A stretch of DNA of 64,000 nt from Arcticibacter tournemirensis (GTDB lineage: Bacteria > Bacteroidota > Bacteroidia > Sphingobacteriales > Sphingobacteriaceae): positions 434,001 through 498,000 of the forward strand of contig NZ_VFPL01000001.1 of assembly GCF_006716645.1 (NCBI RefSeq). The letters are read 5' to 3'. Position numbers and translations under genes: made by a program. The notes under the pieces were generated by a model that saw nothing but the letters and a program-made list of their open reading frames with translations, made no database searches and had not been told where the DNA came from. This document shows positions 1 to 64,000 of this stretch, in pieces. Each line of letters begins with the position of its first letter. The stretch's first letter is position 1.

Positions 1-1
1 T

Positions 2-199
2 AACATCACCAAGCCGCTAACCTTTCATATTGCGCGGCACACTTTCGCCACAACGGTTACTTTGACTAACGGTGTACCTATTGAAACAGTAAGTAAACTG
101 TTAGGTCATAGCAAGCTTACTACAACTCAAATTTATGCTAAAGTTGTCGAGAGCAAGATAAATGATGATATGGCTCTGCTAAAAACCAAACTATGCTAA
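2..199 (+). CDS. Tyrosine recombinase (integrase), 3' end only
   Basis: These are the last 65 codons of a site-specific tyrosine recombinase whose start lies left of the window. Visible catalytic elements are HIARHTF (H-x-x-R-H of box II), LLGH, and the segment TQIYAKV holding the nucleophilic tyrosine. Enzymes of this family cut and rejoin att sites to insert or excise integrative elements. About 95 percent of these bases recur at 9476-9674 as the tail of a chimeric ORF, so the two copies share recent ancestry. A strong hairpin terminator follows directly. The family is certain; which element it serves is inferred from the mobilisation genes near 35 kb. Confidence 0.9.
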
Positions 200-205
200 A
201 GGATA

Positions 206-240
206 TAGGGCTGCCAATTTGATTGTCAGCCCTATTTTTT
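206..240 (+). terminator. Rho-independent terminator after integrase
   Basis: Two 13-base arms (206-218 and 222-234) pair with one mismatch around a three-base loop and are followed by a T run. It ends the integrase transcript and isolates it from arsR. The hairpin after the chimeric ORF at 9682 shares part of the inner stem sequence. Confidence 0.85.
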
Positions 241-301
241 AATCTGTTGGGCATTCAATTTTGGGATAGGCGTAAAATAAATTTGGATGGTAAAAATATC
301 C

Positions 302-318
302 ATCGTAATATTGCAATA
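302..318 (+). promoter_or_regulatory. ArsR-type operator, copy 1 (before arsR)
   Basis: The 17-mer ATCGTAATATTGCAATA contains the palindromic core ATATTGCAATAT and ends seven bases before the arsR start. A 16/17 match lies at 673-689 and a 14/17 match at 1741-1757, each just before another gene of the cluster. It is the expected place for autorepression by the arsenite-released ArsR. That ArsR binds it is inferred. Confidence 0.7.
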
Positions 319-324
319 TAAAGT

Positions 325-654
325 ATGGGCTTAACTAAAACAGAAATATTCACCGAAGAACAAAACAGGTTAGCTGTGATGCTGAAAGCTATCGCGCACC
401 CTGCCCGTATCGCCATTTTACAGGAAATCATTAAATCAAATACCTGTATATGTGGCGATCTTGTAGAAGAATTGGGTTTAGCGCAGCCTACCATTTCACA
501 GCATTTAAAAGAACTAAAAAATGCTGGACTTATACAAGGTACTATTGAAGGGGTTAGCGTTTGTTACTGCATTAACCCACCTGTTTGGAATGAGCTGAAA
601 GAACAATTAGGCGGCTTTTTTGCAGCCTATGATTTGAAAGCCACCTGCTGTTAA
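325..654 (+). CDS. arsR: ArsR/SmtB-family metalloregulator
   Basis: A 109-residue winged-helix repressor with the family's HTH (about residues 42-65, including TISQHLKEL) and an upstream TCICGDL segment whose C41 and C43 form the usual As(III)-sensing thiolate site. A Cys-Cys pair ends the protein. Family members sit on operator DNA until trivalent arsenic binds. It is the first gene of the arsenic cluster, and a palindromic site ends seven bases before its ATG, so autoregulation is likely. The distance from that site to the ATG leaves little leader. The assignment is firm from motif and neighbours; the inducer (arsenite rather than another metal) is inferred from the downstream ACR3 gene. 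Confidence 0.93.
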   Translation: MGLTKTEIFTEEQNRLAVMLKAIAHPARIAILQEIIKSNTCICGDLVEELGLAQPTISQHLKELKNAGLIQGTIEGVSVCYCINPPVWNELKEQLGGFFAAYDLKATCC

Positions 655-672
655 AAAAATTTGATTACATTA

Positions 673-689
673 ATCGCAATATTGCAATA
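673..689 (+). promoter_or_regulatory. ArsR-type operator, copy 2 (before DUF6428 gene)
   Basis: ATCGCAATATTGCAATA differs from the site before arsR at a single base and lies 19 bases upstream of the ATG at 709. It suggests a second, internal start point under the same repressor rather than simple read-through from arsR. Confidence 0.65.
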
Positions 690-708
690 ATATAATAATC
701 ACAAAGCC

Positions 709-1281
709 ATGAATAAAGTAGAAGCGATCAACTGGAAAACTTTTAAAGACACCTTATTAGAGCATCCCGACCTTGATCTGCAATTCCAATATGCCGAAGG
801 GAAACTGGTAGATGCAGCATATCATATAACTGAAATCAAACAAGCGCCGATCACCTCGGTAGATTGTGGCGGCGTAATGAATGCCTGGACAGAGATTATT
901 GTACAGCTATGGGTACCGGAAGGTGAGCAACAGGAACGTTCGATGAAGGTAGGTAAAGCTTTATCTATCGTTAATATCGTAGAAAAAATGCTACCGCTTA
1001 ACCCGAACGGTACGGTAAAGATCGAGTTCGGTAATTCTGAATTTGATACCCGCCAGATGTTTCCAAATGAAATGATCGTGGATGGCACGGCTTTAACTGT
1101 AGACTTGCGGCCTGATGCGGTACAATGCAAAGCCCAAACCCGCGGAGGCAGTTGTGGTACTAATGATAAAGGCGAAGAATGCTGCACACCCGCTGTGGCT
1201 GAAAAACCAAAAGTACAATTAGTGAACTTGGCTGCTGCACCGGCTGAAGCCTGTTGTACACCGGGCGGAGGCTGCTGTTAA
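709..1281 (+). CDS. DUF6428-like cysteine-rich protein of ars operons
   Basis: A 190-residue soluble protein without signal peptide. The first ~140 residues match, from memory, the DUF6428 family that accompanies ArsR in Bacteroidota. The last ~50 residues are a flexible, Ala/Pro/Gly-rich tail carrying three cysteine clusters (SCGTN, EECCTP and EACCTPGGGCC). Paired thiols of this kind are well suited to bind As(III), so a sequestering or delivery role is plausible but unproven. It has its own ArsR-type operator upstream and is followed after 11 bases by the acetyltransferase gene. Family name is moderately sure, function is not known. Confidence 0.7.
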   Translation: MNKVEAINWKTFKDTLLEHPDLDLQFQYAEGKLVDAAYHITEIKQAPITSVDCGGVMNAWTEIIVQLWVPEGEQQERSMKVGKALSIVNIVEKMLPLNPNGTVKIEFGNSEFDTRQMFPNEMIVDGTALTVDLRPDAVQCKAQTRGGSCGTNDKGEECCTPAVAEKPKVQLVNLAAAPAEACCTPGGGCC

Positions 1282-1292
1282 AAATTGCAGAA

Positions 1293-1721
1293 ATGATAAT
1301 TGACCAGGCCCAACCCTATAAAGATGCTTTGATTGAGCTGCTGGCGGCTGAAAAGCTGCCGGTGGCCGATCTGCCGGAAACACTGGATAACTTTATTGTT
1401 GCTATTCAAGATGGCGCAGTAGTCGGTGTAGCCGGAGTTGAAGTTTATGGCCAGTACGGTTTGCTTCGCTCTTTGGCGGTACATCCGGCACATCGGAGTG
1501 TGGGTATCGCGGGTAAGTTGCTGGCGCGTTTGACCAATATGAGCCGTTTGAAAGGGTTAAGCGAAATGTACCTACTCACAGAAACCGCACCGGCCTATTT
1601 TGAACGGCAACATAATCATCAAATAACACGGGAAGAAGTTCCGGCGGAAATACAGCTATCATCAGAGTTCAGCCATGTTTGTCCCATTTCTGCCTTTGTG
1701 ATAAAAAAGAAACTTAACTAA
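1293..1721 (+). CDS. arsN2: ArsN2-like GNAT N-acetyltransferase
   Basis: A 142-residue single-domain GNAT acetyltransferase. The acetyl-CoA loop is seen at LAVHPAHRSVGIAGKLL, in the R/Q-x-x-G-x-G/A position of the fold, after the strand GLLRSLAVHP. Short GNAT proteins in ars operons (ArsN1/ArsN2) are known to modify amino groups of arsenicals or related compounds; the precise substrate here cannot be read from sequence. An upstream in-frame start at 1254 would overlap the DUF6428 gene by 28 bases, so ATG 1293 is chosen. It lies inside the ars operon between the DUF6428 gene and the third ArsR-type site. Confidence 0.75.
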   Translation: MIIDQAQPYKDALIELLAAEKLPVADLPETLDNFIVAIQDGAVVGVAGVEVYGQYGLLRSLAVHPAHRSVGIAGKLLARLTNMSRLKGLSEMYLLTETAPAYFERQHNHQITREEVPAEIQLSSEFSHVCPISAFVIKKKLN

Positions 1722-1740
1722 GTTTTTTTTAAGTATATCA

Positions 1741-1757
1741 ATCGTTAAATAGCAATA
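1741..1757 (+). promoter_or_regulatory. ArsR-type operator, copy 3 (weaker)
   Basis: ATCGTTAAATAGCAATA matches the site at 302-318 at 14 of 17 bases, keeping both ends (ATCGT and GCAATA) while losing the symmetric centre. It is 28 bases before the ATG at 1786. Placement before a third gene of the cluster argues that it is functional, but it is the weakest of the three. Confidence 0.45.
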
Positions 1758-1785
1758 AACCAATTAAACCCTAAAAATAAAAATT

Positions 1786-2412
1786 ATGAAAAACTTATCC
1801 TTTCTTTTCTTAATCGGCTTACTGGTTGTAAGTTCCGCTTTTGCGCCTGCTACAGACCCTATTTATCCTGAATTGGCACAAACTTTCAAAACCGTTAAAA
1901 AGAGCAACCCGACACTTGACGCTCGCCGTGATGATCTCGGTGGTATCCAGCAATTAGCTATTGTAGCTAAGAGCAAAAAACAAGATGTCATTGTGGAGTT
2001 TGTTAGTAACGATGGTTTTAGCGGTCAAATAGCGAAAGCTGTGCTAAAAACGGCGCTTGCTTCATACGGTATTAATGATGTGAAGATATTTGTAGTCGGC
2101 GCGGCTACTTCCGTAAAAGTGGCTTCGGCACTGGCGAAAATCGGCTTTAAGATGAGCGGCGATCAAGCCAAATACAACGACCAGGGCGGTTCGGTTACTT
2201 TTGAAAACTCGCCATCCAATCCGCAGGCAATCCATGTGCTGGTACAGGAAAGTGCAGCATCTTTATTGGTCAACGTGGATAAGTTCGCTGTGAAGCTGAA
2301 TTACAAACCACTCCCTATGGGCGCAACAGATGAACAATACGATGCGCAAGCCAAATTGATCACAGCGGAAATGTTATTCGCAGCATCTAAATTCAAAGAA
2401 AACTGGAAATAG
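1786..2412 (+). CDS. Exported, cysteine-free relative of LMW phosphatase/arsenate reductase
   Basis: A 208-residue protein with a clear signal peptide (hydrophobic residues 5-20, cleavage near AFA-PAT). The rest follows, by eye, the layout of Bacteroidota protein-tyrosine-phosphatase/ArsC-like proteins that begin YPELAQTFKTV and end ITAEMLFAASKF. Where those carry the catalytic loop C-x5-R (CTHNSRRS type), this one reads FVSNDGFSGQ (residues 72-81); no cysteine exists anywhere in the protein. It therefore cannot act as a cysteine phosphatase or thiol arsenate reductase. It is kept intact inside the ars operon with its own operator-like site, so a non-catalytic periplasmic role, for instance oxyanion binding, is a reasonable guess. 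The homology rests on recall and needs a profile search. Confidence 0.6.
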   Translation: MKNLSFLFLIGLLVVSSAFAPATDPIYPELAQTFKTVKKSNPTLDARRDDLGGIQQLAIVAKSKKQDVIVEFVSNDGFSGQIAKAVLKTALASYGINDVKIFVVGAATSVKVASALAKIGFKMSGDQAKYNDQGGSVTFENSPSNPQAIHVLVQESAASLLVNVDKFAVKLNYKPLPMGATDEQYDAQAKLITAEMLFAASKFKENWK

Positions 2413-2456
2413 TTAATCATCAATTCACATTAAAATACGATATACGCAATTAAATT

Positions 2457-3542
2457 ATGTCAGCAAACAACTGTGCCCCTGTGGCCGAACGTAAAAAATT
2501 AGGATTTCTTGACCGCAATCTCACGCTTTGGATTTTCCTTGCGATGGCGATTGGGGTTGGTATAGGTTATTTTATTCCCTCATCCGCAGGGTTTATTAAT
2601 TCATTTTCAAGCGGAACGACCAATGTTCCGTTAGCAATTGGTTTGATCCTGATGATGTACCCACCGCTTGCCAAAGTTAAATATGAGAAAATGGGCGAAG
2701 TGTTTAAGGATACTAAGGTGTTAAGCGCTTCGCTAATTTTGAACTGGATAATCGGGCCGGTGCTGATGTTTGTATTGGCAATAACGTTATTGCGCGATCA
2801 TCCTGCTTATATGGTAGGTTTAATACTGATCGGACTTGCGCGTTGTATCGCTATGGTAGTCGTATGGAACGAACTGGCCGAAGGCAACCGGGAGTATGCC
2901 GCCGGGCTTATCGCGCTGAACAGTATTTTTCAGGTACTTCTTTACAGCGTATATGCCTATCTTTTTATCACCGTATTACCGCCTTTATTCGGATTGAAAG
3001 GTTTGGCGGTGAACATTACCATTGGTGAAATTGCCAAAAGCGTAGGCATCTATTTAGGGATACCTTTTGCCGCAGGTGTGATTAGCCGCAATTTGTTAAT
3101 TAAAATTAAAGGTGAGGAATGGTTTCAGACAAAATATGTCCCATTCATTTCTCCTATTACTCTGATAGCTTTACTATTTACCATAGTGGTAATGTTCAGC
3201 CTTAAAGGTAACCTGATCGTTCAAATCCCATTTGATGTAATAAGAATAGCTATACCATTGGTTATTTACTTTACAATCATGTTCGTGCTTAGTTTCTTTA
3301 TTGGCAAGTCTTTTGGTGCCGACTATTCACGCAGTACGTCTATAGCCTTTACCGCTACCGGAAATAATTTTGAATTGGCGATAGCGGTTGCTATTGGTGT
3401 ATTCGGTATTAATTCTGGGGAAGCTTTTGCCGGAGTGATCGGGCCATTGGTTGAAGTTCCGGCCTTGATCGCATTGGTAAACCTTGCCTTTTATTTCCGC
3501 AAAAAATACTACACCACAAAAACATTAACACCGATACGATAA
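2457..3542 (+). CDS. acr3: ACR3-family arsenite efflux permease
   Basis: A 361-residue inner-membrane carrier with about ten hydrophobic segments. Hallmarks of ACR3 are present: the transport cysteine in [18 protein letters not shown] (C130) and the acidic residue in [13 protein letters not shown] late in the protein. ACR3 proteins expel As(OH)3 using the proton gradient. The length is normal for the family. It is the effector of the cluster, 44 bases after the phosphatase-like gene and overlapping the next gene by one base (TAATG), so the first metallophosphoesterase is translationally coupled to it. Such genes are often labelled arsB in annotation, but the sequence is of ACR3 rather than ArsB type. 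Confidence 0.92.
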
Positions 3543-4312
3543 TGAAAATTGCTTTATTTTCTGATATACATGCCAACCTTCCCGCATTGGAAGCTTTCTT
3601 TGCGGATGTTGAAACTCAAAAACCTGATGCGATTTACTGTTTAGGCGACCTTGTAGGTTATAACATTTGGCCTAACGAGGTTATAGATGAAATCCGTAAA
3701 CGGGGTATTCCCTGTATTGCAGGTAACTATGATTTTGGCATAGGCCGCAGTAGCGATGATTGCGGATGTGCCTATAAAACCGATGAAGAAAAGGCTTTGG
3801 GTAAAATCTCCATATCCTACACCAACGAAGTGGTTAAGGATGAGCAAAGGGCGTATTTACGAACCTTGCCTGCACATATCAGGCTTGAATACCAATTGAA
3901 CAATGATAAGCTTAATGTACTGTTGGTGCATGGTAGCCCCCGTAAGGTTAATGAATATTTATTTGAAGACCGCGACGAAAAAAGCCTGCTAAGAATTATG
4001 GAACAGGCGGATGCGGATGTATTATGTTTTGGTCATACCCACCAGCCCTACCACCGGATCTTACCATCGGTAACAACAGATGAAACCCACTATCGCCATG
4101 CAGTTAATATCGGTTCAGTTGGTAAGCCAAAAGATAAAGACCCCCGCGGCGGTTATGTTTTACTGCATATTAATTCGGATAGTTCCATTAAAAATAAAGA
4201 CAGCGTAAAAGTTGAGTTTATCCGTATTGACTATGATATTGAAAAAGCGGCTAAAGCGGTTGAAGATAGCCCGCTACCCAATGAATATGCAGATATGTTA
4301 AGAAAAGCTTAG
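3542..4312 (+). CDS. Calcineurin-like metallophosphoesterase, catalytic His replaced
   Basis: A 256-residue metallophosphoesterase. Metal-binding blocks are in order: SDIHANLPA (D8, H10), GDLVGY (D36), GNYD (N62), LLVHGSPRK, and FGHTHQP. The third block is normally GNH[DE], whose His donates a proton in catalysis; here it is GNYD (Tyr63). The sister protein at 4697 keeps GNHD and the third one at 31666 also does. An extra 25-residue insert with CGC follows the altered block. It is coupled to ACR3 by a one-base overlap, so it belongs to the ars operon. The substrate is unknown: family members hydrolyse phosphodiesters or monoesters. Reduced or changed activity is inferred from the substitution. 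Confidence 0.85.
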   Translation: MKIALFSDIHANLPALEAFFADVETQKPDAIYCLGDLVGYNIWPNEVIDEIRKRGIPCIAGNYDFGIGRSSDDCGCAYKTDEEKALGKISISYTNEVVKDEQRAYLRTLPAHIRLEYQLNNDKLNVLLVHGSPRKVNEYLFEDRDEKSLLRIMEQADADVLCFGHTHQPYHRILPSVTTDETHYRHAVNIGSVGKPKDKDPRGGYVLLHINSDSSIKNKDSVKVEFIRIDYDIEKAAKAVEDSPLPNEYADMLRKA

Positions 4313-4638
4313 CGAATGATTTTAACTTGAGTAAGGATGATATAGTTGCCAGCAGTGCGTGTTAAATCTCTTTGCCATTGAATTTGGACGGGAATTGGAA
4401 AAGATGAACTATCGGTGATTCCCATAGCTCTAAAACTTTGATTGGTTCTGTAGAAGGAAGGTGCATTTTTGGTTGTATCACCGCTGATTGAAACTTTTAT
4501 GCCACCACAGAATGTACAGGTACTAAGATCATAGCCCATTATATTTGCATTGCTTGTTGCAATGCCGTTATTACTTTTTTTACAGTTGGTTGCACAAAAC
4601 CATAAAAACAAGATGGAAACAAGTGTAATCTTTTTCAT
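4309..4638 (-). CDS. Small putative lipoprotein, antisense to the ars operon
   Basis: A 109-residue protein on the opposite strand, lying between the two metallophosphoesterase genes and overlapping the end of the first by four bases. It begins with a lipoprotein-type signal (MKKITLVSILFLWFC, lipobox ATNC). A conserved-looking block GYDLSTCTFCGG follows, similar to small Sphingobacteriaceae lipoproteins with a Cys-x2-Cys-Gly-Gly core, although I cannot name a family. ATG 4638 is preferred to the one at 4662 because it puts the charged n-region next to the hydrophobic core. It breaks the co-directional ars cluster and may be expressed independently. Function unknown. Confidence 0.6.
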   Translation of the reverse strand: MKKITLVSILFLWFCATNCKKSNNGIATSNANIMGYDLSTCTFCGGIKVSISGDTTKNAPSFYRTNQSFRAMGITDSSSFPIPVQIQWQRDLTRTAGNYIILTQVKIIR

Positions 4639-4696
4639 AAGCTGTTTATCTCCTCTACGCATAATTTAAAGCAAACGCTACATAAAAACTAATATA

Positions 4697-5392
4697 ATGA
4701 AGATAGCACTTTTTTCAGATGTACATGCGAATTTACCGGCATTTGAAGCTTTTTTGTCAGATGTTGATATCCGTAAACCCGATGCTGTTTATTGCCTGGG
4801 CGACCTAATCGGATATAATATTTGGCCTAACGAAGTTATTGAAGGTGTACGCAAGCGCGGTATTGCTACATTGGCGGGTAATCACGACCAAAAAAACAAG
4901 GGGTATGCCTATGAAATAGTATATGCTGATCACAGGCGATACTTAGATACCTTGCCTGCTCACATACGGTTGGAGTTTCAGTTGAATAATGACCACCTGA
5001 ATATCGTAATGGCGCATGGAAGTACCCGCGCCATTAATGAATATGTTTTGGAAGATACAGACGAGGCTTATGTATTGGAAATGATGCAGGAAGCTAAGGC
5101 GGATGTTTTGTGTGTCGGCCATTCACATAAACCATACCATCGCATTATTTCTACAGCAAATGGAACTTTTAAGCATGTAATTAATATCGGTTCGGTGGGC
5201 AAGCCTAAAGATGGCAACCCAATGGCCTGTTATGCCCAAATCACATTAACTGATGGTAGCAACACTACAGACGGGGATAGTATTCAAGTCGAATTTATCC
5301 GTGTTGCCTACGATGTCGAACAAGCTGCAAAAGCCATAGAAGATAGTCCACTGCCCGATGAGCTGGCAGATAAATTACGTAAAGCCTATTAA
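4697..5392 (+). CDS. Calcineurin-like metallophosphoesterase, intact active site
   Basis: A 231-residue paralogue of the protein at 3542, clearly alike through its length (SDVHANLPA, CLGDLIGYNIWPNEV, MAHGSTR, VGHSHKPYH, INIGSVGKPKDG). It keeps the canonical GNHD block with the catalytic His and lacks the 25-residue Cys-containing insert of its sister. The pair looks like a tandem duplication later split by the antisense lipoprotein gene. A third relative opens the fluoride operon at 31666. It is followed after ten bases by gcvH. The substrate is not evident. No signal peptide, so cytoplasmic. Confidence 0.87.
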   Translation: MKIALFSDVHANLPAFEAFLSDVDIRKPDAVYCLGDLIGYNIWPNEVIEGVRKRGIATLAGNHDQKNKGYAYEIVYADHRRYLDTLPAHIRLEFQLNNDHLNIVMAHGSTRAINEYVLEDTDEAYVLEMMQEAKADVLCVGHSHKPYHRIISTANGTFKHVINIGSVGKPKDGNPMACYAQITLTDGSNTTDGDSIQVEFIRVAYDVEQAAKAIEDSPLPDELADKLRKAY

Positions 5393-5402
5393 ATCAAACC
5401 CC

Positions 5403-5783
5403 ATGAACTTTCCCGAAAACCTATATTATTCTAAAGAACATACCTGGTTAAAGGTAGATGGTACTACCGGAACAATCGGTATCACCGAATTTGCACAAAG
5501 CGAATTAGGCGAGATCGTTTACGTCGAACTGCCTAACGTTGGGCAGACTTTTAAAGCAGACGAGATATTCGGCTCGGTAGAAGCTGTAAAGACTACCAGC
5601 GACTTATTTATACCTGTATCGGGTAACATTATCGCGAAGAATGATGCATTGTTAAAAAATCCCGAACTGGTGAACAGCGATCCTTTTGTAGCGGCATGGA
5701 TAATTAAAATAGAAATCGATGAACCCTCCGAGATAAATAATCTTCTAAATGCAACTAATTATCAAAATTTGATTGGTATTTAA
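5403..5783 (+). CDS. gcvH: Glycine cleavage H protein (lipoyl carrier), orphan
   Basis: A 126-residue lipoyl-domain protein with the standard H-protein block GSVEAVKTTSDLF, K63 being the residue that receives lipoate, and the start MNFPENLYYSKEHTWLK. In glycine cleavage the lipoyl arm carries the aminomethyl group between P, T and L proteins. None of those partner genes is nearby; instead this gene ends the ars cluster, ten bases after a metallophosphoesterase. The dithiol of reduced lipoate is a classical arsenite target, so the copy might be a replacement or decoy. That idea is inference. ATG 5403 is chosen over an upstream start at 5358 that would overlap the preceding gene and does not belong to the H-protein fold. 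Confidence 0.92.
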   Translation: MNFPENLYYSKEHTWLKVDGTTGTIGITEFAQSELGEIVYVELPNVGQTFKADEIFGSVEAVKTTSDLFIPVSGNIIAKNDALLKNPELVNSDPFVAAWIIKIEIDEPSEINNLLNATNYQNLIGI

Positions 5784-5872
5784 AACCGGATTAAATTAAA
5801 AAAACCTATCACCAGTTACGAACTTATATTTAGAAGTATTAATAGCACCTTGCTGTAATTGTGCAATATCAC

Positions 5873-7615
5873 TCATTCGTCACTAAATATGTTAAATTCA
5901 GTCGGCATAATACGGCTTTGGGGTGGAATGGCTTGGCGATGGTCAAGCACATAGTGATTGAAAGAAAAATAGCTGTTTAAAACTCCTGCTTTAACTTCCT
6001 CGAACGTTTTGGTTTCATTAATTTTTAGCAATGTACGTTTTCTCGCAAGGTGGCTATCAATTAAGTCTTCAAGTTTAACTTTACCAGCCCTGATATATTC
6101 GGTAAGCAATACCAATCCATCAATATGGAGAATAACGAGATCGTTGATGTGAAAACCCTCAATGCCTTGTTCTTTCATTTCTGCTATTAAATTTTCGCGC
6201 TCATCGTTGAACCATCCGGCCATCAAGCTTTCAATGCCAGGAACTGTAAGGTTTACATCATAAACTATTAAAATCGGAAAAAATTTAAGTGATTTCGGTT
6301 TATAACCCTGGTCGAATGGATATGCCATCGTTAGGCTAAACCTTATTCGTGTGATTAACTGCTTTACTGCTTTTTCTGAATTTTGGGTTTTATAATATTT
6401 TTTACTGATCTCCTCTTGTATGTCAGGTACGTTAAAGGATTGTTTAACCTTTCCCGAAATAAAACTGTCTTTAACTTCAATAATAAAAACTTTGTTGCCG
6501 TTGCGTATATAGTAATCCGGTTCCGAATTACCCATTTGCGCTTTCATTTCTTCACCTGAAAATTGCTTGCAACTCTTGTTTTCATAGGCTTTTTTAAATA
6601 ACTTGTAAACAAGATACCCTTCCGAAAAATCTGTAGTAAAATCAGTTCTAAATCGATCCTGAGAAATTCCTAATTGTAAATTATTGGATAAGATTGCTTT
6701 ACAATCCCAATATATAGAGCTATAAACCTTGTTGATGATCATTGCCCGATTAAGTATTACATATTCATTTTCGCCAACTGCAAAAAGCGGCTTATTCCGG
6801 ATAGCAAGAAAATCAAAATTAGCGACGTTTTCTTCACTTTCCTCAATATCCGTTTGATGATTATATAATTCAAGAAACTTTTTATTTTCTTCGTTAAGGC
6901 CATTTATCGTTACCGCATCACTAAAACATAATTGAGTAAGTGGGAATATTTTGACAGCGTAGTCTTTGAACCCGCTAACGTCCTTGGATTGTAAGTAGAG
7001 TTCGTATAATTCACTATTGTATTGTTCAATAAACTGCAAACAATACATCGCCTTAATTAATTGGCAAACGGCAATAATCTGATCAATGTAACTAAAGTCA
7101 TAATAGCTAATCAGTGATGCGGTAGACAACCATGTCGCGCGTAGAATGCCCGAATATTGTTCAGGTATCGTAGTACCGATTTGATTTTGTTTCAATAAAA
7201 AAGCTTCATTGAGTTTTAGATAAGCTTTAAAAAGATCCAAATGAGCTTGATTTGTATTTATGACACTGTTTTCATCAATTTCAGGCAAACTCTTTGCAAT
7301 AACGCTCATCCTTAAATTCGCATAATGATTAATCAATACAAGTTTGAAACCCTCATTTATTTCTGCTCGATATCCAAAAAAAATCCTCTCCATCAATTCT
7401 TGCCCCAATGGTTCTTTGTGACCAAACCAAGAAACAATTTGCTGTTGCAACTCTGTTATCCCCCTTTGCAACATAGAATTTAAAACACCAATCATTTTCA
7501 AGGTGAGTGTTTTGCCGTATGGAGTTAAAATATCTTCAACACTTCGTGGTTCGTCGCCGAATATTTTTGAATACTTAATTAGCAACGACATGCTTAGGTT
7601 CGAGTGAGTTGGCAT
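5873..7615 (-). CDS. PD-(D/E)XK nuclease-like protein of a candidate defence operon
   Basis: A 580-residue protein with no signal peptide or membrane segment. The first ~310 residues are helical and not recognised. Residues ~325-410 show the restriction-endonuclease fold signature: E332 in a helix, D367 in SEPDYYIRNG, and E380-V-K382 in KVFIIEVKD, that is E...PD...ExK. The tail (~410-580) is mixed and unrecognised. It is the last gene of a three-gene minus-strand operon, 14 bases after the 174-residue gene. The base composition is visibly more A/T-rich than the ars genes beside it, suggesting separate origin. A DNA-cleaving effector role is inferred from the fold motif and the HEPN-like neighbour. 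Confidence 0.6.
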   Translation of the reverse strand: MPTHSNLSMSLLIKYSKIFGDEPRSVEDILTPYGKTLTLKMIGVLNSMLQRGITELQQQIVSWFGHKEPLGQELMERIFFGYRAEINEGFKLVLINHYANLRMSVIAKSLPEIDENSVINTNQAHLDLFKAYLKLNEAFLLKQNQIGTTIPEQYSGILRATWLSTASLISYYDFSYIDQIIAVCQLIKAMYCLQFIEQYNSELYELYLQSKDVSGFKDYAVKIFPLTQLCFSDAVTINGLNEENKKFLELYNHQTDIEESEENVANFDFLAIRNKPLFAVGENEYVILNRAMIINKVYSSIYWDCKAILSNNLQLGISQDRFRTDFTTDFSEGYLVYKLFKKAYENKSCKQFSGEEMKAQMGNSEPDYYIRNGNKVFIIEVKDSFISGKVKQSFNVPDIQEEISKKYYKTQNSEKAVKQLITRIRFSLTMAYPFDQGYKPKSLKFFPILIVYDVNLTVPGIESLMAGWFNDERENLIAEMKEQGIEGFHINDLVILHIDGLVLLTEYIRAGKVKLEDLIDSHLARKRTLLKINETKTFEEVKAGVLNSYFSFNHYVLDHRQAIPPQSRIMPTEFNIFSDE

Positions 7616-7629
7616 TGAGGATTAGGTTT

Positions 7630-8154
7630 TTAATTATGAAATTTTATATCTGGAAATTCACTGTTGATCTTTTCTACCAATTCAGCCAGTTCTTTTTTCT
7701 TCATCTTTCCAACAAGCTTTGTTTTTCTGTACAACTCGCCGGTATATAAATTAAGCTTATAGTTCTCCTGATAATTATGGGCATGAGGTATCGAAGGAAA
7801 CGGATCTGCATCACTTCGATGAACTACCCAAATCCTACCATTTTTATGCAAAGTTGCTTTTTCTAACGTGTCCGAAGTTTCGGGAAGCCAATCTATATCA
7901 TTTTCATCAACGTCAAATTCGATTTTACCGAGTGGCAAACCATTTTGATTAATGTGATCAAGCACCACTTCCAATATTTTTTCGTCAGTTAGTTTCGCGT
8001 GTATCACCTCATAATATTCGAGGTTAAGCTCAGACTGTAGAATTGTCCAAATATCATCCTCGCTGAGAAAAGTGATACCTTTTGCCAACAATCTATCGTA
8101 CACGACAGCTTGATTTTTTAAGTAAGTCTTTAACATATCCTCTCTTTCACTCAT
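7630..8154 (-). CDS. Unrecognised 174-residue protein, middle gene of candidate defence operon
   Basis: I do not recognise this protein. It is acidic in the first half and carries a distinctive block near residues 108-130, RIWVVHRSDADPFPS then IPHAHN, followed by LYTGELYRK and a lysine-rich helix. Three histidines and an aspartate in the short block could bind a metal or form an active site. No signal peptide or membrane segment is seen. It lies two bases after the HEPN-like gene and 14 bases before the nuclease-like gene, so the three are almost certainly co-transcribed. It could be an antitoxin, sensor or accessory enzyme; sequence alone does not decide. Confidence 0.6.
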   Translation of the reverse strand: MSEREDMLKTYLKNQAVVYDRLLAKGITFLSEDDIWTILQSELNLEYYEVIHAKLTDEKILEVVLDHINQNGLPLGKIEFDVDENDIDWLPETSDTLEKATLHKNGRIWVVHRSDADPFPSIPHAHNYQENYKLNLYTGELYRKTKLVGKMKKKELAELVEKINSEFPDIKFHN

Positions 8155-8156
8155 GA

Positions 8157-8969
8157 TTAAAAGCTTTTATCAAGTTTTTTGTGAACAAACGATACAATCG
8201 TCATAATATCAAGTGCTTCGGATTCTGTTATTACAAATTTTATTTTCGGAGTATGTGCAGTAGGATTGCGTATTAACCCAAAAAGCCCCTTAATCGTATT
8301 TGATAATCCGAGATGCTCACTTCTTTCTGTATCAGTTTGTAACGGATTGATTCTCAATAGTGGATTTGTAGTGGAGAATACAACATCAGCAAGTGGGTTA
8401 CCATCAGCATGAACACCAGTGAGGTTTCTTAATCTCTGAGCAATACTCTTTACTGCTTCGAAAACTGAATGAAAATAATTCTCCTTAACTAATTCTTCAT
8501 TGCAGTATTTAAACACTTCCAAATGGACATTTCTTAATTCTAACTTTTGCTTATAGTGACTTGCTCGTTCTTGTGCCTCAGTGAGAGTTGTTGCCGCGGC
8601 TACTTGTCGATACTTTGCTTCCTTAGTAATTTCAAGTCCGATAAAGGAGAGACGCTTATTTAATTCGTTTAAACGATATTGAAAAATTTCATCTTTGTTA
8701 AAATATCTTGCTGGGTTCATCGCCTGGCTTAGAAATTTCAATATTCCATTTGAACATTGATTGTTGTTTTGGAAAAGAACGAAAGCGTTATAAAGCCTGC
8801 TCCTCTTATTAAGTCCAGTTGGAGTATGATCTATTAACGAGCAATCTGCAAGTATTTTAGTGATTTCCGATCCGGTCAAGCCCTCACTTGTATCAGCAAT
8901 TAGTTCACAAATACTTTCCAAATGTACCGCTGAAATCATTGGATGTTTAGTTACTGCTCTATCAGCCAT
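8157..8969 (-). CDS. TIGR02391/Ymh-type HEPN-like protein
   Basis: A 270-residue protein whose last ~110 residues match, from memory, the Ymh domain (TIGR02391, Hypoth_Ymh): a helix with SVFEAVKSIAQRLRNLTG, then NPLLRINPL, then GLFGLIRNPTAH. The motif R234-N-P-T-A-H239 fits the R-x4-6-H pattern of HEPN ribonucleases, which act in toxin-antitoxin and phage-abortive systems. The first ~150 residues are helical and unassigned. It is the first gene of the minus-strand operon, with only two bases to the next. Ymh proteins are frequent in defence islands, which supports the reading of the operon as a defence module, but no activity is shown by sequence. Confidence 0.7.
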   Translation of the reverse strand: MADRAVTKHPMISAVHLESICELIADTSEGLTGSEITKILADCSLIDHTPTGLNKRSRLYNAFVLFQNNNQCSNGILKFLSQAMNPARYFNKDEIFQYRLNELNKRLSFIGLEITKEAKYRQVAAATTLTEAQERASHYKQKLELRNVHLEVFKYCNEELVKENYFHSVFEAVKSIAQRLRNLTGVHADGNPLADVVFSTTNPLLRINPLQTDTERSEHLGLSNTIKGLFGLIRNPTAHTPKIKFVITESEALDIMTIVSFVHKKLDKSF

Positions 8970-9200
8970 ACCGCAATGTTTTAAGTAAATTCAATTATGA
9001 TAATAAAATAGGTAGGCGCTAAATTATAATATTAATATTCAGTTCTTTAGTTTCATAGGGCATTTATGATTTTACTTGTTATATAAGAAGGCATATAACA
9101 ATGGGTAACAATATATTACTTCCCATAATTTGAATGTAAGTCAAAGTGTTTAAAACTAAAACTTTATGATTTCGTTTCAACACCAATAAAACATATTCCC

Positions 9201-9440
9201 ATGCCCAACAAATATTTTAAGCCGCACGAAACATTAGACCTTAACTCACATAAATATGATGTTGGTGTTCTCATAAGATTAAAGGATGGTTACGAAGACA
9301 ATCTTTTTATCAAAAAGGTACTTGAATTGCCGGAGCTTGAATACGAGCCGTATTACCTGTACCACCTCGATTACTTTTTAAGCAAGGGGCCACAGGGTGA
9401 GCAGGAGTTTTTTTCTTTTGTTTGGCAGATCGTTTTAAGG
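9201..9440 (+). repeat. Direct repeat A (other copy 33367-33606)
   Basis: About 240 bases that match 33367-33606 at roughly 90 percent by eye, with differences mostly at third codon positions. Similarity stops sharply at both ends: the regions upstream of the two ATG codons differ and the copies diverge after the shared TTTTAAGG. Confidence 0.85.
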
Positions 9441-9674
9441 CTAAACAGCTATTTAAAGGAAATAGCGGATATGTGTAACATCTCCAAGCCGCTAACCTTT
9501 CATATTGCGCGGCATACTTTCGCCACAACGGTTACTTTGACTAACGGTGTACCTATTGAAACAGTAAGTAAACTGTTGGGCCATAGCAAGCTTACTACAA
9601 CTCAAATCTATGCTAAAGTGGTCGAGAGCAAAATAAATGACGATATGGCTCTGCTAAAAACCAAATTAATGTAA
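9201..9674 (+). CDS. Chimeric ORF: element protein N-terminus fused to integrase C-terminus
   Basis: A 157-residue in-frame fusion. Residues 1-80 are nearly the same as the first 80 of the protein at 33367 (MPNKYFKPHE start; FFSFVWQIVLR end). From about residue 83 it becomes the end of the tyrosine recombinase seen at 2-199 ([30 protein letters not shown]). The join is near base 9440. The product keeps H-x-x-R, GH and Tyr but lacks box I arginine and the DNA-binding arm, so it cannot be a working recombinase. It probably arose by recombination or deletion between two element genes, leaving a scar. Whether it is expressed is unknown; a terminator follows. Confidence 0.85.
   Translation: MPNKYFKPHETLDLNSHKYDVGVLIRLKDGYEDNLFIKKVLELPELEYEPYYLYHLDYFLSKGPQGEQEFFSFVWQIVLRLNSYLKEIADMCNISKPLTFHIARHTFATTVTLTNGVPIETVSKLLGHSKLTTTQIYAKVVESKINDDMALLKTKLM
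9476..9674 (+). repeat. Direct repeat B (other copy 1-199)
   Basis: About 199 bases matching the window start at roughly 95 percent. Together with the copy at 1-199 it brackets the ars cluster and the defence operon in direct orientation, so homologous recombination between them could delete about 9.5 kb. The left copy may extend beyond the window. Confidence 0.85.
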
Positions 9675-9681
9675 TAATTAC

Positions 9682-9716
9682 AAGGACTGACAATCAAATT
9701 GCCAGTCCTTTTTTTT
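9682..9716 (+). terminator. Rho-independent terminator after chimeric ORF
   Basis: Arms 9682-9694 and 9698-9710 pair over 13 positions with one mismatch around a CAA loop, followed by eight T. The architecture equals that after the integrase at 206-240, indicating that this tail was inherited together with the recombinase end. Confidence 0.85.
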
Positions 9717-10092
9717 AAAGCCTTTAACCTACATGAATACGATTTTACTTCATATTTCCCGCGCAAATTAAAATAACACCACCAGTGGCCTGTTAGTGTC
9801 CTTGAAAACAAAGCTTATTAAAAAGAAAAAGTCGACATAGAAATGACCCGAATTTGAATTATCTCGTATCTACCAAGTTCTTTAAGTTCAAAAATAGAAA
9901 CCAACGCTCTTAAATCCTTCAATAATTTTGTAGTTGCGTAATTCAAATACCCTGAAAAGGGAAAAAAAATAGGATCGACTCGCTTAGTAAATGGAATAAT
10001 TTTCTGAAGATAAACCCACAATTCAGGTCCAAGAATGTCAATTGTAATTGAGTGGATTGACGAAATCATCTTTAAAAATTAAAAACATTTTA
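9717..10092. other. Intergenic stretch, no convincing gene
   Basis: This A/T-rich interval between the chimeric ORF and the chrB-like gene holds one minus-strand reading frame of 83 codons (9818-10069) with no recognisable domain, no clear ribosome site and no partner. I treat it as non-coding or as a decayed remnant. No repeat or RNA signature was found in it. Confidence 0.4.
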
Positions 10093-10119
10093 AATGTTAC
10101 GGTCGTAACATTATATTTG
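10093..10119 (+). promoter_or_regulatory. Operator palindrome overlapping a -7 box, near-leaderless start
   Basis: Arms AATGTTACG (10093-10101) and CGTAACATT (10104-10112) form a perfect inverted repeat with two central bases. Its last base is the first of TATATTTG (10112-10119), a full match to the Bacteroidota -7 element TAnnTTTG. The ATG follows at 10124, only four bases later, so the transcript probably starts at or next to the start codon. A repressor on the palindrome would block the promoter; the ChrB-like product is the obvious candidate. Confidence 0.7.
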
Positions 10120-10123
10120 CACA

Positions 10124-10666
10124 ATGGAAAAGAATAATTGGTTACTGATCACTTATAAGGTACCAGCGGAACCGGCCAAAAAGCGTATCGCCTTATGGCG
10201 CAGACTAAAAAGCATGGGAGCTGTATATCTTCAAAACGGCGTTTGTCTGCTACCTAAAACAGAAGAGCATATACGTCAGCTTAAAATGACGGAGAATGAG
10301 ATCCGGGAAATGAATGGTGATTCGGTTATCCTGGAAACCGTTGCTTTAGACAAATCACAGGAGCAGAAAGTGATTACCCGCTTTAAGGCGGACCGTGATG
10401 AGGATTATAAAGAATTTTTAGGTAAATGCCAGGACTTTGAAAACGAGATTGATAAAGAAACAGCGGCGAACCATTTTACTTATGCTGAGTTGGAAGAAAA
10501 TGATGCCGACCTCAAAAAATTACAGGTCTGGCTGGTGAAAATCCAAAAGCTGGATTTTTACGAAGCTGCCAGCGCGGAAGAAGCCGGGAACCGACTGAAA
10601 GCCTGCCAGGAGATGCTGGATGTTTACGCCCAGCGTGTATTTGAAGCCCATGACGAAAATAAATAG
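10124..10666 (+). CDS. ChrB N-terminal-domain protein (chromate-resistance regulator type)
   Basis: A 180-residue protein matching the N-terminal domain of ChrB: NWLLITYKVPAEPAKKRIALWRRLKSMG near the start, YLQNGVCLLP, and HFTYAELEENDADLKKLQVWL in the second half. Full ChrB proteins are about 310 residues with a second domain that is absent here. ChrB is known as a chromate-responsive regulator of chr genes. The promoter is palindromic and the message almost leaderless. No chrA transporter follows; an MFS gene starts six bases downstream. The domain is clear, the chromate link is inferred. Confidence 0.8.
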   Translation: MEKNNWLLITYKVPAEPAKKRIALWRRLKSMGAVYLQNGVCLLPKTEEHIRQLKMTENEIREMNGDSVILETVALDKSQEQKVITRFKADRDEDYKEFLGKCQDFENEIDKETAANHFTYAELEENDADLKKLQVWLVKIQKLDFYEAASAEEAGNRLKACQEMLDVYAQRVFEAHDENK

Positions 10667-10672
10667 ACCGGG

Positions 10673-11881
10673 ATGAGCGCAAAAGAAATTCGGGTACAGA
10701 CCCTTAAACAAAGATCTTACCAGTTCATCATCCTTTTCGGCTTTGTGAGCATGTTCGGCGATATCACCTATGAAGGCGGGCGCAGTATCACCGGGCCATA
10801 CCTGGCTTTGCTGGGTGTAAGTGCCACGATGGTCGGATTTATCGGCGGTGTGGGTGAATTTGTAGGCTATGTCTTCCGATTGGTTTCTGGCTATGTGGCC
10901 GATAAAACCAAAGCCTATTGGGCCATCACATATTTAGGTTATGGTCTATTGATCTCCATGCCATTACTGGCGCTAACCAATAACTGGAAGGTTGCGGCGA
11001 TATTGATCATCCTCGAACGATTCGGTAAGGCCGTTAGGTCGCCTGCAAAAGACACCATGCTTTCACATGCCACCAAATCTGTAGGCACTGGTTGGGGCTT
11101 TGCCATTCACGAAGCCATAGATCAGATCGGGGGACTGATCGGCCCGCTGATCTTTACAGCGGTCTTTTTCCTGAAAAGCGGTTATAAACAAGGGCTGACC
11201 ATACTTTGGATACCGGCTATAGTGACCTTGTTATTCTTAACACTGGCGCGTTTTAAAAACCCGCGCCCCGAGGAACTGGAAGAACAGGCAGAATTAGAAA
11301 GTGACCATACTGATAACAAAAGAACTTTACCAGCTATTTTTTGGTGGTATATGGCTTTTTCCTTTATCTGCGTCACCGGCTTTGCTAATTTCCAAATGAT
11401 CGCTTATCACTTTAAGGTGAGATCGGTTATTTCCGATCTGCAAATACCCATGTTCTACGCTATCGCCATGGCGGTTGATGCCGTGGTTGCATTGATCGCC
11501 GGAAAGGTTTATGATAAAATAGGTCTGAAAACACTCATTATTTTGCCTGTGCTGACTTTACCTATTCCTTTTCTCGCTTTTACCAATTCTTTTCAGGCGA
11601 CTCTGATCAGCATTATCTTGTGGGGTGGTGTGATGGGTATCCAGGAAACGATCATGCGTGCTGTGATCGCGGATATTGTACCCAAAAACAAAAGAGGGTT
11701 TGCATATGGTCTGTTCAATACCGCCTACGGTGCCGCCTTGTTTGCTGGCAGTGTTTTGATCGGCTTCTTGTACGATAGAAATATTAGTTATATCAATTGG
11801 TTCACAACAATTGCGGAAGTTATAGCGGTCGGCGTTTTTGTGGGCTTGATCAGAACGCTACGCCAACCTAAAACCATTTAA
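10673..11881 (+). CDS. MFS transporter linked to ChrB-like regulator
   Basis: A 402-residue major-facilitator protein with about twelve hydrophobic segments. The loop between segments 2 and 3 carries the family motif as GYVADKTKAYW, and a charged cytoplasmic linker (EELEEQAELESDHTDNKR, ~residues 200-217) divides the two halves. Its start FGDITYEGGRSITGPYL is typical of MFS proteins found next to ChrB-like genes. It sits six bases after the ChrB-like gene and twelve before the EEP gene. Substrate unknown; export of an oxyanion or a metabolite is a guess from context. Confidence 0.8.
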   Translation: MSAKEIRVQTLKQRSYQFIILFGFVSMFGDITYEGGRSITGPYLALLGVSATMVGFIGGVGEFVGYVFRLVSGYVADKTKAYWAITYLGYGLLISMPLLALTNNWKVAAILIILERFGKAVRSPAKDTMLSHATKSVGTGWGFAIHEAIDQIGGLIGPLIFTAVFFLKSGYKQGLTILWIPAIVTLLFLTLARFKNPRPEELEEQAELESDHTDNKRTLPAIFWWYMAFSFICVTGFANFQMIAYHFKVRSVISDLQIPMFYAIAMAVDAVVALIAGKVYDKIGLKTLIILPVLTLPIPFLAFTNSFQATLISIILWGGVMGIQETIMRAVIADIVPKNKRGFAYGLFNTAYGAALFAGSVLIGFLYDRNISYINWFTTIAEVIAVGVFVGLIRTLRQPKTI

Positions 11882-11893
11882 GAAAAATATCCA

Positions 11894-12688
11894 ATGAAAG
11901 TATTAACCTGGAACACGTTATTCGCAGGCCTGGACGGATCTGCCGATAAAAGGCGAAAACTACAGATCGAAATGATCAACGAAATCAGGCCCGACATCTT
12001 TTTAATGCAGGAAGCCAAAGGGTTTGAGCTAAACAAACAACAGGCGCTTTTTCAAATGGAAAGCGATATTGCTATGCGGGGATTTTTAGGTATCGCGCCA
12101 CGTACGGGACAAAACACCGCGATCTTTATTAACCCAGCTTACCATGTCAAGTCATTTGAAGCGGACAGCACCCACTTTCATCATGCGGCAACTTTTGTGT
12201 CAGTAGCAATTCCTAACTTCGATAAAATAGTAACTTTCGGAAGCGTACACCTGTGCCCTTTAGGTCCGGAAATTAGACGCAGGGAGGCGACCTATCTTTT
12301 GCCCTATGCCGACCCTGATGCGTTGAGTTTGATCACCGGCGACTTTAATTCCTTGTCGCCACATGATGCTGAGCCTGCTGATTGGGAACGATTAAGCCCG
12401 CATTTCCGCAGCCGCTATTTTGATGGAGATAATGATCTGGCCGACCGTAAAGTTTTGCAGCTTTTGGAAATGGCGGGTTTTGTAGATTGCGCCCGTGCGG
12501 CAAAAAAGAACAACATTACTACCGTTCCTTGTGCAGCTTATAATAATGCCGAATTTGTGAACTTTCGCTGCGACTATATGCTGGCCAGTCGGGCATTGAC
12601 CAACAAACTAAGCCATTATACTGTGATCAAAAATGAACGCACCGATCAAGCCTCCGATCATTATCCCGTGCTGGCCGAGTTCAAATAG
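11894..12688 (+). CDS. Endonuclease/exonuclease/phosphatase (EEP) family hydrolase
   Basis: A 264-residue cytoplasmic EEP-fold hydrolase. Active-site blocks are visible in order: LTWNTLFAG (metal-side Asn), DIFLMQEAKG (Glu), GSVHLCPLG, TGDFNS (Asp/Asn) and SDHYPVLAEF (catalytic Asp-His). EEP enzymes split phosphodiester or phosphomonoester bonds of nucleic acids, lipids or inositol phosphates. It is the third gene of the chrB-MFS operon. The specific substrate is not evident. Confidence 0.82.
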   Translation: MKVLTWNTLFAGLDGSADKRRKLQIEMINEIRPDIFLMQEAKGFELNKQQALFQMESDIAMRGFLGIAPRTGQNTAIFINPAYHVKSFEADSTHFHHAATFVSVAIPNFDKIVTFGSVHLCPLGPEIRRREATYLLPYADPDALSLITGDFNSLSPHDAEPADWERLSPHFRSRYFDGDNDLADRKVLQLLEMAGFVDCARAAKKNNITTVPCAAYNNAEFVNFRCDYMLASRALTNKLSHYTVIKNERTDQASDHYPVLAEFK

Positions 12689-12694
12689 CAAGAT

Positions 12695-12711
12695 TTCAGA
12701 TTGCGTTCAGA
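12695..12711 (+). promoter_or_regulatory. TTCAGA-N5-TTCAGA response-regulator box 1
   Basis: Two TTCAGA half-sites spaced 11 bases start to start lie 44 bases before the response-regulator gene. The same arrangement recurs at 15414-15430 and, on the other strand with one changed base, at 15355-15371. Direct half-sites about one helical turn apart are the binding mode of OmpR/PhoB-type regulators, so autoregulation is likely. Confidence 0.65.
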
Positions 12712-12754
12712 ATTTAGCCGGAATATAGCAGCCGGATTTAATTAACTTCGCTAT

Positions 12755-13444
12755 ATGAAGGTGCTGATCGTAGAAGATGAGCCGGAACTATCCGGTAGTA
12801 TTGTGGCTTACCTGCAAAAAGAAAATTATCGTTGCGAAACAGCGGATGACTTTTTGCAGGCAGAAAGTAAAGTCATCGACTTTCAGTACGATTGTATGAT
12901 CGTAGATATCGGCCTGCCCGGCGGAAGTGGCCTTGACCTGATCAAACTGATCAAAAGCATGAAACGGAACGATGGCATTATTGTGATCTCGGCCAATAGC
13001 GCTTTGAGCGATAAACTGATGGGGTTAAATTTAGGCGCGGATGATTACATCGCCAAACCGTTTCATCTTTCTGAATTAAGTGCCCGGCTGCTATCGGTAA
13101 TCAGGCGGCGGAATTTCCAGGGCGCTGCCACTTTCACCTTCAACGAATTGCAGGTCAATATTGATGATAAAAGTGTATTTGTGCACGGCAGGCCCCTTGT
13201 ACTCAATAAGAAAGAACTGGACTTACTGTTGTTTCTCGTGTCCAATAAAAACCGGATCGTTTCCAAATCTGCCATCTCCGAGCATTTATCACAAAATGAA
13301 TCCGGCTATTACCGGGGCCAGGATGTGGTGTATGCCCACATGAAAAACCTGAAAAAGAAACTGGCGGAAGCAGGCGCTAACGACTATATCAAAACCATTT
13401 ACGGAGTGGGTTATAAACTGGAGTGCTATGAAACTGCTGACTAA
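12755..13444 (+). CDS. OmpR/PhoB-family response regulator
   Basis: A 229-residue regulator: receiver domain with the acidic pair E7-D8, phosphoacceptor D51 (CMIVDIGLPGGSG) and K101 (DDYIAKPF), then a winged-helix DNA-binding domain (ELDLLLFLVSNKNRIVSKSAI to VYAHMKNLKKKL). It overlaps the sensor kinase gene by 17 bases. Phosphorylated dimers of this class bind direct repeats; the TTCAGA box lies just upstream and two similar boxes sit between the PAP2 gene and the efflux operon. It therefore probably controls both. The stimulus is unknown. Confidence 0.92.
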   Translation: MKVLIVEDEPELSGSIVAYLQKENYRCETADDFLQAESKVIDFQYDCMIVDIGLPGGSGLDLIKLIKSMKRNDGIIVISANSALSDKLMGLNLGADDYIAKPFHLSELSARLLSVIRRRNFQGAATFTFNELQVNIDDKSVFVHGRPLVLNKKELDLLLFLVSNKNRIVSKSAISEHLSQNESGYYRGQDVVYAHMKNLKKKLAEAGANDYIKTIYGVGYKLECYETAD

Positions 13445-14693
13445 GACCTCGCGCAATTTGCTGGGCTATGCCTGTGTCGTATTGCTCATCAGCATCCCGG
13501 TTTTCTATTTTATTATCGAGCAGTTGTATTACCAGGATGTGGATGACGCGCTCCGGCTGAAAAAGAAAGAGCTGATCGTGCGCACCAAACACTTGCATAC
13601 CGAACATGATGTGCGCTTATGGTTAGGCATGGATCAGGAAGTACGCATGTTTCCATTGCAGGCAGGAGGCATACCCAAGGATACCATTTACCCTAAATTA
13701 TATGTAGATACGCTTGACCAACAATTTGAACCCTACCGTGAACTCAGGACAACGCTTACCATCAATAACGAAACGCATCTGGTAACGATCCGCCGATCAC
13801 TGGTCGAAAGCGAGGACCTAATTGTCGGCATCGCCGAGGCCCAGGCGATCCTGCTCATTTTATTATTCGGCGGGTGGATCATTATCAATCGTCGCACTTC
13901 AAAAAAAATATGGCAACCCTTTGAACGCATTATCGACTGGCTGAAAAAATATGAGATGGGCAAAGACCCTCATTCGGGCATACCCTCATCAGGCATCGCT
14001 GAATTTGACACACTTAACGCGGTGGTCAGCGACCTTATCCAAAAAAATCATGGGGTATTCATCCAGCAAAAACAATTCATCGAGAATGCTTCCCATGAAA
14101 TGCAGACCCCGGTAGCCATCCTGCAATCTAAACTTGACTTGCTGATCGTATCAGAAGGACTCACTGCTGAGCAGGCACGTTACCTGCAATCACAGTATGA
14201 CGCCATTGAGAGGCTCAATCATTTGAACCGGAGTTTGCTGCTACTCTCACAGATCGAAAATCACCAGTTTGAAGAAACAGCCCCAGTTTCGCTTCAGGCG
14301 CTTACGGAAAAGATCCTGGGACATTTGGAAGAAAGCATCAGCAGCAAAAACATCACAATCGACCGCAGCTATCAGATTGAAAAAATAGTGAACGGGAACC
14401 CGATGCTGCTGGAGATCTGTTTATCGAACCTGATGACCAATGCGGTCAGTCATACCCCACAGGACGGCACCATTGCCATTTTATTGGACGAAGACCTGTT
14501 CCGGCTGAGTAACACCGGTGAACCGCTGGGCTTTAGTGAAGACCTGTTGTTTACCCGCTTTGGTAAAAAGAAAGGCAGTAAATATGGTGTCGGGCTTGGT
14601 TTAGCAATCGTGCGCCAGATTGCGGAATCGATGAAAATGAAGGTAACCTATACTTATAACGGCTCAGCACACGAGTTTACACTTGTTTTTTAA
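13428..14693 (+). CDS. Two-component sensor histidine kinase
   Basis: A 421-residue membrane kinase. Two hydrophobic segments (about residues 11-32 and 136-154) enclose a ~100-residue periplasmic sensor part. Then come a linker, the dimerisation helix with H223 (ENASHEMQTPVAIL), and the ATPase domain with an N box near SNLMTNAVSHTP and the G box YGVGLGLAIVRQ. Translation is coupled to the regulator through a 17-base overlap. The 3' end overlaps the convergent PAP2 gene by 17 bases. The sensor domain is not recognisable, so the signal cannot be named. Confidence 0.92.
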   Translation: MKLLTKTSRNLLGYACVVLLISIPVFYFIIEQLYYQDVDDALRLKKKELIVRTKHLHTEHDVRLWLGMDQEVRMFPLQAGGIPKDTIYPKLYVDTLDQQFEPYRELRTTLTINNETHLVTIRRSLVESEDLIVGIAEAQAILLILLFGGWIIINRRTSKKIWQPFERIIDWLKKYEMGKDPHSGIPSSGIAEFDTLNAVVSDLIQKNHGVFIQQKQFIENASHEMQTPVAILQSKLDLLIVSEGLTAEQARYLQSQYDAIERLNHLNRSLLLLSQIENHQFEETAPVSLQALTEKILGHLEESISSKNITIDRSYQIEKIVNGNPMLLEICLSNLMTNAVSHTPQDGTIAILLDEDLFRLSNTGEPLGFSEDLLFTRFGKKKGSKYGVGLGLAIVRQIAESMKMKVTYTYNGSAHEFTLVF

Positions 14694-15342
14694 ACCCAAA
14701 TATCAGTTTTCCAGCTTTGAAAAAGACGATCCCAGACAAGCTACCGATCAGGATGGCAAATAACACATCTGCCGGATAATGAACCCCGTTATAAACCCGG
14801 CTATAACTCACCAATATGGCCCACAGCAGCAGGGTGCCCAATACCCATTTTTTTGGCTTCAGTAGTGCGGGAATAAAAACAGCAACGGCAAAAGCATTGG
14901 CCGCGTGAGAGGAAACAAATCCGTAAAGGCCACCAGGACCGGCTTTGCTCAAATGGATCAAGGGTATAAGCAGCGGTTCATGTGAAGGGCGCTTTCGTTC
15001 AACTAAATTTTTGATCAGGTGCGAACTCGTTTGATCTGTGAACAGGATCAATAAAAAAATGACCAATAGAGGTTGCCAACAATTTTTTCCGAACTGTTTC
15101 CAGATCGCATAAATCAGTATCGCATAAAATGGGAACCAAAAGAACTTATCACTGGCGGCGTACATCACCGGGTCCCAGAACTGGTTGTGATGGGAATTGA
15201 TCGTCAGGAAAAGTTGAGTATCGGCCGGTCCTATGATAGTTAAAAGCCAATGCGATGCAGTACCTAAAAACAGTAAGAGTAATAACAGGGCAAGTGTGAC
15301 AATAATTAATTTCCATGTTTCCAGCTTAAGTAATGATTTCAT
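14677..15342 (-). CDS. PAP2-family membrane phosphatase
   Basis: A 221-residue integral-membrane phosphatase with about five or six hydrophobic segments. The three PAP2 motifs are present: KNLVERKRP (K-x6-RP), FVSSHAAN (PSGH variant with the His kept) and SRVYNGVHYPAD (SR-x5-H-x3-D). Such enzymes dephosphorylate undecaprenyl pyrophosphate, lipid A or phosphatidate at the outer face of the inner membrane. ATG 15342 is chosen over one at 15390 because a TTCAGA-type box (15355-15371) would fall inside the longer version and the shorter one starts directly before the first membrane helix. It is divergent from the efflux operon and shares its control region. Confidence 0.85.
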   Translation of the reverse strand: MKSLLKLETWKLIIVTLALLLLLLFLGTASHWLLTIIGPADTQLFLTINSHHNQFWDPVMYAASDKFFWFPFYAILIYAIWKQFGKNCWQPLLVIFLLILFTDQTSSHLIKNLVERKRPSHEPLLIPLIHLSKAGPGGLYGFVSSHAANAFAVAVFIPALLKPKKWVLGTLLLWAILVSYSRVYNGVHYPADVLFAILIGSLSGIVFFKAGKLIFGFKKQV

Positions 15343-15354
15343 ATAACGCCAATG

Positions 15355-15371
15355 TCTGAGACAAATCTGAA
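15355..15371 (-). promoter_or_regulatory. TTCAGA-type box 2 (before PAP2 gene)
   Basis: Read on the minus strand this is TTCAGA, five bases, CTCAGA: the same 11-base spacing as boxes 1 and 3 with one base changed. It ends 13 bases before ATG 15342 of the PAP2 gene, so it could act on that gene's promoter, and it supports the shorter start. Confidence 0.5.
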
Positions 15372-15413
15372 ATATTTCGGAAGTGTTCATTTCATTAAGC
15401 TGCCGCTGCTGTT

Positions 15414-15430
15414 TTCAGAAACTTTTCAGA
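15414..15430 (+). promoter_or_regulatory. TTCAGA-N5-TTCAGA response-regulator box 3
   Basis: Half-sites at 15414-15419 and 15425-15430 repeat exactly the arrangement found before the response-regulator gene. It lies 50 bases before the GTG start of the YncE-like gene, the first gene of the efflux operon, a normal place for an activator of the OmpR class. Confidence 0.65.
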
Positions 15431-15480
15431 TTGTTAGGCCAGTTTTGTAACGGCAGCCTTAATCACCTGCCCTTACAACT

Positions 15481-16473
15481 GTGCATCCCTTAAAAAAACT
15501 ACCATTAGGACTTTGCTGCCTGTTAATGATCGGCAGCACCCGGGCGCAAACCAAAATTCAGGCGCTGATCCCTAAAGCAGAAATTGTGCTGCCCAATGTG
15601 AAAGGCGGCTTCGACCTGATGGCCTATGACGCAGGACAAAAGCGATTGTTTCTATCCGCCCAGGATAACCACTCGGTTGAGGTGATAGACCTTAAAAATA
15701 GCAAACCGCTTAAAAGCCTGCCAGGGTTTAACGAACCGAAATGGGTGTTTTATCATCCTGAAACCAATACCTTATATGTGGCTACAGGAAAAGATGGAAA
15801 AGTAACCGCAGTAAATGCGGCTACTTACAAAGCCATTAAAACCTACCAGTTCAAAGAGAAATGCAATAACCTGCGTTACGACCAAAATACCAATGAACTG
15901 TTTGTTGGCGTTGGCGATACCTTCGGAGCGATCGGTATCATTGACCTGAATACACAAAAGATCACCCGGCAGATACCCTTAGCCGGATTCCCCAAACAGT
16001 TTGAAGTAACCACTGACCGAATCTATGTGAATGAACCCGGTAAGGGATTGATCGAGGTGATCGACCGCAAGTTAAATAAGGTAATAGCGGCATGGTTGGT
16101 CAAATCAAATAAAGACAACGTACCAATGGCTATTGATCAGGCCAAACATCTCCTTTATATCGGCTGCGCCGGAGGATCGTTGCTCACCATGTCCACTGAA
16201 ACAGGGTTAGAATTGAGCCGGGTAACAATCCCCAAAGATGTCGACGGCGTTTACCTGGATAAAAAGAGCAACCGCCTGTACGTTTCCTGCGGCGAAGGCT
16301 TTTTGGATGCTTTCCAGATAAAAAATGGCAAACTAAATCTTATTCAGCAGTTCGCTACCCGTAACGGTGCTGGCACCGGCTTGCTTATCCCCGCAGCTCA
16401 ACTGTACGTATTGGCAGAACCGCAAACCGGCAAATTACCCGCAGCAATACGGATTTTTCAACCTGCTTTATGA
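15481..16473 (+). CDS. Exported YncE-like beta-propeller protein
   Basis: A 330-residue protein starting with GTG, with a signal peptide (LPLGLCCLLMIGSTRAQ) and a seven-blade-like propeller of repeats of the type LYVATGKDGKVTAVNAATYK and LFVGVGDTFGAIGIIDLNTQK. YncE-like propellers are periplasmic and bind ligands or partner proteins; enzymatic activity is not expected. It is the first gene of the efflux operon and overlaps the TolC gene by four bases. Its role with the pump is unknown. GTG is used because the next ATG would remove most of the signal peptide. Confidence 0.8.
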   Translation: MHPLKKLPLGLCCLLMIGSTRAQTKIQALIPKAEIVLPNVKGGFDLMAYDAGQKRLFLSAQDNHSVEVIDLKNSKPLKSLPGFNEPKWVFYHPETNTLYVATGKDGKVTAVNAATYKAIKTYQFKEKCNNLRYDQNTNELFVGVGDTFGAIGIIDLNTQKITRQIPLAGFPKQFEVTTDRIYVNEPGKGLIEVIDRKLNKVIAAWLVKSNKDNVPMAIDQAKHLLYIGCAGGSLLTMSTETGLELSRVTIPKDVDGVYLDKKSNRLYVSCGEGFLDAFQIKNGKLNLIQQFATRNGAGTGLLIPAAQLYVLAEPQTGKLPAAIRIFQPAL

Positions 16474-17756
16474 AAATGAAATATTTGTTTACCCTGCTAT
16501 TTTGTGCGGTGGGTTTCAGTAGTGTAAAAGCGCAAAGCAGCCTGCCGGATTTTCTGAATCAGGCTTACAATAACAGCCCGCTGATTAACGACAATAAAAA
16601 TCAGCTGGTCAATAGTCAGGCGGAGGTAGAGCGAATTAAGGCAATGACTACCAAACTACAACTCAGCCTGAATGCCTACTATTTGTTTGCTCCGGTATAT
16701 ATTACCGATGCTGGCCACAAAGGTTTCAATTTCAATCCGTCGAGTGCCACCAATTACTATGGTTATGATATCGGTACGACCAATGGCGGCAGTATGCAGG
16801 GTATGGTGACCGCGACCCAACCCTTGTTCGCTTCCAAACGGGCGGATATCCTGGCTGAACAGGCCCGCGTAGGCGCGCAGATCAATACGAATATGATCAA
16901 CCTGACCCGGCATGACCTGGAAAAAACAGTCACTGATCAGTATATCCTATGCCTGCTCGATAAAAAGCAGATCAGCAATGCGTCGGAAAATATGAAGATC
17001 ATCGACCAGCAGCGGGTCATCGTCAAAAAATTGGTAAATGCCAGCTTGCTGAAAAACTCCGACCTGATCCTGCTGAACATCGAGTACGAAAATAATCAGA
17101 ACGTCCTGCTTACCTATCAGGCGGCTTATCATAGGGATTTGCTGGAATTGAGGATCATGAGCGGCAGCCGTGATACGGCAACAGTTACGTTGGATACCGT
17201 TAGCCTGCATTTGAAGGACAGCCCGCAGCAATCCGCCTATCTTGAAAAGTTCCGGCTGGATAGTCTGAATCTGGTGGCATCTCAAAAGGCATTTGAAACC
17301 AAATACCAGCCGCAATTAAGTGCATTCGGTAATACCGGTTTGAACGGAACACATTTCAATACGCTGTATGACCGTTTTGGTCTAAGCGCCGGACTGAATC
17401 TTTCATGGGCAATACTGGACGGGCATCAAAGGGAGATCACCCGGAAAAAAACCGCGCTGCAACAACAAACCATTGCCTTCAGTAAAAACAATGCCCAAAT
17501 ACAAAACGACCTGCGCAAAAAGCAGGTGCTGGATGAATTAAATTCCTACGATGGCCGGTTACAGAATCAGCAAAAACAGCTGGGTGAATATCAGTCGCTA
17601 TTAAATAGCTACCGTACCCAAGTGATACAGGCTCAACTGTCTGTCATTGATTTTATCAACGTACTAAAAAACCGAACCACCGCCCAGCGGGATCTATTAC
17701 AGCTGGAAACTAACCGCAATTTATTGATCAACGCCTATAACTACTGGAACTGGTAA
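16470..17756 (+). CDS. TolC-family outer-membrane efflux channel
   Basis: A 428-residue outer-membrane factor with signal peptide (YLFTLLFCAVGFSSVKAQ). The two halves show the long helices of TolC proteins (residues ~30-230 and ~240-420), including repeated segments of the type LLNIEYENNQNVLLTYQAAYHR. It forms the outer exit duct of a tripartite pump. It overlaps the YncE gene by four bases and the adaptor gene by one (TAATG), a tightly coupled set. Confidence 0.88.
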   Translation: MKMKYLFTLLFCAVGFSSVKAQSSLPDFLNQAYNNSPLINDNKNQLVNSQAEVERIKAMTTKLQLSLNAYYLFAPVYITDAGHKGFNFNPSSATNYYGYDIGTTNGGSMQGMVTATQPLFASKRADILAEQARVGAQINTNMINLTRHDLEKTVTDQYILCLLDKKQISNASENMKIIDQQRVIVKKLVNASLLKNSDLILLNIEYENNQNVLLTYQAAYHRDLLELRIMSGSRDTATVTLDTVSLHLKDSPQQSAYLEKFRLDSLNLVASQKAFETKYQPQLSAFGNTGLNGTHFNTLYDRFGLSAGLNLSWAILDGHQREITRKKTALQQQTIAFSKNNAQIQNDLRKKQVLDELNSYDGRLQNQQKQLGEYQSLLNSYRTQVIQAQLSVIDFINVLKNRTTAQRDLLQLETNRNLLINAYNYWNW

Positions 17757-18670
17757 TGAAAACATATATAGCCCCATTTTTTTTGCTGCTCACGTTAAGT
17801 GCCTGCCACAGCAACGATACGCAAACCATTAAGGAACCCAAGCCGCGAACTGCCGTGCAAATTACACAGGTTGGTACCGGTGCGATCAGTGACGACCTGG
17901 TGCTTTCAGGAACTTCGGTTTACCTGAAACGTAATATGGTAACCTCGTCTATCGCCGCATTCATCACTAATGTTTATGTTAAACTCGGCGATCATGTTCG
18001 TAAAGGCCAGTCACTTTATTTGCTGGAATCCAAGGAGCGCAAGGCACTGGGGGCAGATATTACCAAAGTTGATCCATCGCTGAAAGGATTTGGTTTAATT
18101 ACGGTTACCGCACCGGCATCCGGCATTATCACCACATTTGATAAGCAGCAAACCGGTGAATACGTTTTGGAAGGTACACAGCTTTGTACAATAGCCGCCA
18201 GCAACGATCTGGCTTTCCAGGTGAATGTGCCTTATGAATATGCCGACTTGGTGAAACCCGGTAAAAAGTGCGTGATTACTTTGCCAGACGGCTCTGCTCA
18301 CCAGGCAACCATTACGACGCCCTTGGCTACGATGAACGCCGCAGAGCAGACCCAGGTTTTACTGGCGCGGCCTGATCAAACGCTGTTCCTGCCAGAAAAC
18401 CTGTTAGGTAAGGTCACTTTTAACCGTTCAGCATACGGCAATCAGCAGGTGCTGCCTAAGTCCTGCGTCGTGAGTGACGAATTGCTGAAAGATTTCTGGG
18501 TTATGAAACTGGTCAATGACAGCACCGCTATTAAAGTCCCGGTAAAAACCGGCAATAAAAACAAAGAATCTATCGAGATCCTTTCGCCAAAATTTCAAAA
18601 CGGTGATAAAATATTGATCAGCGGCAATTATGGTTTGGCGGACACTGCACTGGTAACTGTAGTTAAATAA
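17756..18670 (+). CDS. RND-pump periplasmic adaptor lipoprotein
   Basis: A 304-residue membrane-fusion protein with a lipobox (LLLTLSAC), so it is anchored in the inner membrane facing the periplasm. Split lipoyl halves are seen at AFITNVYVKLGDHVRKGQSLY and TVTAPASGIITTFDKQQTGEYV, with a beta-barrel region after them. The helical hairpin between the lipoyl halves is very short for this family (only ~25 residues), which resembles adaptors of simple pumps. It follows tolC with a one-base overlap and precedes the RND gene by seven bases. Confidence 0.88.
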   Translation: MKTYIAPFFLLLTLSACHSNDTQTIKEPKPRTAVQITQVGTGAISDDLVLSGTSVYLKRNMVTSSIAAFITNVYVKLGDHVRKGQSLYLLESKERKALGADITKVDPSLKGFGLITVTAPASGIITTFDKQQTGEYVLEGTQLCTIAASNDLAFQVNVPYEYADLVKPGKKCVITLPDGSAHQATITTPLATMNAAEQTQVLLARPDQTLFLPENLLGKVTFNRSAYGNQQVLPKSCVVSDELLKDFWVMKLVNDSTAIKVPVKTGNKNKESIEILSPKFQNGDKILISGNYGLADTALVTVVK

Positions 18671-18677
18671 CAGCATC

Positions 18678-21600
18678 ATGGCAGAAAAGAAAAACTATTT
18701 CCAGAAATTTTCGCGCCCGATATTATTTGTTGGCGCAATACTGCTGGCGGCCGGAGCGTATTTCTATACGCATATGCAGACTAACCTTTTCCCTGAGGTG
18801 CTTTTCCCGCGTGTAGCGATTATTGCTGAAGCAGGCCAGCTGCCCATAGACCGTATGATGCTTACGGTGACCAAGCCATTGGAAAGCGCTGTTAAAAAAG
18901 TGCGCGGGGTAACCATTGTGAAAAGCAGCACCAGCCGTGGCAGCGTAACCATCGATGTGTATTTTGATTGGGGATTGGATACTTATGCCCAGAAAACGCA
19001 GATCGAAAGCCGGGTAAACGAGATCAAAAACTTTTTACCGGCCGGAGTCAATATGTCGATAGAAGCGATGAACCAGTCATTGTTTCCGGTTTATGGCTAC
19101 ACGCTATCGAGTAAAACACACGGACAAGTAGCACTGAAGGATCAGGCTTATCTTACCCTACGACCTATATTTTCGAGGGTTAACGGTATCGCCAATGTGG
19201 TGACCCGAGGCGGCCGTTCCAAAGAATTTGTCATTATACCTGACCCGATAAAAATGTCGGCCTTAGGCATCACACCGGATGCAGTTAAAACAGCCTTTGC
19301 CAATAACAATTACGTGCTGTCGAATGGTAACCTGGCCGACTTTAACCGCATGTACCTGACGCTGACAGATACCCGCGTGATGGATGTGGATGGGCTTTCT
19401 AACCTGACCATTCGTAACGACGGTTCCCGGCTGGTCAAATTGCGCGACTTCGCAAAAGTGGATGTGCAGGAGCAGCAGGAGTTTGTAATCGTGAATGCCA
19501 ATGGTAAAAATGCGATCCAGATCGACCTGGTTAAGCAACCCGGTGTAAACCTGATCGATTTCGCCAAAGATGCAGCCGCAAAGGCAGAGGAAGTGCGTAA
19601 GGCACTGCCCGATGATTTCGAGCTGACCCCTTATTACGACCAGAGCGCCTTTGTTGGCGACAGCATTCATAGCGTGATCAAAACAATCTACGAAGGATTG
19701 ATCTTGGCCATCATCGTGATGATCTTCTTTTTAAGATCATGGCGTTCAAGTTTGGCGGTGATGCTTTCTATACCGGTTACCTTAGGTTTTACCATCACCG
19801 TGCTTTACCTCGCAGGTATCACGATCAATATCATGTCATTGGGTGCCATTGCTGCGTCAGTTGGATTGATTATTGACGATGCCATCGTGATCATCGAACA
19901 GATCCACCGGGAACACGAGGAATACCCGGACAAGCATATTTTTGATGTGGTTATTGATGCGATCAAAGCCTTGTTCCCGGCCATGGTCGGTTCTTCACTG
20001 GCCACCATCGTGATCTTTTTCCCCTTCCGCTTAATGAGTGGACTGGCGGGTAGCTTTTTTAAAGAATTGTCCGACACGATGCAGATTACGCTGGTATGTT
20101 CCTTTTTGGTGACCTGGTTATTACTGCCGGTATTGCATATGGTCGTTGGCTATCGGTCGCACAAAGGAGCAGAACATAAACATAATGACTTTTCCAGTAA
20201 CAAACTATCCTGGCTGACCTGGACCTTCAAGAAACCTGTTTTTGCGTTTCTATTCATTGGCGTCCTTGGGATTGCTGCTTACATCGCATCCGGCAAATTG
20301 GAAACCGGATTTTTACCCAATTTAGATGAAGGTACTATTGTACTGGATTATTTCTCTCCGGCAGGCACTTCGCTGGAAGAAACCGACCGCTTATGCAAGC
20401 AAATGGAAAAGATCGTTACCGCCCAGCCAGAGGTAGCCACCTATTCACGGCGTACCGGCGTAAAAATGGCTTTCAAAACCACGCAACCCAACTTCGGGGA
20501 TTATTCCATTCAACTCAAAAAAGACCGGAGCAAAACCACGGATGAGGTGATCGGTGAACTGCGCGATAAAATATCAGCGCATGTACCACTAATGCACATT
20601 TCGTTTGGACAACGCATTTCCGATCTGCTGGGTGATCTGATGAGCACACCGGCACCCATCGAAATCAAAATCTTCGGTGACGATTATGCCAAACTCCAGG
20701 AACTCGATAAGCAAGCTACTGGTATCCTGCAAAAGATCAACGGCGTAGCCGACCTGGATGACGGTTTGATCACTGCCGGCCCATCCTTAGAATTTGTACC
20801 CGATCAGGATAAACTCGACCTGTACAAAATATCCTTAACCGATTTTCAAATGCAACTTTCGGCCTATACAGGCGGTGTCCCTTTAGGCATGAATGCCGGG
20901 ATCGCTGAACCTTCAGCTTCGCAGGCTGCCCTAACCGGGGGTATTCAGATCGGTGAACTACAGGACGGACAGCAGATGCGCAAGATCCTGCTGCGCTTTA
21001 CCAATTTTAAGGATAATGACCTGGAGCATATCAAAAAACAATTGATTTTTTTACCTAACGGACAAACCCGGCCTTTAAGTTTCTTTTGTGCGGTCAACGT
21101 ATTGCCGGGAGAAGTGCAGCAAACGAGGGAAGATCTGAAATCCAATATCATCCTTACCGCGAGGCTGGATGGACGTGACCTCGGCAGCGCGATAACGGAG
21201 ATTCAGCAAAAATTAGGTTCCGGTCTGAACCTGCCAAAAGGCTATTTTATAAGCTATGGCGGCGCTTACGCTGAGCAACAGCAATCATTTAAGGAGTTGT
21301 TGCTGATCTTAGGGTTAGCTGTCGTACTGGTATTTGCGGTATTGCTGTTCTTATTCCGTGACTGGCTGCTGGCCTGTCTGGTGATTCTGATCTCCGCTTT
21401 AGGGATCGGCGGCAGCATTCTGGCGCTGTTTATCTGCAATATCCCGCTCAATGTCAGCAGCTATACCGGCATTATCATGATTGTCGGCATCATCGCTGAA
21501 AATGCCATATTCACGCTCAACCAATTCCGCTTTAATCTGGCTGATAGCGGAGATGTGGACACGTCGATTAATTACGCTATTGGCCTGCGTATCCGGCCAA

Positions 21601-21797
21601 AACTGATGACCGCTATTGGCGCTATCCTGGCCTTGATGCCATTGGCTTTGGGCATTGGCCTCGGCGCGCAAATGCAACAGCCGCTGGCTGTCGCGGTGAT
21701 TGGTGGTTTCATTGCGGCTTTACCGCTCTTACTTTTTGTTTTTCCATCGCTGATCCGCCTGGGTTACCGCAAACACCTGAAAACACATGAAGTATAA
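18678..21797 (+). CDS. RND-family efflux permease (AcrB/HAE type)
   Basis: A 1039-residue inner-membrane pump with the usual layout: one membrane helix, a ~300-residue periplasmic loop, six helices, a second large loop, then the last helices. The proton-relay helix reads GAIAASVGLIIDDAIVIIEQI with the paired aspartates. The length is normal. It does not carry the methionine-rich features of CusA that I can see, so organic compounds rather than Cu/Ag are likelier substrates, but this is weak. The 3' end overlaps the PAP2 gene by 11 bases. Confidence 0.92.
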   Translation: MAEKKNYFQKFSRPILFVGAILLAAGAYFYTHMQTNLFPEVLFPRVAIIAEAGQLPIDRMMLTVTKPLESAVKKVRGVTIVKSSTSRGSVTIDVYFDWGLDTYAQKTQIESRVNEIKNFLPAGVNMSIEAMNQSLFPVYGYTLSSKTHGQVALKDQAYLTLRPIFSRVNGIANVVTRGGRSKEFVIIPDPIKMSALGITPDAVKTAFANNNYVLSNGNLADFNRMYLTLTDTRVMDVDGLSNLTIRNDGSRLVKLRDFAKVDVQEQQEFVIVNANGKNAIQIDLVKQPGVNLIDFAKDAAAKAEEVRKALPDDFELTPYYDQSAFVGDSIHSVIKTIYEGLILAIIVMIFFLRSWRSSLAVMLSIPVTLGFTITVLYLAGITINIMSLGAIAASVGLIIDDAIVIIEQIHREHEEYPDKHIFDVVIDAIKALFPAMVGSSLATIVIFFPFRLMSGLAGSFFKELSDTMQITLVCSFLVTWLLLPVLHMVVGYRSHKGAEHKHNDFSSNKLSWLTWTFKKPVFAFLFIGVLGIAAYIASGKLETGFLPNLDEGTIVLDYFSPAGTSLEETDRLCKQMEKIVTAQPEVATYSRRTGVKMAFKTTQPNFGDYSIQLKKDRSKTTDEVIGELRDKISAHVPLMHISFGQRISDLLGDLMSTPAPIEIKIFGDDYAKLQELDKQATGILQKINGVADLDDGLITAGPSLEFVPDQDKLDLYKISLTDFQMQLSAYTGGVPLGMNAGIAEPSASQAALTGGIQIGELQDGQQMRKILLRFTNFKDNDLEHIKKQLIFLPNGQTRPLSFFCAVNVLPGEVQQTREDLKSNIILTARLDGRDLGSAITEIQQKLGSGLNLPKGYFISYGGAYAEQQQSFKELLLILGLAVVLVFAVLLFLFRDWLLACLVILISALGIGGSILALFICNIPLNVSSYTGIIMIVGIIAENAIFTLNQFRFNLADSGDVDTSINYAIGLRIRPKLMTAIGAILALMPLALGIGLGAQMQQPLAVAVIGGFIAALPLLLFVFPSLIRLGYRKHLKTHEV

Positions 21798-22407
21798 TTA
21801 TATCCTCTGCCTGCTTTTACTCTTTTTTACAGCCAGTGCAGTAAAAGCACAAAACCTTGACCTGCGTTTGCTGGAAAACATTAACGGCCCTGCCAATCCG
21901 CAATGGGATGGAAAATGGCGGGCGGTGACCAATAGCGCTATACCCATATCCATAGCCACGCCGGTCGCGCTCTTTGTAGCCGGGCAGATCGATCATAACC
22001 AAAATCTTAAAGAGCAATCCTACGTGGCTTTAGGTTCATTAGCAGGTTCAGCATTGCTTAGCACCCTGAGTAAAGCGATCACCCGTCGCGACCGCCCGTT
22101 TGTCAACCATGGTGATGTGATCTTTGCCAAATCCTTTCCAACGGATTATAGTTTTCCCTCGGGCCATACGACCGTGGCTTTTTCCACGGCTACTACGCTA
22201 AGCCTTTCTTTTCCGAAATGGTACGTGATCGTTCCTGCCTATACTTACGCGGCATCAGTGGGCTACTCCCGTATGTATCTCGGTGTGCATTATCCAAGTG
22301 ATGTGCTCGGTGGCGCGATCCTCGGCTCGGCCTCGGCTTATATCACATACCGCACCAATAAATGGCTGCGACGCGACCGAAAACACAAACAACTTTCTGA
22401 AAATTAA
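21787..22407 (+). CDS. PAP2-family phosphatase with signal peptide
   Basis: A 206-residue PAP2 phosphatase with all motifs intact: KAITRRDRP, PSGHTTVA and SRMYLGVHYPSD. A cleavable signal (LLLFFTASAVKAQ) precedes a soluble-like stretch and a few weakly hydrophobic segments, which suggests a periplasmic or outer-membrane-associated enzyme. It overlaps the RND gene by 11 bases and is seven bases before the PafA-like gene, making a run of phosphatases behind the pump. Confidence 0.87.
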   Translation: MKYNYILCLLLLFFTASAVKAQNLDLRLLENINGPANPQWDGKWRAVTNSAIPISIATPVALFVAGQIDHNQNLKEQSYVALGSLAGSALLSTLSKAITRRDRPFVNHGDVIFAKSFPTDYSFPSGHTTVAFSTATTLSLSFPKWYVIVPAYTYAASVGYSRMYLGVHYPSDVLGGAILGSASAYITYRTNKWLRRDRKHKQLSEN

Positions 22408-22414
22408 TCTCCCT

Positions 22415-24061
22415 ATGAAATACTTGAAAATTTTATCGCTTTTAATATGCCTGCCGGGCATTACTTTTTCGCAAACGAAGCCAACTGTTCCCGCTAAACC
22501 CAAATTGGTGGTCGGGATCATCATCGACCAGATGCGTTACGACTACCTTTATCGCTATCAGGATAAATACAGCGAGGGTGGATTTAAAAGATTATTGGGC
22601 CAAGGATTTCTTTTTCGCGATACCCATTATAATTATATCCCGACCTATACCGGCCCCGGGCATTCCGCCGTTTACAGCGGCACTACCCCGTCTTATAATG
22701 GTATTATTGCTAATGACTGGTATGATCGTGAATTGGGCAGAAGTGTTTATGTTACCGAGGATACTACGGTTCAGGGTGTGGGCGGCACCGGGAAAGGCGG
22801 ACAAATGTCACCACGCCATCTATTATCAACAACGGTAACCGACGAGCTGCGACTGGCAACGAACCGCAGGTCAAAGGTGATCGGCATCGCCTTGAAAGAC
22901 CGGGGAGCCATTCTGCCCGCAGGACATCTACCAACAGCTGCCTACTGGTTTGACAATAACAGCGGGGACTGGATCACCAGCACCTATTATACCAAGGTAT
23001 TACCGGAATGGGTGAAATCATTCAACCAGCAGAAAATGTCTGATCAATATTTATCCAAACCATGGGAAACCTTACTGCCTCTGGATACTTATCAGGGCGG
23101 TTTAACCAACGGGTCGGCTTATAGAAAGCCTTACAAAGGCGAAACCAGTAATAAATTCCCGCACGACTTGCCTGGCTTAAAAGCCGCCAACGGTTACGAA
23201 TTACTTCGGGAAACACCTTTCGGTAATACCTATACACTTGATTTTGCCATACAGGCCATGCAAGCTGAGAAGTTAGGCAAGGGTACGAATACCGATTTTT
23301 TAGCGGTGAGCTTTTCTTCGACAGATTATGTAGGACACCAATTTGGTATCGAATCAATAGAAGTGCAGGATACTTACGCCAGACTTGACCGTGAGATCGC
23401 ACGGTTGCTGACTTATCTGGACCAGCACTATGGTAAGGATAACGTACTCGTATTCTTAACGGCAGATCACGGTGCGGTGGAAACACCTGGTCACATGGCA
23501 GAGCTGAAAGCACCGGGTGGTATTTTTAACAATAAAGGTTTAAAAGAAAAACTGAACGATGCCTTATCGGAACAATTCGGTAAAGGCAAGTGGCTGCTGG
23601 ATTATCAGAATTTGCAGTTTTGGTTGAATGACGATCTGATATCGGCGCAAAAGAAAAGTAAGGCTGAAATAGCTGATGCAGTTTGCCAGCATCTTCGCAA
23701 AATGGCAGGCGTTTATCGCGTTTTACCTGTAGCCAATCTGTCAAAAAACACCAATGAACAATTGAACGACCAGTTATTCAATGGCATCAATCCTGTCCGT
23801 TCCGGCGATGTGGTGATGCAATTACTGCCGGGCTGGTTTGAAGGGTCAATACCCGCCGCTGGAGGAACGACTCATGGCACCGGCTATGATTACGATACGC
23901 ATGTGCCATTGATCTGGTACGGCTGGAAAGTTAAGCATGGCTCAACTGGCAATCTGGTACATATCACCGATATCGCCGTCACCGTTTCCGATCTGCTGAA
24001 TATTAGTCACCCGAGTGCTGCTACCGGACAAGTATTATCCGATTATTTACTAACCCGTTAA
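22415..24061 (+). CDS. pafA: PafA-like alkaline phosphatase (type I phosphodiesterase superfamily)
   Basis: A 548-residue exported enzyme (signal ILSLLICLPGITFSQ). Active-site parts of the alkaline phosphatase superfamily are visible: VGIIIDQMRYDYL (metal Asp), YTGPGHSAVYSGTTPS with the nucleophilic Thr, SSTDYVGHQFG, LTADHGAVETPGH and GTTHGTGYDYDTHVP. This pattern is that of PafA, the Bacteroidota phosphate-insensitive alkaline phosphatase that frees phosphate from organic esters in the periplasm. ATG 22415 is taken because the longer frame runs back into the PAP2 gene. It lies ten bases before the EamA gene. Confidence 0.88.
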   Translation: MKYLKILSLLICLPGITFSQTKPTVPAKPKLVVGIIIDQMRYDYLYRYQDKYSEGGFKRLLGQGFLFRDTHYNYIPTYTGPGHSAVYSGTTPSYNGIIANDWYDRELGRSVYVTEDTTVQGVGGTGKGGQMSPRHLLSTTVTDELRLATNRRSKVIGIALKDRGAILPAGHLPTAAYWFDNNSGDWITSTYYTKVLPEWVKSFNQQKMSDQYLSKPWETLLPLDTYQGGLTNGSAYRKPYKGETSNKFPHDLPGLKAANGYELLRETPFGNTYTLDFAIQAMQAEKLGKGTNTDFLAVSFSSTDYVGHQFGIESIEVQDTYARLDREIARLLTYLDQHYGKDNVLVFLTADHGAVETPGHMAELKAPGGIFNNKGLKEKLNDALSEQFGKGKWLLDYQNLQFWLNDDLISAQKKSKAEIADAVCQHLRKMAGVYRVLPVANLSKNTNEQLNDQLFNGINPVRSGDVVMQLLPGWFEGSIPAAGGTTHGTGYDYDTHVPLIWYGWKVKHGSTGNLVHITDIAVTVSDLLNISHPSAATGQVLSDYLLTR

Positions 24062-24071
24062 ACGATTAGCT

Positions 24072-24485
24072 ATGTGGTGGATATACGCGTTATTATCAGC
24101 TTTTTTTGCTTCCCTGACCGCCATCTTCGCCAAGATCGGGGTCAAGGATGTTAATTCTGACCTGGCTACGGCCATCCGGACAGTGGTGATCTTATTCGTT
24201 GCCTGGGGTATTGCCCTCGGGCGCGGAGAGATCAAAGGCATTGGCGAATTATCAAAAAACACCTGGATATTTTTAGGGTTGTCCGGACTGGCGACCGGGC
24301 TTTCCTGGATATTTTATTACAAGGCCCTGCAAATGGGAAAGGTATCACAAGTCGCACCGGTTGATAAACTCAGCGTGGCGCTGACGATCGTTCTGTCAGT
24401 GATTTTTCTAAAAGAAACCGTTTCGCTCAAAGCCGCAATTGGGGCAGTAATGATCATTGGCGGCACATTGGTACTGATCTTTTAG
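24072..24485 (+). CDS. Half-size EamA/DMT transporter
   Basis: A 137-residue membrane protein with four or five helices and the EamA repeat pattern (WIYALLSAFFASLTAIFAKIG; GLSWIFYYKALQMGKVSQVAPVDKLS; LKETVSLKAAIGAVMIIGGTLV). Full EamA proteins hold two such repeats; single-repeat forms work as dimers. Ten bases follow the phosphatase gene and three bases precede the next PAP2 gene. Substrate unknown. Confidence 0.85.
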   Translation: MWWIYALLSAFFASLTAIFAKIGVKDVNSDLATAIRTVVILFVAWGIALGRGEIKGIGELSKNTWIFLGLSGLATGLSWIFYYKALQMGKVSQVAPVDKLSVALTIVLSVIFLKETVSLKAAIGAVMIIGGTLVLIF

Positions 24486-24488
24486 CCA

Positions 24489-25106
24489 ATGAAAGGAAGA
24501 AACATTTATTCACCCGTAACCAGCTTGTTAATGCTGTTTTTGTTGAGTGCATCTGTGATGTTGTCAACGATATTTTATCAGTACGACAAAGCACTGGTCA
24601 TCGCTTTTAACGCGCAGCGAAATCCGACTGCTGATCTATTTTGGCTAAATATCACCAATAGCGCCGGTTGGGTCGCTTATGGAACGGTGGGCATCGCGCT
24701 GATCTGCCTGATTTTTGTTAAAGCAAGGAAGATAGATTATTTAGCCATTGTTTTGGCGGGTGCCATATCCGGTGGTTTAGCGACATTGATCAAATATGGG
24801 GTAGCGCGGATCAGGCCCTTCCATTTATTCACCAGTATACATGAATTGGGGCCGGGTGGCGGCTGGTCTTATCCATCCGGGCATACCTGTGATGCCTTTT
24901 TCCTGGCAACTATAATAACCATCGTTTTCCGGAAGCAGACCTGGCTTATCGTAGTCGTTTATTGTTGGGCAGTATTGGTAGGGATTTCCAGGGTTTATTT
25001 AGGCGCACATTACCCTTCGGATGTGCTTGCCGGGATCGCTGTTGGGAGCACCTCTTCCATGACAGCCTGGTGGCTCTCTCGAAAGATCATGAAGATCAGC
25101 GAATAA
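24489..25106 (+). CDS. PAP2-family membrane phosphatase
   Basis: A 205-residue integral-membrane PAP2 enzyme with intact motifs KYGVARIRP, PSGHTCDA and SRVYLGAHYPSD and about six helices. It is the last gene of the efflux/phosphatase operon and ends five bases before the stop of the convergent HAD gene. Likely substrates are lipid phosphates or undecaprenyl pyrophosphate. It is the fourth phosphatase-type product of this operon region counting PafA and the two other PAP2 enzymes. Confidence 0.87.
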   Translation: MKGRNIYSPVTSLLMLFLLSASVMLSTIFYQYDKALVIAFNAQRNPTADLFWLNITNSAGWVAYGTVGIALICLIFVKARKIDYLAIVLAGAISGGLATLIKYGVARIRPFHLFTSIHELGPGGGWSYPSGHTCDAFFLATIITIVFRKQTWLIVVVYCWAVLVGISRVYLGAHYPSDVLAGIAVGSTSSMTAWWLSRKIMKISE

Positions 25107-25111
25107 ATGGA

Positions 25112-25732
25112 TCATTTCAACCCCAGTGATTTCAATTGCCTCCGGGTTGAAGCTTCATCGGTATGGCAAATGCCATGCATCCCCATTTTTTCAGCGATCT
25201 CTACGAACATTGGCCGATCTTCCAGATAAACGATCTGATCAGGGTTTACTTGCGCCAGATCCAGCGCCAGTTTAAAAATTGCCAGATCCGGTTTCCGCAG
25301 CCCCACAAATCCTGAAGAAACAAAAAAATCACCGAAGCTGTCCAATCCGAACTGTTTGATGCGGTAGGCCGACAATTCACGCCCTTCGTTGCTGATCACG
25401 CCGACTTTTAAATGGTATTCGGCCTTTAACCGCCTGATCAATTCGATCATTTGGCTGTACGGCTGTGATTGCTGGTACATAAACGTTTCAAATGCATCCA
25501 TGGAAAATGGCCGCTCCTGGAAAAAGAAGATCCGGTTAAGATATTCTTCCAGGCTGATCTTCCCGATCTCATAGGTTTCAAAGGTCAGATGGTGGCGTTC
25601 CTCCATATCGGCAGGGTCGATATGAAAATGCAACGCTGCTTCCCGACGGGATTCATGATTCCAGCCGTCAGTTAGCAAAACACCACCTATATCGGTGAAA
25701 ATTGCTTTGATATTCGTTGTTTGCTTATTCAT
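25112..25732 (-). CDS. HAD-superfamily hydrolase, last gene of fluoride operon
   Basis: A 206-residue HAD hydrolase (subfamily IA type) with motif I FTDIGGVLLTDGW, motif II VISNEG, K in GLRKPD and motif IV YLEDRPMFVE. Motif I has Gly where the acid/base Asp usually stands (D-I-G-G), a feature of many IA members such as FDLGGV proteins. It is the promoter-distal end of the riboswitch operon, 21 bases after the esterase gene. Substrate unknown; haloacid or phosphate-ester hydrolysis are both possible, and fluoroacetate-type dehalogenation is only a speculation. Confidence 0.8.
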   Translation of the reverse strand: MNKQTTNIKAIFTDIGGVLLTDGWNHESRREAALHFHIDPADMEERHHLTFETYEIGKISLEEYLNRIFFFQERPFSMDAFETFMYQQSQPYSQMIELIRRLKAEYHLKVGVISNEGRELSAYRIKQFGLDSFGDFFVSSGFVGLRKPDLAIFKLALDLAQVNPDQIVYLEDRPMFVEIAEKMGMHGICHTDEASTRRQLKSLGLK

Positions 25733-25753
25733 AGTTAACAGAGGTAGATCATC

Positions 25754-26590
25754 TTAATTACCCTTTTTCTCTTTACCGAAGTAATCACTAAAGAACAGGA
25801 GTTGATATTTGATGGAATTTGACCAGTATTCCCAGGTATGGCCACCCGGTCTGATCGTGAAATCATGCGGGATATTGCGTTCCAACAACTGTTCGTGCAG
25901 ATTTTTATTAACCTGGAAAAAGAAGTCGCTATATCCGCAGTCAAACGTAATAGCCAGACTGCCAGGTGTTAATAAATAAGTCAGATTGATCACGGAATAC
26001 TTCTCCCAGTTTTCAGGCTTTTCACTGTATTTGCCGAGAATATTTTCCATTTCCCAGTTTTTAGGGAATGGCCTCAGGTCAACACCACCACTCATGGCTC
26101 CGGCAGCTCCGAAAACATCCTGATGCTTAAAAGCCAGGTAAAAAGCGCCGTGCCCGCCCATGCTCAAGCCGGTAATAGCTCGTCCGTTTCGGGATTTCAT
26201 CGTACTATAATGCTGATCGATATAGGGAATTAGTTCTGCGGTTATATAAGTTTCATACTTGCTGGACGGGTCAATAGGGCTGTCGATATACCAGCTTCCA
26301 CGGTTACCGTCAGGACATACGATCAGGATGTGGTGAAGATCTGCGTAATCGCTGATCGCCGGTACGTTTTTAACCCAGTCCCGGTAATTGCCACTGAAGC
26401 CATGTAACAGGTAAACAACCGGGTAATGCTGATTTTTATTATAACCAACTGGCTTGACTATTACCGCTTTAATGTGTTTGTGCATCGCATCACTGTAGGT
26501 ATCGACCGTATCCACGGTTGCACCACGTACCAATTGACTAACAGACAGCAGAATTAACGCTGTATAAAGAAAACGTTTGAAAATTCTCAT
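25754..26590 (-). CDS. Exported esterase of the PF00756 (esterase D/antigen 85) type
   Basis: A 278-residue alpha/beta hydrolase with a signal peptide (FLYTALILLSVSQLVRGA). The sequence shows YPVVYLLHGFSGNYRDWV, the nucleophile elbow TGLSMGGHGAFYLA, FDCGYSDFF and RPGGHTWEYW with the catalytic His. Such proteins are periplasmic carboxylesterases. It sits 17 bases after the 65-residue membrane protein gene in the fluoride operon; its relation to fluoride is unknown. Confidence 0.85.
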   Translation of the reverse strand: MRIFKRFLYTALILLSVSQLVRGATVDTVDTYSDAMHKHIKAVIVKPVGYNKNQHYPVVYLLHGFSGNYRDWVKNVPAISDYADLHHILIVCPDGNRGSWYIDSPIDPSSKYETYITAELIPYIDQHYSTMKSRNGRAITGLSMGGHGAFYLAFKHQDVFGAAGAMSGGVDLRPFPKNWEMENILGKYSEKPENWEKYSVINLTYLLTPGSLAITFDCGYSDFFFQVNKNLHEQLLERNIPHDFTIRPGGHTWEYWSNSIKYQLLFFSDYFGKEKKGN

Positions 26591-26607
26591 TTATAATAAA
26601 GTTTTAA

Positions 26608-26805
26608 TTAGCTTAAAAAATATCCTATTGCCGCTGACAACAGGGTGAAGAAAACGAATGCGACTACAGCACTTTTAATACTCTCAGTAAATACTCTGCG
26701 ACCCTTAAAATGATGCTGATATTCTTCGTAGGTGATCAAATAAGCCATTAAACCTGCTATAATTCCAAGGCCTGTGCCTATCAGTAGGAAGAACCGAAAC
26801 TGCAT
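26608..26805 (-). CDS. Small two-helix membrane protein of fluoride operon
   Basis: A 65-residue protein with two hydrophobic helices (residues ~3-22 and ~44-64) joined by a basic loop EEYQHHFKGRR. It is spaced like a true operon member, eight bases after the universal-stress gene and 17 before the esterase gene. No family recognised. Confidence 0.7.
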   Translation of the reverse strand: MQFRFFLLIGTGLGIIAGLMAYLITYEEYQHHFKGRRVFTESIKSAVVAFVFFTLLSAAIGYFLS

Positions 26806-26813
26806 GATTACTT

Positions 26814-27257
26814 CTATTTATCCATCGGTACAATAAACAAAGGCACCTGTGAATCACGCAATATGCCTTCTGCGATACTGCCTTCCAGTAAACGGTTGAG
26901 GCCTTTCCGGCCATGCGTACCCGCGACGATCAGATGTGCATCCCATTCCCGCGCCATTTGTAATACCACATCATGTACCTCACCCTCCGGCGCGAAATAT
27001 TCCGTTTCGACACCTTTGCCGTAATCCTTCGCCAAGCCATGCAGGAATTTTTCGGCATCTTTTTTTGCTGTGTTTTCGGCATCGTCAGGAAAAATTCCAG
27101 CATCGACATTCCCTTCCGTTTTGGCCGGTTCGAGCGCGTCGATCAGTCCGATCTTTACTTTGGCCCCTAACTGCCTTGCCAGTTCAAAACCATATTTGAC
27201 GGCTTTGATGGCGGAGGGGCTGTCGTCCGCTACGATCAATATTCTTTCGTATTTCAT
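26814..27257 (-). CDS. Universal stress protein (UspA family)
   Basis: A 147-residue single-domain Usp protein with the ATP-binding type motif G-x2-G-x9-G-S: VAGTHGRKGLNRLLEGSIAE. The start YERILIVADDSPSAIKAVKYG is typical. Usp genes are recurrent neighbours of CrcB and CLC-F in fluoride operons. Ten bases separate it from crcB. The role is probably stress signalling or protein protection; direct fluoride work is not established. Confidence 0.9.
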   Translation of the reverse strand: MKYERILIVADDSPSAIKAVKYGFELARQLGAKVKIGLIDALEPAKTEGNVDAGIFPDDAENTAKKDAEKFLHGLAKDYGKGVETEYFAPEGEVHDVVLQMAREWDAHLIVAGTHGRKGLNRLLEGSIAEGILRDSQVPLFIVPMDK

Positions 27258-27267
27258 ATTTTAAGAT

Positions 27268-27642
27268 TTAAATGGTTCTTGCTAACAGGATGCCCATATA
27301 AGTCGCCAGAAACCCCAAAACAATACTACCTAAAGTGTATAAGAGCATTGTGAATAGTTGGTGGTCACTGACCAATTGCACGTTCTCAAAAGAGAACGAG
27401 GAAAAAGTTGTATACCCCCCGCAGATACCTGTTACCAGGAACAACCGCCAGTTGAGGGCCTGATCGCCGAATTTTCCTAAATAAAAGACCAGGAAACCGA
27501 TCAGAAAACAGCCGGTCACATTAACGAGAAAAGTGCCATAGGGCAATACGGAAGTAACCCTGTCGGTGAGCCAGCGGTTAACGAGAAAGCGGGCCACGCT
27601 GCCCAAACCGCCGCCTAAAAAGATGATCGCGATAATTTTCAT
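27268..27642 (-). CDS. crcB: Fluoride channel CrcB/FluC
   Basis: A 124-residue four-helix membrane protein with the family marks GGGLGSVARFLVNRWL, NVTGCFLIGFL (pore Asn) and CGGYTTFSSFSFE, the phenylalanine-lined fluoride track. FluC dimers let F- leave the cell down its gradient. It overlaps DUF190 by four bases. It is unusual that the operon also holds a CLC-F antiporter, giving both a channel and a coupled exporter. Confidence 0.95.
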   Translation of the reverse strand: MKIIAIIFLGGGLGSVARFLVNRWLTDRVTSVLPYGTFLVNVTGCFLIGFLVFYLGKFGDQALNWRLFLVTGICGGYTTFSSFSFENVQLVSDHQLFTMLLYTLGSIVLGFLATYMGILLARTI

Positions 27643-27995
27643 ATTTGCCAGAATTCGACCGCTTTAAAGACGATCATTTTACCTTTTAACAGCGCCGCAT
27701 GCTTTTCGCAAAATGCTTCCAGTTTGGATTTTTCATCGATCAGCTCCACGCACATGGCCAGGTCTTCGTTGGCCAGCTCTACGTGATGGCCGCTGATCTT
27801 CCCGTGCAGGGAATAGCCATGATGCGTCTGGTAAACCGTCGCATTTATTAAATGGTCATCTTTTGCATATTTCACCAATTCTCGGTAAAGCTGCCGCGAA
27901 CGCAGGCGGTGCAACAGATTTTCAGCTTGTACCTTCTCTTTGGGCTGCACATAGATCTGTAGTTTACCGTAGATATGTTCCGTGATCTTACTCAT
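27639..27995 (-). CDS. DUF190 protein
   Basis: A 118-residue PII-like small protein of the DUF190 family (LQIYVQPKEKVQAENLLHRL near the start, HGKISGHH in the middle, plus VELIDEKSKLEAF). DUF190 genes are well-known companions of crcB; their ligand is not known, and a nucleotide- or ion-sensing role is suspected from the fold. It overlaps both neighbours (8 bases with CLC-F, 4 with crcB), so the three are strongly coupled. Confidence 0.85.
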   Translation of the reverse strand: MSKITEHIYGKLQIYVQPKEKVQAENLLHRLRSRQLYRELVKYAKDDHLINATVYQTHHGYSLHGKISGHHVELANEDLAMCVELIDEKSKLEAFCEKHAALLKGKMIVFKAVEFWQI

Positions 27996-29403
27996 CTTTT
28001 TTGCGTTTAGTGGTGATGCCGTATTTGCTCATTTTCTGGTGCAGGTAACCGCGCCGTTTCATGGCTTCGGAAAGTGACGCTTCATCGGCATATTCATCGG
28101 CAAATATTTTGGGTACCGCGATGCGCTGCGCGCTGTAAATGCCGGAATGTCCGCTGAAAAAATATGCCGTAAAGCAGGCTACCGCAAACAGCAAAGCATG
28201 TTCGCCGCCAAATAGTTCTATACCCATTACCGTACAGGCTAATGGTGTGTTGGTGGCCCCGGCAAATACTGCTATAAAACCAAGTGCCGCAAATAAACTC
28301 ACAGGAGCATCCAATAAGCCCGACAAGGTATTGCCTAATGTAGCACCGATATAGAATAATGGTGTTACTTCGCCGCCTTTAAAACCTGTCCCGAGCGTTA
28401 TCGTAGTGTAAATGGTTTTCCAAAGCCAGCTAAACGGATCTGAACCACCAGTGTGAAAGGCCGAAGGAATGGTGATCGCTCCGGCATGTTCGGCATCAAC
28501 GCCTAAACTCAGGTAGTCCGGCTTGCCGTTCAGATAATACAGACCGATGATCAGCAGGCCACCGAATACCGGGATCATCCATTTGTGCTTAAAGATCTTG
28601 CCGCAGATCATTTTGATCTCATGTACCATACCTGCGAAAAGATAGCTGGCTAAACCAAATGCTGCCGAGGCCAGGATCACTTTACCCAACAACAACAAAT
28701 CGAAATGAAAAATATCCGATACCACAAATGGTGCGGCAACGGGTAATGCTTCGATTTGGTAATGTACGTGGGTAACGTGCCAAGCCGAAACCGTCATATC
28801 GCCAACAATAGCAGCGATCAGTGCCGGTAATAAGGCATCATACTGGATTTTTCCGATGGTCAGCACTTCCATCGCGAAGATCGCACCGGTCAGCGGCGTG
28901 CCGAATACGGCTCCGAAACCCGCAGCCACGCCCGCCGTTAAGACCATGCGCATATCAATGCCCTTTAATTTGAACCAGCCGCCGAACATCGAAGCGATGC
29001 TGCCGCCGATCTGTACTGCCGTACCTTCACGGCCTGCCGAGCCGCCGAACAGGTGGGTGATCACCGTCGTTAACAGGATGATCGGTGCCATGCGTTTGGG
29101 AACACCGCCGCCAGCCTGGTGAATCTCGTCCATAATAAGGTTGTTACCCCTTTCCGAAGATTTACCAACGGATTGATAAATGAAGTGGATCAGCACACCT
29201 GCCAGCGGGAGCAGGAACAGCAGCCAGAAGTGTGCAAAACGGAAATGGATAGCTGCGCCTAATATCCAAAGGAAAAAGGCAATAGCGCTTCCGATCATCA
29301 GCGCAATAGGGATGACCAGTACCGTCCATTTGAACAGGTGTTTAATGATGGTGTAATGTTCCCTCAAGTGGATCGTTCGGTTGTTTTCGGGTTCGGTTGT
29401 CAT
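27988..29403 (-). CDS. CLC-F type fluoride/proton antiporter
   Basis: A 471-residue CLC-family membrane protein. Ion-pathway segments are GGSAGREGTAVQIGGSI, GTPLTGAIFAMEVL and GTGFKGGEVTPLFYIG. The family normally reads GREGP in the second loop, and the GREGT form and short C-terminus without CBS domains agree with the bacterial fluoride-selective clade (EriC-F, annotated as voltage-gated chloride channel family). CLC-F exchanges F- for H+. Its place behind a fluoride riboswitch with crcB supports this. It shares four bases with the pyrophosphatase gene (ATGA). Confidence 0.9.
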   Translation of the reverse strand: MTTEPENNRTIHLREHYTIIKHLFKWTVLVIPIALMIGSAIAFFLWILGAAIHFRFAHFWLLFLLPLAGVLIHFIYQSVGKSSERGNNLIMDEIHQAGGGVPKRMAPIILLTTVITHLFGGSAGREGTAVQIGGSIASMFGGWFKLKGIDMRMVLTAGVAAGFGAVFGTPLTGAIFAMEVLTIGKIQYDALLPALIAAIVGDMTVSAWHVTHVHYQIEALPVAAPFVVSDIFHFDLLLLGKVILASAAFGLASYLFAGMVHEIKMICGKIFKHKWMIPVFGGLLIIGLYYLNGKPDYLSLGVDAEHAGAITIPSAFHTGGSDPFSWLWKTIYTTITLGTGFKGGEVTPLFYIGATLGNTLSGLLDAPVSLFAALGFIAVFAGATNTPLACTVMGIELFGGEHALLFAVACFTAYFFSGHSGIYSAQRIAVPKIFADEYADEASLSEAMKRRGYLHQKMSKYGITTKRKKDE

Positions 29404-29951
29404 GCGTTTAATTTGGGTTTGATTTCTTGTTGATAGCGGTCGATACTCTCGCTGATAATCTTTAAGGCCGTTTCCCGGCCTTTGAAGCCCAGCACATCGA
29501 CCCTTTTATTTTCCAGTTTTTTGTAGTCCTCAAAAAAATTACGGAGTTCGTGTTCAGTATGAGGCGGCAGGTCGCCGATATCTTTGATGTGATCCAGCGA
29601 TATATCATTGGCCGCCACAGCAATGATCTTATCGTCAGGCTCGGATTGATCCTCCATGTGCATGACACCGATCACCCGCGCATCCAATATGGACAGCGGT
29701 ATTAATTCTTCGGAACAAATCACGACGATATCAAGCGGATCATTGTCGAGGTAGTAAGTTTGCGGCACGAGTCCGTAGTTGGCCGGGTAATGCACAGCGG
29801 AATAAAGTACTCTGTCGAGCATGAGCATTCCGGTAGGCTTATGCAATTCATATTTACACCGGCTACCCTTGGCAATTTCGATCACTACCTTGACAATACC
29901 AGGCGCATCTTTGCCCAGTTCAATATCGTGCCATGGATGTATATTACTCAT
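29400..29951 (-). CDS. ppa: Soluble inorganic pyrophosphatase (family I)
   Basis: A 183-residue enzyme with the family I signature DNDPLDIVV and start HPWHDIELGKDAPG. It hydrolyses pyrophosphate to phosphate in the cytoplasm. The family is one of the classical fluoride-inhibited enzymes, which makes its presence between enolase and the fluoride exporter meaningful: extra enzyme would offset inhibition. It is six bases after eno. Active-site residues look complete; a fluoride-tolerant variant cannot be judged by eye. Confidence 0.94.
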   Translation of the reverse strand: MSNIHPWHDIELGKDAPGIVKVVIEIAKGSRCKYELHKPTGMLMLDRVLYSAVHYPANYGLVPQTYYLDNDPLDIVVICSEELIPLSILDARVIGVMHMEDQSEPDDKIIAVAANDISLDHIKDIGDLPPHTEHELRNFFEDYKKLENKRVDVLGFKGRETALKIISESIDRYQQEIKPKLNA

Positions 29952-29957
29952 AATGCT

Positions 29958-31241
29958 TTATTTAAACCCTTTGAAAGTGCTTTTCCCTGCAAATCTGCCT
30001 TTGATGCAAAGTTCTTCTTCAATTCGCAATAGCTGATTAAATTTGGCAACGCGCTCTGAACGGCAACCGCTGCCGGTTTTAATGTGACCGGCGTTGGTAG
30101 CCACCACGAGATCAGCAATGGTCGTGTCTTCAGTTTCCCCGCTGCGGTGGGAGATAAAGCAGTTATAATTGTTCTTTTGGGCCAGTTCAACAGCCTGCAA
30201 TGTTTCCCAGACTGTGCCGATCTGATTCAGTTTAATTAATACACTGTTCGCGATTCCTGCGCTAATGCCTTCCTGTACAATGGCAGGATTGGTACAAAAG
30301 ATATCATCACCAACCAGTTCGATGCGGTTTCCCAGTTTTTCGGTCAGGGATCTCCAGCCTTTCCAGTCGTTTTCCCCGAGGCCATCTTCCAGCGAAATGA
30401 TAGGATATTTATCGATCCATGATGACCAAAGTTCGATCAATTCATCAGAGGTGTAATGCTGACCGGTGCTTTTGAACAGGCTGTATTTGCCATCTTTCCA
30501 TAGCTCACTTGCAGCGGGGTCAAGGCATATAGAAATGTCGTTTCCCGGCTCGTAACCTGCCTGGATAATGGCCTCCATTATTACTTCTATAGCTTCCTCA
30601 TTTGATCTCAGATTTGGTGCAAATCCTCCTTCATCACCGACAGCCGTAGCGTAGCCTTTTTTACCCAGCAGCGACTTCAGACTGTGAAATACTTCTTCTC
30701 CCATCCGAATGCTTTCCTTGAAGGTAGGGGCATTATGTGGCGCGATCATAAATTCCTGGAAGTCTACATTGTTATCGGCATGATGACCACCATTGATCAC
30801 ATTCATGCAGGGTACAGGCAATAAGTATTCATCCCGCGCGATCAGTTGCCGGTAAAGAGGGATTTGGTTTGATGTCGCGGAAACCCTTGCAAAGGCGATA
30901 GAGGCCGCCAATAACGCATTTGCGCCCAGTCTGGATTTATTAGGTGTGCCATCCAGTTCGATCAGCTTTTTGTCGAAAGCCTCCTGGCTTTCAAATTCAT
31001 TTCCGCTGATGGTATCGTTAACTTCTTTATTCAATCCGCCCACCGCAATTTCCACGCCTTTGCCCTTATAACGCTTTGGGTCATTGTCGCGCAGTTCAAC
31101 GGCTTCTTTTTCACCGGTGCTGGCACCCGATGGAGATATACCGCGCGCAATACTGCCATCAGCTAAAGTGATTTCTGCCTCTACGGTTGGATTTCCTCTT
31201 GAATCCAGTATTTCCCTGGCTTTGATCTTTTGAATTTTCAT
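29958..31241 (-). CDS. eno: Enolase
   Basis: A 427-residue enolase of normal length. Seen are the start KIKAREILDSRGNPTVEAE, the flexible loop ISPSGASTGEKEAVELRD, and SHRSGETEDTTIADLVVATN with GSGCRSERVAKFNQLLRIEEE. It converts 2-phosphoglycerate to phosphoenolpyruvate. Enolase is the best known fluoride target, and enolase genes under fluoride riboswitches are known. The stretch reads GDDIFCTNP where housekeeping copies usually have a V-T pair, and VATNAG in place of VGLCTG, so this is likely a second, diverged copy beside a chromosomal one. Confidence 0.95.
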   Translation of the reverse strand: MKIQKIKAREILDSRGNPTVEAEITLADGSIARGISPSGASTGEKEAVELRDNDPKRYKGKGVEIAVGGLNKEVNDTISGNEFESQEAFDKKLIELDGTPNKSRLGANALLAASIAFARVSATSNQIPLYRQLIARDEYLLPVPCMNVINGGHHADNNVDFQEFMIAPHNAPTFKESIRMGEEVFHSLKSLLGKKGYATAVGDEGGFAPNLRSNEEAIEVIMEAIIQAGYEPGNDISICLDPAASELWKDGKYSLFKSTGQHYTSDELIELWSSWIDKYPIISLEDGLGENDWKGWRSLTEKLGNRIELVGDDIFCTNPAIVQEGISAGIANSVLIKLNQIGTVWETLQAVELAQKNNYNCFISHRSGETEDTTIADLVVATNAGHIKTGSGCRSERVAKFNQLLRIEEELCIKGRFAGKSTFKGFK

Positions 31242-31253
31242 AGATTATTATTT

Positions 31254-31664
31254 TTAGATAAGCTTATCTGTTAATATTTCGAGTTGTTTAAATAAGTTTT
31301 CATATCGTTTCCTTAGCGATTCGTCAATTTCGCCATGGCCTTTCAACCGGTCAAAAGGGGCACCGGTAACATCTTCCCAAATAAAGGAAGCCTTGGTTGT
31401 CAGCAAGTGCTTTAAACTAACTGATTCACCTTCGAGACCATAGGTTTTCACGATATCCCGGAGTACTTTTCGGATCTCGGCGGCGGTATTTTGAAATGAT
31501 TGAAACTCATCTTCATTCAGGTCATATTCAAGCGTCAATAGTTCACCGGGTTGCTGATTCGCTTTGGCATAGGTAACTGTAGCTTCCATATCCCGGAGCT
31601 TTTCTTCGATCACATATACAGTTGACCGGAAAGATCTTTGCTGGCTTTCTGACAGTGCTTTCAT
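31254..31664 (-). CDS. Helical protein of unknown function in fluoride operon
   Basis: A 136-residue cytoplasmic protein, mostly charged helices (QQRSFRSTVYVIEEKLRDME; ESLRKRYENLFKQLEILTDKL) around a short hydrophobic part TTKASFIWEDVTG. No family recognised. One base separates it from the preceding metallophosphoesterase gene and twelve from eno, so it belongs to the operon. Confidence 0.7.
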   Translation of the reverse strand: MKALSESQQRSFRSTVYVIEEKLRDMEATVTYAKANQQPGELLTLEYDLNEDEFQSFQNTAAEIRKVLRDIVKTYGLEGESVSLKHLLTTKASFIWEDVTGAPFDRLKGHGEIDESLRKRYENLFKQLEILTDKLI

Positions 31665-31665
31665 C

Positions 31666-32388
31666 TCAGGCTTTAATTAAAAGGTTAGCATAAATATTCG
31701 GTATGGAGCTTTGCAGGATCGCTTGCTGAACCTCTTCCAGCGTATAGCTGACCCGGATAATGTCCGCAACAGGCAGTGGCCCTTTATCGTTTAGCGTTAA
31801 CATCAGATAAGCGGCCCGATTATTCCCGTCTTTAGATTTACCGACAGATCCGGCATTTATAGCAAGTTTAGACTGGCCAAAATATTTGATATAAGGACGA
31901 TGTGTATGGCCCATGATAAGTACATCTGCGACATAATCATCCATCAGATCAAGTAATGTATCCTCTGGAAAATCTTCAAAAACGTATTCACTGACACTTC
32001 TCGGACTCCCGTGGGTTAACAAAATATTCGTTTGATGATGCTCTAAACGGATAAACTTCGGGAGGGAACGCAGAAATTCCCTGTTTTCATCCGATAGCGC
32101 TGAATTGGTAAACGCAATGGCTTTTAACCCGGCTTTATGTTCCTCATTTGTTTTAAAAGAGAAATCAAATTCAGTTTTGTTCAAACCGATGGACAGGTCA
32201 TGATTACCACAAAGCGTAGGTATGTTTTCTGCCCTGATCAGTTCGATCACCTCATTTGGCCAAGGTGCGAAATTGACCAGATCGCCGAGACAATAGATAC
32301 GATCAATCTGCCGGCTGGTAATATCCCGAAGCACAGCCTGCAATGCGGGCAGGTTGCCATGTATATCGCTGATCACTGCTATGTTCAT
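31666..32388 (-). CDS. Calcineurin-like metallophosphoesterase of fluoride operon
   Basis: A 240-residue phosphoesterase with SDIHGNLPA, CLGDLVNFAPWPNEV, CGNHD, LTHGSPRSVSEYVFED and MGHTHRPYI. It is of the same subfamily as the two proteins in the ars cluster (shared PWPNEV/IWPNEV, SVGKSKDG/SVGKPKDG). All metal and catalytic residues are present. It overlaps the PAP2-like gene by four bases (ATGA) and is one base before the helical protein gene. ATG 32388 is chosen as it gives the family N-terminus MNIAVISDIH; the longer frame runs into the upstream gene. Confidence 0.9.
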   Translation of the reverse strand: MNIAVISDIHGNLPALQAVLRDITSRQIDRIYCLGDLVNFAPWPNEVIELIRAENIPTLCGNHDLSIGLNKTEFDFSFKTNEEHKAGLKAIAFTNSALSDENREFLRSLPKFIRLEHHQTNILLTHGSPRSVSEYVFEDFPEDTLLDLMDDYVADVLIMGHTHRPYIKYFGQSKLAINAGSVGKSKDGNNRAAYLMLTLNDKGPLPVADIIRVSYTLEEVQQAILQSSIPNIYANLLIKA

Positions 32389-33107
32389 AATATAAAATAT
32401 TTGAGGTTCACAAAAACTGTACAGATGGCCGCGGTCCGCATGATGGCAATGATCATGTCCTGCCACCACTTACTGCGCCGCTCATACCAACGTTCCAAGC
32501 GTTCCGGCAGCCAAAGAATACAGCAGATCGCCATGATAGTGCCCAGCACATTGCCAGCCAGTACATCACTTACATAAGCCCACCCCAAGTAAATACGGGA
32601 ATACATCAGCAGCAGCGCAACCAGCCAAAAAATAAAGGCGTATTTGAAACTTTCCGTAAAACACCAGGATAAATAAATGGCGAGACAGGTGACTACCGCA
32701 GCTTGAACAGAAGGAAAATTGAGTTCCGGCTGAACTGCCGAATTTGCTAATACAGACGTAACCGGAGCTTTCCAATGCTGAAAGTGGTTATATTGAATAG
32801 TGATACAGGCATACCAGGAAAAGAGTGAAGCCAAGATCGCGGTAAGGGAATATGCAGGTGCACGTCTTGCCAGCGCAATGACGACACCCGAAGTTACGAT
32901 ATAACTGCAGCTGCCTTGTGCGACCCAAAATAAAGGATGATCTAACCAGCTGATATGGAAAGAGTTAAGCAATATAGTGCTTTGAGAATTGCCATAACAT
33001 ATCAATAATATGATCAGCTGAAGCCAGATCAAAGCCATCAGCAAGAAGAACAGTCCAAATCCCTGGCTAAAAAACGATCTCGAAAAAAGGATGTTTATTG
33101 CTTTCAC
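32385..33107 (-). CDS. PAP2-like membrane protein with lost catalytic histidines
   Basis: A 240-residue membrane protein with about six hydrophobic helices, first gene after the fluoride riboswitch. It keeps the frame of PAP2 phosphatases but not the chemistry: PSGH is PSVQAA and SR-x5-H-x3-D is SRIYLGWAYVSD with Ala at the His position, and no K-x6-RP block can be seen. Both residues needed for the phosphohistidine mechanism are gone. It may be a structural or ion-handling derivative. It begins with GTG at 33107, ten bases or less after a T run that probably belongs to the riboswitch expression platform. Confidence 0.75.
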   Translation of the reverse strand: MKAINILFSRSFFSQGFGLFFLLMALIWLQLIILLICYGNSQSTILLNSFHISWLDHPLFWVAQGSCSYIVTSGVVIALARRAPAYSLTAILASLFSWYACITIQYNHFQHWKAPVTSVLANSAVQPELNFPSVQAAVVTCLAIYLSWCFTESFKYAFIFWLVALLLMYSRIYLGWAYVSDVLAGNVLGTIMAICCILWLPERLERWYERRSKWWQDMIIAIMRTAAICTVFVNLKYFIL

Positions 33108-33110
33108 CTA

Positions 33111-33139
33111 CAAAAAATTTAATGGTCGGACCACAGTCC
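33111..33139 (-). terminator. Possible riboswitch expression platform (hairpin and U run)
   Basis: On the minus strand a GGAC-TGTG-GTCC hairpin (33128-33139) is followed, 10 bases on, by AAATTTTTTG (33111-33120) immediately before the GTG start. The stem is short, so control could be by termination or by masking of translation initiation. Alternative pairing of GACC and GGTC blocks nearby is also possible. Confidence 0.4.
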
Positions 33140-33151
33140 TCCCGGTCATTT

Positions 33152-33207
33152 TGTAGGCGTCATCAGCACGAGGCGGTTATTTTAAACGGAAGAACACCAT
33201 TTCCGTT
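33152..33207 (-). ncRNA. Fluoride riboswitch aptamer (crcB motif)
   Basis: Read on the minus strand, a perfect seven-base stem AACGGAA (33201-33207) with TTCCGTT (33185-33191) encloses ATGGTGTTC, then AACCGCC, a short loop, and the hallmark GCTGATGACGCCTACA. These are the conserved parts of the crcB-motif fluoride riboswitch, whose three-magnesium pocket holds one fluoride ion and turns genes on. It stands directly before the operon with crcB, CLC-F, enolase and pyrophosphatase, which confirms the reading. Confidence 0.93.
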
Positions 33208-33218
33208 GAATAATATGA

Positions 33219-33247
33219 CAAATGTAGGAAATTTAATTTCATAACAA
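33219..33247 (-). promoter_or_regulatory. Bacteroidota-type promoter of the fluoride operon
   Basis: On the minus strand TACATTTG (33219-33226) matches the -7 element TAnnTTTG exactly, and TTG (33245-33247) within a T-rich run lies 18 bases upstream as a -33 element. Transcription should start around 33212, a few bases before the aptamer, so the RNA begins with the riboswitch itself. Confidence 0.75.
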
Positions 33248-33366
33248 AAAATCAATCGGTTTTACGCGTTCAATTAATACATTATATTCTTTTAACCTCA
33301 ATTATCTCTGACTGTTAACAAACCAAAATAGTAGGTCGACGTTATTGCTTTAATAATAATAAGATT

Positions 33367-34131
33367 ATGCCCAACAAGTATTTCAAGCCGCACGAATCAT
33401 TCGACCTTAACTCACACAAGTACGATGTTGGTATATTGACAGGATTAAAAGATGGTTACGAAGACAATCTATTTATTAAAAAGGTACTTGAACTGCCGGA
33501 GCTTGAATACGAGTCGTATTATCTATACCACCTCGATTACTTTTTAAGCAAGGAGCCACAGGGTGAACAGGAGTTTTTTTCTTTTGTTTGGCAGATCGTT
33601 TTAAGGCGTATTAACTACCTCGAAATTAAAGACCCTTTTAATTCGAGCCATGCTTTGGATGTGGAGATAATAGAAAAACTTTTGCACTTTCAAAAATACC
33701 TACGTTCAATTGACCAGTGGGATACCCAAAGAACACTACCCGAAATTATTGCCGACCAGCAGGAGACGATCAGGAAACAACAAGAAGAAATTGCAGCTTT
33801 AAAGGATGAAGTCAAAGCCGCAAAGAAATTAGAAACCCAGGAGTTTATCAATATTGCAGACGGTTACCTATTAACTTTTTTAGATATATGCCTGCAAATC
33901 CAGGATGATACCTTATTGCCTGATGGCAAAAAAGAATTGGTTTTATCACAAACACAAATTGTGTGGTGCAAGATGATCGCTAAGTATTTCAGGGAGGGCG
34001 GTAACGAGATAAGCCTCGAAACCATACGTCGGTATTTCCCCGCAGACAGGAAAAATCCCGGTAGCAAGTATGCTAAAATTCCACCACAGTTAAAGCTGTT
34101 CCAACTGAAACCCGCTAAAAAGCGCAGTTGA
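33367..34131 (+). CDS. Element-encoded protein with coiled coil, possibly RteC-like
   Basis: A 254-residue soluble protein. Residues 1-80 (KYFKPHE, EDNLFIKKVLELPELEYES, FFSFVWQIVLR) recur in the chimeric ORF at 9201. Residues ~128-158 form a coiled coil (IIADQQETIRKQQEEIAAL), and the end (SLETIRRYFPADRKNPGSKY) recalls the C-terminal pattern of RteC, the excision regulator of Bacteroides conjugative transposons; this likeness is weak. It opens the mobilisation part of the element, 163 bases before the first excisionase-like gene. A regulator of excision or transfer is the best guess. Confidence 0.6.
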   Translation: MPNKYFKPHESFDLNSHKYDVGILTGLKDGYEDNLFIKKVLELPELEYESYYLYHLDYFLSKEPQGEQEFFSFVWQIVLRRINYLEIKDPFNSSHALDVEIIEKLLHFQKYLRSIDQWDTQRTLPEIIADQQETIRKQQEEIAALKDEVKAAKKLETQEFINIADGYLLTFLDICLQIQDDTLLPDGKKELVLSQTQIVWCKMIAKYFREGGNEISLETIRRYFPADRKNPGSKYAKIPPQLKLFQLKPAKKRS

Positions 34132-34294
34132 AACTCATACAACTTAACTATACTTACCGCTACTTCCTCTAACTCCTAACAGGCTATATTTCAATACCCT
34201 ACAAGCTTGCTTTAAGTTGCCAAAAACACCTTCAATTTAACCACGCAAATCTGCATGGTCACGCACGCGCTGTTTTTCTCTTTTCATTTGCTGC

Positions 34295-34582
34295 ATGGAG
34301 ATAATAAACCAAGAAGCCCTAAGCCGGTGTGTCAGGGATGCAGTAAGGGCAGAATTACAAGAGCATTTTAACGCAGGTAGAAACCCGCCACAGGATGAAC
34401 GGCTATTATCCAAACAAGAACTGTCCGAGGAGTTAAGCGTGTCATTAGTCACGCTTACCGACTGGATGAAAAAGGGGCTACCCTATTTGCGCCTGCATAA
34501 GCGGGTGTATTTTAAAAAGAGCGAGGTGCTCAAAATCATGCAACAAAAAACTAAAGATCAAGGAGGAAAAGATGAACGTTGA
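34295..34582 (+). CDS. Excisionase-like helix-turn-helix protein 1
   Basis: A 95-residue protein with a MerR/HTH_17-type winged helix in its second half (LLSKQELSEELSVSLVTLTDWMKKGLPYLRLHKRVYFKKSEVLK) and a helical N-terminus with an acidic-basic dimer-like stretch. Such small proteins serve as recombination directionality factors or as regulators of mobile elements. It overlaps the next HTH gene by 11 bases. Confidence 0.8.
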   Translation: MEIINQEALSRCVRDAVRAELQEHFNAGRNPPQDERLLSKQELSEELSVSLVTLTDWMKKGLPYLRLHKRVYFKKSEVLKIMQQKTKDQGGKDER

Positions 34583-34835
34583 ATTAATCACATGGGAAGA
34601 TTTGAAGCGGTTTAAAAATGAAATGTTGACCGAAATTAAAAGCTTGTTAAAGCCCGGTCAGGGTCAAAGTAAACAATGGTTGAAAAGCTACGAAGTCAGG
34701 AAGCTGTTAAATATTTCGCCTGGCACTTTACAGAATTTAAGGGTTAATGGAACGCTACGTTATACCAAAATCGGCGGGCTGCTATATTACAAAAAAGAAG
34801 ACATTGAAAAGCTTTTAGAAGGCGAGGACAAATAA
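34572..34835 (+). CDS. Excisionase-like helix-turn-helix protein 2
   Basis: An 87-residue protein with the same domain type: WLKSYEVRKLLNISPGTLQN then LRVNGTLRYTKIGGLLYYKK, the recognition helix and wing of HTH_17 excisionases. It is preceded by a Shine-Dalgarno-like AGGAGG inside the previous gene (34560-34565). Paired excisionase-like genes ahead of mob genes are a standard feature of Bacteroidota elements. Confidence 0.82.
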   Translation: MNVELITWEDLKRFKNEMLTEIKSLLKPGQGQSKQWLKSYEVRKLLNISPGTLQNLRVNGTLRYTKIGGLLYYKKEDIEKLLEGEDK

Positions 34836-35025
34836 GGTTCTGCCAGCAGAACCCAAAGCAAATCTTTGGACGAACAGCGGCGCAGCGTACCGCTCGCGGT
34901 ATAGCTGCATAGCTGTATATCCGGCCAAAGGCCGTTAACGAAAATCATTTGCCGATAAGAAGCAAGTTTGTGTTTTTGTTCCACAAAAACTCCCCCAAGC
35001 CTTCGGCAAGGGGGCAAACTTGCTT
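34836..35025. other. Strongly structured intergenic block, candidate oriT
   Basis: Between the HTH gene and mobC lie several inverted repeats: GGTTCTGC/GCAGAACC (34836-34853); a stem built from GCAGC and GCTGC around GTACCGC and its partner near 34870-34905; GGCC/GGCC near 34923; and a nested set 34960-35025 where AAGCAAGTTTG pairs with CAAACTTGCTT (35015-35025), enclosing GTTTTTGT/ACAAAAAC (34972-34990) and CCCCCAAGCC/GGCAAGGGGG (34992-35014). A block of hairpins directly before MobC and relaxase genes is where transfer origins lie. Attenuation or a structured RNA is an alternative. Confidence 0.5.
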
Positions 35026-35092
35026 TTTGCGCCCGTTGGTTGCAAAAAGGAAAAAAGACAGAAAAGGGATTGGGTAAGACAGATTGTAGGGT

Positions 35093-35482
35093 ATGGAAAC
35101 AGGATTGAAAGATACGGTTGGGATAGTACCAAGTAAACCGAAACATAAAGGCGGCAGGCCGAAAATAGCTATCAAACGGGAGGCTTTTATCAGGGTTAGG
35201 TTAACCGCCACGGAGCATTTTGTTATAGCCGGTAGAGCCAAAGAAGCAGGTATGAAAATCAGCGATTGGTTCAGGTCGGCAGCTAAAGCCGCGAGAGTTG
35301 TAGCTCGGTTAAATCCCGAAGATATGCAGATCATGCGGATGCTTACAGGGATGGCTAACAACCTCAACCAGCTAACAAAGTTAGCGCATAAAGATGGCTT
35401 GTTATCGGTAGCCCGTAAGTGTGATGGATTGCTAACCGAGATAGATCAGGCACTAAAATATTTCAATAGCGATGATAGGTAA
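35093..35482 (+). CDS. mobC: MobC-like relaxosome accessory protein
   Basis: A 129-residue DNA-binding protein with a ribbon-helix-helix-like start (GGRPKIAIKREAFIRVRLTATEHF) and the MobC hallmark MLTGMANNLNQLTKLAHKDG. Such proteins bind oriT and help the relaxase to open it. It overlaps the relaxase gene by 11 bases and follows the hairpin-rich block. Confidence 0.85.
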   Translation: METGLKDTVGIVPSKPKHKGGRPKIAIKREAFIRVRLTATEHFVIAGRAKEAGMKISDWFRSAAKAARVVARLNPEDMQIMRMLTGMANNLNQLTKLAHKDGLLSVARKCDGLLTEIDQALKYFNSDDR

Positions 35483-36431
35483 GGTTCCTAAACCCGGTAA
35501 AAGCTTTGGCGGCTGTATAGAATATAACGTGCTTAAAAAAGATGCCGTTACACTTTATGCGGATGGTGTTCGCATCGACAAGATTGCGCACACTATAAAC
35601 GATTTTAACATGCAGCGTAAAATGAACCCCGGCTTAGGTCAGGCGGTTGGTCACATTGCTTTGAGTTGGAGTCCAAACGACAAGGATAAGTTGAACGATG
35701 AGAAAATGGTGGAGATCGCTAAAGAGTATTTGCAGAAAATGAAAATACAGGACACCCAGGTATTAATGGTAAGGCATAAGGACAAAGAGCATCCCCACCT
35801 GCACATCGTTTACAACCGGGTAAACAATCAGGGTAAAACCATATCCGACAAGTTCCAGCATTACAACAACCTAAAGGTAAGCAAACAGCTCACTTTAAAA
35901 TACGGTATGTACATGGGTAAAGGTAAAGAACAGGTTAACCGCCCACAATTGAAAGGCATTGATAAGTTAAAGTACGAATTGCACGATACATTAAAAGCCG
36001 CCATCAAAAAAGTGGGCAGTATTATAGAACTGAAAAACGAACTGGCTAAACAAGGTATTGACACTTACTTTAAATTTAAGGGTGGTACAACCGAGATACA
36101 AGGTATTAGCTTCGGTAAGGGTAAATACAAATTCAAAGGTTCGGAGATTGACCGCAGTTTAAGTTACGGCAAAATAACCCAGGCGATACAGCAAAATGTA
36201 CAACAACGCCAGTCCGAACAGGTACAGCATAAACAGTTTGTTAGCGACCTGAAAGCTGCCACGCAATCGCAAATCCCAGCGTTCCCTCCGCAGCAAAAAA
36301 TGGGTGGCAAATCGCTACTCGACATATTGTTTGCACCGGACTATGTTGAGCCGGTGCCATACATACCCGACACCGACGAGCGCAAGAAAAAGCGCAAAAA
36401 GCCAAGTCAAAGCTATAATGTAAGCAGGTAA
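35472..36431 (+). CDS. Relaxase/mobilisation nuclease (MobA/VirD2-like)
   Basis: A 319-residue relaxase. The catalytic tyrosine is Y18 in GGCIEYNV and the HUH metal site is HPHLHIVYNR (H107, H109, H111). The enzyme nicks one strand at oriT and stays attached to the DNA during conjugative transfer. The C-terminal ~130 residues are basic and Gln-rich without a known helicase domain. No coupling protein or type IV secretion genes occur in the window, so the element is mobilisable rather than self-transmissible as far as visible. Confidence 0.9.
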   Translation: MIGKVPKPGKSFGGCIEYNVLKKDAVTLYADGVRIDKIAHTINDFNMQRKMNPGLGQAVGHIALSWSPNDKDKLNDEKMVEIAKEYLQKMKIQDTQVLMVRHKDKEHPHLHIVYNRVNNQGKTISDKFQHYNNLKVSKQLTLKYGMYMGKGKEQVNRPQLKGIDKLKYELHDTLKAAIKKVGSIIELKNELAKQGIDTYFKFKGGTTEIQGISFGKGKYKFKGSEIDRSLSYGKITQAIQQNVQQRQSEQVQHKQFVSDLKAATQSQIPAFPPQQKMGGKSLLDILFAPDYVEPVPYIPDTDERKKKRKKPSQSYNVSR

Positions 36432-36449
36432 TATTAATAATTTAAGACA

Positions 36450-37079
36450 ATGGAAAATCACGAAGAAAATAACATACAACAGGAGATCATTGATAGCCTG
36501 GCTAAAAAAATGACAGACCTCGAAAAAAGGCAGTCTAAAATTGACGAGCTTAATTTAACTGCCCTTCCATCAAAAATAGAGGATTTGGAAACAAAGATTG
36601 GTGAAACGGCAGAAATGAAAACTTTGGAAAACAGTAAACAACTGGAACGGTTCGGTGGTCAGTTAAACAGGTTTGATGCAAAACTGGATGCTATACCTAA
36701 AGCAATCCCCATCAAGCATGAGTTTGAACCCAAATCGCGGTTAGTGATTAAAACTGTGTTAGGGCTTATTCTTTGTATTTGTGTTTTACTTGCCATCGGG
36801 ATAAACCTGTATTTGGAGAACAATAAGCGAAGCGATGCAACCAATAAATATCTGTTACTACGTGGATTTTACCCTGATATAACCCGGCAGATCGATAGTG
36901 CTTACAATAATAATCCTGATAGCCTCATCAAAAAAGCACAGTCCAAGATTGATGAGCGGGAAACAGTGTCCCAGGCTGCAATTGAAGCAAAGCAAGCCGC
37001 CGAGGAGAGTAAAGCAGCTAATGATAAGTTGAGAAAGCTAAGAGGTAAATTTACCACCACGAGTAAACACAAAAAATAG
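36450..37079 (+). CDS. Coiled-coil protein with one membrane helix
   Basis: A 209-residue protein: charged coiled coil (residues ~5-75), one membrane helix (TVLGLILCICVLLAIGINLYL, ~105-125), then a Gln/Lys/Ala-rich coiled tail. It follows the relaxase by 18 bases. Such single-span proteins are frequent behind Bacteroidota relaxase genes; a membrane docking role for the relaxosome can be suspected, no family is recognised. Confidence 0.65.
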   Translation: MENHEENNIQQEIIDSLAKKMTDLEKRQSKIDELNLTALPSKIEDLETKIGETAEMKTLENSKQLERFGGQLNRFDAKLDAIPKAIPIKHEFEPKSRLVIKTVLGLILCICVLLAIGINLYLENNKRSDATNKYLLLRGFYPDITRQIDSAYNNNPDSLIKKAQSKIDERETVSQAAIEAKQAAEESKAANDKLRKLRGKFTTTSKHKK

Positions 37080-37174
37080 CTATCAATAGTTTGGTAGCGG
37101 TTGTATCATACCCGTGTACAGAAATACGCCTAAATTCGCTATTTTGAAAATACTTAATTCTTAAATACACAGCC

Positions 37175-37624
37175 ATGAATTTAGAACGGTATCAATATCT
37201 AAACAGCAATGACTACCACGATTACGAATTTTGGAGCGAGGGACCAAAAGGACGTATTCGCAAAATGGTTACGTTTTCGCGTATTCCGAATACCGACCCG
37301 GCTATATACAATTTGGCATTCGGTGACCTTAATTCCATTACTGGTGAGTTGGACGATACAGTTATCAGCAATAATGAGGATAGGCAGATCGTATTAGCTA
37401 CAGTCGCAAATACAATTGCAGAATTTTGCGACCGGCATGGTAACCATTACATTTATGCTAAGGGTAGCACGGCTTCCCGTACAAGGCTGTACCAAATGGG
37501 TATTACAAGTTTATGGGAAGAAATCAGCATGGATTTTGAAGTGTACGGGCTTAAAGATGATGACTGGAAAGAATTTGCGCCAAACAGTTTTAACTACGGT
37601 GGCTTTTTGGTAAAGCGTAAGTAA
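37175..37624 (+). CDS. DUF6934-like protein
   Basis: A 149-residue cytoplasmic protein resembling, from memory, the DUF6934 family: start NLERYQYLNSNDYHDYEFWSEGPKG, middle VANTIAEFCDRHGNHYIYAKG, then STASRTRLYQMGI and the end NYGGFLVKRK. The SxxRTRLY block looks like a conserved binding or active site. It is 35 bases before a 55-codon gene that may be its partner, an arrangement reminiscent of toxin-antitoxin pairs. Function unknown. Confidence 0.6.
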   Translation: MNLERYQYLNSNDYHDYEFWSEGPKGRIRKMVTFSRIPNTDPAIYNLAFGDLNSITGELDDTVISNNEDRQIVLATVANTIAEFCDRHGNHYIYAKGSTASRTRLYQMGITSLWEEISMDFEVYGLKDDDWKEFAPNSFNYGGFLVKRK

Positions 37625-37659
37625 TTGATTAAATTTGAATTATTAAAAGAAAGGGGGCA

Positions 37660-37827
37660 ATGATGTCAACGACAACAAACAACTTATCTATAAAAAAAGG
37701 CTTCGGCACTGGTACGGTTAGCGAACAGGTTAAAAGTCACGCCAACGATCCTTTTGTGATTAAAAAGGTAGAGGAAGCTACTAAGACTTTACAACGGGTT
37801 GGTTTACCAGGCACAAAAAAGAAATGA
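37660..37827 (+). CDS. Small 55-residue protein, partner of the DUF6934-like gene
   Basis: A short gene with a strong ribosome site (AAGGGGGC, 37651-37658) directly ahead of two successive ATG codons. The product is basic and polar, with the middle stretch KKGFGTGTVSEQVKSHAND and a helix FVIKKVEEATKTL. A terminator follows 20 bases after its stop, as expected for the end of a two-gene unit with the DUF6934-like gene. No family recognised. Confidence 0.6.
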   Translation: MMSTTTNNLSIKKGFGTGTVSEQVKSHANDPFVIKKVEEATKTLQRVGLPGTKKK

Positions 37828-37846
37828 GCACACCTAACAATAGATT

Positions 37847-37877
37847 AAAGGCTGGGTGTAAATCTGGCCTTTTTTGT
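37847..37877 (+). terminator. Rho-independent terminator after the 55-codon gene
   Basis: AAAGGC (37847-37852) pairs with GCCTTT (37867-37872) and runs into a T tract. It separates the DUF6934 unit from the convergent XRE regulator gene. Confidence 0.7.
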
Positions 37878-37886
37878 TTCGCGTAA

Positions 37887-38285
37887 CTATTTTTTATCCT
37901 TCAATAATTCCACTTTTTCCTTTTCACTGGCTAATAACCGCTCATAAAGCGATTTATTTTCTTCAAAAAGTTCAACAAGTTTTTCTATCGGATTGAAATT
38001 AAATTGGTGACCTACATTCGCCCCATGATTATTTGAGCCTTCATAATTGTTTTGAATGTTATATATCACGGCTTCATCGCTATAATTTTTAATAGCTTCA
38101 GCAGATACACCTAAAACGGCAGCTATTTTACTCAAAGCATCATCCTCTACCTCTGCACTTTGCTCAATCTTAGAAACAGCTTGTTGACTGATACCAAGCT
38201 CTAAAGCTAAAGCTTCCTGTTTCATGCCACGTAATTCGCGTATGCGGCTTATTTTTCTTCCGATGTGTAATGCTGTTTCTGCCAT
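37887..38285 (-). CDS. XRE-family helix-turn-helix regulator
   Basis: A 132-residue protein with a Cro/CI-type HTH at residues ~8-60 (ISRIRELRGMKQEALALELG then ISQQAVSKIEQ) and a coiled C-terminus (EKLVELFEENKSLYERLLAS) likely for oligomerisation. It is divergent from the HEPN-domain gene, with 118 bases between, the usual layout for a regulator of the adjacent module. ATG 38285 starts just before the HTH; longer versions would run through the shared promoter region. Confidence 0.85.
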   Translation of the reverse strand: MAETALHIGRKISRIRELRGMKQEALALELGISQQAVSKIEQSAEVEDDALSKIAAVLGVSAEAIKNYSDEAVIYNIQNNYEGSNNHGANVGHQFNFNPIEKLVELFEENKSLYERLLASEKEKVELLKDKK

Positions 38286-38403
38286 AGCCCAAAAGTAATG
38301 TGATAATTGTAAATGTACAAAACAACGGGCAGATTGTAAAACACAACCTGTTATGGTTCGGTACGCTACAAGCATACGCCAATTTTGATAAACAATCAAA
38401 ATT

Positions 38404-39309
38404 ATGGCTATGAACAGACAAAACTTAAATCTTACTACGCCCCAATATAACAAGCTTATTGAGGTCATTAATTCGCTCGTTACCAAGTACAACGTGGAAT
38501 ACATCTATTGCTTCGGCTGTTTAAATGAAGTTAGATCAGCGGCCAGTTGTTTTATAGAAGATGTTACAATAGCTGATACCCACTATTTTTTATTGATGCT
38601 CACTACAGATATTACACGCATTGAACATTCGGTGCAGGATCATGTAACTGGTGCATTTCCAGAAATGAACATTACCATACTTGTTCATGCCATTGAAACG
38701 GTGACTAATGAAATAAAGCAGGGTAATCGTTTTTTTAATGCGGTTTGCCGGGATGGTTTGCAGATGTATTCTTTTAACGGCCTACGTTTGAATACAGATT
38801 TCCCAAATCTAAATCCATCTACTACATTAAGCAGGGCACAAAAACATTACGAACACAGGGAAGGTATGGCTTTAGGTTTCCTACAATCGGCCAGCACCTG
38901 CTTAGAACACGGCTATTACAACAATTGCGTATTCCAGTTGCACCAAGCCATCGAGCAAGCCTGTATTATGGTTATCCGTATCTATATGGGCTACCGTTCT
39001 GATATGCACAACCTTGCCCGGCTGATCAATTTATGCAGGTGCTTTTCGGATGAACCGTTTGAACTATTTCCCAGGAAGACAGCAGAAGAAAAACGGCAAT
39101 TTCAGATACTGATACGAAGCTATTCGGAAACCCGATATAAAGATGAATATCAAATTGATAGTGCCGATGCTGATAAACTATTTACTCAGGTAGTAGAATT
39201 TCTTAACCTAATCAAAATACTCTGTAATAACAGGTTAGAGCAATATCGTAACGAAGTGCCAACAGTTATCAGTTTATTAGAAAATCATCCTGCCGAACCG
39301 GTATCGTAA
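38404..39309 (+). CDS. HEPN-domain protein with degenerate nucleotidyltransferase-like N-terminus
   Basis: A 301-residue protein. The C-terminal ~150 residues look like an HEPN domain of the kind found with MNT nucleotidyltransferases: helices AQKHYEHREGMALGFLQSAS, YNNCVFQLHQAIEQACIMVI and a final RSYSETRYKDEYQ. The N-terminal part (EYIYCFGCLNEVRSAASC) has the position of an MNT domain but not the G-S-x10-D-x-D motif, so it is probably inactive. HEPN proteins act in RNA cleavage or in binding. It starts a plus-strand set with the SWIM protein (16 bases later) and is divergent from an XRE regulator. Confidence 0.65.
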   Translation: MAMNRQNLNLTTPQYNKLIEVINSLVTKYNVEYIYCFGCLNEVRSAASCFIEDVTIADTHYFLLMLTTDITRIEHSVQDHVTGAFPEMNITILVHAIETVTNEIKQGNRFFNAVCRDGLQMYSFNGLRLNTDFPNLNPSTTLSRAQKHYEHREGMALGFLQSASTCLEHGYYNNCVFQLHQAIEQACIMVIRIYMGYRSDMHNLARLINLCRCFSDEPFELFPRKTAEEKRQFQILIRSYSETRYKDEYQIDSADADKLFTQVVEFLNLIKILCNNRLEQYRNEVPTVISLLENHPAEPVS

Positions 39310-39324
39310 AAACGCAAAAGCATC

Positions 39325-40641
39325 ATGAAAAAAAATATAAGACCGGGCATCATTTTGCCAAAGGACACTTTTTTCTATACCATTTCATTGGAAAGCAGGC
39401 AGGGTTTAACACGGGAAATGCTTGAACTGCACTATCCGGTACCAAAGGGGCGCAAAGTTTACATGGGTAATCATGTAGAGTATAAGGGTTTCAAAAATGC
39501 GCTAATATCTGTAGAAGCCAAGTTATCCGATGGTTCTGAAAATATATTATACCTGCATGTCGGGTTAACGGAATTAGATATAGCCTGTACGTGTGGTATG
39601 CCGGGTGAGAAGCTTTGTTTTCATGGCTTTATGACTTTGCACAATCTCGCATGGTTCCGACGATTAGAGCTGGAAGATTATTATTGGCCGGGGATAGTTG
39701 ATGATGATAAAATAAAAGATAAGTTCCTTACAACGGAGGTAACCAAAAATTGGATAAAAATCACCCCTAAAGAAAAGTATGGTAACATCTTTAAATCCAA
39801 TATCGGTTTTGCGGAGCGGGAGCGGTTTTCGCTAACAACACCCGCTAAAACGTTAGCTTTTCCCCACGGAGGACAAGAGGCCATCGCTTATTGTATTGCC
39901 TACAATTTAGGTGAGCACCATGTGCATCTGCCCATCTTGATGGCATGTTTAGGGATTACGAGCAAGCAGGGCAACGATATTGTAAGCTTTAAACAATTCA
40001 ACCATCAAAAGAAGCTGATACCAAACGTTTCTTATACGGCCAATCAGCAAATGCTTAATACTATAAGCCTGCAACAGCACGATATTGCAAAACGGCAATA
40101 CGGTATGGCCGGTGAGGAGAAAAAACAAGAATCGCAAAGCCTAAAACAAGCAATGCTCACCTTGTGGGAGCAGGCCATTCCATTGCTTTTAAAGGAAAGA
40201 TATATCTATAGATATTATACTTACTGGCTAAGGTATTTGAGGAGCAAGCCACGGAAATCGGATATGCGAGATTGTAAATACAGTTTGGAAAGACCTGTAT
40301 TAAGTTTTCAATTGAAAATGTATCAAGATCATTTCGCTTTAGAAGCCATAGTGACGGTAAATGGTAACCCGTTACAATTTAAGAACAAACCACCACTTTT
40401 TGTATTTGATAAGGCTACCGATTTGATTTACTTGATGGCTTCGGTTCAGGATGATGATTTATTGCGCTGGATGTTATTACACAATAATCGGTTGACCATT
40501 CTTAAACAACATTTCAGGGAATTTCAGGATACCTTTTTCGCCGAATTGAGTACTTTTTATCTGGTACATTTCATTGACCCAAATAGCAAAAAGATTGAGC
40601 CATACGATTACAACAACATTACAAATTATCTATCAATGTGA
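39325..40641 (+). CDS. SWIM zinc-finger-like protein
   Basis: A 438-residue cytoplasmic protein with a SWIM-type finger near residue 90: C88-T-C90, C98-F-H100 (LDIACTCGMPGEKLCFHGF), fitting the C-x-C-x(n)-C-x-H pattern seen in DNA- or protein-binding factors. The remaining ~330 residues are unrecognised. It lies 16 bases after the HEPN gene and six before a small gene, so the three form a unit. Role unknown; partnership with the HEPN protein is inferred from spacing. Confidence 0.6.
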   Translation: MKKNIRPGIILPKDTFFYTISLESRQGLTREMLELHYPVPKGRKVYMGNHVEYKGFKNALISVEAKLSDGSENILYLHVGLTELDIACTCGMPGEKLCFHGFMTLHNLAWFRRLELEDYYWPGIVDDDKIKDKFLTTEVTKNWIKITPKEKYGNIFKSNIGFAERERFSLTTPAKTLAFPHGGQEAIAYCIAYNLGEHHVHLPILMACLGITSKQGNDIVSFKQFNHQKKLIPNVSYTANQQMLNTISLQQHDIAKRQYGMAGEEKKQESQSLKQAMLTLWEQAIPLLLKERYIYRYYTYWLRYLRSKPRKSDMRDCKYSLERPVLSFQLKMYQDHFALEAIVTVNGNPLQFKNKPPLFVFDKATDLIYLMASVQDDDLLRWMLLHNNRLTILKQHFREFQDTFFAELSTFYLVHFIDPNSKKIEPYDYNNITNYLSM

Positions 40642-40647
40642 TTTGTC

Positions 40648-40929
40648 ATGGAAAAGGAAGAATTTAAAGAGCTATCACCTAAAGAAATAAAGGACTTGCA
40701 ATATGGGTTAAGGCACTTATTTGTAAACTACCCTTATGATGAACTAAAAAAGATAATTTGGGAGCTATACCGCGGTTGGGTTTACAATTCAGCGGAATCG
40801 GTCACAGGCGAAGAAATTACTAACATGTTATTGTTTTATGAAGGGTTCAATTTATTTCTGGACGACCTTTATGAATATTGCGAGTATCTAAACAGGACAG
40901 TGCTAAAAAAGGACGATGAAGATAAATAG
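40648..40929 (+). CDS. Small acidic protein downstream of SWIM gene
   Basis: A 93-residue, strongly acidic helical protein (KEEFKELSPKEIKDLQYGL; LFLDDLYEYCEYLNR). Six bases follow the SWIM gene, so it is the third gene of that unit. Acidic small proteins of this type can be antitoxin- or DNA-mimic-like, which is only a suggestion. No family recognised. Confidence 0.6.
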   Translation: MEKEEFKELSPKEIKDLQYGLRHLFVNYPYDELKKIIWELYRGWVYNSAESVTGEEITNMLLFYEGFNLFLDDLYEYCEYLNRTVLKKDDEDK

Positions 40930-41460
40930 GAAGCAAGTTGCATGAATAATGTCTACTGGCGTGTGCGGCAAGCACCTACGTGCCTACGGCGCCAGCCTCT
41001 CCGCCTATACAGGAGTGAAGTTCGTTCCTCACAACACACCTGTTTTTCTCTCCTGTTGAAAAGAAAATCCCAATTTCACCGCGTAGGCAAAGTTACCGAC
41101 CGCCGGATTAAAAGTAAAGGCTATACAAGCGAAGCATTTGTGTTTTGTTTTTTAGCGGTGCTTCGGCCTTGACATTTAATCCGGCTCGCGCTTTTGGTGC
41201 CTAAGCGTTGAAAATGGGATGGTATGTGAATAGACAACAATAGGCAAATTACACATTATCCGCGCAGATTTTACATATAATTAGAAATTTGCTTTTCTTG
41301 CCTTTTAATCCTTATCTTTATAACGGTATCTACAGATGCCAGCCGCCCACTGTTGCGAAGCTGTATCAGCACTGTATCTAAAGTTATTGGAAACTTTTTT
41401 CTCACATGTGAGGAATGGTTTGTGGGCGACATTTTTTCTTGTGAGGTTAAAAGCAAATCC
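40930..41460. other. Intergenic stretch with a nested hairpin (41103-41184)
   Basis: No convincing gene is seen here. A long stem is built of three nested perfect arms: CCGGATTAAA (41103-41112) with TTTAATCCGG (41175-41184), AAGGC (41117-41121) with GCCTT (41166-41170), and CGAAGCA (41130-41136) with TGCTTCG (41159-41165). The loop holds a T-rich segment TTTGTGTTTTGTTTTTTAGC resembling the one in the structured block at 34.97 kb. A terminator, a structured RNA or an element-specific DNA site are all possible. Confidence 0.5.
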
Positions 41461-42186
41461 ATGAACAATAAAAAACCTACCCTCGCTTTTATAAAGCGTC
41501 AAGCCAAGAATTTAAAAAGGAAGAACAGTATAACCCATACGCAGGCTCTCGAAATAATCGCCAAAGATTTCGGGTTCTCCAACTGGAAACATTGCCAGCG
41601 ATCACTTAATGAACAGCCAGCCGCTGAAATACCACCAATCAAAGAGCAAATAGAGGTAAGTTTTACTGATTGGCTTAAAAAGCACCAAAACAGGGATACC
41701 CCTCTCGGAGATTTGGCTAAGGACATGCTTGGCGACAGGTCATGGCCGTTATACGACACGCTTGAAGCATACAGAAGTTATTTAAGCTCACACAGGGCCT
41801 CTATACCTGCAATGCAAACTTTAGAACGTGTATGGAAAAGTTATAAAGCCTTTTTACGGAGAGCAAAAGTACCCCGTCCAAACATTCCGGCCGTAAGAAA
41901 ACCAGTCGTTAAAAATCACGACTTGCGAAAAATTGTGAGTATTAAAGGAGTAATTCCGCGCCACTATAATGTACGAACAGTGGAGAAATTTGAAGTTGGC
42001 GACAAGGCATGGATTTCATGGGGCGGGAAAAAGGCCATCCCGGTTACGATTGTTGATGTTGATTTAAGGCATTATTCAGTGAGGACAGAGCGACCATTAA
42101 CTAAAGCAGGAAGCGTTCATTCCTTATTTTTAGATGAAGTACGAAGTACCCCGGAATTGGCTTGTATCAACCACGTCACACTATAA
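41461..42186 (+). CDS. Protein with YozE SAM-like domain
   Basis: A 241-residue protein of three parts. Residues ~1-50 (FIKRQAKNLKRKNSITHTQA and FGFSNWKHCQRS) form a short helical domain seen on other mobile-element proteins. Residues ~65-135 match the YozE SAM-like fold (SFTDWLKKHQNRDTPLGDLA to LERVWKSYKAFLRR). The end has a beta-rich repeat-like pair (RHYNVRTVEKF; RHYSVRTERPL). ATG 41461 is preferred since the longer frame begins inside unrelated sequence. It is the last gene of the element-like part, followed by a strong terminator. Function unknown. Confidence 0.6.
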   Translation: MNNKKPTLAFIKRQAKNLKRKNSITHTQALEIIAKDFGFSNWKHCQRSLNEQPAAEIPPIKEQIEVSFTDWLKKHQNRDTPLGDLAKDMLGDRSWPLYDTLEAYRSYLSSHRASIPAMQTLERVWKSYKAFLRRAKVPRPNIPAVRKPVVKNHDLRKIVSIKGVIPRHYNVRTVEKFEVGDKAWISWGGKKAIPVTIVDVDLRHYSVRTERPLTKAGSVHSLFLDEVRSTPELACINHVTL

Positions 42187-42193
42187 GGAACTT

Positions 42194-42224
42194 AAAGGCT
42201 CTCGTTTTACGGGAGCCTTTTCGG
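42194..42224 (+). terminator. Rho-independent terminator after YozE-domain gene
   Basis: AAAGGCTC (42194-42201) and GAGCCTTT (42213-42220) form a perfect eight-base stem with a T-containing tail. Symmetric A and T flanks could let it work in both directions. Confidence 0.8.
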
Positions 42225-42315
42225 TATATTTCAATCCTAATTACAGAATGCCCGAAATGATTTGACAATCATAACTGTTTGATAATAAGGTGTTTTATAA
42301 TTGAAAAACATTTAT

Positions 42316-42550
42316 TATATTTGTATAACAAGTTCATTGACTATTACTTATACGGATAAACAGACCACAAAAGCAATCAAACAAAGGCGTATTAAATGTG
42401 CCCTATTCGGTGCCCGATACTGTTTATTTCCGATATAACTTATTGAATATCATAGATTTAAGTGGCCTGATAATCATCCTGCCATCCCGACATCAAGGAC
42501 CCCCAAATAGGTTCAAAACCCTCTAAATTGTATGATTTAGAGGGTTTTTT
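42316..42550 (+). ncRNA. Candidate small non-coding transcript with promoter and terminator
   Basis: A gene-free stretch starts with TATATTTG (42316-42323), a full -7 match, and ends in a very strong hairpin of 13-base arms (42516-42528 and 42535-42547) with a long T run. The inside has no reading frame above 20 codons. Together this could give an RNA of about 215 bases. The -33 element is poor, so the promoter is uncertain. The rest of the 42187-42719 gap shows nothing else. Confidence 0.35.
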
Positions 42551-42719
42551 TACGATTAGAGGAACAGGTGCTAACGTCAAGTTGGTAGAGATAAGGGAGA
42601 TTGATAGAAACAGCCTGGCCAACGATAATCATGAACGGGGATCTCCAATGTATTGATCTTTAAAGTTTGGTTATTAGATCACATTTCTCTGAGCGAATGA
42701 AGGAACAGCGCCGGTATGT

Positions 42720-43667
42720 TTATGTCCACTCTGGAAATTGAGAGGTATTCAGATCTAAAGCTTCAATTGCTTTCATTTCAGACTTGCTAAGCTTAAAGTC
42801 GAAAATGTTTAAATTCTCAATCATATGTGCTCTTTGAACAGTTCTGGGTATAGCAACTACTCCACGTTGGTAATGCCACCTTAAACTTACCTGAGCATTG
42901 CTTTTATTGTGAATTTTTCCAATATCAGCCAAAGTTTGATTAGTAAAAAGTCCGTTTCTACCTTCTGCAAATGGTGCCCAGGCTTCCATTTGTACTCCGT
43001 TTTTCTTCAAATCATTATAGGAGTCCATCTCATGAAAGAAAGCATGAGTTTCGATTTGATTTACTGCGGGTTTAGTTTTAGCCACTGACATTAAGTCGTT
43101 ATATTGAGCCGGGGTGAAATTACTTATTCCAATAGCTTTTATTTTACCCTCTTTGTAAAGCTCTTCCATCATTCTCCACGAACCCTTAAAATCTCCTCTT
43201 GGTCGATGAATCAAGTATAAATCTAAGTAATCTGTGCCCAGTTTTTTTAAAGAGGTTTCAAAAGCCATTTTTGCCTTTTCATACCCGGCGTCATCTACCC
43301 AAACTTTTGAAGTTATAAAAAGTTCTTCTCTTTTTATACCACTTTGTTTAATTCCTGCCCCAACAAATTCTTCGTTTCCGTATCTGCTTGCCGTATCGAA
43401 AAGGCGATACCCTACAGAAATAGCTTCAGCCACAGAACGTTTACATATATCACCTCTTAATGAATAAGTGCCAAAGCCAAGAATTGGCATAAGTAAACCG
43501 TTATTTAATTTAACGGTTGGAACTGAGCTCTTGTTTTTTTTAGGATTTGAAGCGCTATATGCTTTATTGCCCAAAAAGGGTAAAAAGATTGCAGAAGTTG
43601 CAAGTACTGCACTTTTTTGTAAAAAATCGCGGCGTTTAATTTGGTTTTGTTTGTTCTTGGTATCCAT
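42720..43667 (-). CDS. Tat-exported aldo/keto reductase
   Basis: A 315-residue aldo/keto reductase with a twin-arginine signal (KRRDFLQKSAVLATSAIFL). Catalytic residues are recognisable in DTASRYGNEEFVG (Asp and Tyr), FITSKVWVDD (Lys) and LYLIHRPRGD (His), and the cofactor region near GVVAIPRTVQRAHMIENL fits NADPH binding. AKR enzymes reduce carbonyls. Tat export implies folding with the cofactor before transport. It stands alone, with 140 bases of A/T-rich leader upstream. Substrate unknown. Confidence 0.88.
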   Translation of the reverse strand: MDTKNKQNQIKRRDFLQKSAVLATSAIFLPFLGNKAYSASNPKKNKSSVPTVKLNNGLLMPILGFGTYSLRGDICKRSVAEAISVGYRLFDTASRYGNEEFVGAGIKQSGIKREELFITSKVWVDDAGYEKAKMAFETSLKKLGTDYLDLYLIHRPRGDFKGSWRMMEELYKEGKIKAIGISNFTPAQYNDLMSVAKTKPAVNQIETHAFFHEMDSYNDLKKNGVQMEAWAPFAEGRNGLFTNQTLADIGKIHNKSNAQVSLRWHYQRGVVAIPRTVQRAHMIENLNIFDFKLSKSEMKAIEALDLNTSQFPEWT

Positions 43668-43808
43668 AATGTTTTATTAGTTCGGGTTTATTTTCACTGC
43701 CTAACAGTCTGCAACTCACTTTTACTGCTATAAATGTAGAAATATATTCTCGTTAAAGAATAACTATGAGAATGAATTACATGTTATCGACAGCAGACGG
43801 ACATTGCG

Positions 43809-45332
43809 CTACCCCTTCACATCTTTCTCCATAGATGCTATACTGGTAGTCAACGGTTGTCTGATATACCCAGGGAAAGACTTCAATGCCTCGCTGAGCC
43901 TCTTCAGGTTCTGCCTCGCTTCCTGCGTATGCTGATTTTCAAGCAGGTAATGGTTGTAGTGCTGAGCAAGAAATACAAACCGCACCCGGTTTAAAAGGTC
44001 CAGCGTTTCGGTATTAATTAAGCGTTCAATCTCTTCATAAACCTTCTTCCTGCTCTCCAGTTCGGCCATTGCCCTGCCGGCACGCTGTACGTCGCCTTGA
44101 TAGTGATCGTTCGAAAGGTTCTTTGCAACTATCAAAGTGCCGGGAATGAGATATTCAAGCCTTGTTCCAAGCAGTTCGAGTTCCCTGGCATAGGTATTCC
44201 TTCCCGGCTCGGCATAACTCCCGTCCGATACCCGGCTGAACCGGTCGTTAAGGATGTTTAGGTGGGAACGCAGGAATATTTCCATGCAACAGGTTTCGCC
44301 AGCAAGTCTGGCAATATTGGCGGCATGAATAATCGGAGCATTATCCATACTGCAACCGCCTATTACTATCCGTTTTCGCTTTAGAGCCAGTGCAGCAGAG
44401 GGCGATATGTATTTCTCTACATAGCTTTCTAACTCGTTCATAGAACTATGGCGTACGGTGTCCTTTTCCGAAACCTCTTTGTATGCCGCATTTAAAAGCG
44501 TGCGGAATTCCTCTGTTTTTGAAAGCGTGTCATCCACATACCTTGTCCTGGCCTCTTCCCAGGCATTAAAATCTTTATAATACTGCTCGATGCTACTTTG
44601 ACTTGTATCGTTTTTCCATTCGGGCTTACCAGGAAAATTATGAGTCAGCTTAATCAGCTTACCAATAATGGGATTAACACCGTAACTAAACAATCTGGTA
44701 TTGTTGGTAGCGACCTTGGTGAAAATAGTGGTGTTTGTATCTATCAGATGATCTGTGTACCGGATACAGGTAACTGCAGCAAGAGGCAGCGGTTGCGGCT
44801 TTAACTCCTTTCTGATAAACAGAGCACAGATGCTTTCCTCACTATAGCTTGTCTTGGGGAAATGAGTGTACACCCATTTGCCGCTTAAATTCCGGGTGTA
44901 GTTTTCCGGATCTTTAGTCTCTACAGTTGAAAGACGGTCCCTGCCCATTTCGAGCGGATAGAAGGAAACTCCCCGGGCTGTCTTCGACTTAATAAAGTAA
45001 GCGGTGTCAACTTTCTCCTTCTCCTTCAGAAGTGCAGCTACCGTCTTCCATCCCGCATTCCCGTCAATAAGCTTCTTTATTCGGGCTACATTTATTCCTT
45101 CTACTTCCAGATATGCCGCCACGCCCTGTGGAACCGTAAAGAGAGTTTTGCTCGCTGCATTTGGATCAAAGCTTTCATTTTTTAATTCGATCTCTTTTTT
45201 AAGCCGCTTCATTGCCTGTTCAGAGTACAAAAGTTTGGAGGGGTCGTCTCCATCGCCTTTGATGGGCTTGAATGAAAAAAGGAGAACAGGGAGTGTGAGA
45301 ATGCAAATTATAGGAGTGTTTAGCTTTTTCAT
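43809..45332 (-). CDS. Exported protein of unknown function
   Basis: A 507-residue protein with a signal peptide (IICILTLPVLLFSF). The rest is mostly helical and polar, with no domain I recognise; a stretch SMDNAPIIHAANIARLAGE and a tail of long helices (RVRFVFLAQHYNHYLLEN) stand out. Only four cysteines occur. The protein stands alone between the reductase and the hairpin repeat region; there is no sign of an operon. Function unknown. Confidence 0.7.
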   Translation of the reverse strand: MKKLNTPIICILTLPVLLFSFKPIKGDGDDPSKLLYSEQAMKRLKKEIELKNESFDPNAASKTLFTVPQGVAAYLEVEGINVARIKKLIDGNAGWKTVAALLKEKEKVDTAYFIKSKTARGVSFYPLEMGRDRLSTVETKDPENYTRNLSGKWVYTHFPKTSYSEESICALFIRKELKPQPLPLAAVTCIRYTDHLIDTNTTIFTKVATNNTRLFSYGVNPIIGKLIKLTHNFPGKPEWKNDTSQSSIEQYYKDFNAWEEARTRYVDDTLSKTEEFRTLLNAAYKEVSEKDTVRHSSMNELESYVEKYISPSAALALKRKRIVIGGCSMDNAPIIHAANIARLAGETCCMEIFLRSHLNILNDRFSRVSDGSYAEPGRNTYARELELLGTRLEYLIPGTLIVAKNLSNDHYQGDVQRAGRAMAELESRKKVYEEIERLINTETLDLLNRVRFVFLAQHYNHYLLENQHTQEARQNLKRLSEALKSFPGYIRQPLTTSIASMEKDVKG

Positions 45333-45526
45333 GCGACCGGTTTTAGGTTAAGATGACAATTATAGAAATTTTCCATAAGATTTAAATTTAGAAATATTGT
45401 CTCCAGGCTACAACAGCAATGAATTTGGGGCCTTTCAGCAGACGGCATTTTTGTGCCAGTAAAAGAGAGGTGAAAGTTGGTAAAAAACCTATAGAGTGCC
45501 TGACAAATGCCTGACCAATCCCTGAT

Positions 45527-45616
45527 CTCGTCAGCATCTCATCAGACTCTTGTCAGCATCATGTCAGACTCTCGTCAGACTTTAGTCTGACATGATGCTG
45601 ATGAGATACTGACGAG
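45527..45616. repeat. Ninety-base near-perfect hairpin with TCAG repeats
   Basis: Outer arms 45527-45545 and 45598-45616 match at 18 of 19 positions, and inner arms 45553-45570 and 45584-45601 match perfectly over 18 bases, around a 13-base loop. The same area is filled with GTCAG/CTGAC units at 10-15 base intervals, also upstream from 45500. It stands in a 413-base gap between two minus-strand genes, of which the rest is ordinary. It is not a CRISPR, as no regular spacers exist. Possibly a REP- or MITE-like element or a transcript end. Confidence 0.75.
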
Positions 45617-45745
45617 ATGCTGATATGATGCGGCACTGGTAAGGGTTTTATCAGAGATTTGTCAGACAGTGTACCCCTATTGGCTTTCCTGGAACCCCAT
45701 GCGGACTTGAATAGATATGCCAGAAGTGATAGGGACTGACCCCTT

Positions 45746-46507
45746 CTACAACACCCCCATTCCATCCGCCACCCTACACGCTTCCAGCGCATTCGTGACG
45801 TTTAGCTTTTGAAAGATGTTCTGCCGGTGCCGGTTCACCGTGTGGATGCTGAGCGATAGTTTTTCTGCAATTTCTTTGCTTCTGCGGCCAAGCTTGATTA
45901 GCTGGAGGATTTCCTTTTCCCGCGCGCTGAGCATCTCATTGAAGCTGCGCTCCTCCGGATCTATGATGGCTCCCGTCCGCGTATTAAGGATAACTCCTTT
46001 GGGGACTCCAAACTCGGGGTGGTCGTAGATGATGTTGTATAAGCAAAGTGCCAGCCATGCAGTTCCTTCCGCCGAACTGCTGATGTACAATAGCCGATGC
46101 TCAAGCAAAAGCTGCTTGCCTTCTCTGTTGCGGATCCTGAGCTTCGTTACCACCCGGTAATCCGGACGTTCAGCTCCCTCTATCGAATTCAGCAGCTGAA
46201 AAAACTGGAACTCCAGCCTGTACTTCTTTTGCAGATCTTCCGCATGTATACGGCTCAACAGCTCATCTTCCCAAATGGAATTGATTTCGGCTTTGCGCTT
46301 GTGAATACCCAGTCGTTCTGCCACTGCTCCATAATAAATGTAACTTCTCCGGGCTTTCATGTCGCTGAGTACACTGATGCAGTTTTCAAGTCTCGAATAC
46401 AACTGCGCGATGAACTTCGCATTCTCCAGCTGGGCATTCAGATCCGCCTCCGGGGCAAAAGATTGCGAAAATAATTTATTATCAAGAAGTTTACGGATAT
46501 TTTCCAT
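45746..46507 (-). CDS. LuxR-type HTH transcriptional regulator
   Basis: A 253-residue regulator. The last 60 residues form a LuxR/GerE HTH (LSAREKEILQLIKLGRRSKEIAEKLSLS then IHTVNRHRQNIFQKL). The middle (~90-180) looks like a PAS-type sensor (YRVVTKLRIRNREGKQLLLE). No receiver domain. It is divergent from the DUF1349 gene; two palindromes lie in the 108 bases between, so self- and cross-regulation are likely. The ligand is unknown. Confidence 0.85.
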   Translation of the reverse strand: MENIRKLLDNKLFSQSFAPEADLNAQLENAKFIAQLYSRLENCISVLSDMKARRSYIYYGAVAERLGIHKRKAEINSIWEDELLSRIHAEDLQKKYRLEFQFFQLLNSIEGAERPDYRVVTKLRIRNREGKQLLLEHRLLYISSSAEGTAWLALCLYNIIYDHPEFGVPKGVILNTRTGAIIDPEERSFNEMLSAREKEILQLIKLGRRSKEIAEKLSLSIHTVNRHRQNIFQKLNVTNALEACRVADGMGVL

Positions 46508-46514
46508 ATTGCGT

Positions 46515-46556
46515 AATGGCTATTAATAACCATTGAATCCAGCGTAAATGCTGGAT
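46515..46556. promoter_or_regulatory. Two palindromes in the LuxR/DUF1349 divergent promoter region
   Basis: AATGGCTATTAATAACCATT (46515-46534) is symmetric save for one base pair, and ATCCAGC (46537-46543) with GCTGGAT (46550-46556) is a perfect inverted repeat with a six-base centre. They lie 8 to 49 bases from the regulator start and 60 or more from the DUF1349 start. LuxR-type dimers bind such dyads. Confidence 0.5.
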
Positions 46557-46615
46557 AAATTGCGAACATACAAAAGTAAAGCGATTCGACTATTTCTAAT
46601 CAACAACAAAAAGTA

Positions 46616-47263
46616 ATGAAAAAAATTCTTTTCACGGTAAGTCTGCTTCTGGCTCTTAACCAGATGAAAGCACAGCGTCTCGACAAAATGACCTGGTACA
46701 ACGAACCTGAGCGCTGGGAAATTAAGAATAATAGCTTAATAATGCAGGTAACGCCCAAAACCGATTACTGGCGCATTTCTCACTATGGTTTTACGGTTGA
46801 CGATGCTCCTTTTTATTATGCAAACTATGGAGGCGAGTTTGAGGCTAAAGTAAAGTTGACTGGAGCCTATAAGGCCCGCTTCGATCAAATGGGACTAATG
46901 ATCCGCACCGACCATGAAAATTATATCAAAACGGGGGTGGAGTTCGTAGACGGAAAGTTCAATGTCAGTACAGTAGTTACCCATCACAAAAGCGACTGGA
47001 GCGTAACCACACTTGATAAGGTTCCGCCCTTTATCTGGATCAAAGTAGTGCGCAGATTAGATGCCATTGAAATATTCTACTCTCTTGACGATAAAAACTA
47101 TATCATGACCAGGAATGCGCCCTTGCAGGATAATACACCGGTAATGGTGGGCCTCATGGCTGCATCTCCTGATGGTGACGGGTTTGAAGCGAAATTCGAG
47201 AATTTCTCTGTGAAGCACCTTCCCGATCAGCGTCGCCTGGAATGGCTCAAGAATCATCAATAG
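46616..47263 (+). CDS. DUF1349-family exported protein
   Basis: A 215-residue protein with signal peptide (ILFTVSLLLALNQMKAQ) and a concanavalin-like beta-sandwich of the DUF1349 type: ARFDQMGLMIRTDHENYIKTG, VVTHHKSDWSV and PVMVGLMAASPDGDGFEAKF. Proteins of this family bind or modify carbohydrates; exact activity is unknown. It stands between the LuxR regulator and the Sus-like locus and probably belongs to the same glycan response. Confidence 0.8.
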   Translation: MKKILFTVSLLLALNQMKAQRLDKMTWYNEPERWEIKNNSLIMQVTPKTDYWRISHYGFTVDDAPFYYANYGGEFEAKVKLTGAYKARFDQMGLMIRTDHENYIKTGVEFVDGKFNVSTVVTHHKSDWSVTTLDKVPPFIWIKVVRRLDAIEIFYSLDDKNYIMTRNAPLQDNTPVMVGLMAASPDGDGFEAKFENFSVKHLPDQRRLEWLKNHQ

Positions 47264-47847
47264 ACATATATTAGCGGAGTACTAGCCCTGGTACCCCGCT
47301 AAATTCCGGTCTATAAAAACCTTATCTACCTCAACCAATTTTTGATAATTCCATATAGATTCAAAGCGTCGGAGTATATAATTTGTTATTACTTCTTATT
47401 CGACAACCCTTCCGCCTCTTTTTCCGTATAATCATTTGTTGGCTTAAGTGCTGATAATGAATGGTATTCTGCTGCGGTGCGTTAATTTATCATTGTAAAA
47501 CTTTTGAGACAATTTGTTGAATAATTGAGATTTAATAGCTTATCTGAATCCCACTAAAACGTTTTATTTGATCCTGTTTTAATAACTAACTCATTTCACT
47601 TCAAAATAGGGGTGAAATATTAAAATCTAAAAGTCTTTTATATGAGGAAAAATTTACTTAATCATCGAGTTACTTTTCGATGTCTCCTGGGGAGAACCCT
47701 CTCCATGTCTCTTAAAAATGATGTCGCGAGGCCCATCTCTGGTTGGATAATGACCGACGAGCGAGCTGTCGCGGCTTCAAGCCCTGTTAAGAGTTTGCTG
47801 TAAATCTTAAAATTCTAAGAATAAATTTTAACCAATAATCATATTTT
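47264..47847. other. Leader region of the Sus-like locus, no supported gene
   Basis: A 584-base A/T-rich gap. It holds one 53-codon frame (47642-47803) without ribosome site, signal peptide or known domain, which I do not call. No clear TAnnTTTG element with fitting -33 box was found. The gap is long enough for a regulated promoter and leader of the five-gene locus. Confidence 0.4.
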
Positions 47848-49293
47848 ATGAGAGCTATCAGAAAAAGCGGTAGCCGGCTAATATGCTGGATGCTATCGGC
47901 CTTTATCGCACTTAGTTTTGGATTGGGGAGCTGTAAGGATGACAAGGGGGTTGACTCCGAAGCGCTTCCCTTCGACCCGTCGAAGCCGGTTGTCGTGAGC
48001 GATTTCCTGCCGAAAACAGGAGGCAGTGGACAAAAACTTGTTATTTACGGCCAGAATTTCGGTAATAACCTGGACGATGTATCGGTATTTATCGGAGGAA
48101 AAAAAGCTGTAGTGATCGGAGTGAAGGGTGACGCAATCTATTGCTTTGTTCCGGGACAAGCTTATACCGGCGAAATTGAAGTGCGTGTGGGAGATCAGAG
48201 CAATGCTGCTATAGGAAAGGCAGAAGTGCCGTTCGATTACATCCGTAAGAAGGTAGTGACAACCGTTGCGGGATATAGAAATGACAGGGGAGACGAACCC
48301 TGGAGAGATGGAAAATTCAAAGATCCGATTCAGAATAATATGGCGAGTGGATTCTGGGAAGACTCATTTATGAGATTCGACCCGCAAAATCCCAAACATC
48401 TTTGGGTTACTTTCGATAGCAACAATGGACTTTACCTCATCAATTTTGAGGACAGTACTATCACCAAGAAACGTTCGGATTTTGATCGTCCCCGTAGCGT
48501 GGATTTCACCGTCGACGGCAATTATATGATCGTTTCACAGGACAGGGGTGGTGACAATGACGAATCAACATTATTATTATCACGTGCAAGAAACTGGACG
48601 GACAGGGAACCGCTGACAAAGTCCAAGCAATGTAATGGAGCATCCGTTCACCCTAACGGCGAAATGTATTTTAACAGCTACGGTAAGGGAGAGTTTTATC
48701 GCTTTGACCTGAATCAATATTTCAACGGCGGACTTGGAAACAAGGCATTTGAGCAGTTGTTTGTTGTGCAGGATCCAGGATGGGAATATAAGATCTTTAT
48801 TCATCCGACGGGAAACTATGCTTACATAGTTATAATCAACCAGCACTATATTCTTCGGGTTGATTACAACAGAGAAAAGAAGCAGTTCAATCAACCATAT
48901 CTCGTATGCGGTAAACTCGGCAGCACAGGATATGTGGATGGGGTAGGTACCTCTGTCCGTCTCAATACTCCCTACCAGGGCGTGTTCGTGAAAAACAAGG
49001 CTTATGTTGCTGAAGGAAAGCAGGATCAATATGATTTTTATTTTACCGACAAGCACAATCATGCGATCCGGGTGCTGTCGCCTGAAGGAAGCGTAACGAC
49101 CTTTGCCGGAAGAGGAAGTTCGAGTATCAACGCCAATCCCTGGGGATATGTCGACGGAGACCTGCGTCAGGATGCAAGGTTTGACCAGCCAACCGGACTT
49201 GCCTACAATGAAGAAGAAGATGCATTTTATATCGGGGATCGGGCGAATCGTCGCATCCGTAAAATAGCATTGGAAGAAATGACTGCAAAGTAA
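47848..49293 (+). CDS. IPT/TIG-NHL surface lipoprotein
   Basis: A 481-residue lipoprotein (hydrophobic signal ending LSFGLGSC). Residues ~40-125 form an IPT/TIG Ig-like domain (VVVSDFLPKTGGSGQKLVIYGQNFG type, ending VRVGDQSNAA), and ~140-475 form an NHL-type propeller (DNRHNHAIRVLSPEGSVTTF-like blocks, final FYIGDRANRRIRKI). Such proteins are often the surface glycan-binding members of Sus-like loci. It is the first gene of the locus, 24 bases before susC. Confidence 0.85.
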   Translation: MRAIRKSGSRLICWMLSAFIALSFGLGSCKDDKGVDSEALPFDPSKPVVVSDFLPKTGGSGQKLVIYGQNFGNNLDDVSVFIGGKKAVVIGVKGDAIYCFVPGQAYTGEIEVRVGDQSNAAIGKAEVPFDYIRKKVVTTVAGYRNDRGDEPWRDGKFKDPIQNNMASGFWEDSFMRFDPQNPKHLWVTFDSNNGLYLINFEDSTITKKRSDFDRPRSVDFTVDGNYMIVSQDRGGDNDESTLLLSRARNWTDREPLTKSKQCNGASVHPNGEMYFNSYGKGEFYRFDLNQYFNGGLGNKAFEQLFVVQDPGWEYKIFIHPTGNYAYIVIINQHYILRVDYNREKKQFNQPYLVCGKLGSTGYVDGVGTSVRLNTPYQGVFVKNKAYVAEGKQDQYDFYFTDKHNHAIRVLSPEGSVTTFAGRGSSSINANPWGYVDGDLRQDARFDQPTGLAYNEEEDAFYIGDRANRRIRKIALEEMTAK

Positions 49294-49317
49294 TTAGAGA
49301 ATAATTAGAATGGAATT

Positions 49318-52300
49318 ATGAACAGATTCGTACTAATATGTATGTTACTCCTTGGCATCAGTGCTGCTGCGCTGGCACAGGAGACAGTTGAAGTAACCGG
49401 TGTGGTTACCGACGTAAAAAGAGAACCACTCATTGGGGTAAGTATCTCTGTCTTAGATGCACCTGGATTGGGTACAACTACCGATATAAACGGTAGGTAT
49501 AAAATCAAAATGGAGCGGTATAAGAAGCTCAAATTCTCTTATATCGGTTTTGACAGTCAGGAGATTCTTGTAAAAGATGCTTTTGTTATTAATGTGACCC
49601 TGAAGGAATCGGAGTCAAGCGTGCTGAACGAAGTTGTGATTACGGGGACTGGTGTTCAGAAAAAAGCTTCATTAACGGCTGCGGTCACCACTGTGAATGT
49701 GGCTGATCTAAAATCAAATCCGACCTCTAGTATATCAAACGCACTTGCCGGAAATGTTCCGGGAGTAATGGCCATGATGCAATCAGGCCAGCCCGGAAAA
49801 AATATCTCTGAGTTCTGGATCCGCGGGATATCCACTTTCGGAGGGGGGTCAAGCGCGTTGGTCTTAGTAGATAATATTGAACGGAGCATCGATGAGATAA
49901 ACATTGAAGATATTGAGTCGTTTTCTGTGCTGAAGGACGCTGCGGTTACAGCTATTTACGGGTCAAGAGGCGCAAACGGGGTTATCTTGATCACTACAAA
50001 GCGCGGGAAACAGGGTAAAATTAGTATTAACTTCAAAGATGAGAATATCTATAACACCCGTACGGTTACACCGGAGTTCGAAGACGGCGCTACTTATGCC
50101 AGCCTGATAAACGAAGCACAGATCACACGTAATAAACCGGCTGTTTTTAAGCCCGAAGAACTGGAGATTTTTCGTCTGGGCCTAGATCCGGATTTATACC
50201 CTAATGTCAACTGGAAAGATCTCTTACTGAGAGATGGAGCCATGACTTATCGGGCCAATCTGAACCTGAACGGTGGAGGGTCCACAGCCCGATACTTCCT
50301 TTCGGGAAGTTATGTAAGCGAAGGCGGGATGTACAATATTGACGAGACGCTTAAGGATGATTATAATACTAATGCAAATTACAGACGCTGGAACTATCGG
50401 TTGAATACGGATATTGACATCACAAAAACAACTGTGGCGAAAGTGGGTATAGCAGGATCACTTGGCAAGCGGAACAGTCCGGGATTGGGTGATAATGATT
50501 TCTGGGGCTCTCTTTTCGGATATTCTCCTATAGGTACGCCAGTAACGTACTCTAATGGAAGAGTACCTGCTTACGGTTCTGGGCCTGCTCTAACCAATCC
50601 ATGGGTATTGGCCACTCAAACGGGCTTCAATGAGAATTGGGCAAACAAAATACAGACGGATATCACTCTTGAGCAGAATTTTGACTTTATAACAAAAGGT
50701 CTTCGTTTCAGGGGTATTATAGGATTCGACACCAATAACGATAATACGATATTTCGTCGTAAGTACCCCGAACAATGGCGTGCAGACGCAAGGGATGGCC
50801 AGGGGAACCTGGTTTGGCAGCACATATCGGACCCCCGGGAAATGTTTCAGGAAAGTGCTGCCGGAGGTGAGCGACGAGAGTTCGTTGACTTAATGTTTAA
50901 TTACGACCGTGGTTTTGGAGATCATAATTTTGGGGCGGTTGCCAAGTTTACCCGCGATGCGCTGGTAAGAACAGTAAATCTCGGTGATGACATTAAAAAT
51001 GGAGTATCGAGACGGAATCTGGCTTTATCCGGCCGGACATCTTACAACTGGAAGTCCCGTTATTTTGCAGACTTTACTTTCGGTTATACAGGTTCAGAGA
51101 ACTTTGCTCCGGGCGAGCAATTTGGATTTTTTCCTGCTGTCTCGTTTGCATGGAATATATCAGAAGAGCCTTTCATTAAAGATAATCTGCCCTGGATGAA
51201 TCTGTTTAAGATTCGTTATTCTCATGGTAAAGCAGGTAACGACCAGCTAAATGGAACCCGTTTCCCTTATTTATACACTACCGGAGAGGCACCTGACGAT
51301 GGGTATAGGTGGGCGGATTATGGCATTGAAAGAAACTATACGGGAATGAGATACACTCAGGTGGCTTCTCCTTATGTTACATGGGAGGTTGCAGTTAAGA
51401 AGAACCTTGGATTTGATCTCTCCCTTTTCAGGGACAAGATCGGTGCCAACCTTGATTTCTTCGATGAAAAGCGTACCGGCATATATATGCGTCGTGAATA
51501 TTTGCCAGCGATAGTTGGTTTAGAGAGCACCCCTAGTGCAAACGTAGGAGAAGTAAAATCGCGTGGCTTTGATGGCCGTTTCGAATACAAAGAGAGAGCT
51601 GGAGAATTTAACATTACAGCAAGAGGAAACGTTACCTATAGCAAAAATGAAATATTAGAAAGAGACGAGCCAAATAATGTTTATTCGTATCAAAATCAGT
51701 CGGGCTACCGTGTAGATCAGTCCAGGGGACTGATTGCTTTAGGAATGTTTAAGGATTATGACGAGATCCGGAATAGTCCGACTCAAATGTTTGGGACCTA
51801 CCAGCCTGGCGATCTTAAATACAAGGATGTCAACGGTGATGGTGTAATTGACGACGGTGACCGCGTGGCAATTGGCGCTACGAGAAGGCCAAATCTTATC
51901 TACGGGCTTGGAACTTCTGTTAGCTGGAAGGGATTAGACGTAAACGTACACTTCCAGGGTGCTGGAAAGTCGACGTTCTCCACTTATGGAAAGACCGTAT
52001 TCGCATTCAGCGAAGGGGAATGGGGACAAGTTATGAAGGGAGTGATGGGAGATAACCGCTGGATCTCTGCTGATATTTCAGGAGATCCCTCTACGGAAGA
52101 TCCAAATGCATCCTATCCTCGGCTAAGTTTCGGTGGAAATGCCAATAACTTCAGAGAGTCGACGTTTTGGCTGCGTGACGGCCGGTATCTTCGTCTGAAA
52201 ACAGTAGACATTGGTTATACAATTCCGAAGCGAATAGCGAACAGGATAAAGACCAATACCATTCGTATTTTTGTTGTCGGCTCCAACCTGGTAACCTGGT

Positions 52301-52398
52301 CGAAGTTCAAACTCTGGGATCCCGAGCTGGCGAGCCCGCGGGGAGAAGACTATCCGCTGCCTAAATCAATCACTTTAGGTCTGAATGTTAACCTGTAA
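49318..52398 (+). CDS. SusC/RagA-family TonB-dependent transporter
   Basis: A 1026-residue outer-membrane transporter: signal peptide, carboxypeptidase-like domain (VEVTGVVTDVKREPLIGVSI), plug with the family signature (GTGVQKKASLTAAVTTV; VLKDAAVTAIYGSRGANGVI), and a 22-strand barrel with the last strand KSITLGLNVNL. It imports oligomers bound by the partner SusD lipoprotein. The gene is 11 bases before susD. No sigma/anti-sigma pair lies beside it. Confidence 0.95.
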   Translation: MNRFVLICMLLLGISAAALAQETVEVTGVVTDVKREPLIGVSISVLDAPGLGTTTDINGRYKIKMERYKKLKFSYIGFDSQEILVKDAFVINVTLKESESSVLNEVVITGTGVQKKASLTAAVTTVNVADLKSNPTSSISNALAGNVPGVMAMMQSGQPGKNISEFWIRGISTFGGGSSALVLVDNIERSIDEINIEDIESFSVLKDAAVTAIYGSRGANGVILITTKRGKQGKISINFKDENIYNTRTVTPEFEDGATYASLINEAQITRNKPAVFKPEELEIFRLGLDPDLYPNVNWKDLLLRDGAMTYRANLNLNGGGSTARYFLSGSYVSEGGMYNIDETLKDDYNTNANYRRWNYRLNTDIDITKTTVAKVGIAGSLGKRNSPGLGDNDFWGSLFGYSPIGTPVTYSNGRVPAYGSGPALTNPWVLATQTGFNENWANKIQTDITLEQNFDFITKGLRFRGIIGFDTNNDNTIFRRKYPEQWRADARDGQGNLVWQHISDPREMFQESAAGGERREFVDLMFNYDRGFGDHNFGAVAKFTRDALVRTVNLGDDIKNGVSRRNLALSGRTSYNWKSRYFADFTFGYTGSENFAPGEQFGFFPAVSFAWNISEEPFIKDNLPWMNLFKIRYSHGKAGNDQLNGTRFPYLYTTGEAPDDGYRWADYGIERNYTGMRYTQVASPYVTWEVAVKKNLGFDLSLFRDKIGANLDFFDEKRTGIYMRREYLPAIVGLESTPSANVGEVKSRGFDGRFEYKERAGEFNITARGNVTYSKNEILERDEPNNVYSYQNQSGYRVDQSRGLIALGMFKDYDEIRNSPTQMFGTYQPGDLKYKDVNGDGVIDDGDRVAIGATRRPNLIYGLGTSVSWKGLDVNVHFQGAGKSTFSTYGKTVFAFSEGEWGQVMKGVMGDNRWISADISGDPSTEDPNASYPRLSFGGNANNFRESTFWLRDGRYLRLKTVDIGYTIPKRIANRIKTNTIRIFVVGSNLVTWSKFKLWDPELASPRGEDYPLPKSITLGLNVNL

Positions 52399-52409
52399 AT
52401 TGAGAAAAG

Positions 52410-54461
52410 ATGCAAAAGAAGATATATTTAGTGCTATTATTTATGCTCGGTGCGTGCGTACTTTTTTCCTGCAAAGATGCGCTCAAATCCGATCAATATT
52501 TCAAAGACCGGCTTACTACCGAAAAAGTATTTAAAAGTAAGGTTTATACAGAGCAGTGGCTGGCACACGTATACGATGAACTTAAAGGCGAAAATGCAGA
52601 CGTAGCAAGTAAAGGCAACACTCCTCATTGTTTTGCCGACGATATGTTTTACGGCGACAGGGATAAGGATTTTGACCCATCGAAAAATGAGCTTTCGTAT
52701 AACATGTTCAAAATGGGCCAATATAATGAGAATGATAAACAGGGCACATGGACCCAGTGTTACCGTGGAATACGTAACGCGTCGACTTTCATTCAGAATG
52801 TGTACATGAACACGGAAATGACTCCTGAGGAGATAGAAGACTATAGAGGACAGGCGCGCTTTGCCAGAGCGTATCTCTATTGGTTGCTGCTGCGGAAGTA
52901 CGGTCCTATTCCACTGCTGCCCGAGGAGGGAATCGACTATACAGATAGTTATGCTGAGTTAGCAACACCACGCAGCACGTATGAAGAATGTGCTGATTAT
53001 ATAGCCAATGAGATGCTCCAGGCTGCGAAAGAGATGCAAACTTTAGGTATGCGACGCGGCCAGGATGGGTCGGCCCGGGCGACCTGCGGTGCTGCACTGG
53101 CTACCCGTGCTAAAGTGTTGATTTACGCTGCAAGTCCTCTGGCTAACGGGAATAAATCGAGCTTTGCTGCGAGATTAACTGATGATACCGGCAAACGTCT
53201 GCTTTCTGAAGACTATAAGGAAGAGAAGTGGGCTAAGGCCGCCGCTGCCGCCAGAGATGTGATCGAACTCGGCGTATATAATCTTTATACCGCACCGCTT
53301 CAGGCGACAGGATCAGACGCTACGGTTATACCGCCCAAGGACAACAATTTTTCAGAGAAAAGCTGGCCCGGAGGCTGGGCGAATATTGATCCAGCCAGGT
53401 CTTACGCTCAGGTATTTGATGGTACTCTGCAACCATCGGGGAACCCTGAACTGATATTTACCAGAGGTACCAATCAACCGAATGAAAGCATCGCTCAAAT
53501 GGTTGCGCACCAGTTACCCCGCTCTGCAACCGGATGGAATACGCACGGATTAACGCAGAAGCTGGTTGATGCCTATTACATGAACGATGGAACGGATGCT
53601 CCCGGAAAAGATAAAGAGATCGGGCGTGGAAACGGTTCGGAACGCGTCAGTGGCTATGTAAGCCAGGATGATTACAACAAGGGATTGTACAAACCTTTGA
53701 GACCAAATGTCTCTTTGCAATATGCCAACCGTGAGCCACGCTTCTACGCCTCTGTTGCGTACAACGGCAGTTTTTGGACCTTACTTAATGAGTCGGAAGC
53801 TGTGAATCGTAATCAGCAGGTATTTTATTATATTGATGATAACAAAGGAAATGGAATGAACTCCGCCAATGCCTATTGGCTGCGTACGGGTTTTGGCGTT
53901 AAGAAATTTGTTCATCCAAGTGATACTTATCAGGGAGGAGCTGAGAGTCGAATCGTACCAAAAGCAGAGCCTGCTATTCGTTATGCAGATATTCTGCTTC
54001 TCTATGCAGAAGCGTTGAATGAACTTGACGGGTCTTACAACATCCCATCATGGCGCGGTGAAAATTACACCATCAACCGTGACATAGTTCAGATGCAAAG
54101 AGGTATTCACCCGGTGCGGATCCGTGGCGGTGTGCCGGATTATCCAGTGAGTGTTTACAACAGCAAAAATGAATTGAGAAAGGCCTTGAAACGGGAACGA
54201 TTTATTGAGCTTATGGGTGAAGGCCAGCGCTATTACGACTTGCGCCGTTGGATGGATGCGCCTGTAGAAGAGTCTTTGCCCATTTATGGCTGTAATGTGA
54301 TGATGGGTAGCCAGGAAAAGGACCTTTTTCACAGGCCTGTTGCCGTATGGGCACTCAAGACAACATTTGCCGACAAGATGTGGTTCTGGCCCATCAGTCT
54401 AAATGAACTTAAACGTAACAACCGGCTTACCCAAAACCCGGGATGGAACTATAACGATTAA
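52410..54461 (+). CDS. SusD/RagB-family nutrient-binding lipoprotein
   Basis: A 683-residue lipoprotein (signal LLFMLGACVLFSC) with the SusD layout: RNASTFIQNVYM and ARFARAYLYWLLLRKYG in the TPR-like part, and the C-terminal RERFIELMGEGQRYYDLRRW block followed by YGCNVMM and PISLNELKRN. It forms the lid over the SusC barrel. It is longer than average by ~100 residues. The substrate cannot be told from sequence. Confidence 0.94.
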   Translation: MQKKIYLVLLFMLGACVLFSCKDALKSDQYFKDRLTTEKVFKSKVYTEQWLAHVYDELKGENADVASKGNTPHCFADDMFYGDRDKDFDPSKNELSYNMFKMGQYNENDKQGTWTQCYRGIRNASTFIQNVYMNTEMTPEEIEDYRGQARFARAYLYWLLLRKYGPIPLLPEEGIDYTDSYAELATPRSTYEECADYIANEMLQAAKEMQTLGMRRGQDGSARATCGAALATRAKVLIYAASPLANGNKSSFAARLTDDTGKRLLSEDYKEEKWAKAAAAARDVIELGVYNLYTAPLQATGSDATVIPPKDNNFSEKSWPGGWANIDPARSYAQVFDGTLQPSGNPELIFTRGTNQPNESIAQMVAHQLPRSATGWNTHGLTQKLVDAYYMNDGTDAPGKDKEIGRGNGSERVSGYVSQDDYNKGLYKPLRPNVSLQYANREPRFYASVAYNGSFWTLLNESEAVNRNQQVFYYIDDNKGNGMNSANAYWLRTGFGVKKFVHPSDTYQGGAESRIVPKAEPAIRYADILLLYAEALNELDGSYNIPSWRGENYTINRDIVQMQRGIHPVRIRGGVPDYPVSVYNSKNELRKALKRERFIELMGEGQRYYDLRRWMDAPVEESLPIYGCNVMMGSQEKDLFHRPVAVWALKTTFADKMWFWPISLNELKRNNRLTQNPGWNYND

Positions 54462-54473
54462 AAAAATGATAAT

Positions 54474-55457
54474 ATGAAAAAGTCATATATACAGATCTTC
54501 TTATTCTTGTTATTAATAATCTGCAGCTCGTGCAATGACGAATGGAAAGATGAACTGTACGGCAGATATATTGGATTTAAAGCTCCTCTGGCAAGTGAAG
54601 GCGTGACCAATATCTTTGTGCGCTACAAGGACGGTGAGAAGACCACTTTTCTGCAGCCTTTAGTAGTCAGCGGATCAACCGTGAATGATAAAAATATTAC
54701 GGTACACATAGGGTTAGACCCCGATACCTTGAACGTTCTGAACTATGAACGCTTTCAGAGCCGCGAGGATTTTTATTACAAGGAGTTGAGCAGCCAGTAT
54801 TTCTCCATGCCTTCGACAGTAGACATTAAAGCCGGAGAGGACATGGGATACCTGCCAATAGATTTCACATTTAATGGCATTAATCTCGTAGATAAGTGGG
54901 TGCTCCCCCTGACAATTCAGGACGACCCTTCCTATGGCTATACCGCGCATCCACGGAAAAATTACAGGAAAGCACTTTTGCGTGTTAATCCCTTTAATAG
55001 CTATTCTGGTACGTATAGTGGAACGGCTCTAAGAACAGCTATGGTCGGTCGTGAGAATCAAACCGCTCTCGTTAAAAATGAGATCCGGAGCTATGTTGTA
55101 GACGAGAATACAATCTTCGTCTATGCCGGGATTGTTGATGAAGAACGGAAGGACCGCCGTAATTATAAAGTTTATATAACCTTTAGTCCTACCGGATCGG
55201 TAACTTTGCATGCTGATAATCCTTCTCTTAAATTTAAAGTTAACAGAGACGCGAGTTATACTATCCAGGAGAATATGGACGCGACGATTCCCTACCTGAA
55301 GCACCGTTACATTACCATCAACAATATAGACTATAATTATACAGATTATACGACGAATCCAGGTATTACCACTGATTTTAGAGTTTCTGGATCTTTGATC
55401 TTAGAACGGAAGCTCAATACTCAGATTCCTGACGAGGATCAGGCGATACAATGGTAA
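54474..55457 (+). CDS. DUF1735/DUF4973-type surface lipoprotein
   Basis: A 327-residue lipoprotein (FLFLLLIICSSC). The first half looks like a DUF1735 Ig-like domain (NIFVRYKDGEKTTFLQPLVV, AGEDMGYLPIDFTF) and the C-terminal ~120 residues follow DUF4973 (YSGTYSGTALRTAM ... FRVSGSLILER). Such proteins accompany SusC/D and bind glycans at the surface. It ends the locus; 12 bases follow susD. No glycoside hydrolase is found in the window. Confidence 0.8.
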   Translation: MKKSYIQIFLFLLLIICSSCNDEWKDELYGRYIGFKAPLASEGVTNIFVRYKDGEKTTFLQPLVVSGSTVNDKNITVHIGLDPDTLNVLNYERFQSREDFYYKELSSQYFSMPSTVDIKAGEDMGYLPIDFTFNGINLVDKWVLPLTIQDDPSYGYTAHPRKNYRKALLRVNPFNSYSGTYSGTALRTAMVGRENQTALVKNEIRSYVVDENTIFVYAGIVDEERKDRRNYKVYITFSPTGSVTLHADNPSLKFKVNRDASYTIQENMDATIPYLKHRYITINNIDYNYTDYTTNPGITTDFRVSGSLILERKLNTQIPDEDQAIQW

Positions 55458-55760
55458 TAAAATGAAGGTCGCTTTATTATAGCAACCTTTCTAAATAATA
55501 AGAGGCAACCCTTCGGGCACAACCTACTCTTAACCGGGCAGGCTGCGCCAGAGGGGTTTCCTCGTTAATGCCAATGACGTCTATGCTTACGACAAAGTGC
55601 TTACAGTTAAGCGAGACAGCGTCAGATTTACAGAAAACCTATTGATTTATAAGAATGAAGAAAAAATATCAGAGAATGGCACTAATTTAGCATACAAATC
55701 TTAAACTCGCAATTTACAAACGGGTTGAACTCCCTTAGAGGTAGAAGATATAAACTAAGG
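55458..55760. other. Intergenic stretch before mprF, possible gene remnant
   Basis: The 303 bases contain a plus-strand open stretch ending at a stop near 55704 whose translation (NDVYAYDKVLTVKRDSVRF and onward) looks protein-like but has no start or upstream body. It may be the tail of a lost gene. A TTG at 55725 in frame with mprF exists, but the ATG at 55761 is the better start. Confidence 0.3.
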
Positions 55761-58340
55761 ATGATAAAACAACTTAAAAGTCTGCTTATAAAGCCTAAGC
55801 TGTATCTAAGTGAAATAACTGGTGTTCTTTTACTTATCCTGGCAATATATTTTATAAAAAGCCAGGGAGAAGAATTAAAGAACGTCGGCTCCTACATCCG
55901 TGCAGGAAATCCCTTCTGGATAACATCCGGCGTAATTTTAAGTGTTGCCTACATCATTCTTCAGGCGTTAATGTACCAGGCAAGCTTCAAAGCGGTGCAA
56001 CTTAACATTAAGCTTTGGGACTGTATAATACTGTTCCTGAAAAGAAATTTCATCAGCATTTTTCTTCCTGGCGGCAGCATTACGTCTCTGGCTTTCTTTA
56101 CAAAGGATATCCAGAAAGAAACGGCTGAGGATAACCGCACAAAGATTCATTTTGCCAGTACAATATATGGTTTCACCGGGATTGTATCGATTATTATCCT
56201 TGCCATTCCAGTTTTGATCTATCTCGCAATAAAGGGAGAGAACTGGCAAAAAGCAAACCAGGCTGCTGCTATACTCGTATTCTTTATAGTTCTGATTTTG
56301 TATCTGTTAATATCCTTTTTTAAAAAAGGATGGGTATTCAGGCTAATTAACAGGTTTGTTCCGCATATAAATACCGGTTTGAGAAGTCATCCGGCATTCA
56401 AGTGGCAGTTCATTCGTGTTAACGTGTATGCACTGCTTATTGATTTGGTTGGCGTGGCTCATCTTTATATAGCCATGCTCGCGATGGGACATGAAGCCAG
56501 CTGGAAGGTTTCACTTATTGGCTATGTTGTAGCCACCTTATTGCTCGTTATTTCGCCATTTCTGCGAGGCGTGGGAGCAATCGAATTCTCGCTTACTGTA
56601 ATTTTAAGGCATTATGGTTATACTACCTCCGAAGCACTGGCCATTACGCTTGTTTATCGCTTATTCGAATTTTGGCTGCCAGTTTTAGCCGGAATAGGGA
56701 GCTTTATTCTCCGAAAGGGAAATATGGTTCTGAGGGTGGTGCCGGCCTTTCTGCTTTTCGTTCTGGGCATGATCAATATTATATCCGTTTTAACTCCTTC
56801 TCTGGGTTATCGGATAAGATTGCTCAGATCCATTTTAACGGCTGATACCATCCATGCATCGAACTATCTCGTTTTTATTGTAGGTCTGCTACTGGTTATA
56901 ACGTCTGCTTTTCTTATCAGAGGATTGAAGAATGCATGGCGGTTTGCTATTCTGCTCTGTTCCTTGTCGTTAATTGGGAACATTACCAAGGCAATAGATT
57001 ACGAGGAGTCTATAGTTGCCCTCGTTGTGATCATGGTATTGTGGATCACCAGAAAACAGTATTACATTAAGCATGACAAACGTCTGCAAGTAGTAGGAAT
57101 AGAAACATCATTGTTAATCCTGGCGGGGGTTACTATCTATGGGATAACCGGCTTCTATTTCTTAGACAAAAAGCATTTCGGTATTGATTTCAATCTTTCG
57201 GATTCCATAGAACATACCTTATTCAACTTCGTCCTTCTGGATATAAGTACCTTAAAACCGCTTACCCGGTTTGCGGCGGCGTTTCTGGATACGATAAGGA
57301 TAAGTGGAATATTATCCCTGGGGTTTATTTTATATTCCCTTCTCAAACCCTATTTTATTTCGGTAGAACATAACGAAGAAGATTTCAGTCGGGCGAACCA
57401 GCTTATCAGGGAATACGGAACATCGCCGGTAGACTATTTCAAAACATACGACGATAAACTGCTTTATTTCGGGAACAGACGTGAGGGTTTAATCTCCTAT
57501 AAAATGGCGGGAAGTTTTGCAATAGTTCTGGAAGAGCCAGTATGCAAAGATAGGAACGACAAAATCATCCTGCTGGAAGAGTTCGATGAGTTTTGCATTG
57601 AATCGGGGCTGCGGCCAGTCTATTATCGCGTAGAGGAGAACAGCCTGGAACTTTTCGAGGCTATAGGGAAGAAATCGCTTATCATTGGACAGGAGGCTAT
57701 CGTTGATCTGGAAACGTTCAGTCTCGAAGGAAAGGATAAAAAATCAATGCGAAATGGGTTGAACAGCCTGCAAAAGAAGGGATATAAGGCTAAGATCTAC
57801 CATCCCCCTATAAAAGATGGAATCCTGCAGAAACTCAAGTACGTTTCTAACGACTGGCTTAAAAGTACGAACCGGGAGGAAATAGTTTTTACTCAAGGGA
57901 TGTTCAGCTGGGACAAGCTTAAACAACAAACGGTGATAACCGTGGAGAATGACGATGAACAAGTTTTCGGATTCCTGAATATTATACCTGATTTTGCTCC
58001 CGGAGAGGCTACCTATGATCTGATAAGGAAAGTTGAGGAAGCACCGGGAGGCGTAAACGACGCGCTGATTGTAGCACTGATAGAATACTGCAAATCGCAA
58101 AACTATCGTTATCTCAATTTGGGTCTGGCGCCCCTTTCTGGTATTGACCAGGGCAAGGATTTACCAGAAAAGACGTTAAAATTTGTATATGAAAAGCTTC
58201 AGCAATTCAGACACTACAGAGGTTTAAGGGATTTTAAAGAAAAGTTCGGGCCCGTATGGCACAATAAATATTTGATTTACCAACACCATTACGACCTAAT
58301 TAGTCTGCCGAAAGCGTTAAATAAGGTAATGAAACCATAA
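55761..58340 (+). CDS. mprF: MprF-like lysyl-phosphatidylglycerol synthase/flippase
   Basis: An 859-residue inner-membrane protein. The first ~330 residues form the flippase part with about eight helices (ILAIYFIKSQGEEL; SPFLRGVGAIEFSLTVIL), then further helices, and the last ~320 residues are the DUF2156/LPG synthase domain (SYKMAGSFAIVLEEPVC; DKKSMRNGLNSLQKKG; YRYLNLGLAPLSG; KEKFGPVWHNKYLIY). It transfers an amino acid, usually lysine, to phosphatidylglycerol and flips the product, lowering surface charge against cationic peptides. Eight bases separate it from the VirJ-like gene. Confidence 0.9.
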   Translation: MIKQLKSLLIKPKLYLSEITGVLLLILAIYFIKSQGEELKNVGSYIRAGNPFWITSGVILSVAYIILQALMYQASFKAVQLNIKLWDCIILFLKRNFISIFLPGGSITSLAFFTKDIQKETAEDNRTKIHFASTIYGFTGIVSIIILAIPVLIYLAIKGENWQKANQAAAILVFFIVLILYLLISFFKKGWVFRLINRFVPHINTGLRSHPAFKWQFIRVNVYALLIDLVGVAHLYIAMLAMGHEASWKVSLIGYVVATLLLVISPFLRGVGAIEFSLTVILRHYGYTTSEALAITLVYRLFEFWLPVLAGIGSFILRKGNMVLRVVPAFLLFVLGMINIISVLTPSLGYRIRLLRSILTADTIHASNYLVFIVGLLLVITSAFLIRGLKNAWRFAILLCSLSLIGNITKAIDYEESIVALVVIMVLWITRKQYYIKHDKRLQVVGIETSLLILAGVTIYGITGFYFLDKKHFGIDFNLSDSIEHTLFNFVLLDISTLKPLTRFAAAFLDTIRISGILSLGFILYSLLKPYFISVEHNEEDFSRANQLIREYGTSPVDYFKTYDDKLLYFGNRREGLISYKMAGSFAIVLEEPVCKDRNDKIILLEEFDEFCIESGLRPVYYRVEENSLELFEAIGKKSLIIGQEAIVDLETFSLEGKDKKSMRNGLNSLQKKGYKAKIYHPPIKDGILQKLKYVSNDWLKSTNREEIVFTQGMFSWDKLKQQTVITVENDDEQVFGFLNIIPDFAPGEATYDLIRKVEEAPGGVNDALIVALIEYCKSQNYRYLNLGLAPLSGIDQGKDLPEKTLKFVYEKLQQFRHYRGLRDFKEKFGPVWHNKYLIYQHHYDLISLPKALNKVMKP

Positions 58341-58348
58341 TATTTTTT

Positions 58349-59035
58349 ATGCAAATTATAAAAATTGCCGCAGTACTGTTTGTGATGATGTCCGGTGCCG
58401 TTGATGAGGCAATGGCGGCAAAAGCTTCTGGCGATCTGCCTGTTATTGTGAGCAGGCCGAAATCAGACAATAGCGACAAGCTGATTATTTTTATCACTGG
58501 TGATGGCGGCTGGAACACATTTAGTAAACAACTTGCTGACAGTTATGTAAAAGAGGGGATACCTGTGGTTGCTTTGAACAGCCTAAAGTATTTCTGGAAG
58601 AAGAAATCCCCGCAGGAGGCAGCAAATGATGTTGCATCGCTCATCACCAAATACTCAGCCGAATGGCAGAAGAAAAAGATCGTCCTTTGCGGTTATTCCT
58701 TTGGAGCGGATGTAACTCCGTTCATCTACAGGCGGTTGCCTGCACCCCTGAAAAGTAAGGTGGTTCTGCTTCAATTGCTTTCACCTGCCTCCTTCACTGA
58801 TTTTGAAATCCATATTTCCGACTTATTTGGCTCGAAAGATCCGGTGAGATCAATGGATATACTGTCGGAGCTCAAGTCGGTAGACGCACCTGTTATTTGT
58901 TACTATGGTAGCTTAGAAGAAGAAAAACCGTTTCAGAATCAACAAAAAGTTGGATTTAAAGTTTCTATATTGCCTGGTGATCATCACTATAAGAATAGTT
59001 TTTCGGCGATAGCAAAGGCCGCCACCAGTAAGTAG
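58349..59035 (+). CDS. AcvB/VirJ-family serine hydrolase 1
   Basis: A 228-residue exported alpha/beta hydrolase (signal ending near AMAAKA). Family blocks are IIFITGDGGWNTFSKQLADS, VALNSLKYFWKKKSPQEAA, VLCGYSFGADVTPF with the nucleophilic Ser, and GDHHYK with the catalytic His. AcvB-type proteins in other bacteria hydrolyse lysyl-phosphatidylglycerol and are often paired with LpiA/MprF, so its place eight bases behind mprF fits a lipid-turnover role. No periplasmic binding partner is needed. Confidence 0.87.
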   Translation: MQIIKIAAVLFVMMSGAVDEAMAAKASGDLPVIVSRPKSDNSDKLIIFITGDGGWNTFSKQLADSYVKEGIPVVALNSLKYFWKKKSPQEAANDVASLITKYSAEWQKKKIVLCGYSFGADVTPFIYRRLPAPLKSKVVLLQLLSPASFTDFEIHISDLFGSKDPVRSMDILSELKSVDAPVICYYGSLEEEKPFQNQQKVGFKVSILPGDHHYKNSFSAIAKAATSK

Positions 59036-59058
59036 GATTACCCATTTTCCAGGAAGAT

Positions 59059-59790
59059 ATGTATTGTGATGTTAAGAGGAGCAGGCTGTTGGTTTTAGGA
59101 CTTGCTGCAGCGGTTCTTTTAAGTTCCTGCAGTTTGTTGTTCAGATATAGAGAGGTGGCTCATAAGGGTTTGAACGCTGATGATTTCGGACTGCCGGTTA
59201 TTCTTTACAAGTCGGAAAACCCCGCAACAAAAAGAATGGTTATTCTTCTTTCCGGAGACGGAGGCTGGCTTGACTTCAACGATGAGCTGGCTGAGGAATT
59301 TTCAAAAAAAGGATATAATACTATTGGCTTTAATAGCAGAACCTATTTTTGGCAACAGAGAACGCCCGCAGAAACATCCCGTGATTTCAATAAGTTAATC
59401 GCTAAGTACGCCCGTTTATGGAAGGCAAAACATATCATTTTAAGCGGATATTCATTTGGAGCAGATGTAATTCCGTTTGTTTATAATCGGATGCCAGATA
59501 ACCTGAAGAGGCACGTGTCTGCGCTTCAATTGATGTCTCCCTTTCTCTCTACAGACTTTAAAGTGATTTTTACCGACCTGATTAAAACGGGTAAGGACAA
59601 CAGAACCTATAAGGTGAAGAATGAAGTAGCAAGGATAAGGATTCCTATCTATTGCTTTTATGGGGAGAGCGAAGACCCAAAACCATTAATAAACATCAGA
59701 AAGAAGAACTTCCTAACAAAACTGGTAAAAGGGGGGCACGAGTATGTTGATGCAGTTCCATTGATTGTGTCATCGCTAAACATAAAATAA
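59059..59790 (+). CDS. AcvB/VirJ-family serine hydrolase 2 (lipoprotein)
   Basis: A 243-residue paralogue of the previous protein (ILLSGDGGWLDFNDELAEEF; GFNSRTYFWQQRTPAET; ILSGYSFGADVIPFV; GGHEYVDAV), here with a lipoprotein-type signal (LGLAAAVLLSSC). The two therefore probably sit in different places: one soluble, one membrane-bound. 23 bases lie between them. The duplication with changed localisation is the unusual point. Confidence 0.85.
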   Translation: MYCDVKRSRLLVLGLAAAVLLSSCSLLFRYREVAHKGLNADDFGLPVILYKSENPATKRMVILLSGDGGWLDFNDELAEEFSKKGYNTIGFNSRTYFWQQRTPAETSRDFNKLIAKYARLWKAKHIILSGYSFGADVIPFVYNRMPDNLKRHVSALQLMSPFLSTDFKVIFTDLIKTGKDNRTYKVKNEVARIRIPIYCFYGESEDPKPLINIRKKNFLTKLVKGGHEYVDAVPLIVSSLNIK

Positions 59791-59917
59791 TAAATTAAGA
59801 TTGCTTCGAGCAGGAATGAGACATATCTATTGCGCTGATCCTATAATTTCTTTTCGGATCCGTTGATGGCTGACTTAGCGACAATACGGGCCGGATATAG
59901 TACATCCGGTAGTGACG

Positions 59918-59979
59918 TTTTAAACAAAATAAATTGGCATTTTAAACAAAACCGTCCGCTTGAAAGAGGCTTAGCTTTG
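59918..59979 (+). promoter_or_regulatory. Paired 12-base direct repeats and -7 box before SDR gene
   Basis: TTTTAAACAAAA occurs at 59918-59929 and 59940-59951, 22 bases start to start, which is two helical turns. TAGCTTTG (59972-59979) matches the -7 element exactly, 21 bases before the ATG at 60001. Repeats just upstream of the promoter on one face of DNA are the expected target of an AraC-type activator; such a gene lies at 61101. Confidence 0.6.
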
Positions 59980-60000
59980 TCATGAATATAAATTACGATT

Positions 60001-61002
60001 ATGAAAATGACAAAAAACAATTATCAGGGCAGCTTACAGACACCAACAGGCTCAGAGTTTAATGCCACATCTACGGCAGAAGATGTAATAAAGGGGATTG
60101 ACCTCAGAGGAAAAATTGCCATCGTAACAGGTGGCAATACCGGTATCGGACTGGAAACTACCAGGGTATTAGCTGAGGCCGGGGCAAAGGTTATCGTTCC
60201 AGCAAGAGACATGGAGAAGGCGATGGCTAACCTCAAGGCAATTCCGAATGTAGAGATCGAGCCGATGGACTTAATGGATCCGGGTTCCATTGATGCTTTT
60301 GCTGAAAAGTTTCTGGCATCCGGACGACCCCTTCATTTATTAATAAACAATGCAGGAATAATGTGGGTGCCCTTACGCAGAGACATCCGCGGTATTGAAT
60401 CACAATTGGCAACTAACTATTTAGCGCAATTCCAGCTGACCGCAAACTTATGGCCTGCTCTTAAAGAAGCGAATGGCGCACGAGTGGTTAATATTTCTTC
60501 CCAGGGACACCAGTTTGCTCCTTTTGATTTTGACGATCCAAACTTCCATCAACGCGAATACGAAACATTGAGTGGGTATGGGCAGTCAAAAACAGCTGTC
60601 AACCTTTTTTCACTTGAACTCGATAATCGGGCTAAAGCATTCAATGTTCGGGTATACTCTCTAAATCCGGGGTCGATCGGCGGAACCGAACTAGGGAGAG
60701 AAGCACCATTGGAGCTGTTTCAAAAAATGGGATTTTGTGACGCAGAGGGGAACATCCTGCCAGAGGTATTAGCATCATTAAAGACAATACCGCAGGGTGC
60801 TGCGACAACTATTTGGTGCGCAACCAGTCCATCACTCGAAAACATAGGAGGTGTATACTGTGAAGATTCAGATATAGCCAGGTTAGCTTCGGATACACCG
60901 ATGTCAAATGGAGTAAAAGCTTATTCGCTTGATGAATCCTCCGCTAAACGATTGTGGGTGCTGAGCGAGGAGATGACGGGAATAACTTTTGATGTTGAAT
61001 AA
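60001..61002 (+). CDS. Short-chain dehydrogenase/reductase (SDR)
   Basis: A 333-residue NAD(P)-dependent oxidoreductase with TGGNTGIGLETT (cofactor loop), NNAGIM, ISSQGHQF (catalytic Ser) and YGQSKTAVN (Tyr and Lys). The C-terminal part is ~50 residues longer than classical SDRs, as in the retinol-dehydrogenase-like group. It is preceded by paired direct repeats and a good -7 box, and 98 bases later the AraC regulator begins, so control by that regulator is likely. Substrate unknown. Confidence 0.9.
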   Translation: MKMTKNNYQGSLQTPTGSEFNATSTAEDVIKGIDLRGKIAIVTGGNTGIGLETTRVLAEAGAKVIVPARDMEKAMANLKAIPNVEIEPMDLMDPGSIDAFAEKFLASGRPLHLLINNAGIMWVPLRRDIRGIESQLATNYLAQFQLTANLWPALKEANGARVVNISSQGHQFAPFDFDDPNFHQREYETLSGYGQSKTAVNLFSLELDNRAKAFNVRVYSLNPGSIGGTELGREAPLELFQKMGFCDAEGNILPEVLASLKTIPQGAATTIWCATSPSLENIGGVYCEDSDIARLASDTPMSNGVKAYSLDESSAKRLWVLSEEMTGITFDVE

Positions 61003-61049
61003 ATTTCTTCTTAAACAGGCTCGTAAGAAGAGCGGATTCATATAATAAC

Positions 61050-61057
61050 TATCTTTG
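61050..61057 (+). promoter_or_regulatory. -7 box before AraC regulator gene
   Basis: TATCTTTG matches TAnnTTTG fully and stands 43 bases before the ATG at 61101. It indicates that the regulator has its own promoter rather than depending on read-through from the SDR gene. Confidence 0.55.
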
Positions 61058-61100
61058 AATTAACAAGGTCGACCTGACGAAACATTTTTATTGACCCGGG

Positions 61101-61922
61101 ATGGATCATATTTCTAAATATCTAACTAAGGAAATTAAGCTCTCATGCTATGATGATAAGCTGTTTAAATCCGACCTGATATTTGATGACCATATGTTGG
61201 TTTGGTTCATTTCTGGTGAAACTAAAATCATACAGGCAGACGATACTTTTTATTTCAAGGCCGGAGATATTTTTTTAATTCCCAGGAATGTACTGGCTAC
61301 AATAATCAACTATCCCAAAAATGGACAGCCCCATAAAACGGTTGTTATGCACCTGTCGCAAAAAAGGCTAAAAGACTTTTATGCAGGCGTTGGTTTAGGA
61401 GAGATGAAGAAGACAAGTCAAAAGATCATCAGTTTTAGCAATCATCCCTTTTTAGAAAGCTGCCTGGCCTCACTTATACCATATTTTGATGTGGAGGGAG
61501 AGTTTCCGGAGAATATCGCCTCATTAAAAATAACTGAAGCTATCAGTGTTTTAAGAGAAATAGATAAAGATGTTGATTGTCTGCTGGCAAACTTTGATCA
61601 ACCCGGAAAGATTGATCTGGTTGATTTTATGCAGCGGAATTTTATGTTTAATATGTCGTTGGAGAAGCTTGGTTATCTGACAGGTAGAAGCTTATCAACC
61701 TTCAACAGAGATTTCAGGAAGTTCTTTAATGTTACTCCGCAAAAGTGGCTTACTGAGAAACGACTTGAGTTGGCTTACTATCAATTAACCGCAAAGAAGA
61801 AAAAGCCAACTGAAGTTTATCTTGAAACAGGCTTTGAAGATCTTTCCCACTTTTCTTTTGCCTTCAAGAAGAAGTATGGGGTCGCTCCAAGCCAATTGCG
61901 ATCTACTGGATCGGAAGTATAA
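61101..61922 (+). CDS. AraC-family transcriptional regulator
   Basis: A 273-residue regulator. An N-terminal cupin-like part (residues ~20-110: VWFISGETKIIQADDTFYFK, AGDIFLIPRN) is followed by the double HTH (residues ~180-265: FNMSLEKLGYLTGRSLSTF ... TEVYLETGFEDLSHFSFAFK, end KKYGVAPSQLR). The effector is unknown. It is placed between the SDR and an exported hydrolase gene, 40 bases ahead of the latter. Confidence 0.9.
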   Translation: MDHISKYLTKEIKLSCYDDKLFKSDLIFDDHMLVWFISGETKIIQADDTFYFKAGDIFLIPRNVLATIINYPKNGQPHKTVVMHLSQKRLKDFYAGVGLGEMKKTSQKIISFSNHPFLESCLASLIPYFDVEGEFPENIASLKITEAISVLREIDKDVDCLLANFDQPGKIDLVDFMQRNFMFNMSLEKLGYLTGRSLSTFNRDFRKFFNVTPQKWLTEKRLELAYYQLTAKKKKPTEVYLETGFEDLSHFSFAFKKKYGVAPSQLRSTGSEV

Positions 61923-61962
61923 TAAGGGCCTGATTAAATACTGTATTTTTAATAGAGAATAT

Positions 61963-62754
61963 ATGAAAAACAAACAGATTCAAAGGGTACTCACAATCTT
62001 TTTAATGATTGTTGTTGGTAATGGCTACGGGGTGTATTCACAAGAACAAAATGGTAATCATGCTATCAGGAACGTAGTGCTTGTACATGGCGCTTTCCTG
62101 GATGGATCAGGTTGGGAAGGTGTGTATCAAGAATTAACCCAAAGGGGATATAATGTTACTGTCACGCAACACACCTTACGGGATTTCGATGATGATGTTG
62201 CTGTTGTTGAAAAAGTGATTAGTCAGCAGGATGGCCCGTGCATCCTTGTAGGGCATAGCTATGGTGGGGTAGTAATTTCGGCAGCAGGGAACCACCCCAA
62301 CGTGGCCGGCCTGGTGTATATTGCAGCACATGCCCCTGATGCGGGCGAGTTGAGAGCCGATCTTGTAAAAAAATATCCATCAGCTTATAAATCGCTTATT
62401 AAGGGTGATGATGGATTTGACATTGTAAACCCGGCAAAGTTTGCTGAAGATTTTGCAGCTGATCTTCCCATAGAGAGAGCTACTTTTATGGCTAATGCAC
62501 AGGTTCCAACCGCCGATAAAGTGTTCCGGGCTGTGATCCAAAAACCTGCTTGGAAATATAAGCCTACCTGGTATATGGTGGCTGGTGCTGATCGTATTAT
62601 CAACCCTGATCTGGAACGATTTTATGCTGGTCGGGCTAAAAGCAAAAAGGTGGTTGAAATTAAGGGCGGCAGCCATGCCATCTATGCATCGCGCCCCAAA
62701 GATGTTGCCGCGCTTATTATTGAAGCGGCAGCCCATGCCGGAAAAAAGGATTAA
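61963..62754 (+). CDS. Exported alpha/beta hydrolase
   Basis: A 263-residue hydrolase with signal peptide (VLTIFLMIVVGNGYGVYSQ). Key blocks are VVLVHGAFLDGSGWEGVYQE, ILVGHSYGGVVISAAG with the nucleophile Ser, and GGSHAIYASRP with the catalytic His. It resembles the salicylate-esterase/EstC-like group. ATG 61963 is chosen because it begins a proper signal peptide; a longer frame starts inside the AraC gene. Confidence 0.88.
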   Translation: MKNKQIQRVLTIFLMIVVGNGYGVYSQEQNGNHAIRNVVLVHGAFLDGSGWEGVYQELTQRGYNVTVTQHTLRDFDDDVAVVEKVISQQDGPCILVGHSYGGVVISAAGNHPNVAGLVYIAAHAPDAGELRADLVKKYPSAYKSLIKGDDGFDIVNPAKFAEDFAADLPIERATFMANAQVPTADKVFRAVIQKPAWKYKPTWYMVAGADRIINPDLERFYAGRAKSKKVVEIKGGSHAIYASRPKDVAALIIEAAAHAGKKD

Positions 62755-62790
62755 TGATTACAGGCGATATATTTCGGGATGTAGTACCAG

Positions 62791-63570
62791 TTACTTCTTC
62801 ATTGCGTATTCTGAGGGCGACATGCCAAATTGCTTGCTAAAGTTTCTTCCGAAATGCGTTTGTGAGTTATAACCAACCATGTCCGAAATCTCATATATCT
62901 TGTAATTACCCTCGCGAAGAAGCTCTGCTGCTTTCTTTAAACGGGCTATATTGATAAGTTCATTGGGTGTGAGATCGGATATAGCCTTTATTTTGCGGTA
63001 TAGGGTAGGGCGGCTCATGTTCATCATGTCTGCCAGATGCTCTACATCAAGGTCAATATTAGCAAGGTTTTTATAAATGGTATCGTTCAGCTTCTCCAAA
63101 AAGTTTTCGTCGGCTTTCGAATAGGCCATTGTTTTTATATGGACAAGCGGCGAACTCGCAAAATACTGACGGATCTTATTCCGGTTAGAAAGCAGGTTCG
63201 CTATCTGAACCTTTAAATATTCAGGAGAGAACGGTTTCTCAATATAGGCATCCGCTCCCAGTTCCAGGCCTTCGATCTTAGACTGAAGGTTGTTTTTGGC
63301 TGTCAGGAGGATGATTGGAACATGGCTGAACTCAAAGTTCGACTTAATGATTTTACAAAGTTCAAAGCCGTCCATTATGGGCATCATGATGTCGCTTACG
63401 ACCAATTGAACCGCTTCCTTAAGAAGGATGTCGAGGGCTTCTTTTCCATCGTAGGCCTTTAAAATGGAATATTTATCTTCCAAATCATCAGATATGAAAT
63501 CCAAAATCTCCTCATTATCGTCCACAAGGAGGATCAATGGTTTAGTTTCCTGGTTAGTTAAATCCTGCAT
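62791..63570 (-). CDS. Response regulator with AraC-type output
   Basis: A 259-residue protein: receiver domain (residues ~12-125: ILLVDDNEEILDF, D60 in VVSDIMMPIMDG, ADAYIEKPFSPEYL) and an AraC HTH (residues ~160-257, ending FSKQFGMSPSEYAMKK). In Bacteroidota this pair of domains usually ends a one-piece hybrid two-component protein; here it is a separate gene 10 bases behind the kinase gene. Target genes are not evident. Confidence 0.9.
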   Translation of the reverse strand: MQDLTNQETKPLILLVDDNEEILDFISDDLEDKYSILKAYDGKEALDILLKEAVQLVVSDIMMPIMDGFELCKIIKSNFEFSHVPIILLTAKNNLQSKIEGLELGADAYIEKPFSPEYLKVQIANLLSNRNKIRQYFASSPLVHIKTMAYSKADENFLEKLNDTIYKNLANIDLDVEHLADMMNMSRPTLYRKIKAISDLTPNELINIARLKKAAELLREGNYKIYEISDMVGYNSQTHFGRNFSKQFGMSPSEYAMKK

Positions 63571-63580
63571 GTCGTAAATA

Positions 63581-64000
63581 TTAATCCCTCTTTAGTCCAG
63601 TCGGTAAATTTAATATAAAAACATTCAATGTACTATCATTCGTATCAAGAGTTAACGATCCTTGCAGTAATTCGGCAAGTGAGCGGGAAAGAGCCAGGCC
63701 TATGCCGGTTCCGGTTTGCTTGCGGGTTTCTTTGATCCGGAAGAATGAGTCGAAGATTTTGTCTTTCATATCTGCCGGGATATGATAACCATCATTTTTA
63801 ACCTGAATGGTAAATTCATTCTTCTCTTCATCTATCCGCGAGAGGGAAACGATAACCAGCTTTTCGCTATATTTTATCGCATTAGAGATCAGGTTGCTTA
63901 TTATCTTATTGAAGGCGTCTACATCCGTTGATACATTGACCGGCTCTGCCGGAACATCAATTTGAAATGTAATTTTCTTTTGTTCGGCAGCAGATTCAAA
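63581..64000 (-). CDS. Sensor histidine kinase, 3' part only
   Basis: The last 139 codons of a histidine kinase whose start lies right of the window. Visible are the N box SNLISNAIKYSE, the G1 box VKNDGYHIP, the F box IFDSFFRIKE and the G2 box GTGIGLALSRSLAE. It is co-oriented with and 10 bases from the AraC-type response regulator, so the two form a split hybrid system. Confidence 0.88.
   Translation of the reverse strand, partial: FESAAEQKKITFQIDVPAEPVNVSTDVDAFNKIISNLISNAIKYSEKLVIVSLSRIDEEKNEFTIQVKNDGYHIPADMKDKIFDSFFRIKETRKQTGTGIGLALSRSLAELLQGSLTLDTNDSTLNVFILNLPTGLKRD

Follow-up and report, generated by a model that had tools for sequence, protein, structure and literature searches.

The locus at positions 25112–33247 of the window (the whole 64,000-nt stretch of DNA that was analysed: Arcticibacter tournemirensis GCF_006716645.1, NZ_VFPL01000001.1, 434,001–498,000, forward strand) is very likely an operon for fluoride resistance that probably arrived with a mobile element; it carries a dedicated enolase and pyrophosphatase and would be controlled by a riboswitch that blocks the start of translation. 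We infer fluoride induction, co-transcription and the functions of the proteins. A sequence-only reading had described a promoter, an aptamer and twelve genes on the minus strand, never more than 21 bases apart, together with two exporters (CrcB and CLC), an enolase and a pyrophosphatase behind one riboswitch. Our results bear this out, as the RF01734 match, the open reading frames, their spacings and their protein families all agree.

According to the ORF list of the window, twelve minus-strand ORFs lie downstream of the riboswitch (Table 1). Their spacings in operon order are -4, 1, 12, 6, -4, -8, -4, 10, 8, 17 and 21 bases, with the start of the PAP2-like gene placed at GTG 33107 and that of the metallophosphoesterase gene (MPE) at ATG 32388, whose ATGA overlaps the upstream stop. 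The Pfam families are, in order, PAP2, Metallophos, none (136 aa), enolase, Pyrophosphatase, Voltage_CLC, DUF190, CRCB, Usp, none over cut-off (65 aa), Esterase and HAD. Both exporter genes are thus on the strand of the riboswitch and within this tight chain.

Table 1. Features of the fluoride operon and its surroundings (positions of the window)
Feature	Position	Strand	Basis or remark
Bacteroidota-type promoter-like site TTTG-N18-TAnnTTTG	33219..33248	-	motif match
Fluoride riboswitch aptamer RF01734	33147..33213	-	49.7 bits, gathering 34
Expression platform (putative)	33107..33157	-	CCTACAA (33157-33151) complementary to TTGTAGG (33113-33107)
PAP2d, PAP2-like protein without motif-3 His, extra conserved C-terminal helix	32385..33107	-	profile, motif, model
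MPE, calcineurin-like metallophosphoesterase	31666..32388	-	Pfam; start by ATGA overlap
H136, orphan helical protein (136 aa), adjoins enolase gene	31254..31664	-	no Pfam family
ENO, enolase of fluoride-operon lineage	29958..31241	-	Pfam, tree
PPA, inorganic pyrophosphatase (PF00719) of fluoride-operon lineage	29400..29951	-	Pfam, tree
CLC-type exporter, read as CLC-F	27988..29403	-	Voltage_CLC
DUF190 protein	27639..27995	-	Pfam
CrcB/Fluc fluoride channel	27268..27642	-	Pfam, TIGR00494
Universal stress protein (Usp)	26814..27257	-	Pfam
M65, 65-aa protein; two probable membrane helices, judged by eye	26608..26805	-	relative in L052
Terminator-like hairpin, then T run	26624..26644	-	consensus match only; inside end of M65 gene
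Esterase, weak member; by eye, start resembles a signal peptide	25754..26590	-	Pfam
HAD hydrolase, weak member	25112..25732	-	Pfam
Response regulator and histidine kinase, second arm	12755..14693	+	
PAP2a, inside second arm, opposite strand	14677..15390	-	
TolC-like OMF, HlyD-like MFP, RND pump, second arm	16470..21797	+	
PAP2b, phosphodiesterase, half-size EamA, PAP2c, second arm	21787..25106	+	end 5 bp from HAD stop
241-bp direct repeat, left copy	9201..9441	+	91%
241-bp direct repeat, right copy	33367..33607	+	in ORF upstream of mobilisation genes

The pattern TTTG-N17-21-TAnnTTTG, which we take to be the Bacteroidota-type promoter consensus, occurs only once on the minus strand between 25001 and 33260 (at 33248-33219), with 0.058 expected from 500 mononucleotide shuffles. 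Matches of sigma-70 type in the region stay at the shuffled level (16 vs 15.9). No Rfam family other than RF01734 exceeds its cut-off in the window, and this aptamer suggests fluoride-responsive control of expression; the promoter just upstream would start an RNA whose first bases form the aptamer. TTGTAGG ends on the G that opens the GTG start codon of the first gene, and the minimum free energy fold of the leader contains this pairing as an 11-bp stem (z -2.06). In the absence of fluoride, the aptamer strand CCTACAA would pair with TTGTAGG at the GTG and block translation of the first gene, while binding of Mg-F would keep this strand within the aptamer and free the start. We preferred this to a platform of the terminator type, since the T run falls within the pairing stem.

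We compared 35 leaders, chosen by sequence pattern and each with a different stretch of first 60 bases, although near relatives are among them; leaders that do not fit the pattern (e.g. L055 and L080) are not counted in this set, and L038, probably a chance motif, was kept. A 7-pair complement is found in 18 of them when G-U is allowed, in 13 with Watson-Crick pairs throughout, and the letters of the pairs differ (CCTACAA/TTGTAGG, CCTGTAC/GTACAGG, CCTGATT/AATCAGG and CCTGCAA/TTGCAGG). Against 200 mononucleotide shuffles, eighteen leaders reach the 5% level or lower (about 2 expected), the window leader with 0.005. The complement is absent from 17, including those of two H136 operons, L070 (6 pairs) and Spirosoma L120.

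When the gene order was sought in other genomes, as the sequence-only reading had proposed, the order PAP2-MPE-H136-ENO-PPA-CLCF-DUF190-CrcB-Usp was found behind a riboswitch in two of them, identical over all nine genes (L081 and L082), which argues that the arrangement is beyond chance. Partial versions occur in L047/L070, L052, L055, L080 and L092, and rearranged ones in L071 and L072. RF01734 scores over cut-off in all eight related loci scanned; in 15 of the 31 loci of relatives, the riboswitch is followed by a CLC gene and no other family of the window was recognised. Six of the twelve proteins had been listed as not usually linked to fluoride. Of these, the degenerate PAP2 protein, the metallophosphoesterase and the 136-residue protein do recur in other riboswitch operons, and the 65-residue protein does so once (L052); neither the esterase nor the HAD hydrolase recurs as a clear operon member. 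The description of the system as unusually complete is fair, but the system is not unique, since its first nine genes are matched in G612, which has others besides.

PAP2d matches PF01569 with 47 bits (cut-off 27.2), and the best PDB match to its predicted fold is LpxE 6ebu (TM 0.75 by target, E 0.012; mean pLDDT of the model 69). The histidine of SRx5Hx3D, which we take to be PAP2 motif 3, is replaced in all four PAP2d-type proteins compared (window, L082, L070 and L081) and present in PAP2a, PAP2b and PAP2c of the same window. PAP2d may be a non-catalytic membrane protein of PAP2 fold. MPE, judging from its family, could help phosphate metabolism. The CLC protein scores 223 bits with Voltage_CLC and far below the cut-offs of the ClcA and ClcB models; it is presumably of the F class, which was assigned from sequence motifs and context and not from a class model. 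CrcB exceeds the cut-offs of both Pfam CRCB (105.3 vs 32.9 bits) and TIGR00494 (106.3 vs 80.45). By family, CLC-F and CrcB would export fluoride.

Fluoride inhibits enolase and pyrophosphatase, its classical targets, and the copies found in operons are usually explained as an extra dose. ENO scores 624 bits with TIGR01060 (cut-off 300) and PPA, a Family I inorganic pyrophosphatase, 194.1 bits with PF00719 (cut-off 23.5). They had been read as spare targets, and we rejected the idea of spare housekeeping copies on the basis of both trees: the 14 operon rows of the enolase tree cluster together and are split from 12 housekeeping rows (100/100), and the 6 operon rows of the pyrophosphatase tree separate from 11 others (100/98). 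Near copies share one row in the enolase tree (L044 for L045, L046, L084, L086-L089 and L091; L083 for L085; L093 for L094), and the pyrophosphatase tree omits the third match in G612 (L201, which contains a stop). ENO is 52.8% identical to the genome's own housekeeping enolase, and its lineage is present in fluoride operons on chromosomes and plasmids. Both operon enzymes belong to lineages separate from the housekeeping copies; as dedicated isoforms, they would keep glycolysis and PPi removal going. Twelve enolase positions that we take to be catalytic are identical in the operon and housekeeping classes (12/12 kept in ENO). Of the 22 class-specific positions, nine are no more than 4 residues away from one of them (0.03 vs all positions, 0.41 vs equally conserved columns). 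Active-site changes in the operon enolase are unsupported, as class-specific positions show no concentration near these twelve when set against equally conserved columns. Catalytic positions that are unchanged, with no clustering near them, mean that the sequence gives no support for a fluoride-tolerant operon enolase.

H136 is found in 5 of 399 family genomes, always in a riboswitch operon; a further relative (L068/L069) lies on a 7.3-kb contig in which no fluoride gene was recognised. A search of PDB sequences gave a best E of 0.19, and a fold search 27 matches up to E 10, none of them up to 0.001. Neither H136 nor M65 had a tblastn match in plasmids; despite this, a weak match followed by profile comparison revealed an H136 relative on a Spirosoma plasmid. 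In all eight fluoride operons that bear it, H136 is directly beside the enolase gene, while the neighbours on its other side vary, which suggests that it may work on or with this enolase. According to the competing explanation, to which we give slightly less than an even chance, the operon enolase and pyrophosphatase simply add to the dose and have no special property of their own, and H136 has nothing to do with enolase. The identity of the catalytic positions fits this explanation, as does the absence of H136 from 6 of the 14 operons with an enolase in the tree (L044, L052, L083, L092, L093 and L119), and the review PMC11139923, in its accessible part, reads enolase as overexpression. It is harder to reconcile with the constant H136-eno adjacency and with a separate lineage maintained beside the housekeeping copy in nine genomes that hold both. 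This lineage, with H136 directly beside it in 8 of 14 operons, makes it a testable question whether a fluoride-tolerant enolase has evolved, alone or via a partner. The answer bears on fluoride toxicity and on the engineering of organofluorine-degrading bacteria, for which fluoride release is named as an obstacle (PMC11139923, accessible part).

The limits of the operon were also considered. That the riboswitch operon has ten genes (PAP2d to M65), with the esterase and HAD genes in a separate or weakly read unit, is a possibility that we rate a little under evens. The hairpin with its T run at 26644-26624 may separate these two genes from the rest, but such sites also occur by chance (14 found vs 8.4 expected, both strands), the gaps are only 17 and 21 bases, and no full Bacteroidota-type promoter match is present there (TAnnTTTG at 25949 lacks the upstream TTTG). 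Comparative support ends with M65, a relative of which follows Usp once, in L052. The sole comparative trace of the esterase is a 41-bit relative after a CLC gene in L099, and a 78-aa relative of the HAD hydrolase (79 bits) precedes RR-HK in L168; these two genes are probably a local add-on.

Adjoining the operon, a second arm with two-component, RND, PAP2 and EamA genes spans 12755-25106, and the direct repeats enclose some 24 kb. Neither the arm nor the repeats figure in the sequence-only reading. The window also contains ChrB/MFS and, at 2.4-5.4 kb, arsenic genes. An assignment of the ORF at 33367 to RteC was rejected, with no Pfam support. The chances are even that the region is a multi-stress island that carries the fluoride operon alongside other cargo (arsenic, ChrB/MFS, RND arm), with the arms functionally untied. 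The repeats favour this, and so do 6 of the 12 loci found from the arm's adaptor protein (MFP) alone, which have no riboswitch in the stretch examined; the other 6 have one beside the arm. With relatives in 67 of 201 family genomes, the EamA gene is not restricted to fluoride loci. In E. cloacae GI3, a possible parallel, fluoride did not induce the MFP and RND genes beside the operon (0.9 and 1.4 fold; PMC5533749, accessible part). Against an untied arm, four further groups of Bacteroidota have an arm with EamA and PAP2 close to a fluoride riboswitch, three of them together with a recognised fluoride gene, and the convergent layout of arm and operon is repeated once, on an Adhaeribacter plasmid. 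The arm, often linked to the operon, would not need to be fluoride-controlled.

In our literature search, with most subscription papers outside it, we found none joining fluoride with crcB and PAP2, with riboswitch, CLC and DUF190, or with crcB, RND, two-component system and enolase. CLC-F and Fluc/CrcB exporters under the RF01734 riboswitch were reportedly described by Baker et al. in 2012. Compared with systems of this kind, in which enolase, pyrophosphatase and HAD are frequent partners of the exporters (PMC11139923, accessible part), the window operon has both exporters and ten more genes. Its design is already known from E. cloacae FRM, of which it is a variant. As far as the accessible part of PMC5533749 goes, the GI3 operon ppaC-uspA-eno-gpmA-crcB-orf5249 shares the riboswitch, enolase, pyrophosphatase, Usp, CrcB and the genomic island location, and in its Table 1 the operon is flanked by one MFP gene and one RND gene. 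There, eno, uspA, ppaC, gpmA and crcB were induced by fluoride, and deletion of the six-gene fragment abolished resistance. The FRM operon differs in its six genes, its manganese-dependent PpaC instead of PF00719 and its phosphoglycerate mutase, and the table names no CLC, DUF190, MPE, H136 or PAP2. In Pantoea vagans, the R4' fragment of pPV989-94 and its relatives carry a mobile crcB-gpmA-eno-uspA-ppaC set (PMC5971314, accessible part); the mobility is alike, whereas the gene content resembles that of E. cloacae, the context is a transposon and the phylum is another one.

A more speculative picture, which we consider unlikely, is that of a dedicated fluoride metabolism set of Bacteroidota. 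An old enolase lineage, often with H136 as a partner, would be protected or reactivated by it against a magnesium-fluoride-phosphate dead end; the first protein made on the arrival of fluoride would be a non-catalytic PAP2 membrane protein; and the two-component-controlled RND/PAP2/EamA envelope arm would answer the same stress from outside. A known locus with a comparable layout is that of the Adhaeribacter swui plasmid NZ_CP055154.1. Its operon lacks MPE, H136, pyrophosphatase and Usp, and its riboswitch is preceded upstream by two PAP2 genes; like that of the window, the operon has a riboswitch, here followed by eno-CLC-DUF190-crcB, and is convergent with an EamA-PAP2-RND-HlyD-TolC-HK-RR arm.

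The window spans bases 434001-498000 on contig 1 (C1) of a 5.66 Mb genome. In it, twelve genes, compared with Pfam and NCBIfam, lie 3' of a fluoride riboswitch, at intergenic spacings of -8 to 21 bases. A pattern search of the minus strand between 25001 and 33260 returned a single promoter-like site of the Bacteroidota type, located upstream of the riboswitch. The genome carries a second enolase (C1:5021539), a second pyrophosphatase (C1:712105) and, at C1:4588072, a second riboswitch ahead of a CLC gene (locus L003), where the other operon genes were not recognised. The twelve-gene operon thus adds to a one-exporter response.

Riboswitch matches at E <= 0.001 were present in 253 of 399 family genomes, 246 of them over the cut-off. 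Among 31 riboswitch loci sampled from the first 100 relatives, 15 had a CLC gene and no other recognised window family, 3 had EamA-enolase-CLC, 2 had CLC-Usp, and no family was recognised in 6, each of which scored under the Rfam cut-off. A longer gene set was found in the remaining five (L035, L047, L052, L054 and L055), and the long form is rare among the family genomes compared. The order PAP2d-MPE-H136-ENO-PPA-CLCF-DUF190-CrcB-Usp, from the PAP2-like first gene through the metallophosphoesterase (MPE), the 136-residue helical protein (H136), enolase (ENO), pyrophosphatase (PPA) and CLC-type exporter (CLCF), recurs with a riboswitch upstream in L082 (genome G804) and L081 (G612). Downstream genes in L081 were named by eye as sulfite-oxidase-like, DUF202, EamA, split PAP2, phosphoglycerate-mutase-like and NUDIX. 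The DUF190 gene of L070 is readable in one frame.

Riboswitch of the window and gene content of related fluoride loci (M65, 65-residue protein; DUF190-like and CYTH-like proteins named by eye)
Feature or locus	Position	Strand	Genes in order	Source
Fluoride riboswitch, window	33213-33147	minus		Rfam scan
L047 = L070, Albibacterium bauzanense, Sphingobacteriaceae			PAP2d, H136, ENO, CLCF, DUF190, CrcB, Usp, then response regulator and kinase	
L052			MPE, ENO, CLCF, DUF190, CrcB, Usp, M65	
L055			CLCF, DUF190, CrcB, Usp	
L080			H136, ENO, CLCF, DUF190, CrcB, Usp	
L092			two further Usp genes, then ENO, PPA, CLCF, DUF190, CrcB, Usp, then MPE	
L071 and L072, Thermoflavifilum, Chitinophagaceae			different order: CrcB, DUF190-like, CYTH-like, H136, ENO, PPA, MPE, MFS	

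In L092 (G794), region 12337-13899 (-) holds a pair of riboswitch matches, separated by about 830 bases and each ahead of a Usp gene. A riboswitch cassette of PAP2a, EamA, enolase and CLCF is near-identical in nine genomes of one genus (L044-L046, L084, L086-L089, L091), with a constant flanking gene pattern and a PAP2a cut down to 138-184 aa; it may be a single ancient locus or a single large element.

H136 matched no Pfam or NCBIfam family, and a sequence search of the PDB returned no relative. Its predicted model is all-helix (five helices, pLDDT 88.9), with no PDB fold match at E <= 0.001. A single-sequence query found it in 3 of 395 phylum genomes, a three-row alignment query in 5 of 399 family genomes, and strict peptide patterns at 3 loci of the species-genome collection; these sets overlap and each count takes in the window. 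The other five genomes that the family sample includes from this genus all lack it. Eight of the nine known members lie within fluoride operons (window, L082, L081, L070, L080, L071, L072 and a Spirosoma linguale plasmid, the last at a profile probability of 97.9), while the ninth (L068/L069) is on a short contig with no recognised fluoride gene, judged on gene content. In all eight operons H136 adjoins the enolase gene, directly before it in seven and directly after it in one; its other neighbour varies between MPE, PAP2d, the riboswitch, a CYTH-like gene and, in Spirosoma, an opposite-strand aquaporin-family gene. Six of the 14 operon enolases in our tree have no adjoining H136 (L044, L052, L083, L092, L093, L119). 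The simplest inference is that H136 is an optional protein acting together with the operon enolase. The CYTH-like proteins immediately ahead of H136 lie at 1390-1896 in L071 and 9457-9999 in L072.

Two enolases were present in 8 of 11 genomes checked and one in the other 3. Nine genomes, the window's included, hold one housekeeping enolase (425-454 bits) and one operon enolase (388-406 bits). In a 30-row tree, the 14 operon enolases form one group against 12 housekeeping enolases (100/100; recovered in all 200 bootstrap trees). Also on the operon side (100/98) are two alphaproteobacterial plasmid enolases near crcB (Methylocystis, Methylocella). The tree is unrooted and its branches are long, so a single origin of the operon enolases across phyla is no more than likely. 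The pyrophosphatase tree has the same pattern (6 versus 11 rows, 100/98), subject to a long-branch caution. Twelve catalytic positions are identical in every enolase row, and the operon enolase should therefore be active.

PAP2d is the first gene behind the riboswitch in all four loci where we found it (window, L082, L070, L081). The four proteins share a PAP2-like profile and an additional C-terminal helix with a conserved arginine. Relative to PAP2 motifs 1-3, every one of the four has other residues in place of the motif-3 histidine and the motif-1 arginine; L070 and L081 retain the motif-2 histidine, which the window and L082 have lost. The window's remaining three PAP2 proteins retain all three residues. 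A four-row profile run on 231 family genomes, a sample outside which G804 lies, gave three strong matches, all own rows, then a next match at 63 bits, and no new member. PAP2d is a conserved operon member and, judged by sequence, non-catalytic.

In the leader, CCTACAA (33157-33151) in the 3' part of the aptamer is complementary to TTGTAGG (33113-33107), a stretch that ends on the initial G of the first gene's GTG start. This region forms an 11-bp stem in the minimum-free-energy fold (z -2.06; 6 of 200 shuffles equally good). Among 35 leaders picked by sequence pattern, a count from which L055 and L080 fell out as outside the pattern, 18 make 7/7 pairs with a segment further downstream when G-U is allowed; in 13 of these every pair is Watson-Crick. 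At or under the 5% shuffle level are 18 of 35. The pairing occurs in at least four letter versions. The 7-pair complement is absent in 17 of the 35. Among these are L120, the Spirosoma operon, several leaders of CLC-only loci, and L070, which makes 6 pairs. The pairing fits translation control, which would act through start blocking.

A second gene arm terminates 5 bp from the stop of HAD, the last operon gene, and comprises a response regulator and histidine kinase, PAP2a (minus strand), YncE, OMF-MFP-RND, PAP2b, a phosphodiesterase, a half-size EamA and PAP2c. With MFP as the only query, relatives were found in 8 of 247 genomes, own genome excluded (E <= 1e-50), and on 4 of 72,556 plasmids (E <= 1e-25). 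Six of the 12 MFP-found loci have a riboswitch within the fetched stretch, about 6 to 14 kb off (G081 and G188, of one genus, G246, and Adhaeribacter, Hymenobacter and Spirosoma plasmids), as do 5 of the 7 scoring >= 285 bits, with scores from two programs. None was found in the stretches of G244, G129, G040, G095, G019 and a Fibrella plasmid, and in G246 no known fluoride gene was found downstream of the riboswitch. G612 carries a close copy of the arm, with RND at 93% identity, some 32 kb away from its operon, and the convergent layout is repeated on the Adhaeribacter plasmid. EamA by itself is not specific to fluoride loci, since relatives occur in 67 of 201 family genomes (E <= 1e-35). In nine high-scoring EamA loci, hand-picked with cassettes already seen left out, EamA touches or nearly touches a CLC-F gene in four (L169, L170, L173, L174), lies inside an RND arm in three (L168, L171, L176) and has neither setting in two (L172, L175). 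The arm's link to fluoride loci thus goes beyond coincidence, but it is also found alone. In E. cloacae, RND genes neighbouring a fluoride operon were not fluoride-induced (PMC5533749, Table 1).

In L169 and L170 (G001 and G005, of the window's genus) a CLC-F gene and a half-size EamA gene converge, with no riboswitch match in either genome. L167 has a good riboswitch match at 16194-16256 (+; 52.4 bits); no known fluoride gene is among the ORFs behind it.

Both arms are enclosed, within about 24 kb, by a 241-bp direct repeat (91%) with copies at 9201 and 33367. The left copy continues into an integrase-like end; NikA/MobC-like and relaxase-like genes follow the right copy. Operon relatives are present on Bacteroidota plasmids, and the operon is probably transferred as mobile DNA. 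ORF 9201-9674 (+), in which the start of the 33367 gene is fused to a tyrosine-integrase-like end, looks like a recombination product. Nearby, 2457-5392 (+) encodes an ACR3-type arsenite exporter-like transporter (by eye) and then two metallophosphoesterases akin to that of the operon, and 10124-12688 (+) encodes a ChrB_N protein, an MFS transporter and an endonuclease/exonuclease/phosphatase-family protein. Relatives of this MFS transporter occur in the Thermoflavifilum fluoride operons L071 and L072 and also in L167, at 12 kb from its riboswitch.
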